Origin: a virus
Length of the DNA stretch: 25,296 nucleotides
Reading direction: 5' to 3' (one strand)
Virus record (IMG/VR): IMGVR_UViG_3300010233_000185
Location: 2,129 to 27,424 of that record
Shown here: positions 1-25,296 of the stretch, one piece after another
How positions within the stretch are numbered: position 1 is the first letter of the stretch
Layout of the letters: each line of letters opens with the position of its first letter
Program-made: the position numbers and the translations under genes
The notes under the pieces: generated by a model
Told to the model about the DNA's origin: nothing
The model's database searches: none
The model's input: the letters and a program-made list of their open reading frames with translations, nothing else

Positions 1-198
1 CTACAACGCGGGATCAATTCCCAGTATTCAATGCAGTGTGAGTCTATTATGAGGATGTGGCACTCCAGAGCAATTGAGATTTATGCAATGTACTGGAATC
101 TGACAATGGAACAGGCAGAGAGGAAATTAAAAAGGGATCAGGAAGAGATGGGGAGGGATATTCCATGCCCACAGATTTTACAGACAAACATGAAGTAG
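1..198 (+). CDS. Partial hypothetical protein, 5' end outside window
   Basis: A reading frame is open from the first base to TAG at 196-198, giving about 65 residues. It is rich in Met, Glu, Arg and Lys, for example MEQAERKLKRDQEEMGRD, and looks like a charged helix. No family is recognised. Its end overlaps the next plus-strand gene (165) by 34 bases. It could begin inside the window at the ATG at 31, but no ribosome binding site is visible there, so I treat it as cut by the window edge. Together with the next gene it shows that the left end is transcribed rightward, opposite to nearly everything else here. Confidence 0.4.
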   Translation, partial: LQRGINSQYSMQCESIMRMWHSRAIEIYAMYWNLTMEQAERKLKRDQEEMGRDIPCPQILQTNMK

Positions 199-362
199 AG
201 TTATGGGTATTTGATCTTACTCTAGCAGCATATAAGCTTAATAAGGCTAGAGATAAACAGAAAGCAGCACTAGAGGAATTAGCAGGATGTGACTTGGATG
301 GATGGGAAGATGAGGATATGGACAAGTATATGGAGTTAGCATTAGGGCAGGGTTCGCCTTAA
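165..362 (+). CDS. Small acidic hypothetical protein
   Basis: This is a 65-residue protein with an acidic C-terminal half (DLDGWEDEDMDKYMELA) and a helical, Lys/Ala-rich middle. No domain is recognised. The start is supported by a strong GGGAGGGA Shine-Dalgarno sequence about 8 bases before the ATG. It overlaps the preceding partial gene by 34 bases in another frame. It lies on the plus strand, facing the long minus-strand block. Small acidic proteins are common in phages, where some mimic DNA or inhibit host enzymes, but nothing here shows that role. Confidence 0.6.
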   Translation: MPTDFTDKHEVELWVFDLTLAAYKLNKARDKQKAALEELAGCDLDGWEDEDMDKYMELALGQGSP

Positions 363-369
363 AGCCTTC

Positions 370-397
370 TTCAAAGCCCTTCAGGTCTAATTATAAT
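370..397 (+). promoter_or_regulatory. Possible plus-strand promoter
   Basis: A perfect -10 box TATAAT at 392-397 lies 16 bases after TTCAAA at 370-375, which matches 4 of 6 bases of the -35 consensus. It points at the ATG at 439, which has its own GGGAGAGAGGGAGA ribosome-binding sequence. The reading is weakened because the downstream ORF conflicts with minus-strand genes. Confidence 0.35.
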
Positions 398-438
398 GCA
401 AAGAGAGGCAAAAGTCAAGTGGGAGAGAGGGAGAATCT

Positions 439-750
439 ATGGCAAAAGGTGTTGAACTGGGGGATCTAAATAGGGCTATATCTATGGCCGCAGGATTACA
501 TGCAGGTCAGTTGGATGGAGGATACTACCCCAATAGCAGTCATTGCCGCAATATACCAGAATCCCCGATAGTTACCGGGGGCATCAATGTGTTTGGTATA
601 GCATCGTTTCCATATCTGGGGGTAATGCTGCTGAATATGCTTAACATTCTCCTCTACAGTCATTGCCTAACCTCTGTCCACGAAAGTAGACTGAATCTGG
701 GGTTTTCTAGCCAGAAGAAACTCGCAAGCCATGCGTACGATTTCGGATAA
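439..750 (+). CDS. Doubtful plus-strand ORF at the convergent junction
   Basis: This 103-residue ORF has a purine-rich ribosome binding site and a TATAAT box upstream. Its first 28 residues (MAKGVELGDLNRAISMAAGL and on) look like protein. The remainder looks like an antisense shadow of two minus-strand ORFs (496-663 and 667-825) that read better. Either the start is real and the gene is truncated or fused by recombination near 520, or the whole ORF is spurious. No family is recognised. Confidence 0.25.
   Translation: MAKGVELGDLNRAISMAAGLHAGQLDGGYYPNSSHCRNIPESPIVTGGINVFGIASFPYLGVMLLNMLNILLYSHCLTSVHESRLNLGFSSQKKLASHAYDFG
496..663 (-). CDS. Small hypothetical protein, 55 aa
   Basis: This short reading frame starts MTVEENVKHIQQHYPQIW and ends with a hydrophobic stretch (WYIAAMTAIGVVSSIQLTCM) that could be a short membrane segment. 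Composition looks like real protein: an amphipathic, charged N-terminus followed by an aromatic and hydrophobic C-terminus. AGAGG lies about 8 bases upstream of the ATG, and the gene starts 3 bases after the stop of the RHH-like gene at 667-825, consistent with co-transcription. It is the last minus-strand gene before the strand switch. Function unknown. Confidence 0.5.
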   Translation of the reverse strand: MTVEENVKHIQQHYPQIWKRCYTKHIDAPGNYRGFWYIAAMTAIGVVSSIQLTCM

Positions 751-825
751 TGATTTGTCGGGATATATATGCGTTAGAGAGTGTATAGTTTTATCGTCTA
801 ATTGAACGGAAGTTTTATTTAACAT
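667..825 (-). CDS. Ribbon-helix-helix-like DNA-binding protein, 52 aa
   Basis: The 52-residue product has the layout of an Arc/CopG-type ribbon-helix-helix protein: a short N-terminal strand (TSVQLDD), a helix (KTIHSLTHIY), the turn SLSE and a second helix (IVRMACEFLLARKP). Such proteins dimerise and bind short inverted repeats as repressors. This assignment rests on pattern only and the sequence is divergent. The ribosome binding site is weak (GAAG). It follows the 82-residue gene at 857-1105 by 31 bases and is followed at once by the 55-residue ORF. It is a second possible binder of the 13-bp palindrome found through the window. Confidence 0.5.
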   Translation of the reverse strand: MLNKTSVQLDDKTIHSLTHIYPDKSLSEIVRMACEFLLARKPQIQSTFVDRG

Positions 826-856
826 ACTTCAATCATACCGACAATGTATTCAGATG

Positions 857-1105
857 TCAATCCATGTAATGATTACATTGAATGTAGCTGGGATTTCCGA
901 GTCGGGACAAAATTACATTTTTCTTGATTCTCATTCTTAGGCAGGCTGGAGCACCCATCACGATAATAGCGGAATCTCCTACATTTTCCCTGATGGGCGT
1001 GAGTTTACGTCCATCCCAGAGACAGTACACACATACCCTAGAAATTTCATCTCGGAAATATAGGAGGGTTTTATTCCCCATGTTCCATGTTATATGCTCA
1101 CTCAT
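857..1105 (-). CDS. Hypothetical protein, 82 aa
   Basis: The product starts MSEHITWNMGNKTLLYF and is 82 residues long, with mixed beta-like and basic segments (APACLRMRIKKNVILSRLG). No family is recognised. The ATG has AGGAG 9 bases upstream, and the gene overlaps the end of the UDG-exonuclease gene by 8 bases, so translation is probably coupled. A copy of the 13-bp palindrome lies in frame near the C-terminus, read as Cys-Asn-His-Tyr. Confidence 0.65.
   Translation of the reverse strand: MSEHITWNMGNKTLLYFRDEISRVCVYCLWDGRKLTPIRENVGDSAIIVMGAPACLRMRIKKNVILSRLGNPSYIQCNHYMD
865..877. repeat. Palindrome TGTAATGATTACA, copy 1
   Basis: Perfect copy. It lies in the last codons of the 857-1105 gene (Cys-Asn-His-Tyr). 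The inverted symmetry extends one base each side to ATGTAAT-G-ATTACAT. Confidence 0.9.
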
Positions 1106-2495
1106 CAAACCAATTCTCCTGTACAGTTTTTCTCATCCTTGATCTTGCACGCAATAGTATAGGATAGATCCTAAGTAGCTTATCAGAGTCACCACATGCA
1201 TAGGGAATTACTTCACTTTCAAAGGGGGCATGACTTATACATTTCCCCGGCCATCTTTCCCACTCCGGGTACTCCTCCCGCATCCTAGACTCAATTAATT
1301 CATGGCTATCTTCCCAATTATCCCAGACCTTAAATACATCCTTTTCTTCATTCTTTTCCAAGTGGGTATAGAATACCTTGAGCTTGGTTTTCATTGAATG
1401 GGGTTGGTATATCTTCCATGTTCCATCTGGCTTTCTCTCCATAGAAGGTTCAGGCTTAGGCCAGTCTAGGGAGTACATCTGGCGGTAATATTCCAGCACA
1501 AGCTTACGTGAGTGCGGGGTTACTACATCGTCAAAGTCTGTCATCTTAGCTCCCAGCAACCTACGTGCCAGAGCCTTTAGACCTTGTGGAATATTGCCCA
1601 GATGGTAGGCAATCTGCATAGTATCAACAATGAGATGGGGCTTATAATGCAGATGCATATCCCCGGTTACACTTACATCGTGTAACCAGTTATGCCATAG
1701 GATCTTACCCGTCCATCTATCTAAATGATATTGGTACCTATCCAAGCAGACTCTATTCTCTGCTCTTATAAGTCTTCCCCTACCGGGATAGATAGAGAAT
1801 GTCAGACAGAAGGGGGAACCATCCCGCCGATTCTCTGTATCACATCCCATCGTGTAATCCCAAGCTCCACCTAGTTCAGCATCTACTTCATCTGGGTCTG
1901 TGATCTCTGCGTAGTCCTCTCGGTCTGCATACTCATCTACTGGGATATACAGCTTCCCTGTCATATACTTTTTGAGCCTAGCCCAATCGGTACGTATGTT
2001 CAACATGGATTTTGGAGAATGGATTCCCAAGCTAGGATGAAATTGGATAAAAATTTCCCTCTCCTTATCTCCCGGAACTTTCCAAGTTCTAGGGAATCCA
2101 TGATCCATATCCAAATCAATATCAGGAACAATTGAATTAGCTACAGATCCCATCATTACAATCAGTTTAGGATTACATTTCTTAATATCAGCATACAGGT
2201 GATGTTCCGCACAGCATCTTACCATCTCCCTCTGTTTCAGATTGTTTAGATCAATCTTGCCGTCCTTTGGGGGGAGACAGGAAACTGTATTAGCTACATA
2301 AACCTCTTCCCTTCTTAGGCCCGCTAGAGGTAAATAGTGCTCATTAACCTCCCGTCCAGTCTTCCCTATTAGGGGAATCCTCTTCTTATCTTCATCTTTT
2401 CCCGGAGCTTCCAAGATAAGCATCACATCACAGGGAGTCTTACCATGACTAGGAACTACATTATTGATGCCTGGGCACAAAGCACATCTAGTCAA
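1098..2495 (-). CDS. Uracil-DNA glycosylase-like domain fused to a 3'-5' exonuclease
   Basis: The N-terminal ~170 residues match the family 4/5 uracil-DNA glycosylase superfamily: Cys4 and Cys7, then Cys73 and Cys94/95 (the usual 4Fe-4S ligand layout), motif EAPGKDED near 29-36, PLIGKTGREV near 41-50, and the HPS motif at 153-155. The second half resembles the PolA-type DEDD proofreading exonuclease: D219-T-E221, HNWLHD near 268-273, DTMQIAYHL with GLKALARRLLG near 291-314, and YACGDSD near the C-terminus. SPO1-type phage polymerases are known to join such domains to a family A polymerase. Here the protein stops just after exonuclease motif III and no polymerase domain follows in the window. 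The start is TTG, overlapping the upstream gene by 8 bases, with AGGAG upstream. Confidence 0.8.
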   Translation of the reverse strand: MTRCALCPGINNVVPSHGKTPCDVMLILEAPGKDEDKKRIPLIGKTGREVNEHYLPLAGLRREEVYVANTVSCLPPKDGKIDLNNLKQREMVRCCAEHHLYADIKKCNPKLIVMMGSVANSIVPDIDLDMDHGFPRTWKVPGDKEREIFIQFHPSLGIHSPKSMLNIRTDWARLKKYMTGKLYIPVDEYADREDYAEITDPDEVDAELGGAWDYTMGCDTENRRDGSPFCLTFSIYPGRGRLIRAENRVCLDRYQYHLDRWTGKILWHNWLHDVSVTGDMHLHYKPHLIVDTMQIAYHLGNIPQGLKALARRLLGAKMTDFDDVVTPHSRKLVLEYYRQMYSLDWPKPEPSMERKPDGTWKIYQPHSMKTKLKVFYTHLEKNEEKDVFKVWDNWEDSHELIESRMREEYPEWERWPGKCISHAPFESEVIPYACGDSDKLLRIYPILLRARSRMRKTVQENWFDE

Positions 2496-2766
2496 GGAGT
2501 ATAGACTCCTCAGGGGATAATCCTCTGGTCAATCTTCCCTGTATAACTACATCAAATCCAAGTTCTAAAAGTATTCTGGCATGGCCTAGATGGGGATAGT
2601 GGGATACCCTACTTGGTGGAAGTATTTGCCCTACAGGGACTAGCACATTAGGGGTTCTCGTATCCTGCATGTACCAATAATAATTACCTACATCATATCT
2701 AACAGCATAGGGGTATTTATCCATCCAATCCAATTCATCCTGATCTGTAATTGCATGTGTAATCAT
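2488..2766 (-). CDS. Hypothetical protein, 92 aa
   Basis: The product is 92 residues, rich in Tyr, Trp and Asp in its first half (DKYPYAVRYDVGNYYWYMQD). No domain is recognised. The ATG overlaps the stop of the macro-domain gene (TAATG), which indicates translational coupling, and its 3' end overlaps the TTG start of the UDG-exonuclease gene. A one-mismatch copy of the 13-bp palindrome covers the start codon, so the protein begins Met-Ile-Thr. Its position suggests expression with the DNA-metabolism genes. Confidence 0.65.
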   Translation of the reverse strand: MITHAITDQDELDWMDKYPYAVRYDVGNYYWYMQDTRTPNVLVPVGQILPPSRVSHYPHLGHARILLELGFDVVIQGRLTRGLSPEESILLD

Positions 2767-2770
2767 TACG
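2758..2770. repeat. Palindrome TGTAATCATTACG, copy 2 (one mismatch)
   Basis: 12 of 13 bases match (final A to G). It covers the stop/start junction between the macro-domain gene and the 92-residue gene. Confidence 0.75.
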
Positions 2771-3206
2771 GTTTGATCTCCACAATGTTAAACCAATCAG
2801 GCCATAGGATATTTTTCACAATAGGTTTAACGTCCTCCCAACTGAGTTGGCCATTTCCACATCCGGGTCTGGGTAGGTACACTGAGGGAATAGGGGTCAT
2901 CATCCCTACCTTAGTGCGTAATTGTTCACAGGATTTTGAAATCAATTTCAAATCTGCTTTATATACCCAATGATGCTTAACCGGGAATGATACTATTCTG
3001 TATTGGGTAAACATGTATACATTGTTTCCCCCCTCTTTAATCCTATCCCCTAGCATCTTGGGTAGACTAGGGAATCTGATTGCTGCTTGTAGGGCAGTAC
3101 CCCGCCCCATTACACACTGCCCATTGTGCTTAACAAAACCATTGGTAGTTATCACTACCCACCCTTTTGGAAGATAATCCCAGATATTACCTTTGATCTC
3201 CTGCAT
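2766..3206 (-). CDS. Macro-domain protein (ADP-ribose-binding type)
   Basis: The 146-residue product fits a single macro domain. VVITTNGFVKHNGQCVMGRGTALQ (residues about 17-40) is the strand-loop that holds the ADP-ribose distal ribose, with a conserved Asn-Gly and GRG. LPRPGCGNGQLSWEDVKPI near 111-129 is the second, Gly-rich substrate loop. Related phage and bacterial proteins hydrolyse ADP-ribose-1''-phosphate or remove ADP-ribose from DNA or protein. The substrate cannot be read from sequence. Length is normal for a one-domain member. It sits just after a remnant of the Cys-rich gene (stop overlapping its ATG) and before the 92-residue gene. Confidence 0.8.
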   Translation of the reverse strand: MQEIKGNIWDYLPKGWVVITTNGFVKHNGQCVMGRGTALQAAIRFPSLPKMLGDRIKEGGNNVYMFTQYRIVSFPVKHHWVYKADLKLISKSCEQLRTKVGMMTPIPSVYLPRPGCGNGQLSWEDVKPIVKNILWPDWFNIVEIKP

Positions 3207-3253
3207 TACGATCTACACCCCATCCCACGGCATTCACAGTGCTGCTTCTTACT
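3206..3253 (-). pseudogene. Remnant C-terminus of a Cys-rich protein gene
   Basis: In the minus frame ending at TAA (3206-3208) the codons read SKKQHCECRGMGCRS-stop. This closely parallels the true C-terminus CKKQRCLCRGQGCTS of the Cys-rich gene at 3772-4020. No start fits a complete gene. The simplest reading is that this was the original end of the Cys-rich gene, coupled to the macro gene by TAATG, and was cut off when the homing endonuclease gene entered. Confidence 0.55.
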
Positions 3254-3283
3254 TGTATATTTCATTTTTGATATCATAGGTAT

Positions 3284-3790
3284 ATGAGACTTATCCCCCT
3301 TCAAGGATCTGCCGGTATTGGCAAAAATGCAATGGTTGATGACGAAGATTATCCTCTCCTTAGTAGGATAACTTGGAATATAACGGATCATGGGTACGCC
3401 AAATCAACTAACGGTAATATATACATGCATTTCTTGATTTTCGGTCTTAGCGTAGGTCCTCACGGTACGATAGATCATAAAGACAGGAATAAACTAAATA
3501 ACCAAAAGACTAATTTAAGACATGCCACTAAGCAACGACAGATGATGAACCAAGGGAAAAGCCGTAGAGTTGGTAGCTCCATATATAAAGGAGTATGCGC
3601 CGCAGGCAAACGAAATAAATCGAAACCTTGGATGGCAATTATAAGTAAAAAGTTTAATGGAGTCCAAAAAACCTACTTTCTTGGTTATTTTATCTCTGAA
3701 GTAGATGCCGCTAAAGCCTATGATTCAATGGCTCATGAGTTATTTGGAGAATTTGCGTATTTGAATTTCCCTCAGGATGTACAGCCCTGA
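3284..3790 (+). CDS. HNH homing endonuclease with AP2 DNA-binding domain
   Basis: The 168-residue product begins like many freestanding phage HNH enzymes (MRLIPLQG, then VDDEDYPLLSRITW). It has the HNH core near residues 49-82: MHFLIFG, then IDHKDRNKLNNQKTNLRHAT, with catalytic-type His and Asn residues. It ends in an AP2-like domain (about 99-163: SIYKGVCAAGKR, WMAIISK, YFLGYFISEVDAAKAYD). Such genes nick a cognate site and spread by copying themselves into it. It is the only plus-strand gene in the replication block, and its 3' end overlaps the 3' end of the Cys-rich gene tail to tail by 19 bases. Its codon use looks more AT-rich than its neighbours. Confidence 0.9.
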   Translation: MRLIPLQGSAGIGKNAMVDDEDYPLLSRITWNITDHGYAKSTNGNIYMHFLIFGLSVGPHGTIDHKDRNKLNNQKTNLRHATKQRQMMNQGKSRRVGSSIYKGVCAAGKRNKSKPWMAIISKKFNGVQKTYFLGYFISEVDAAKAYDSMAHELFGEFAYLNFPQDVQP

Positions 3791-4020
3791 CCTCTACACA
3801 GGCATCTCTGCTTTTTGCAATATGTGAGGCATCGTTTATCCATCGCTACATCTGCCGGACCCTCAGGCATCCCATTACACTTCTGCCTATCTCGGGCACA
3901 GTGGCACTTCATACTATCGGGAGTGTTCTGATAGTTATCACACTTTAAGGGCTGACCGGGATATTCGGGTTCATCCGGTGATTGAAATAGAAGTAGTCCA
4001 AGTATTAATAAGATTCTCAC
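3772..4020 (-). CDS. Small secreted Cys-rich protein
   Basis: The 82-residue product has a short hydrophobic N-terminus (MRILLILGLLLFQS), consistent with a signal peptide, followed by a mature part with nine cysteines (27, 39, 41, 48, 64, 68, 73, 75 and 80). Spacing such as KCHCARDRQKC and CKKQRCLCRGQGC suggests disulphide or metal binding outside the cytoplasm. There is no lipobox. No family is recognised. The start overlaps the stop of the ERCC4-type gene. Its last 15 codons are echoed at 3206-3253 on the far side of the homing endonuclease, so the present C-terminus may have been supplied with the insertion. Confidence 0.65.
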   Translation of the reverse strand: MRILLILGLLLFQSPDEPEYPGQPLKCDNYQNTPDSMKCHCARDRQKCNGMPEGPADVAMDKRCLTYCKKQRCLCRGQGCTS

Positions 4021-4760
4021 TTCTTACCCCATATCTCATTGATAATTCTCTGTGCTGTCATTACACCTATTCCCCTTATCTTCATCCAGGAAACTTCATT
4101 GCCCTGTGCTAGATCAATGGGCCTCTTGAAAATTCTCTCCGCATCCTGTGAATGCTTCACATCAATTCCTTGTAACTCTGCTGCCCATCTCCGTACTAGA
4201 GAGGGTTTCCCCACTAAAGAAGGGACAGCAATATTTTGCATTGTTATCAGACTGGTATGGTTACTCCAACTCTTCTGGAACCAATGGTAGACTTCTGTGA
4301 TATTAACAGCAGTCTCCATTAAGTTGTGGGAGTGAAGCACAGTCACCCCGGACATAGAGATACTTAGTAGGTACCTGTAGAGCTTGGCATACATAACCCT
4401 ACCTGTTCTATATTTGCAGGGCATAAACTGTGTCATCCCCGGCCATCTCTCCATCAAAGTTCCCATGTAGGATGCAGATGTTCCCGGTGCCCAATCTCCC
4501 TCCACAAGGAAGAATCTATGCCCATACATCTGATACATTCCTGGCCCTTGATGCCCAGAGTACTGCCCAGATTCAATAACAGAGAGTACATTGTGGAGCT
4601 TCTTACGTTCAATGCCTACCAGAGTTTTACCGTGGGGGCCGTTACCTTCCATGCAGAAATCCCCAAACTCTAACCTTTCAATCTCGGAGGCTACCCCAAT
4701 GGTTTTGAATAGCCGTTTAAGGTCTTTGGCCTCTCTCTCTCTGTCGTCAATTAAAATCAT
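4017..4760 (-). CDS. ERCC4-type (XPF/Mus81-like) nuclease
   Basis: The 247-residue product opens with ILIDDRERE, then EFGDF at 31-35 and VGIERKK at 48-54, corresponding to the ERCC4 nuclease signature GDx(n)ERK. The usual Asp after ERKxxx is not evident (ERKKLHNVL). The C-terminus carries a helix-hairpin-helix-like element (MKIRGIGVMTAQRIINEI) typical of DNA-junction binding. Family members cut branched or flap DNA. In this operon it probably processes recombination or replication intermediates. The start overlaps the end of the RNase AS-like gene and its 3' end overlaps the Cys-rich gene, so it belongs to a coupled series. Confidence 0.8.
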   Translation of the reverse strand: MILIDDREREAKDLKRLFKTIGVASEIERLEFGDFCMEGNGPHGKTLVGIERKKLHNVLSVIESGQYSGHQGPGMYQMYGHRFFLVEGDWAPGTSASYMGTLMERWPGMTQFMPCKYRTGRVMYAKLYRYLLSISMSGVTVLHSHNLMETAVNITEVYHWFQKSWSNHTSLITMQNIAVPSLVGKPSLVRRWAAELQGIDVKHSQDAERIFKRPIDLAQGNEVSWMKIRGIGVMTAQRIINEIWGKK

Positions 4761-5239
4761 TTATTTAGGAATTCCCAAGCTAGTTTGTTCCATCTAGCAT
4801 CTGCTAGAGCGTTATGTTCTCCCTCTTTCTGCTCTGGTAATTTAGGATTTCCAAGGGAATCACATAACTGCTTAATATCCCGGCAGTACATTGGGAAACC
4901 TTTTGGAAGATCCATCATCGTCCCAAAGATTTGACAGAACACTACCCAGTCATAATCTGAATAATATCCCCAGAATTCTGGTTTATCAGGTTCACATCTC
5001 ATTACAAATTCAATAATAGATAAACCAATTTGATAAAGAGGGAGGGCTAGTAGCTTATCATCTTCTGTAAGAAGGGAGATAACATTATCGTGTACCCACA
5101 TACTTGCGTCATCCGGGTTAAATTCACTGCTGACAGCGTAAAACTCCCGCCCATCCTCACATACTATACCTATACTAATTAGTTGTATGGGAGATGCTGG
5201 CCCTGTTTCAATGAATTCAGTGTCAAGAAAATATTTCAT
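4757..5239 (-). CDS. RNase AS-like DEDDh 3'-5' exoribonuclease
   Basis: The 160-residue product has the DEDDh exonuclease motifs: D6-T-E8 in YFLDTEF, Asp95/Asp97 in GYYSDYDWVVF, and H142 to D147 in EHNALADAR. The order, the length and the ALADAR context fit the RNase AS (Rv2179c-like) family, which trims adenylate-rich RNA 3' ends, better than DNA proofreading subunits. The DNA or RNA preference is inferred. The ATG uses the last base of a 13-bp palindrome copy (5239-5251) as its A, so anything bound there would cover the start. It is flanked by the dNMP kinase and the ERCC4 nuclease. Confidence 0.75.
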   Translation of the reverse strand: MKYFLDTEFIETGPASPIQLISIGIVCEDGREFYAVSSEFNPDDASMWVHDNVISLLTEDDKLLALPLYQIGLSIIEFVMRCEPDKPEFWGYYSDYDWVVFCQIFGTMMDLPKGFPMYCRDIKQLCDSLGNPKLPEQKEGEHNALADARWNKLAWEFLNK

Positions 5240-5251
5240 GTAATGATTACA
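5239..5251. repeat. Palindrome TGTAATGATTACA, copy 3
   Basis: Perfect copy between the dNMP kinase stop (5255) and the RNase AS-like ATG (5239). It nearly fills the gap between the two genes and takes the place of a Shine-Dalgarno sequence. Confidence 0.9.
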
Positions 5252-5254
5252 CTC

Positions 5255-5875
5255 CTATAAATCGTACTCTTTTACGATCATCCCCACTAGTTTGCTTAGG
5301 TCATCCAAGCTGCCATTGTTACTGATGTACTGTTTGAAGGGTAGGGCCTTCCATCCCATTTCTGTTACATGCCCCAAGGCTTCTCTGGCTTGCTGTGTTG
5401 TTGGTTCTGCAAGGCTCTTAGCCCTAACTACGCACCATGTTTCTCCATGATTCCGACACATCTCAAACTCATTGAAACGGCGTACATCGGACATAACTAT
5501 TCTTATGCCCTCATTAGCCATTTGCATAACTCGGATTTGGTATCTGACCCTATTAAGCCAGTAGTCATTATCCTCCTCATATTTCCACTGCCCATACCAT
5601 TGCAATAAAACTCTAATAACATGTTCAGTGGGCTTTGCAAATACTAACTTGCTTGCATGACTAGGAGTTAGGTTACAAAGATCCCTAGCGGTATCTAATA
5701 CAAGTTTAGGCATATGAGTGCCTAATTCTAACAGTTCATTTTTTGTGAGATTTATACACTCCATTCGGATGTGATATCCAACAGATACTCTCTTATACCC
5801 ATGATTATTGACTAGGATATCGGCCACGGTATCTTTACCCGATTCCAGTTGACCGCTTACTCCTATGAGTTTCAT
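5255..5875 (-). CDS. Deoxynucleoside monophosphate kinase
   Basis: The 206-residue product starts MKLIGVSGQLESGKDTVAD, with a P-loop at residues 8-15 (GQLESGKD). This is the form found in phage dNMP kinases, which phosphorylate dNMPs from host DNA to dNDPs for phage DNA synthesis. Further along, RVLLQWYGQWKYEED with WLNRVRY and IVMSDVRRFNEFE match the nucleotide-binding and Asp-Val-Arg segments of the family. The chosen ATG (5875) has AAGGAG just upstream and overlaps the preceding stop as ATGA. A longer frame to 5905 exists but lacks such support. Neighbours are a small membrane protein and an exoribonuclease. Confidence 0.82.
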   Translation of the reverse strand: MKLIGVSGQLESGKDTVADILVNNHGYKRVSVGYHIRMECINLTKNELLELGTHMPKLVLDTARDLCNLTPSHASKLVFAKPTEHVIRVLLQWYGQWKYEEDNDYWLNRVRYQIRVMQMANEGIRIVMSDVRRFNEFEMCRNHGETWCVVRAKSLAEPTTQQAREALGHVTEMGWKALPFKQYISNNGSLDDLSKLVGMIVKEYDL

Positions 5876-6108
5876 CTCTTCTCCTTGCACGGCCCCGCGA
5901 TGCATTCATACTCGGGATGGTCCAATATGATCCCACGCATTCCTTGGTTGTTAACCGCCTGCGCATTAATGATTTCCATTATGGACGTGACATTGGCCGT
6001 CAGTATAGAATCAACTAAGCGCAGATCATGGCGTAGAGTATGGATCTGGTATTGCTGGAAGCCACTCCACATAAGAATCACTATCAGACCTACATATACA
6101 AGTCTCAT
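5872..6108 (-). CDS. Small membrane-anchored protein, 78 aa
   Basis: The N-terminus (MRLVYVGLIVILMWSGF) is a single hydrophobic segment. It is followed by a helical region (QQYQIHTLRHDLRLVDSIL) and a short tail with two cysteines (CIAGPC). GGGAGG lies 7 bases before the ATG. The layout, a membrane anchor plus a periplasmic helix, resembles phage inner-membrane spanins, but no adjacent lysis genes support that. The 3' end is coupled to the dNMP kinase by ATGA. Confidence 0.6.
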   Translation of the reverse strand: MRLVYVGLIVILMWSGFQQYQIHTLRHDLRLVDSILTANVTSIMEIINAQAVNNQGMRGIILDHPEYECIAGPCKEKR

Positions 6109-6288
6109 TTAGGAGCCTCCCGGCCTTCTATTTGCCCTTAATATGGCTACATTCTGTGTAGCACATGGCCCAAACCACTTCCTCAGTTTATATGCCCAGA
6201 ACCACCATTGAGCATTCCTGTGCCCATCCTCTGCTATATGTGAGCGTAGGGCAGTTTCCCATTCATCTGTTTTTGTTGGTTCTTCCAT
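6109..6288 (-). CDS. Hypothetical protein, 59 aa
   Basis: The chosen start is the ATG at 6288 (MEEPTKTDEWETALRSH), preceded by AAAGGAAAA. A longer frame to 6321 has no better site. The product is 59 residues with a Trp-rich centre (NAQWWFWAYKLRKWFG) that could lie at a membrane surface, and a basic tail. It overlaps the small membrane ORF upstream by 26 bases. No family is recognised. Confidence 0.55.
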   Translation of the reverse strand: MEEPTKTDEWETALRSHIAEDGHRNAQWWFWAYKLRKWFGPCATQNVAILRANRRPGGS

Positions 6289-6442
6289 CACTTTTCCTTT
6301 TCCTCCATTTCTTATATTCATCTACTAACTCATCCCAAATGGGATAAAGAATAAAAGCAGCAAGAGTTATCCCACAGACTGTAATGATTACAAAGATAAA
6401 TATCCCTAGTGTGATACCTATAACAGCCCCCAATGTACTCAC
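6263..6442 (-). CDS. Small single-pass membrane protein, GTG start
   Basis: The frame starts with GTG overlapping the stop of the Sak4-like gene as GTGA and encodes 59 residues. A long hydrophobic segment (GAVIGITLGIFIFVIITVCG and on to AAFILYP) is followed by a charged tail (WDELVDEYKKWRKRK). The 13-bp palindrome lies inside the membrane segment, read as Val-Ile-Ile-Thr. Coupling by GTGA and the clean membrane topology support it as real. No family is recognised. Confidence 0.6.
   Translation of the reverse strand: MSTLGAVIGITLGIFIFVIITVCGITLAAFILYPIWDELVDEYKKWRKRKSDGRTNKNR
6380..6392. repeat. Palindrome TGTAATGATTACA, copy 4
   Basis: Perfect copy inside the 59-residue membrane protein gene, read as Val-Ile-Ile-Thr. 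Confidence 0.9.
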
Positions 6443-7332
6443 TTATACCCCCACGCAGATAACGGAGTAGTGGGGTATGCAAGCTGTACCAGACTGGGAA
6501 AGTTGCATTCATCCCCTATAAGTTCCGTTCCTTGCAGGCTTGGATTAGCCTTGCACTTTATGATTCTCAATCCCCATGTCATAGGAACTACCTTTTTCCT
6601 CTGAACTGTTATCTTTCCTATTTGTACTGGGACTAACTCTTCGGATGGGGGTACCTCGAAGTGCTCAATTACGAAGTGCCAAAGATAGTTATCATCATTG
6701 AAACCAGCACATATGGTACGGCCTGTATCCCTGCGAACTTCATTACCCTGCTTATCCATACTAGGCTTACCTGTACTGGAATCTATAACAGTCTCATACT
6801 CAGGCTTCACCCTATGTGTGCATACTACTACCTTGCCTGAGAAATAAAGCCTGCTAAGTAAGGCCCTACGTGCCGCATTAGTCCCAGTTCGGGCAATGGG
6901 CATAATCTGTGTAACCTTACCATGATCAGCTAGTAGCTGTAGATCCCATGTCTCAGCATCCCCATCTATTACAAGAGTACGTGCATCTGGATTTGTCCAA
7001 CACTGATTAAGCTTTGTATAGTAATCTTTCCACGCCTCTTTATAGTCACCAGCCTGTGTTGGCATAGGTATCTGATAATCTACCATTCCCCATTCAGGTC
7101 TACGAGCTTCAGGGGGATTAGAGTTATCCCATACAGCATCCGACTGCTTATCTACCATGAGATGGATACCGGGATCTGGACAGGACAGAGCAAACTCAGT
7201 CTTGCCACTGTTAGTAGGCCCAAAGGTTTTAACAAGTACTCCGGGTCTTGTACCCCCCGGTATTCTCCTTCTGATACGGGCTTCGTCCAAGGTTCCTGCA
7301 CCAATAGCTTTGAAACTAGATGGCAGGGGCAT
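6439..7332 (-). CDS. RecA-fold phage ATPase, Sak4/AAA_24-like recombination protein
   Basis: The product is 297 residues from the ATG at 7332, which has AAGGAAG upstream. It has a Walker A motif (GPTNSGKTEFAL, about 38-49), a Walker B-type strand (RTLVIDGDAETWDL) and later VVVCTHRVKPEY, the order seen in short RecA-like phage ATPases of the AAA_24/Sak4 group. These bind single-stranded DNA and promote strand annealing or exchange with a phage SSB. The neighbours fit: a PD-(D/E)XK exonuclease directly upstream and an SSB-like gene before that. It overlaps the exonuclease gene by 17 bases. An alternative is a generic phage nucleotide-binding protein. Confidence 0.75.
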   Translation of the reverse strand: MPLPSSFKAIGAGTLDEARIRRRIPGGTRPGVLVKTFGPTNSGKTEFALSCPDPGIHLMVDKQSDAVWDNSNPPEARRPEWGMVDYQIPMPTQAGDYKEAWKDYYTKLNQCWTNPDARTLVIDGDAETWDLQLLADHGKVTQIMPIARTGTNAARRALLSRLYFSGKVVVCTHRVKPEYETVIDSSTGKPSMDKQGNEVRRDTGRTICAGFNDDNYLWHFVIEHFEVPPSEELVPVQIGKITVQRKKVVPMTWGLRIIKCKANPSLQGTELIGDECNFPSLVQLAYPTTPLSAWGYK

Positions 7333-7957
7333 CAAATCTTCCTTCCTTTTCTTCTTTGTATGCCATTAGCAAACTCCAGTTATCCATCAATTCCTCTTCA
7401 GTGAACTCAATTAGCCAGCATCTTAGTTGGGGGGTAATAGGATAGGTATAATCCCCACACAGGAATAAAACATGCAGCATGGCCTTATTGGTTCCCTTAG
7501 CCAAGCAATATGATTTGATCTGTGCAAGCCACATCCACTGGGTACTAAGATCCCCCACTGTTTTGGTGCTTTTATATGTAGCCTTAATCTCATGGATGAT
7601 CTCTTCAAAACTCTGCTGCCGATCGGATACAAATAGATCAACGGATTCCCCGTCATGGGTCATATAGACCCCATCCAGAATCATCTCTCCGGGATGATCC
7701 ACCACTCCCATCAGTGGCCCAAGAATCTCAGGTATATAATACTGCTCCCAAGCTAAACCTATACTGATTCTTAAAATTGCTACTGGGTCTGTAATCTCAC
7801 GTACATCTATCAGGTTAACTTCATCCGCTATTTCGTACTTTAAAATCCCCGTCTCCGTAGCAATGCATCGGATTATTGAGGAAACATGTAATCCCTCTGA
7901 TCTAGGTACCTTAGATTCAGGGAGTGTAATGATTACAGGGATCTCAGTAGTTTTCAT
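7316..7957 (-). CDS. PD-(D/E)XK nuclease (RecB/Cas4-like phage exonuclease)
   Basis: From the ATG at 7957 the product is 213 residues. The nuclease core is MILDGVYMTHDGESVDLFV, followed by EEIIHEIKATYKSTK: an Asp, then Glu-x-Lys 25-30 residues later, with a downstream basic helix (WLAQIKSYCLAKG) typical of the family. Such phage enzymes resect DNA ends for annealing recombination. The gene lies between the SSB-like and Sak4-like genes. The ATG comes 2 bases after the stop of the 60-residue gene. A longer frame to 7987 would overlap it. A palindrome copy lies near the N-terminus as Val-Ile-Ile-Thr (residues 8-11). Confidence 0.75.
   Translation of the reverse strand: MKTTEIPVIITLPESKVPRSEGLHVSSIIRCIATETGILKYEIADEVNLIDVREITDPVAILRISIGLAWEQYYIPEILGPLMGVVDHPGEMILDGVYMTHDGESVDLFVSDRQQSFEEIIHEIKATYKSTKTVGDLSTQWMWLAQIKSYCLAKGTNKAMLHVLFLCGDYTYPITPQLRCWLIEFTEEELMDNWSLLMAYKEEKEGRFDAPAI
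7925..7937. repeat. Palindrome TGTAATGATTACA, copy 5
   Basis: Perfect copy at codons 8-11 of the PD-(D/E)XK nuclease gene, about 20 bases after its ATG. Confidence 0.9.
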
Positions 7958-7959
7958 AC

Positions 7960-8142
7960 CTACTTTTCTTGTATCTCTTTCACCCAAATAATTGAAGTAG
8001 GAGGATAAATCCTACCATATATATAAAGTGGATGAGTTGCAACATATTCTAGGTTTTTCTTGGTTTCAAAATCTGTGTAATCAGCTATGGGAGGCCGATT
8101 ACCAAATTCCCCATCAGTAAGAAAGCAAACTTGTACTCGCAT
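7960..8142 (-). CDS. Hypothetical protein, 60 aa
   Basis: The product starts MRVQVCFLTDGEFGNRPP and contains several Tyr and Ile-rich strands (HPLYIYGRIYPPTSIIWV). It has no recognised domain. There is no Shine-Dalgarno sequence; only 13 bases separate the ATG from the T-run of the terminator-like hairpin at 8155-8187. Expression may therefore rely on read-through or a very short leader. It ends 2 bases before the nuclease ATG. Confidence 0.5.
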   Translation of the reverse strand: MRVQVCFLTDGEFGNRPPIADYTDFETKKNLEYVATHPLYIYGRIYPPTSIIWVKEIQEK

Positions 8143-8154
8143 TGGATTGGATAT

Positions 8155-8187
8155 AGTAAAAGGAGAAGTAGGTTATTAGCCTACTCC
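8155..8187 (-). terminator. Rho-independent terminator-like hairpin
   Basis: Read on the minus strand, GGAGTAGG and CCTACTTC form an 8-bp stem (one G-T pair) around a 7-base loop, followed by TCCTTTT. It starts 10 bases after the stop of the SSB-like gene (8197). It probably ends or attenuates transcription there, so the SSB-like gene could be made in excess over the recombination genes downstream. Confidence 0.6.
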
Positions 8188-8196
8188 CCCTAATCG

Positions 8197-9081
8197 TTAA
8201 GAGTTAACTACAACCTGCACTCCCTTAACTGTGTACCCAAGTTGTTCCAGTAGAGAAATCACTTTTTTATCATCAATTATAAAGTTTTGTACTGCCTGTG
8301 CCATTTCATCCCCAGCAGCCTTCTTAGTTGATGCGAAAACCTGAGTACGAAGGGCCAGCTTGGGCAGACCTTTAGGGCTCTTTTCCAACACCGATGAGAT
8401 GGCATTAACTGCCGCAGACATGATATCCTCTTCGTCACCCTCGCCCTCTTCTGGCTTGGGGGTAGGCTTTACTATGCCCTTCTTATTAGGCTTACCCTCT
8501 GGGATTCCGCCTGTACCCTCCCAAGGTTTCCCGTCATCCTTGATCTCACTAACAATCAGGATATCTCGGGGTTTCTTGGGAGGACCTGATACTTCCCCAG
8601 TCTGAGTCCCCCCAAATGCTGCTCTCTCCGCAGGGGGAGGAATGTTCATCATATGGCAGTGCATCCCAATAAGTACACTCACATCATCTGTGAATATACC
8701 TTGGGGGAGTCCTGCATCATACAGGGATTTGATGAGGATAGAAGAATTGGTACCCTCACTGAGTTTAGCCCCCGGACCCCCTTCGACAGGAACAATACTC
8801 TTACCTGTATCAGGATCAGGAAGCCATGAAAGATCAGCGGCACGTCCCATTCCATATGTAGCTAGACGGGATTCTGCTGTAGGATCTGCCAAGGGAACTA
8901 AATCAATTGCAAGGGTAAGGGTAGCTTTGTCAAACTTCTTTTCCCCGGACCCTTCGTACATGATGATATTTACATCCTTCCAGATGTAATCACCCTCTGG
9001 GATGGTAAACCCCTGTTGATACTCTTCAAGATTCCCAATGTTAAACTTGGGCTTTTCAATAGGTTTTCTCGGTAATGCCAC
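8197..9081 (-). CDS. Probable phage SSB-like / recombination accessory protein
   Basis: The 294-residue product has a beta-rich N-terminal half (GFTIPEGDYIWKDVNIIMYEG, TLTLAIDLVPL, DDVSVLIGMHCHMMNIP) that could form an OB-like fold. An acidic, Pro-rich linker follows (KPTPKPEEGEGDEED), then an Ala-rich helical C-terminal domain (about 220-294). The start is GTG with AAAGGAG upstream. No family is certain. The position, two genes before the PD-(D/E)XK exonuclease and Sak4-like ATPase and followed by a terminator, is where phages often keep their single-strand binding protein. The role is inferred mainly from context. Confidence 0.5.
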   Translation of the reverse strand: MALPRKPIEKPKFNIGNLEEYQQGFTIPEGDYIWKDVNIIMYEGSGEKKFDKATLTLAIDLVPLADPTAESRLATYGMGRAADLSWLPDPDTGKSIVPVEGGPGAKLSEGTNSSILIKSLYDAGLPQGIFTDDVSVLIGMHCHMMNIPPPAERAAFGGTQTGEVSGPPKKPRDILIVSEIKDDGKPWEGTGGIPEGKPNKKGIVKPTPKPEEGEGDEEDIMSAAVNAISSVLEKSPKGLPKLALRTQVFASTKKAAGDEMAQAVQNFIIDDKKVISLLEQLGYTVKGVQVVVNS

Positions 9082-9286
9082 TTACTGTCTCCTTTATCTT
9101 TCTCTTTTTTGGTTCTGTAGATGTGATTTGCCCACTGACAACCATTTGATGGTGTGTATTAGCAACATGCTGCTTTGCGGATATTTCAATTTCAGTATCA
9201 AATCCACATCCGCAATGAAATTTGATTATGGATTCTACCAGCAGTGGGACATGTTTATTCAGATGCACAATAGAGTGACTAGCCAC
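9056..9286 (-). CDS. Small C2H2-like zinc-finger protein
   Basis: The 76-residue product begins with GTG, overlapping the stop of the coiled-coil gene, with GGGGGA upstream. Its centre reads FHCGCGFDTEIEISAKQHVANTHH. The arrangement C-x-C, about 13 residues, then H-x4-H fits a small zinc-binding finger of the kind found in phage proteins. The tail is basic (EPKKRKIK), consistent with nucleic-acid binding. It overlaps the start of the SSB-like gene by 26 bases, so expression is likely linked. Confidence 0.6.
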   Translation of the reverse strand: MASHSIVHLNKHVPLLVESIIKFHCGCGFDTEIEISAKQHVANTHHQMVVSGQITSTEPKKRKIKETVSGITEKTY

Positions 9287-9581
9287 TAAATCCCCCAGAC
9301 TGCTCCGCTATAGTTCTTTCTAATCTCCAAAAGGGATCTTCCATTGCGCATTGTGTTGAATTATCCTGCTTATGATTAATTCTCCTATCTACTTCCTCCT
9401 TAAACATCATCTCGAATACTCTGTCATACCGGGACAGTTTGATCTCCAAAGCGTAGATACGCTGATTGACATGCCCAATTTCCTCACGGAGAACCTTAAT
9501 AACATCAACTATTGTTACTACGTTGGGAATTTTATTGGACTCTGCCCAAGGGTCTTTATCTGGCTTTTCCGTTCCGTCCAT
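9279..9581 (-). CDS. Coiled-coil hypothetical protein, 100 aa
   Basis: Residues about 20-66 (VTIVDVIKVLREEIGHVNQ, then LEIKLSRYDRVFEMMFKEEV) form a heptad-like helix that probably dimerises. The ends are polar. AAGGAG sits 6 bases before the ATG, and a perfect 13-bp palindrome abuts it, so a protein bound there would sit on the ribosome binding region. The gene follows the helicase stop by 18 bases. No family is recognised. Confidence 0.65.
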   Translation of the reverse strand: MDGTEKPDKDPWAESNKIPNVVTIVDVIKVLREEIGHVNQRIYALEIKLSRYDRVFEMMFKEEVDRRINHKQDNSTQCAMEDPFWRLERTIAEQSGGFSG

Positions 9582-9591
9582 TATTTCTCCT

Positions 9592-9604
9592 TGTAATGAT
9601 TACA
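9592..9604. repeat. Palindrome TGTAATGATTACA, copy 6
   Basis: Perfect copy in the short gap between the DinG-like helicase and the coiled-coil gene. On the minus strand it ends where AAGGAG begins. Confidence 0.9.
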
Positions 9605-11186
9605 CTAACGATTTAATTGCCGCCGGTCCTAATGGTGGGGGAGGCGGGGGTACAGTTGTTACCGTTTTATAGAATCCATGAAAGGATTTAGGAGCAAGGT
9701 GTCCATATCGAGGTAAGAACCATTCCATATGGGCATCTCCTATGAAACTCTCCCCTCTATCCTCTTTGGATCTCATAATCCGGCCAAACATCTGTACTAA
9801 GTTTTGCATTGCGCTGTAGGGTCCATACTCTTTGTCATCATGTTGACGTGCCTGTACGATCTTAGAGCGCGAATCCGGGAATGGTATTTTGCAGATAAAC
9901 TGCCATTCTGCATCTGATCGGGGAAAGTCATACCCTGTTCCTACACTGGGGCTTACGAGTATGGCTCCGGGTCCAGCGGCCCGAAATTCCTCTATGATCT
10001 CGCTGGGGGCTTCTCCTTTTTGATTGATAATCATGTTCCCGGAGAAACGGGATGAGGATATAACATCGTCTCTCCGGGTGTATGAAATTGTGTGTATGAT
10101 GCCCTTACGGTCTTGTCTACGTGCGGCTATTTGATCAAGCTTAACCCACAGCATTCTTAGATCTGGGTTGCGGCGATCCACTCGCATTGTGGGACTGTAA
10201 TAGATGGGACATCGCTTGGCATCGAAGTCAGAGTCAAACTCTTTGAACTCGAATTTATCCTTTCCGATTCCAAGCATAAACATGGTCTTTGGTCGAAGAG
10301 TAGCTGATGCAATAATAATCTTTGGAACTCTGAGGAGTAACGCAGCTTCGGCATATCTTCCCGGTCTGATTGGGTCAAATTGGAATCCTCCTTCTATCTC
10401 ATCTACTATCCATTCCCTTGGATTGCAGGTTGCTATGGTAGCCAGCCTACGGGATAGGTTACGCATATGGGTATAATGTCGCACCCATGAGGGTTTAGGA
10501 TCTGATACCCCTGTGATTCTAGCCTGTGCTGCTACCATCTCAGACTCAGCTTGTGCTCTAGCCTTTGCTGCCCAAGGTTTCCAGTTAGCTATATCAGAAG
10601 TGTAATCATTACGGGGGAAGTCCATTGCAAGATCTTTATTAATCTCATGGTGATTAAGTAGAACTTGCATAGCAGAGGCTAGAGCATCGAATGCGTCATG
10701 GCCCTCATCAAATATAACCTGCTGGAAGTGGGACATTCCCTGCCCATATTTCTTTGCGGCGCACCACTTAGCGTAGTTAGTTACTACTAGAGAGGATGTA
10801 GCTGCCCTCATCTCAGCTTGGCTAGAGGGGCATCCTATGGTTCCCTTATAGGGGCATCTAGCTGCATAACCTTCCTCACAGGTGTACTCAGCCTTTAGAT
10901 CACATTGGTAATTACGTCTACCCCGAATATCTACCATCCCTATTTCTTTGAATGTATCCAGGTATTGATCCTGTAATCCTCTGGAATTAGTTACGATGCA
11001 GGTAGGAACTTTTGAGAGAAGTGCTGTAGCTACTAACGCGGGGCCTTTTCCAAATCCTGTAGGCGCAGATATAGAAGTAACCCGCTTGGGATTACTTATG
11101 GCTAGGGATATAGCCTCCTCCTGCCCCGATCTCCATTGGGAAATGGATTCCGGCATACCAATTTCGGCTGGTTTTGGGATCTTCAT
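9600..11186 (-). CDS. DinG/XPD-like superfamily 2 DNA helicase
   Basis: The 528-residue product has the layout of DinG-type helicases: Q-motif region (WRSGQEEAI), Walker A at about 41-48 (APTGFGKG), a four-Cys iron-sulphur segment (CDLKAEYTCEEGYAARCPYKGTIGCP), the DEAH-type box FDEGH, LVSPSVGTGYDF, and motif VI QMFGRIMRSKED. These enzymes unwind DNA 5' to 3' and resolve R-loops or forks. Two oddities: Walker A ends GKG instead of GKT/S, and the C-terminus carries a run of six prolines (VPPPPPPLG), which normally stalls ribosomes without EF-P. No Shine-Dalgarno sequence precedes the ATG. A strong promoter lies about 20 bases upstream, so the leader would be very short. Confidence 0.85.
   Translation of the reverse strand: MKIPKPAEIGMPESISQWRSGQEEAISLAISNPKRVTSISAPTGFGKGPALVATALLSKVPTCIVTNSRGLQDQYLDTFKEIGMVDIRGRRNYQCDLKAEYTCEEGYAARCPYKGTIGCPSSQAEMRAATSSLVVTNYAKWCAAKKYGQGMSHFQQVIFDEGHDAFDALASAMQVLLNHHEINKDLAMDFPRNDYTSDIANWKPWAAKARAQAESEMVAAQARITGVSDPKPSWVRHYTHMRNLSRRLATIATCNPREWIVDEIEGGFQFDPIRPGRYAEAALLLRVPKIIIASATLRPKTMFMLGIGKDKFEFKEFDSDFDAKRCPIYYSPTMRVDRRNPDLRMLWVKLDQIAARRQDRKGIIHTISYTRRDDVISSSRFSGNMIINQKGEAPSEIIEEFRAAGPGAILVSPSVGTGYDFPRSDAEWQFICKIPFPDSRSKIVQARQHDDKEYGPYSAMQNLVQMFGRIMRSKEDRGESFIGDAHMEWFLPRYGHLAPKSFHGFYKTVTTVPPPPPPLGPAAIKSLV
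10601..10613. repeat. Palindrome TGTAATCATTACG, copy 7 (one mismatch)
   Basis: 12 of 13 bases match (final A to G). It lies inside the helicase gene, read as Arg-Asn-Asp-Tyr, and so is not tied to the Val-Ile-Ile-Thr frame. Confidence 0.7.
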
Positions 11187-11203
11187 TTAGTAAGAATGAA
11201 TAC

Positions 11204-11235
11204 AGAATATAAAATACTTGACTATTTGTCAAGTA
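11204..11235 (-). promoter_or_regulatory. Promoter with overlapping palindrome upstream of the helicase
   Basis: On the minus strand a perfect -35 TTGACA (11232-11227), a 17-base spacer and TATTCT (11209-11204; 4 of 6) form a good sigma70-type promoter. The -35 lies inside the inverted repeat TACTTGAC-AAATA-GTCAAGTA (arms at 11228-11235 and 11215-11222). The repeat followed by ATTTTAT could also act as a weak terminator for the gene before it. The predicted start near 11197 gives a leader of about 10 bases before the helicase ATG. Confidence 0.6.
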
Positions 11236-11244
11236 ATTATTCTG

Positions 11245-11529
11245 CTATTTTGCTTTTCGTAACCAAATATTCCCAAATCCATAGGTTTCGGACCTGACTG
11301 GCTTACGGGGAGTCTCTGTAATGATTACACCGGGAGAGAGGGAGTCTATGAGGTCAATGAAGTTCTCTTTGAGGATCAATTCAGCAGCATGTCGGAAGCA
11401 CGGCATACCTTCAGGTAGCATATAGATCAGGCCCCTCTCCATCCATACTTGTCTAACCTTATTAGTCTTCCTTAGTTCTAAATATGCGTATACAGCCCTA
11501 GATAAGGTAGCATCATCTGTTGGTATCAT
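11245..11529 (-). CDS. Hypothetical protein, 94 aa
   Basis: The product starts MIPTDDATLSRAVYAYLEL. Two helical stretches (ATLSRAVYAYLELRK and RHAAELILKENFIDLIDSL) and a basic C-terminus are visible. No family is recognised. The ATG overlaps the stop of the XRE gene as ATGA, so it is probably co-expressed with the regulator and may work with it, for example as an antirepressor or co-factor. That is inference from position only. A perfect palindrome copy lies in frame as Val-Ile-Ile-Thr (residues about 68-71). Confidence 0.6.
   Translation of the reverse strand: MIPTDDATLSRAVYAYLELRKTNKVRQVWMERGLIYMLPEGMPCFRHAAELILKENFIDLIDSLSPGVIITETPRKPVRSETYGFGNIWLRKAK
11317..11329. repeat. Palindrome TGTAATGATTACA, copy 8
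   Basis: Perfect copy inside the 94-residue gene that follows the XRE regulator, read as Val-Ile-Ile-Thr. Confidence 0.9.
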
Positions 11530-11822
11530 CTACTTATCCTTAGGTATTGTATAAGCTGGAATAGAGTATCGGAGTCCATATCCAGTTTCCTGGCCATCCT
11601 TACTAGTACTCGTACACTGGGAGTACGGCTACCAGAGAATATCTTAGATATATAGGATAGGGACAGTTCTAAGTCTTCTGCCAGATGGGACATATCCAGC
11701 TTAACTTGCCCATAGAATCCCTTTTCTAGGTTATATCCTGAAGGGATTACTACCTTATGCCTACCACTGGGGGGATTAAACTGTCTTTTTTCGGCGTTAT
11801 ATCTGTCGGGTATGCTAAACAC
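11526..11822 (-). CDS. XRE-family helix-turn-helix regulator, GTG start
   Basis: The 98-residue product carries a Cro/CI-type helix-turn-helix at about 45-69 (SHLAEDLELSLSYISKIFSG, then SRTPS), followed by the usual third and fourth helices (VRVLVRMARKLDMDSDTLFQL). The first 35 residues are a basic extension (RHKVVIPSGYN). There is no Shine-Dalgarno sequence. The GTG lies a few bases after a predicted transcription start, so the mRNA may be leaderless. Its promoter contains a perfect copy of the 13-bp palindrome over the -35 box. This makes the protein the best candidate in the window to bind that palindrome and to control itself, but direct evidence is lacking. Confidence 0.8.
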   Translation of the reverse strand: MFSIPDRYNAEKRQFNPPSGRHKVVIPSGYNLEKGFYGQVKLDMSHLAEDLELSLSYISKIFSGSRTPSVRVLVRMARKLDMDSDTLFQLIQYLRISR

Positions 11823-11831
11823 AGAAAGGGT

Positions 11832-11861
11832 ATTGTATCACATTAAATGTAATCATTACAA
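11832..11861 (-). promoter_or_regulatory. Promoter of the XRE gene with overlapping palindrome
   Basis: On the minus strand TTGTAA (11861-11856; 4 of 6 to TTGACA), an 18-base spacer and TACAAT (11837-11832; 5 of 6 to TATAAT) lie just before the GTG at 11822. The palindrome at 11848-11860 covers the -35 box and part of the spacer, the classic place for a repressor. Confidence 0.55.
11848..11860. repeat. Palindrome TGTAATCATTACA, copy 9
   Basis: Perfect copy upstream of the XRE gene, overlapping its predicted -35 box and the stop codon of the gene before it. Confidence 0.9.
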
Positions 11862-12101
11862 AAGGTGGAAGCGTACTAATATTTGAGGATTTATACTGCT
11901 ATGAAATTTATACTGCAATCCCACAATCTCGCAAATCTGCTCCATGCTCATATCCCGAGTTCCTCTGATCATCTGGTACCGATGATATACCCTCTTCTTT
12001 TTAAACTGTACTTCTTCGGATTTCTCTACTTCACCTTTGGCCCTCATTCTGGCACGAGCTTGAATCCGCCTGATTCCCTCAAATCCATGAGTATTTGTCA
12101 C
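11856..12101 (-). CDS. Small basic, possibly DNA-binding protein
   Basis: From a GTG at 12101 that overlaps the preceding stop as GTGA, the frame encodes 81 residues. It is strongly basic (IRRIQARARMRAKGEVEKSE, FKKKRVYHRY). Residues about 45-62 (MIRGTRDMSMEQICEIVG) could be a helix-turn-helix. The last 20 residues (YKFHSSINPQILVRFHLL) look less natural, and the TAA stop lies inside the palindrome, so the end may be altered by a frameshift. No family is recognised. Its place before the XRE gene suggests a regulatory pair. Confidence 0.45.
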   Translation of the reverse strand: MTNTHGFEGIRRIQARARMRAKGEVEKSEEVQFKKKRVYHRYQMIRGTRDMSMEQICEIVGLQYKFHSSINPQILVRFHLL

Positions 12102-12445
12102 CAAGTCACCGTAATTTTATCCCATTCGGGATTGGTTGACCAATCTGTGTATAGCGTAGGAAGACTGAATACAATGGGACTATTGCAGGGATTCAGTTCC
12201 CAATATAGGCTCTGTCCCAAATAACTAGATACAAACTTCACCTTGCAGATTGGGATTTGTTGATAGGGTAGAACTATGGTTGCAGATGTAGATCCCGGAG
12301 CAAGAGATAAGAGTGATAGAGTCTGGATGTGAACTGCTGGCGAGTTGCTTGGAGGAGCCGTCACAGAAGGCTTGACTAGCGACACCTGCCCCCATGCGGA
12401 TATGGACAGAATTAAAACAATGAAAATAAGAAAAGTAGGTTTCAT
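12098..12445 (-). CDS. Small secreted protein, 115 aa
   Basis: The N-terminus (MKPTFLIFIVLILSISAWGQ) is a typical Sec signal peptide with Ala-Trp-Gly-Gln near the cleavage site. The mature part is Ser, Pro and Thr-rich, probably beta-structured (TLSLLSLAPGSTSATIVLPY), with two cysteines (residues about 67 and 87) that could pair. The ATG overlaps the region just after the GH18 stop, with AGG nearby. It is the last gene of the signal-peptide cassette. No family is recognised. Base composition is lower in GC than the GH18 gene before it. Confidence 0.65.
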   Translation of the reverse strand: MKPTFLIFIVLILSISAWGQVSLVKPSVTAPPSNSPAVHIQTLSLLSLAPGSTSATIVLPYQQIPICKVKFVSSYLGQSLYWELNPCNSPIVFSLPTLYTDWSTNPEWDKITVTW

Positions 12446-12451
12446 CACCTA

Positions 12452-14173
12452 TTATTTTACAGTAACCGTCAGTAAAGACCAATTTGCAGAGTTGTCGAAA
12501 CTGATCGGATATGAGCCTATCCGCGTGGACTGCTGATCGAAGATTTGTTCATCCCAATTCTGATTTTGTGAACAGAGCGTCGGGCTCGGACAGTTCGATG
12601 GGATAAACCAGCCATTCTGCGGATTCAGCGTGTTGACGCTGAGGAGCCCAACCGTATGCAGCAATTCCGTTGCTTGGGTGGTTGTGAAGTTTGCGCCGGT
12701 AGGAACTGTGCCGGTGCCTGCTACGCCGGATGGATGCTGGTCAACCGCCGTAACTCCTGCAATCTCCCGCGCGAATACAACGAAGCTTTGTCCCGCAGCG
12801 CCGCTCGCGGTAATAACGATCGATGTCCCTGTAGTAGCAATTCCGAAACAGGTATAGACCGCCAGGACGCCTGCCTGTGGAGTCGTCGTCACATAGGGGC
12901 TGTTGGCTGTTGCTGTACAGGTATCGGTACTGTGCGCAACCGAAACCAGCGTTACCGTTGGGCTTGTGGATTCAATGATTATATCGACAAGCAGTGTGTT
13001 TCCGGCCTTTGGCGCGGACCCCAAGGTACAAGTGACGACAGGACCAGCCCCGAACCCCCCGCACTCCGTACCCTGAACGCCCGGAACAGGCCCGAAGATC
13101 CCTTGGTACTTCGACCCTTGCAGGCTGATTAACCCGCTGACGCCATTGATCTGATTGTAAATCTGTTGTGTGAGTGGATGCTGTGCGGCGACCGTAGCTC
13201 CCCCGCTGACGTACTCGTATCCCTCTTCAAACATCATGATTCCACCGTAGCCGTTTGCTAGGGCATAGGCGGTTATCGTCTGAAGTGCCTCAGGGCCGGT
13301 GAAAGGCCACCATAGGCCCGCTCCTGGTATGCACCCGTTCGAGACATATTGCGAGTCCCACTGGTAGGTTGAAAGGCAAGCCACCGAGCCGAGCACGTTG
13401 TAATATCCGAAGTAGGAGACGGCCTGATAGGATGGCGGCGCTGGCTGAAGGACATAGCTCGTATTCCCCCATTCGCGGGCATAGTACGGTACCCCGACGC
13501 CGATTTTAGACTTCGGCACTCCCGCCGTTGTGAAAAGACCCAGCCGGTAAATGCATCCCAGATATGTCGGAGTACTGTCGTTCGGGTAAGCGTGCAAGGA
13601 GCCGTTGTACCAGCTTTGAGCCGTCCCAATATCTTGGTCATAACACTCTACATTGACCTGATCGAGTTTGGCATATTTCGCCCCGGCGACCGTCTCTTGC
13701 GCCGAATCCCCATAGACGGCCATCGTTATGACACCCCCCGGATGGTAGATCGTATCAAGAGCGTCAATCCACGCTTCATAGTCTCCAGGAACCTCAAGTG
13801 ATTCTAAGTCAAGGTCCACACCGTCGTACCCGTCCGCCGTAGTAAGTGTGTGAATATTTCCAACAAATGTACTCAGATTCCCCGACGTAATACATGCTGC
13901 CACGTTTGCCGCAGGAAGGCCAATCGAGACAATGGCTTTCTTTCCAGCCGCGTGCGCTGCCGCAGTGAACACCGTTGGCGAGACAAGGCCGGAAGTATCC
14001 AGACTGCAATTTGAATTCGTCAGAACAGTGCCGTGTATGCCAAGGGAAATCAGGGTCCAAGGCATTGAGGTAACTGGCATTGTGCTAACGCTGTCTGGGA
14101 TGTTGTAATCCGATACCCAGAACGTCGCCCCAAGTTGGGACGCGAGGATAAGAAATAATCCGAGTCGTTTCAT
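12452..14173 (-). CDS. Secreted GH18 chitinase-like glycosidase with C-terminal accessory domain
   Basis: The 573-residue product has a signal peptide (about 1-17) and a glycoside hydrolase family 18 barrel to about residue 355. The catalytic DxxDxDxE motif is present as DGVDLDLE (D117, D120, D122, E124). KIGVGVPYYAREW and GLWWPF, GGIMMFEEGYEY give later barrel strands. GH18 enzymes cleave beta-1,4 bonds next to N-acetylglucosamine with substrate-assisted catalysis. The C-terminal ~210 residues are a separate beta-rich domain nearly duplicated in the next gene upstream (14170-14940). In a tail-gene cassette the enzyme probably degrades a cell-surface or environmental polymer. The gene is GC-rich compared with its surroundings and contains no palindrome copy, which suggests recent import. 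The start is coupled by ATGA. Confidence 0.85.
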   Translation of the reverse strand: MKRLGLFLILASQLGATFWVSDYNIPDSVSTMPVTSMPWTLISLGIHGTVLTNSNCSLDTSGLVSPTVFTAAAHAAGKKAIVSIGLPAANVAACITSGNLSTFVGNIHTLTTADGYDGVDLDLESLEVPGDYEAWIDALDTIYHPGGVITMAVYGDSAQETVAGAKYAKLDQVNVECYDQDIGTAQSWYNGSLHAYPNDSTPTYLGCIYRLGLFTTAGVPKSKIGVGVPYYAREWGNTSYVLQPAPPSYQAVSYFGYYNVLGSVACLSTYQWDSQYVSNGCIPGAGLWWPFTGPEALQTITAYALANGYGGIMMFEEGYEYVSGGATVAAQHPLTQQIYNQINGVSGLISLQGSKYQGIFGPVPGVQGTECGGFGAGPVVTCTLGSAPKAGNTLLVDIIIESTSPTVTLVSVAHSTDTCTATANSPYVTTTPQAGVLAVYTCFGIATTGTSIVITASGAAGQSFVVFAREIAGVTAVDQHPSGVAGTGTVPTGANFTTTQATELLHTVGLLSVNTLNPQNGWFIPSNCPSPTLCSQNQNWDEQIFDQQSTRIGSYPISFDNSANWSLLTVTVK

Positions 14174-14940
14174 TTGATGGACACCGATAGCAAAGACCAG
14201 TTCGCGGCATTGTCAAACGTCGTGAAGTATGGCCCGGTTGCGGTTACGATCTGATCGAAAATCTGCTCCTCCCAGTTTTGGTTCTGCGAACAGGCGGTAG
14301 GAGAAGGGCAATTCGCCGGGATGTACCAACCGTTCTGGGGGACTAGAGAGCCCACGCTTAACAGGCCATTCGTATGCAGGAGTTCGTTGGCTGTCGTAGT
14401 CGTAAAACTCGTACCCGTTGGCGTTGTACCAGTCCCACCCGCGCCCGTTGGATGTTGGTCTACTGCCGTCGCATTCGCCAGTTCCCTCACAAAGGCGATG
14501 AAGCTTTGCCCCGGCGTTCCGCTAGCCGTGATGACAACTGCGGTCCCCGTAGTGGCAAGATTGAAGCACGTCCAGATCGACAGCACTCCGACTTGTGGGT
14601 AGGTGGTCGTGTACGGGCTGTTGGCGGTAGCTGTGCATGACGTGCTATCTCCCGTATGGACCACCGAGCTTATGGTGATTGCGGGAGACGTAGACTCAAC
14701 GATGATATCCACCAGAAGAGAATGCCCCGATCCCGTAGCGGGGGCGTGTCCGAGAGTACATGTGATGGCAGGACCCGCCGCGAATCCGCCACACTCGGTA
14801 CCTTGAACAGGCTCCGGCACAATTACAGTAGGCTTGCCATTGTGGGGGAATGCGGTAACAATCTGCCCATTAAGACTGATCATTAATAAAAGTGTAATGA
14901 TTACAGTCTTGAGCATTATAAATGGGATCAGGATTTTCAT
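14170..14940 (-). CDS. Secreted beta-rich protein, paralogue of the GH18 C-terminal domain
   Basis: The 256-residue product has an N-terminal signal peptide (the hydrophobic run [18 protein letters not shown] begins at residue 9). One domain follows that closely matches the C-terminal domain of the GH18 protein: both contain VQGTECGGF, then GPxxTCTLG, DQHPxG, LLHTxGLLSV, CSQNQNW and EQIFDQ. Conserved cysteines and aromatic residues suggest a secreted beta-sandwich, perhaps carbohydrate-binding, though that is not shown. The ATG overlaps the upstream stop as ATGA. A palindrome copy in the signal-peptide codons is shared almost base for base with the neighbour at 14937-15686. The 5' end is AT-rich and the body GC-rich. 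Confidence 0.7.
14891..14918. repeat. Leader repeat A (pairs with 15661-15688)
   Basis: 28 bases, 27 of them identical to 15661-15688. They encode the start of a signal peptide, Met-Leu-Lys-Thr-Val-Ile-Ile-Thr, and contain the 13-bp palindrome. Only the first few codons are shared; the gene bodies differ. Confidence 0.85.
14893..14905. repeat. Palindrome TGTAATGATTACA, copy 10
   Basis: Perfect copy in the signal-peptide codons of the 14170-14940 gene ([10 protein letters not shown]). It is part of a 28-base segment repeated at 15661-15688. Confidence 0.9.
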
Positions 14941-15686
14941 TGTGGCAAGCTAAACGTAATGACAATACGAAGGCTCTTGGTCGTGCCGTCCGCTGTGCTG
15001 ATATTATCGTCAATTGTGCCAAGACTCCCAAGCGTTGGTGTACCGTTTAGCGTTCCGGTGGCCCAACTTCCAGTCCCGCAGGTAAGTGCTCCGGTCAGGA
15101 TAGAATTCGATCCTGCACCAGTGATGATCGGATTAACGCTCGTAGCACCACTTACATTCAAACATTTAACGGACGTAATTGTGGCCGTCTGCCCGAAGAC
15201 GTTGTAACAGGAATAGAGTTCGGAATCGATAGCCTGAATCACTCCTGCTGCACCGCTGCCAGTGATGTGAACTTCACAGGATCGGACGAACGCAGACAGA
15301 GGAAGCATCTGCGCGACGATGGCCCCAGCGGAATTAACCTCAACCGGCAGATGCAAAGTGCTGTCAAAGCACATAGCTTCTGAACCAGTCGCCGGGGGTG
15401 TGATCATCGTGCAGTCCTGCTCCGCACCTTGCGCGAGGAATGCACCAGTGGGAACAGGGGGTCCAGTTGCCCCCGTTACGCCCGTCGTCCCTGTATCACC
15501 TTTGGCCCCAGTTGGGCCGGAAGGTCCGGTTGGGCCAGTGGCTCCTGTTGGACCTTGACTGCCACCTGAGTTATTAGATCCAAATATACGGGTAGGCCCA
15601 TCATTTATCTGCTCTTGAGCATACGCCGAGAATGCCACATACCCAGAAACTAGTACTAGGAGTGTAATGATTACAGTCTTAAGCAT
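14937..15686 (-). CDS. Secreted collagen-like protein
   Basis: The 249-residue product has a signal peptide ([20 protein letters not shown], Ala-Tyr-Ala-Gln near cleavage) and a linker. It then has about 12 Gly-X-Y triplets ([20 protein letters not shown] and on to TGATGP, about 45-80), then a Gly/Thr/Ser-rich C-terminal domain. Collagen-like stretches in phage tail fibres form trimeric stalks. With a signal peptide, however, the protein might be exported by the infected cell. The gene starts at the TAATG overlap with the preceding stop and ends in ATGA with the next. The palindrome lies in codons 5-8. The 5' end is AT-rich and the body GC-rich. Confidence 0.75.
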
Positions 15687-15688
15687 TA
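15661..15688. repeat. Leader repeat B (pairs with 14891-14918)
   Basis: The second copy of the 28-base leader, one base different, at the start of the collagen-like gene. Confidence 0.85.
15663..15675. repeat. Palindrome TGTAATGATTACA, copy 11
   Basis: Perfect copy at codons 5-8 of the collagen-like gene, read as Val-Ile-Ile-Thr in its signal peptide. Confidence 0.9.
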
Positions 15689-16189
15689 GGGCTGTGTCCT
15701 TTTCCCATAAAACTCAATATAAGCATTCCCTGTAACAGTAGATATAGTTATACTCAAATTGGTATTGATCCCTGTATTACCCATTAGGTAGGTAGGATAA
15801 TAAACAACTACAGTGCAAGCAGCGTTACACACATCAGCATCAATTACTGTTCCACCTGATAAGGTTACTGCTGTCCAAAAGGTTACTGTTAGAGGAGTTA
15901 CATTAGGGACAGTGCCTACTGGAATAACTGTTCCAGCAGTACCGCTTGATCCCGTTACTCCAGTAGCGTTCTGAGTCTGAGTTACTGTACACGCTGCGGG
16001 GCAAATAATCTTGGCATACAAAACAGTAATCTGATCTGCAACAGTAGCAGGTTGTTGGAGAGTAGCCGTAGTCCCAGCAGAGGATAGGTTAACTGCCCCC
16101 GTTCGGGCTACAAAATAAGTAGGGAGTTGGCAGAAAGCTGGAATGGAGTAAAGAATCAAAATACTTACTAGTCTTTTAAATGTAATCAT
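15686..16189 (-). CDS. Small secreted beta-rich protein, 167 aa
   Basis: The N-terminus ([20 protein letters not shown]) is a signal peptide, and Cys20 near its end might be a lipidation or disulphide residue. The mature part is Thr, Val and Ala-rich with alternating hydrophobic strands and four further cysteines arranged as two close pairs (CPAAC, CNAAC). This suggests a beta-sandwich with tight loops. The start codon lies inside a perfect palindrome (5' TGTA-ATG-ATTACA), with GGGAGA upstream. No family is recognised. It lies between the tailspike and the collagen-like gene and may be an accessory tail or secreted factor. Confidence 0.65.
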
Positions 16190-16193
16190 TACA
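16181..16193. repeat. Palindrome TGTAATCATTACA, copy 12
   Basis: Perfect copy. On the minus strand it contains the ATG start codon of the 15686-16189 gene. Confidence 0.9.
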
Positions 16194-16207
16194 TGTTCTC
16201 CCTAATC

Positions 16208-18493
16208 CTACCTACAAGCGGTGGTCTTTCTAACTATATTGTCGGAACCGTCTATGCAAACAAAATCAAAAGCACTAGATGTAGTGGGAATATTCACGTT
16301 AAAATTTCCTCCACTAGGAAGACCAATTGAGTAGGTCTTGGTGGGGGAAGTTCCAGTACCCAAGAGGAGTTGCTCTGTAACTGTGGGGAATTGTATAGCC
16401 GCTCCATCCCAATAGGTGCCTCTGTAGACAATAGGAGAAGAGCTATAATTACCTGAAATACTTGTAGCGTGACCTAATTCCCCAGCAATACCCAAGGCAA
16501 CTGGAACAGAAGTATTCTGAGGGGGCATAAAAGGAAACAGAAGATTATATGTGGGAGGGGGAGTATCAGGCCCAGAAGAGTTCTGGCTTTGCCATGTTAG
16601 GGGTTGTAATTTCCCCATATTATCTACATAAAAAGTTGTGAAACTTAAACCTGAAGGGGTTGTACCACTAATAACATTAACCTGCTGATGATAATCTGCC
16701 GGGAAGGATTGTTCGTAAGAAGCACTGGGATAATCCCCACTCATATTTCCGGGTATTTGAACCCCATTTACAGTGTCATTAACGAACAAAGTGTATAGAT
16801 AGGGGGACGCTTGGTACTGAAACATATTTCTTACCGCAGATCCAATAGTGTTGTTTTTTATTAACACAAGTTGGGGCTTAGGAGTTGGTGGATTGCCTGA
16901 GGCATTGGCTGGGAGTTGATCTATAATTACTTTGTTACTTGTAGATAGAGACACTCCCAAGTAATCATCCTCATCTTCTAGCATATTAAGATGGACATTA
17001 GCGCACTGAGAGCAATAGAATCCAGCATTGGGATCTCCGTCTGCATCCACATATGTCCCATTTGGATTTATATACTCTGCATTAGCTATCCCAGTCCAAT
17101 TAAGACCTACTACTCCATCCAGTTCTATTCCCGGACCCTGTGTAATAGCTACCGCTTCAAAATCTCCCATTGAGAGTAACCCAGAACTGCTAACTGTGTT
17201 GGGAAGAACAAGACCCCGCTTACCACAATTGATAACAACTGATTTATCTATATTTGATCCCTGTGCCCCATAGAATTTAATACCGGATGAGCTAGTATTA
17301 TTCCCATAGTAAAATCCCCCATTACAGTCCACCCAGATATGATTAATAATGGTCCCAAAACTAGCATTACCCCCCTCTGAATCCGGTATTACAGATAGCT
17401 CATATACTTCCGATCCACTTGTAGCCGTTCCCTGAGGCATAATAAAAGCTGTCATTGAAGGGGTAGAAGCAGTGATAGGAGTTAAGGTAGAATGCAGCCC
17501 AAAGTTATAAAATCCAACACCCTGTAGGGTAATCCCAGTGGAATATGCTACAGGATTCAATAGAAATGAACTCTGGGGAAACTGAAATTCACATACACGC
17601 TCCGGGTCACCTGTAACGAGTAGATGCCCATTGGGGTTAGCTGGGCAGGCATTTGCTGCTGCAAGGAATGCAGCTTTGTTAGTTGCCCCGCTTCCTGTTA
17701 CTGTCATTCCAAATTGGGTAGGTCCATAAACATTTGGTACCCCATTTGGGAATGCAAAAGAGAAATGTGTACCATCAAAGTTTGAGGCATCGTAGAATTG
17801 CTGCACAAGGGGAACAGTCGTATTCTGGGGCATATTAATTGTTGCCCCAGCCGCCGCTTGGATAGTACCTCCAAGGGACACAATATTACACCCAATAGTA
17901 GCCAAGTCCTCATTAGCTACGTTTAGCCAATGTTTGACAAACCCCAGAGGAACTCCAGTAGATTTTGATGCACTGCAAGCGGCTAATGGGGATGTGTAAA
18001 GGAAGTCCCAGATATATGTACTCCGTAGGGTAGTCTGGACAGTTGAAGTAGTAGACCCAACTTCGCTGAATCCTATGTAGGATGCCCCATTAGCCCCAGC
18101 CAACAAAGCTTGTAATAGGGATACCTGATTACAGATATTGTCCTGAGTCCAAAGAGTTACTGCCTGAGAATTCTGAGCTACAAACTTATAGCAGTTAGCC
18201 CCAATCCATATACCTGTTATAGTGCTGCCATTAACTGCATACCCAGAGGAATCAGTCCTCACTGGATTAGTATTAGGGGTAGTAAGAGTAGAATCTGTAT
18301 AGGTAGCTAGGAGGTTAGAGGTACCAGCATAGTATGTATACACATAACATCCAACACAGGGCAGTGCTACCCCAGTTGAAGCATCAATAAGCTGATATGG
18401 GGTAAAAGGTGCCGGTATCTGTGCGGGGGCTGTAATGATTACACTAAGTGCAATCACAGCCCAAGCAAGCACACGCCAAGCTAACAGTTTCAT
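16208..18493 (-). CDS. Tailspike-like protein with N-terminal signal peptide
   Basis: The 761-residue product has a signal peptide (about 1-25, ending TAPAQ). Next comes a region like the particle-binding part of podovirus tailspikes (PYQLIDASTGVALPCVGCYV, then LLATYTDSTLTTPNTNPVRT, about 30-75), and then a long Asn/Gly/Ser-rich central part with features of a right-handed beta-helix (HIWVDCNGGFYYGNN, IKFYGAQGSNIDKSVVINC). Such spikes bind and often cleave surface polysaccharide. The catalytic residues are not identified. A Sec signal on a tailspike is unusual. A promoter with a palindrome copy lies in the gap before it (18531-18555), and a second copy sits in the signal-peptide codons. Confidence 0.75.
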   Translation of the reverse strand: MKLLAWRVLAWAVIALSVIITAPAQIPAPFTPYQLIDASTGVALPCVGCYVYTYYAGTSNLLATYTDSTLTTPNTNPVRTDSSGYAVNGSTITGIWIGANCYKFVAQNSQAVTLWTQDNICNQVSLLQALLAGANGASYIGFSEVGSTTSTVQTTLRSTYIWDFLYTSPLAACSASKSTGVPLGFVKHWLNVANEDLATIGCNIVSLGGTIQAAAGATINMPQNTTVPLVQQFYDASNFDGTHFSFAFPNGVPNVYGPTQFGMTVTGSGATNKAAFLAAANACPANPNGHLLVTGDPERVCEFQFPQSSFLLNPVAYSTGITLQGVGFYNFGLHSTLTPITASTPSMTAFIMPQGTATSGSEVYELSVIPDSEGGNASFGTIINHIWVDCNGGFYYGNNTSSSGIKFYGAQGSNIDKSVVINCGKRGLVLPNTVSSSGLLSMGDFEAVAITQGPGIELDGVVGLNWTGIANAEYINPNGTYVDADGDPNAGFYCSQCANVHLNMLEDEDDYLGVSLSTSNKVIIDQLPANASGNPPTPKPQLVLIKNNTIGSAVRNMFQYQASPYLYTLFVNDTVNGVQIPGNMSGDYPSASYEQSFPADYHQQVNVISGTTPSGLSFTTFYVDNMGKLQPLTWQSQNSSGPDTPPPTYNLLFPFMPPQNTSVPVALGIAGELGHATSISGNYSSSPIVYRGTYWDGAAIQFPTVTEQLLLGTGTSPTKTYSIGLPSGGNFNVNIPTTSSAFDFVCIDGSDNIVRKTTACR
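18431..18443. repeat. Palindrome TGTAATGATTACA, copy 13
   Basis: Perfect copy in the tailspike signal-peptide codons, read as Val-Ile-Ile-Thr (residues 18-21). Confidence 0.9.
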
Positions 18494-18525
18494 AAAAGTG
18501 TCTCTATCTCCCGACAGTGACCTAA

Positions 18526-18555
18526 ATTACATTATCCCACAATGTAATGATTACA
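18526..18555 (-). promoter_or_regulatory. Tailspike promoter with operator-like palindrome
   Basis: On the minus strand TGG-GATAAT (18539-18531) matches an extended -10 element (5 of 6 for TATAAT). No good -35 is present. The perfect palindrome at 18543-18555 lies directly upstream, and an extra half-site makes the inverted repeat ATTACATT-ATCCCAC-AATGTAAT (18526-18548), so three half-sites cluster around the -10. The tailspike ATG follows about 38 bases downstream. Confidence 0.5.
18543..18555. repeat. Palindrome TGTAATGATTACA, copy 14
   Basis: Perfect copy in the 63-base gap between the ferritin-like gene and the tailspike gene, the largest gap in the late block. It starts 2 bases after the ferritin-like stop as transcribed. 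Confidence 0.9.
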
Positions 18556-18556
18556 G

Positions 18557-19054
18557 CTAAATCTTGGTTAGGATAAACTCTTTCTCTCCAACACTCTTTA
18601 TCTGAGCAAGTTTTTGCTCTAAATAGTCAATGGGAGCTTTACCCGAACTACCCCGCCATTCATCCTCATGCCACTTAATAAGATGCTCATAGAGATTACG
18701 GGTATTGTCATCCTTGACATCCATAGCCTGTGCTAGATACCCCTGCATAGCCTCTACAAGTTCTGTTTCTTTAGTTAATAGGTCTTCTAGTATAGGCGTT
18801 AGACTATCAGGAGATTTGATTGATGGGGATACCTTATAGGTGAAATCCTCATCCCCAAGGAACATAGCCCTACGTATTACCTTATTAATGTGGCTGTGGC
18901 ATTCATGTTGAAATTTTCCCAGCTTATCCCCAACACAATCGATTCCAAAATGCTTCAGTTTACGTTTACCAAGCTGGTAATGGTTATGAAGATCCTGAAG
19001 CATCCCAGCGGTATCAGAGAGGTTACCTAAAAGTTGTGCGTTTGTTTTGCCCAT
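18557..19054 (-). CDS. Ferritin/bacterioferritin-like four-helix protein
   Basis: The 165-residue product can be laid on bacterioferritin from end to end. Helix A is LLGNLSDTAGMLQDLHNHYQ. The helix B end HSHINKVIRRAMFLGDEDF parallels the usual KHADRYIERILFLEG. Helix C is LTKETELVEAMQGYLAQAM, and NTRNLYEHLIKWHEDE with IDYLEQKLAQIKSVGEKEF parallels the usual [20 protein letters not shown] region. The helix B His and a helix C Glu appear kept, but the helix B Glu looks like Cys, and a short insert (WRGSSGKAP) breaks helix D, so ferroxidase activity is uncertain. It lies between an ejection-protein gene and the tailspike. An alternative is an unrelated helical virion protein. Confidence 0.5.
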   Translation of the reverse strand: MGKTNAQLLGNLSDTAGMLQDLHNHYQLGKRKLKHFGIDCVGDKLGKFQHECHSHINKVIRRAMFLGDEDFTYKVSPSIKSPDSLTPILEDLLTKETELVEAMQGYLAQAMDVKDDNTRNLYEHLIKWHEDEWRGSSGKAPIDYLEQKLAQIKSVGEKEFILTKI

Positions 19055-19056
19055 TA

Positions 19057-20832
19057 TTACTCCATATTACCTATACGACTCATATCTGCCCTAGTGAGAG
19101 TACCATGATCTTTAATAGCATCTTTTATAGCCGCAATCTGTTTCTCAGATAAATCTGTAGATCTTTGCAATCCCTGCATAGAGGAGGGAGTGCCGGTCTT
19201 AGGGGAAACTTCCCTAGTGCCTTGATTGCGTAAATTCTGATACCGGGGAGGGGGGACTTGGAATTCCCTAGTAGCAGGATTAACAGTAGTATTACCTGCC
19301 CCCGGATTAGATTCCAGTAAGGGTACTCCACTAGACCCAGATCCCCTCATTGTCCTACCTAAAATATCTGGAACAGTAGTACCGGATACACCAATCCCAG
19401 AGGATGCAGGGGGAAGTAATCTACCTTCTACATACTGCCTATCCATAGCAGTAGGATCTACCCCATGCACAAAACTGGTATCTACAGGAGGGCCAGTGTA
19501 GGGAGCTTTAGGCAGATACCCTTTAACATTTGGGGTATTAGCAGGAGCCGGATGAGGGGTAGTATCCCCCACATTTTTCATAGCCGCTTCAATATAGGCA
19601 TCTGAATTAGTTGGGCTAACATCCCCTTGCCGGAATATCCTAGCGTGATTCATAATATCCTCACGCAATCCAGCTAATGGACTAACAGCGCTCTGACCGG
19701 CAATTGCAGCCTGCTTATCAATAGCTGTATTGAGGAGATTAGCAACCCCCCCATACCTCTTCTGTATCTCTCTTGGACCTGCTCCCCCATTCTCGGGGTC
19801 CAACATCTTATACAGAGTATCCCGTAATGCCCTAGCCTTAGCCTCTTCCTCCGCTACATTAAGCCCAGAGGCAATAGCTGCATTTTGCTTACCAGTGGGG
19901 GAGTTATAATATCCATTGAGTTTGGCATTAGATTCCTTTAGCCTCTTCTCAAGCTCATCCACAGTAAAGTTACGATTCCATGTAGATGCTCTATCCGCTA
20001 CAGCGTTATAGGCTCCCGGATTCTCCTGCTTTAGAGTATCCCCAGCAGCATCCAACATAGCTTGGCCTATACTAGATCCACTAGTCTGCTTACCAATATC
20101 TCGGGGGATAGCCTTCCAAGTCTCTAAATCATTCCTATTCTTCTGTAGATAATTCTTAGCTGCATCAATTAGATCTGCATTAGAGCTAATAGGACCGGAT
20201 GCAGTTGACTTCACATCCTTTAGAGCCTGATCCAATGTATTTATATCTACTGCATTAGGGCCATACGCTCTAATCATTGCAGTAGTAGGATTTGCAGCAG
20301 TAGCTTTAGCGGGCAGTCCAGCAGCCCCCTCTACAGCAGATGCCCCTGCATCCCCTAGCTTCTTCATCAGATAGAGTTTGGCTAATCCCCCCACCGTAGT
20401 ACCTAATGCTCCCGCTTTATCCCCACTCTTATACTGTGCTGATACTCCTTCATATCCGGGAATTATATACTTAGCCGCAGTATCCGCAGCGGATTCAAAG
20501 TCCCCAGACTTTAAGTGATTAGTTAGTTCATCCAAGGCTTGTGTAGTTTTAGCCTTGTTCTCTTTAAACTGTTGGGCATCCTCATCCGCACTAACTAAGT
20601 GGGGAGTAGTAGCTTTCAGATATTCCCATAAGCCAGATGCTACCTCTGCTGGATTAACTTGGCCCCAAAGACTGGGCAGAAATCCCTTAGATTCCTCCTT
20701 AGGTGTAATCATTACACTCTTGGGAGTCGAATCCACATAATGTTCATATCCGGGGGGAGGGCCACTAAATCCCAGAGAGGGGGAGTCTACATAGTGTTCA
20801 TATCCCGGAGGGGGAGCTATATTACTTCCCAT
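19057..20832 (-). CDS. Large ejection-type internal virion protein
   Basis: The 591-residue product is Ala, Gly, Asn and Pro-rich with long helical middle sections (LDQALKDVKSTASGP, VAEEEAKARALRDTLYKML), of the kind seen in podovirus internal core or DNA-ejection proteins. It opens with a tandem repeat of PPPGYEHYVDS (residues about 7-17 and 25-35). There is a possible short membrane-active Gly/Ala segment (GALGTTVGGLAKLYLMKKLG), and the C-terminus is Pro/Ser-rich and probably disordered. The gene overlaps the neighbouring ejection gene by 11 bases. A palindrome copy lies just after the second repeat (Val-Met-Ile-Thr). No specific family is recognised; the role is inferred from composition and position. 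Confidence 0.55.
   Translation of the reverse strand: MGSNIAPPPGYEHYVDSPSLGFSGPPPGYEHYVDSTPKSVMITPKEESKGFLPSLWGQVNPAEVASGLWEYLKATTPHLVSADEDAQQFKENKAKTTQALDELTNHLKSGDFESAADTAAKYIIPGYEGVSAQYKSGDKAGALGTTVGGLAKLYLMKKLGDAGASAVEGAAGLPAKATAANPTTAMIRAYGPNAVDINTLDQALKDVKSTASGPISSNADLIDAAKNYLQKNRNDLETWKAIPRDIGKQTSGSSIGQAMLDAAGDTLKQENPGAYNAVADRASTWNRNFTVDELEKRLKESNAKLNGYYNSPTGKQNAAIASGLNVAEEEAKARALRDTLYKMLDPENGGAGPREIQKRYGGVANLLNTAIDKQAAIAGQSAVSPLAGLREDIMNHARIFRQGDVSPTNSDAYIEAAMKNVGDTTPHPAPANTPNVKGYLPKAPYTGPPVDTSFVHGVDPTAMDRQYVEGRLLPPASSGIGVSGTTVPDILGRTMRGSGSSGVPLLESNPGAGNTTVNPATREFQVPPPRYQNLRNQGTREVSPKTGTPSSMQGLQRSTDLSEKQIAAIKDAIKDHGTLTRADMSRIGNME
20704..20716. repeat. Palindrome TGTAATCATTACA, copy 15
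   Basis: Perfect copy about 40 codons into the ejection-type gene 19057-20832, read as Val-Met-Ile-Thr. Confidence 0.9.
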
Positions 20833-22441
20833 TTATGACCTCCCCAGTTTTAGCATCATACCAATCCTTGCCATTGTCCGTAGCAATAGTGTGATTGGTA
20901 GCGGGATCTGTAAGCTGTCTCAGAGGAGATTGCCCCCTCAGTGTTCTAGGTCTAGCCTTACCTCCAAATCTCTGAGCATCAATATTATCTAGAGTAGTTC
21001 CCGCACTACGAGTAGCAGCATCTAGAGCACCACTAAGTAAATTGACATCCATCTTAGGTGCGGCTGAACTCTCTTCTAATTGCTTCATCAATTGCTGGGG
21101 CATTCTCCCACTGAGAAGGGCCTTACCCTCTTGGAATACAAAATACCGCATGGAGGTTCTTAGATCCTGTGCGGCCCTAGCAGCTTCAGGGGACAGGCCA
21201 ACTGTGCTACCTGCATCCTGTTCGGCATTGCCTAACCTACCCAGTATTGGGCCTATACGCTGTGCTACCTCTGGATTCTGGATTGCCCTACGGATATTAC
21301 CTGCATTAGCAATAGCGTTATTGGCAGCATTCTCAGTAGTCCGGGAAGTGGCATCTGCTGGTTTAGGGAAGGAGTATCCCTGATTCTGTAATTCTTTCTC
21401 TACTCCTGTGCGGAGGGCAGATGGAACTAATCCAGCAGTATCAGGATTAATTAATACATTCTTAGCCCATCCCTTTACAGCATCCCCTCCATATTCCATT
21501 GAGAATTTCTGGGCTTCTATATTGGCCCGTTTTTGCTCTACTGCTAATCTCCCTTGACTAACTCCCAGTTCACTAGTCTTTACTCCCAATTCTTTAGCAG
21601 CTTCATCTGCCTTCTCTTGTTCTTCGGGTGATAGCAGCTTTGGATTATTACGAATATATCTAGTGAGGGAAATCTTAGTTGGGGCCTCTTCTACCTTAAC
21701 CCCAGAATCCGCTTGTACTCCGGGCAGCTGTGCCTCCCTAATAGCTTGTTCAGCCTGAGTATTAGCAGTATCCGCCTTAGTCTTTTCAAGATCGGCTTGG
21801 GCCTTCCTGAGAGACTGTGCCTTATCTATTGTTGCCTGAGTGATGTTGTAGAATGCTCCAGCATTCTTAGCCTTATCCCGAATGTTAGCAGGAGTAAGAG
21901 TTTGAGGATCAGGAAGATTAACTCCCAGAGTGCTAAAGTCTGGGTCAGAGTGTAATCCCATCAATCCCTGCCTGCCTATCTCTGCCGCTTGCTCATCATC
22001 CTCAGTACTGTTAATGGCATTAACTATGTTGCCAACCTGCCCTGCAAACTTCTCTCTATTTTCCCTCTGCCTCTCCCCTAAAGCATTATGGGCAGTAGCT
22101 TGAGTAGTGGCACTAGATATCACATTCTGGATAGTCTTAGACTGAAGCTTACCCCCCAGCATAGAGCTAAGAGACTCAGTATCCCCGGACCCATAAGCCT
22201 TTTGGAAATTGGGGTCATGCCAGTAATTCTCTAACTGGTTTTGGTCCTGCTGATCCAATACTCTCTGTTTTGCCTCAGCAGCTAAATTAGCTGCGTTCTG
22301 CTGGCTAGTCTGAATCTGCTGCTGTCTTAGTCTGTTCTCAGACATAAGACTCTGAAGAGACACTAATCCCTTATATTGATCTATGCGACTAACGGATTCA
22401 TAGGGTTTAACGCCTAGCGAAATTGTAGGATCGAGTGCCAT
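20822..22441 (-). CDS. Gln/Ala-rich coiled-coil internal virion protein
   Basis: The 539-residue product is dominated by helix-forming, Gln/Ala/Glu-rich sequence (LRQQQIQTSQQNAANLAAEA, QADLEKTKADTANTQAEQAI), with a compact C-terminal part (about 380-500: AARAAQDLRTSMRYFVFQEG). This composition and length are typical of podovirus DNA-ejection proteins that are packed in the head and form a channel after adsorption. It sits directly after the DNA-transfer protein gene (start overlapping its stop) and before another ejection-type gene. No exact family is assigned. Multiple glutamine runs are encoded by mixed CAG/CAA codons, so they do not look like recent repeat expansion. Confidence 0.6.
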   Translation of the reverse strand: MALDPTISLGVKPYESVSRIDQYKGLVSLQSLMSENRLRQQQIQTSQQNAANLAAEAKQRVLDQQDQNQLENYWHDPNFQKAYGSGDTESLSSMLGGKLQSKTIQNVISSATTQATAHNALGERQRENREKFAGQVGNIVNAINSTEDDEQAAEIGRQGLMGLHSDPDFSTLGVNLPDPQTLTPANIRDKAKNAGAFYNITQATIDKAQSLRKAQADLEKTKADTANTQAEQAIREAQLPGVQADSGVKVEEAPTKISLTRYIRNNPKLLSPEEQEKADEAAKELGVKTSELGVSQGRLAVEQKRANIEAQKFSMEYGGDAVKGWAKNVLINPDTAGLVPSALRTGVEKELQNQGYSFPKPADATSRTTENAANNAIANAGNIRRAIQNPEVAQRIGPILGRLGNAEQDAGSTVGLSPEAARAAQDLRTSMRYFVFQEGKALLSGRMPQQLMKQLEESSAAPKMDVNLLSGALDAATRSAGTTLDNIDAQRFGGKARPRTLRGQSPLRQLTDPATNHTIATDNGKDWYDAKTGEVINGK

Positions 22442-23286
22442 TATAGACCTACCGAAGAGTATGCTGGGGGATTTATATCGTAACTAGGATACGTAGGAGG
22501 TTGAATATTAAAGTCCTGTATAGGAGCATTAGCTGCTGGGCCTGTGTAATTACCTCCACCATTCAATAGAGCCTGTAAGTTCAAATACCCAGAAGCATTA
22601 TTAGTTAGTCCCTGCAATCCAGAAGTATAAGCATTAGCAGCCCCCACAGTTCCCGCAGCTTGTGCAGCCGCTCCACTAGTAAGATAACCCCCCTGAGCCG
22701 TTGCTGATTGCTGACCTAATTGCCCGAGTTGTGTTGCTGTAGTCTGCCCCAGATTGGATACAGAAGCCAACTTATTGTAGAGATTAGATTGGTTAGTGTT
22801 ATAAGTATTGAACTGAGTCATAAACTCGTTCAATTTATTCTGGAAAGTCTGTTGATAGGTCTGGTCCGCTAATCCAGTATCAAAAGCCTCAAGTGACTTC
22901 TCTGTACCACCTGTAATTGCTCCCCCAGAAGCAGATGCCCCCCGTTCAATAGCTTTCTCACCCTCTGATTGAGTAAACTGATACCCCGGAGTTGCCCTCG
23001 CCTCTTCTGCCGTAGGTGCAGTAAATGTACCTGAATAAGGGGTAGAGAAATAACCCCCCGGTTGTAGCCCGGACATAAGCTGACTAAGCCCAACCTGTCC
23101 CGCTTTTAGCCAAGGTTGTTCATTAGCCTGAGTTTGCTCAAACTCCTGATACTGAAGTTGGGCAGCTTTATCCGCAGAGTTAGCTTGGGTTTGGGATGAA
23201 GACTTAGACGCACTGCTCCCAATGAGGGCTCCTCCAACAGACCCCAGTGCTCCGATACCCGCCGCAAGTGCAATTGAAGCTCCCAT
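22441..23286 (-). CDS. DNA-transfer/injection protein, P22 gp7-like
   Basis: The 281-residue product starts with a Gly/Ala membrane-active segment (ALAAGIGALGSVGGALIGSS). A helical stretch follows, then FEQTQANEQPWLKAGQVGLS, a segment with a familiar pattern in podovirus DNA-transfer proteins (xxxPWxxAGxxAL). The rest is Gln, Gly and Asn-rich. Such proteins leave the virion before the DNA and help it cross the envelope. Start and stop overlap the neighbouring GNAT and ejection genes. The Gly/Ala N-terminus and the adjacent ACP and GNAT genes make it a possible acylation target. Confidence 0.7.
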   Translation of the reverse strand: MGASIALAAGIGALGSVGGALIGSSASKSSSQTQANSADKAAQLQYQEFEQTQANEQPWLKAGQVGLSQLMSGLQPGGYFSTPYSGTFTAPTAEEARATPGYQFTQSEGEKAIERGASASGGAITGGTEKSLEAFDTGLADQTYQQTFQNKLNEFMTQFNTYNTNQSNLYNKLASVSNLGQTTATQLGQLGQQSATAQGGYLTSGAAAQAAGTVGAANAYTSGLQGLTNNASGYLNLQALLNGGGNYTGPAANAPIQDFNIQPPTYPSYDINPPAYSSVGL

Positions 23287-23748
23287 TTAGGCTATCTCTT
23301 TCAGCACTTTCATGTAAGTTGTGCCTTGATTATTCCAACCAAGACGCTCAAATACAGCATCGACAGGATGCAGAGTTTTGCTAATGGAGATAAGAGCATC
23401 TACACCTAATTCCCTCATAGATTTCTCCATAGCCATAAACAACTGCATACCATTCAATCCGGTTCTGTACTCGGGAATAAGATAATAAAAATCATTGTAT
23501 CCATAGGTAGTAGTCCTATAATGCAGGTGAGGGGTAACCACACTTACATACCATCCAATCAATCTACCCCCATCCCTACCCGTAGTAATCTTAAGCATCC
23601 CAAGAGTATCTAAGACCCTATACCTATCCCAATCCATATCCATAGGTACTTGATCCTGATACAAACCCAATTCCCTCCACTGTCCTACTAATAAGGGTTT
23701 CAGTTCATCAAGAATATCAAACCACCTTTCGGACTGAAACGTGATCAT
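23287..23748 (-). CDS. GNAT-family acyltransferase
   Basis: The 153-residue product has the GNAT layout: GRLIGWYVSVVTPHLHY (strands before the acyl donor site), then DFYYLIPEYRTGLNGMQLFM, where RTGLNG takes the place of the pantetheine-binding R/QxxGxG/A loop, then MRELGVDALISIS and VFERLGW. GNAT enzymes move acyl groups from acyl-CoA or, in some branches, acyl-ACP to amines. GNAT-like genes are known near tail or ejection genes in other podophages. The gene follows an acyl carrier protein-like gene with a 4-base overlap (ATGA-type, start 23748 and upstream stop 23745) and precedes the DNA-transfer protein gene. Confidence 0.75.
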   Translation of the reverse strand: MITFQSERWFDILDELKPLLVGQWRELGLYQDQVPMDMDWDRYRVLDTLGMLKITTGRDGGRLIGWYVSVVTPHLHYRTTTYGYNDFYYLIPEYRTGLNGMQLFMAMEKSMRELGVDALISISKTLHPVDAVFERLGWNNQGTTYMKVLKEIA

Positions 23749-23978
23749 GTATTAGAGGCTAACCAAGTAGCCATCTCCCCAATAGTCTTAAACTGTACCA
23801 ATTGTTCATCTGGGATCTTAGTTTTAAAGGTAGTCTCAATCTGACCTATAGCCCAGAGAGTCTCTAGGGAATCATTGCCCAGTAAGGACATGGGAGAATC
23901 CATAGAACAGGGTTCATCTAAAATTTCCTCTATAGCTTGAAGTGTAATGATTACACTTTTGGGGGATACCAGGGTCAT
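23745..23978 (-). CDS. Acyl carrier protein-like protein
   Basis: The 77-residue product has the size and the signature of an acyl carrier protein: LLGNDSLETLWAIGQIETTF, with Ser37 of the DSL motif as the expected phosphopantetheine site, followed by IPDEQLVQFKTIGEMATWL, matching the IPDE-x(6)-T(I/V)G(D/E) end of the fold. The N-terminal helix includes a palindrome copy (Val-Ile-Ile-Thr). ACPs carry acyl chains for fatty-acid, polyketide and some acyltransferase reactions. No synthesis genes are nearby. The next gene is a GNAT acyltransferase, so the pair may transfer an acyl group from ACP to a target. The start overlaps the upstream stop as ATGA. Confidence 0.78.
   Translation of the reverse strand: MTLVSPKSVIITLQAIEEILDEPCSMDSPMSLLGNDSLETLWAIGQIETTFKTKIPDEQLVQFKTIGEMATWLASNT
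23943..23955. repeat. Palindrome TGTAATGATTACA, copy 16
   Basis: Perfect copy at codons 9-12 of the acyl carrier protein-like gene, read as Val-Ile-Ile-Thr. Confidence 0.9.
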
Positions 23979-24358
23979 TGGGTTATAATTTCTCCATCAC
24001 CACGTACTACTATAGAAGCAGCATTCCCACAGACAGCCCAAATAGAATCCCCAGCCTCTAGGACAATGGGGGCACTTAATGCTTGGTATCCGGGATATAG
24101 TTCTGTTGAAGGGGGGATATTCAGAGCCAATCCACTACCTAACAGGAAGTTATCTGTAGCGGCAGTGCCAGCCCATATCTGCAATGTCTGGATTGCATTA
24201 GTGGCATTAGTAAAGAAGAGACTAGTGAGTAGGACTACACAGCCTGCGGGGACAACAGCTAATCCATTCAGGATACTATTCAGTGTAGTAAAATTCAACT
24301 TAGCAGCCGCCCCAGTAGCTACTGCCTGACCCCTGTATATACCATTGATAGCTATCAC
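23975..24358 (-). CDS. Small beta-rich virion-like protein, 127 aa
   Basis: The product starts from GTG (MIAINGIYRGQAVATGAAAKL) with GAGG about 11 bases upstream. It consists of alternating hydrophobic strands and Gly/Asn turns (VVPAGCVVLLTSLFFTNATN, LEAGDSIWAVCGNAASIVV). The pattern of a strand pair before ELYPGYQAL and the final EAGDSIW resemble small beta-sandwich phage head or tail accessory proteins. No family is named with confidence. The stop overlaps the ACP-like start. Confidence 0.55.
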   Translation of the reverse strand: MIAINGIYRGQAVATGAAAKLNFTTLNSILNGLAVVPAGCVVLLTSLFFTNATNAIQTLQIWAGTAATDNFLLGSGLALNIPPSTELYPGYQALSAPIVLEAGDSIWAVCGNAASIVVRGDGEIITQ

Positions 24359-24380
24359 TTGTATAGTTTACCTCAATATC

Positions 24381-25223
24381 CTATAATCTGAACCAAAGCT
24401 TAGAGTAAAAACTAGCAGGGGTACCATCTGCTCCAACACTAGTCACAGCATTAAAATCTGAGCCATTTGTTGCCCCATGAGTTCCTACACTGGGGGCAAC
24501 AGCAATATGAGTTAGTCCATCCCCAGCACTTCCTACAGCTAGAAATACCTCAGTAGTTATATTGGGTAGGGTCTTAGCTGTTAGGGTACCGTTAGCATTA
24601 AGGTAGTTAACTATAGATCCATCACAGGCATGCCAACCATTTCCCGGAGATACATCAGCTACTATGTAGATATTACTAGGATCACCACAGAAATTAAAAG
24701 TGGCTCCATCCCAAAACAGTAAGTGATAGTAGTCGGTGACATATACAAAACTATTAGCTTGCAAAGTGGCAGAGCTAGGGAACATAGCTTGGGTCCGTAT
24801 AAGTACCTGTTGGGGACTAAACGGAACAGGTCTATTCCTTAGATAAGATCTGGCTAGAGCAAGTGAACTTTCATCAGATAGTGTATCTATAGATGATTGG
24901 GGTATTCTGGGATACTGAACTGGGGATTGCCTTCCTACTGTCATAAGAGCCATTTTCATAGCTCCCTCTATAGCAGCAAATCCAGGCATCTCCTTAGCTG
25001 CCATTAATGCCCCTACAAAGGCTGTAATGATTACACCTTGAGCACTAGGACCTTGGCTATTTGTGGACCAATTAACTGAGGGCTGAACAGCATCTCCGGG
25101 ACAGTTGGCAATATTACCCGCTATAGCATTAAACCACTTTTGCCAAGTAGTTTTGATTGACCCATCCTCATTCCAGATAGGCCAATCTATAATAGGGGCT
25201 CTACCAATAGGGGGATCATCCAT
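24381..25223 (-). CDS. Tail-collar-domain-like protein
   Basis: The 280-residue product has an N-terminal segment with IDWPIWNEDGSIKTTWQKWF, common at the start of small phage tail proteins. A central region reads FVYVTDYYHLLFWDGATFNF. The C-terminal segment SPGNGWHACDGSIVNYLN, with TLPNITTEVFLAVGS, matches the phage tail collar pattern (GWxxCDG and LPNxxxxF). It is therefore probably a receptor-contacting or fibre-attachment protein. The ATG overlaps the stop of the preceding gene (TAATG). A palindrome copy lies at residues about 63-66 (Val-Ile-Ile-Thr). Confidence 0.65.
   Translation of the reverse strand: MDDPPIGRAPIIDWPIWNEDGSIKTTWQKWFNAIAGNIANCPGDAVQPSVNWSTNSQGPSAQGVIITAFVGALMAAKEMPGFAAIEGAMKMALMTVGRQSPVQYPRIPQSSIDTLSDESSLALARSYLRNRPVPFSPQQVLIRTQAMFPSSATLQANSFVYVTDYYHLLFWDGATFNFCGDPSNIYIVADVSPGNGWHACDGSIVNYLNANGTLTAKTLPNITTEVFLAVGSAGDGLTHIAVAPSVGTHGATNGSDFNAVTSVGADGTPASFYSKLWFRL
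25023..25035. repeat. Palindrome TGTAATGATTACA, copy 17
   Basis: Perfect copy in the tail-collar-like gene, read as Val-Ile-Ile-Thr. Confidence 0.9.
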
Positions 25224-25296
25224 TAGTTTTCCCCTTCCTCAGTAGTTAGATAGGCATTAACTAGCCCCCAGAATCCATCCACCGCTCCCCCCTCTG
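25223..25296 (-). CDS. Partial CDS, C-terminus only
   Basis: The last 23 codons of a minus-strand gene (EGGAVDGFWGLVNAYLTTEE and on, ending in TAA) run in from the right edge. The stop overlaps the next ATG as TAATG, so it belongs to the same operon. Too little is present to assign a function. Confidence 0.6.
   Translation of the reverse strand, partial: EGGAVDGFWGLVNAYLTTEEGEN

Follow-up and report, generated by a model that had tools for sequence, protein, structure and literature searches.

ParB-family clamps are known for the segregation of chromosomes and plasmids and, on the plasmid RK2, for long-range gene silencing. The RK2 operator O_B, TTTAGCSGCTAAA, is present at 12 sites; Noc has many dispersed sites, and the site sequence of Noc and ParB differs from the palindrome described here. 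The following accounts are taken from excerpts of the cited papers. For KorB clamps, a reach to promoters at distances of up to 1.5 kb has been described (PMC11790492). The stoperators of cluster A mycobacteriophages (L5) are 13-bp sites that are found up to about 30 times per genome, mostly not at promoters, and their motif drifts between relatives along with the repressor (PMC6550527). SPBRE of the Bacillus prophage SPbeta is a repeated intergenic element whose reader, the phage protein MrpR, was identified long afterwards (PMC10516654). SopB of N15 is a phage-encoded ParB-family protein with several centromere sites, IR1-4 (PMC7205306). As far as these excerpts go, stoperators and SPBRE are the nearest phage analogues of the sites reported here, and N15 is the nearest phage ParB case.

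In the present work a stretch of viral DNA of 25,296 nucleotides (the window) was analyzed together with its relatives. These phages resemble the KorB-KorA system of RK2 in having a ParB-family protein, short palindromic sites (in RK2 over a replicon of about 60 kb) and a small DNA-binding protein as a possible partner, and the KorB reach of up to 1.5 kb is close to their site spacing. They differ from RK2 in that no ParA was detected, in that the longer records hold 19-57 evenly spaced sites instead of about 12, in the long predicted coiled-coil arm of the phage protein, and in the partner, which is of the XRE fold class and not a KorA. Noc and ParB of bacterial chromosomes provide the closest solved folds and have the ParB N domain and the helix-turn-helix (HTH) in common with the phage protein, whereas the latter is phage-encoded and the ParA-binding motif is missing from 16 of 16 sequences. 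Stoperators are asymmetric and oriented, their repressor is not ParB-like and their phages are temperate, whereas the sites described here are palindromic. SPBRE sites lie at promoters and MrpR has a recombinase fold, while N15 is a plasmid prophage with four sites and a ParA (SopA). No earlier description of dispersed palindromes together with a phage-encoded ParB was found in the open-licence papers searched.

The palindrome and the XRE gene in the window

The palindrome TGTAATSATTACA is present in 15 perfect copies in the window and in none of 100 shuffles, so that its scattering over the genome with a copy in front of the XRE gene, as proposed in an earlier sequence-only reading, was borne out. 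When up to one mismatch was allowed, 18 palindromes were found in the window's record (G000; 29,878 bases). The positions are presented in Table 1. The same reading had assigned a clear HTH to the XRE open reading frame, and this was confirmed by an HTH_3 match of 35.7 bits (cut-off 23); four helices can be observed in the fold model at residues 44-97, with a pLDDT of about 90 or more in that part.

It had also been suggested that the XRE gene controls itself from a promoter whose -35 box overlaps the palindrome. The boxes, the 18-base spacing and the overlap are as described, and the pair, with 9 of 12 consensus matches, is no more than expected by chance: 3 such pairs are found in 1.3 kb, compared to 3.4 in shuffles, and 78 pairs across the window, compared to 88.7 on average under a Markov null. 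In the relatives, the palindromic site lies anywhere from -9 to -119 relative to the XRE start, and thus no fixed promoter geometry can be recognized at this gene.

Table 1. Palindrome copies and genes discussed in the text, in window coordinates.
Feature	Position	Strand	Remarks
Palindrome copy	865..877		upstream of RHH-like ORF
Near-copy TGTAATCATTACG	2758..2770		across start codon of ORF 2488-2766
Palindrome copy	5239..5251		abuts start codon of ORF 4757-5239
Palindrome copy	6380..6392		59 bases upstream of ORF 6109-6321
Palindrome copy	7925..7937		barely within ORF 7316-7957
Palindrome copy	9592..9604		junction of helicase stop and ORF 9279-9581
DinG-type helicase (phrog_2488)	9600..11186	-	syntenic marker used for finding relatives
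Near-copy TGTAATCATTACG	10601..10613		within helicase gene
Palindrome copy	11317..11329		within ORF 11245-11529, 131 bases upstream of helicase start
XRE-type HTH protein	11526..11822	-	98 aa, GTG start; HTH core about residues 42-98
TACAAT, proposed -10	11832..11837	-	5/6 to consensus; spacer 18
Perfect palindrome TGTAATCATTACA	11848..11860		26 bases upstream of XRE start
TTGTAA, proposed -35	11856..11861	-	4/6 to consensus; shares five of six bases with palindrome
Palindrome copy	14893..14905		11 bases within called start of ORF 14170-14916
Palindrome copy	15663..15675		11 bases within ORF 14937-15686
Palindrome copy	16181..16193		contains start codon of ORF 15686-16189 (TGTA-ATG-ATTACA)
Palindrome copy	18431..18443		50 bases within ORF 16208-18493
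Palindrome copy	18543..18555		50 bases upstream of ORF 16208-18493
Palindrome copy	20704..20716		within ORF 19057-20832
Palindrome copy	23943..23955		within acyl-carrier-like ORF 23745-23978
Palindrome copy	25023..25035		within ORF 24381-25223

Several other features of the record were observed. A phosphopantetheine-carrier protein, unusual for a phage, is encoded at 23287-23978 (PF00550, 34.6 bits, above the cut-off), amid structural genes and adjoined by a GNAT-like ORF (17.6 bits, below the cut-off). The HNH endonuclease at 3284-3790, with a weak AP2-like match and on the strand opposite to its neighbours, is probably a homing endonuclease. A glycosyl hydrolase family 18 protein (54 bits) at 12452-14173 is a possible structural protein that degrades a host polymer, and its C-terminal part resembles, by eye, the adjoining ORF 14170-14940. 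To the left of the window, at G000 bases 3-1276, polA is called as two overlapping pieces, pointing to a frameshift, an intron or a sequencing error.

Relatives and variants of the motif

No confirmed match was obtained when the window's XRE protein was used as a query against viral contigs, and the helicase served better. Of the viral contigs identified by a helicase profile search, 22 share 53-71% identity and four (L031-L034) are distant, at 24%; one further relative, treated as a phage contig, is 45 kb long and comes from a MAG with the label Patescibacteria. Megablast of the window against cultured phages gave no match, and the helicase relatives among cultured phages are less than 60% identical, with about 27% for the best one. 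In one relative (L029, 8091-10523) the helicase appears by eye to be split by an intein with an endonuclease-like part, and an intein-like insert can also be seen by eye in polA of G011.

The top-scoring palindrome was a form of the same motif in all 24 records found through the helicase, the window included. The distant relatives L031-L034 lack the motif and were excluded from later counts; L034 carries a different repeated palindrome, TATTG-4-CAATA, in 8 copies in 21.5 kb. Most records have GTAAT arms, and the variants are GTAAC (G005 and G006), GTAGT (G011), GTAGC (G019), forms of TGTAAnnnTTACA (G003 and G009) and an even spacer, TGTAATCRATTACA (G004). A scan with the ParB profile alone added the contigs L136 (G029) and L142 (G028), both with dispersed palindromes (11 and 38 sites, respectively); the motif of the latter is a new variant, TGTATAnTATACA, present in 49 kb as 26 perfect copies and 9 near ones. 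Additionally, G030-G033 were included from motif matches: G031 and G032 were fetched because of the motif, while G030 and G033 also hold core genes. A further record (G034) was found and left out of the analysis. In total, 628 sites were called in 30 records, with genes called by a simple script of our own.

Position and spacing of the sites

The sites prefer gene junctions. Of the 515 sites in the first 24 records, 224 fall within called genes, compared to 441 expected by rotation, and 189 lie 60 bases or less from a called start, compared to 74 expected; in 21 sites the start codon is inside the palindrome, with the TGTA-ATG-ATTACA offset. The idea that long genes strictly require a site in their interior was rejected, since interior sites are no more frequent in long genes than in others. 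No enrichment was detected at sigma70-like pairs (8/81 against 10.8 expected; 25/188 against 24.9), a consensus that may not be that of the host. The palindrome was also considered as a promoter element, and this was rejected because no -10 or -35 element is conserved at a fixed distance from the intergenic sites; TTGACA at +8/+9 is confined to a small subset (20 of 223). The central base of these 223 intergenic sites is C in 112, G in 89, and T and A in 11 each.

The mean spacing of the sites in the long records is 1.07-2.4 kb, and it is more even than uniform random placement (p<0.05) in 15 of 16 of them, the exception being G002 (0.056). The combined Fisher p is 3e-24, or 2e-20 when the null distributes the sites over gene junctions, values that are too small because the records are related. 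With a 300-base exclusion built into the null, the evenness is significant (p<0.05) in 5 of 14 records, with a sixth at 0.050, and thus part of it consists in two sites rarely lying close together. Of each long record, 76-100% lies no more than 1.5 kb from a site, the distance that KorB can reach, compared to 69-93% with random placement.

A ParB-like protein in the relatives

We consider it most likely, with a probability of roughly 0.64, that the palindromes are parS/O_B-like sites read by a phage-encoded protein of the ParB/KorB family, whose gene would lie just past the left end of the window's record. The ParB-like family was found by protein clustering (13 records). Its matches among PHROGs include phrog_1033, "ParB-like partition protein" (E 1e-16), and also 3264, 4715 and 6218; its profile matches Spo0J (6e-11), Noc (7e-10) and KorB (1e-7) in the PDB, and the model (pLDDT 82.6) resembles Noc and ParB in fold (E 1e-8). 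The scores of the Pfam ParB domains are under their cut-offs. The protein has about 420-460 amino acids and consists of a ParB N domain, a ParB-type HTH, a long coiled-coil arm and a small C-terminal domain. The arm, at about residues 199-338 of the predicted model, is presumably longer than usual for ParB. The patterns G..R..A (missed in G001 and G015) and E/xN..R (missed in G016 and G004), which may correspond to the canonical CTP-binding motifs of ParB, are each present in 14 of 16 ParB-like proteins.

The ParB-like protein was identified in 16 of 30 records, including all 11 of 34 kb or more. It is encoded on the other strand than the helicase in all 15 records with both genes; seen from the helicase, its gene lies beyond polA in the nine unpermuted records with a called polA (four records are permuted and two have no called polA). 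In G000, which ends at polA, no ParB gene was found, and synteny would place it outside this record. ParA (PF13614) was not detected in 15 records, nor was the ParA-binding motif, as defined in an excerpt of PMC12704722, in 16 ParB-like proteins; with both missing, classical partition is unlikely. Among cultured phages, no match to the ParB of G018 was better than E 5e-4 (14 records, all weak), and that of G001 gave none. G001 also has a second short ORF (L038, 19615-19884), adjoining the full gene, whose match to the ParB-like protein is confined to the C-terminal domain.

Covariation of the motif with candidate readers

The distances between motifs were compared to those between proteins. 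In 14 records that encode both ParB and XRE, the correlation was 0.73 (p 1e-4; partial on the helicase 0.64, p 0.001) with the longer ParB HTH block, which was picked after the alignment had been seen and was the only block that stood out, and 0.41 (p 0.03; partial 0.14, p 0.25) with the XRE HTH block. In a larger set (n 20), the XRE HTH correlation is weak (r 0.40, p 0.006). With the recognition helices alone, the values are 0.54 for the 18 columns of ParB (partial 0.31, p 0.10) and 0.50 for XRE (partial 0.31, p 0.08). A sweep of 678 protein windows in ten core proteins, performed with 13 records (G012 was dropped as a near-duplicate of G002), gave 0.81 for UDG, 0.77 for polA and 0.77 for the ParB HTH. 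XRE was the worst of the ten, its best window having r 0.28 and rank 461 of 678, a rank also depressed by the fast evolution of this protein. As UDG and polA windows equal the ParB HTH, much of the covariation may reflect shared descent, and the sweep speaks against XRE more than it provides proof of ParB.

The variation of the ParB helix with the motif arms is suggestive at the sequence level. In eight records, GTAAT arms go with the helix SNSFINM or a close form; the phages with GTAGT or GTAGC arms or an even spacer have SN[SA]W, the phage with GTATA has SNSYLNI, and G009 has SNSHINM. In G015, G016 and G029, GTAAT arms are kept despite LMN or MMN forms of the helix replacing FIN.

Alternative explanations

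A sharper form of the ParB reading, overlapping with it, is a joint system analogous to KorB-KorA, in which ParB clamps would load on the palindromes and XRE, with an operator of its own, would act as a clamp-locking co-repressor. We regard it as possible, if somewhat doubtful. Both genes are present in all 11 records of 34 kb or more, and in RK2 the small DNA-binding protein KorA locks KorB near promoters, according to an excerpt of PMC11790492. The XRE gene often has a site upstream: in 16 of 23 records one lies between -120 and +20 relative to the start of this gene, as compared to 211 of 855 called genes (binomial p 7e-6, independence assumed), so that the reader of the site probably controls the gene. 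In the seven records without an upstream site, the XRE proteins are similar to the others. Against the joint system, an operator proper to XRE was not identified, the XRE protein belongs to the HTH_3 family, and two records seemingly have no XRE.

Improbable, in our opinion, is the explanation that an XRE dimer is itself the repressor, binding the palindrome, controlling its own gene through 11848-11860 and silencing the phage from the dispersed copies in the manner of stoperators. Its gene is syntenic, with homologues upstream of the helicase in 23 of 27 helicase-holding records (two of the four without a match, G017 and G019, end at the helicase), its PDB neighbours include 8bny, "immunity repressor protein" (1e-6), and SinR, and the upstream-site excess and the weak HTH correlation given above also count in its favour. 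The XRE proteins, however, are only 18-30% identical to that of the window (alignment of 17), and the recognition helix takes the forms TSHLSM, KSYLSY, VAALSF, NTYLSR, QSWLSR and PNHLSR amid the same TGTAATnATTACA motif; the correlation is gone after control for the helicase and XRE ranks last of ten proteins, and the sites are not enriched at promoter-like pairs. Relatives that keep the motif and lack this protein, named beforehand as evidence against XRE as the reader, may be represented by G007 and G021, both fragments, in which palindromes are kept and no XRE match was found in 4.3 and 8.1 kb upstream of the helicase. At the XRE place of G007 (L015, 3924-4211) there is a reverse-strand protein of 95 amino acids with a weak HTH match (13.3 bits, cut-off 27).

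No integrase was found above the cut-off on the phage contigs tested: PF00589 matched in 2 of 24 records, all of them fragments, sub-threshold in G006 and strongly in G027, there on another contig of the bin, and PF00239 matched in none of these 24 fragmentary records. The proposal of a classical immunity repressor is unsupported, and so is that of XRE as the binder, given its varying helix and its place in the sweep; control of the XRE gene by the binder of the site is the part of the self-control proposal that appears credible. The sequence-only reading had preferred XRE to an RHH-like protein as the binder. The latter is indeed set aside, being present, among 30 records, only in G000 and G019, plus one match at E 0.97, and the ParB-family protein, found in 11 of 11 long records, is a better candidate than XRE.

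A host factor or another core phage protein, such as a nuclease, a polymerase or an SSB-like protein, might read the palindrome for replication, recombination or packaging, and this we hold to be quite improbable. The core replication proteins UDG and polA track the motif as well as ParB does, and sites are also found in coding DNA (224/515). Against such a reader, these protein families are not known to read palindromes, the motif differs between related phages, which is hard to square with a fixed host factor, and the sites favour gene junctions. An RNA hairpin or terminator between genes, to which palindromic form and junction position would be suited, is very improbable, because departures from the arm consensus break the pairing in 124 of 134 cases (six records), as expected of a DNA site, and moreover copies lie within coding DNA and no T run follows the site beyond +9.

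Proposed function of the sites

Under the ParB reading, the palindrome upstream of XRE would be one of 15-19 parS/O_B-like sites dispersed over the phage genome. We infer that a ParB/KorB-like protein would load at each of them as a DNA clamp and then slide; with one site per 1.1-2.4 kb, such clamps would cover nearly the whole genome. This coverage could silence transcription at gene junctions, or time it, in the fashion of KorB on RK2, or alternatively the clamps could organize the genome in the fashion of Noc and ParB. Silencing seems slightly likelier, given the junction preference and the site upstream of XRE. The XRE gene itself stands at the head of the replication module and in most records has a site a short way upstream; XRE is thus probably under the control of the sites, perhaps as a KorA-like partner, and not their main reader. 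This would correct the obvious reading, by which an HTH gene beside an operator encodes the repressor.

More tentatively, a ParB-family clamp that has a long coiled-coil arm and works without ParA may, from an even array of loading sites, coat the whole genome of these tailed phages in the host. If so, they would have a chromatin-like layer that serves global silencing, timing or protection, with a site code drifting from phage to phage as immunity specificities do. They would then provide many natural variants for matching a protein helix to a DNA site, and one could test directly with them whether a viral genome is regulated or protected by its coat of clamps.
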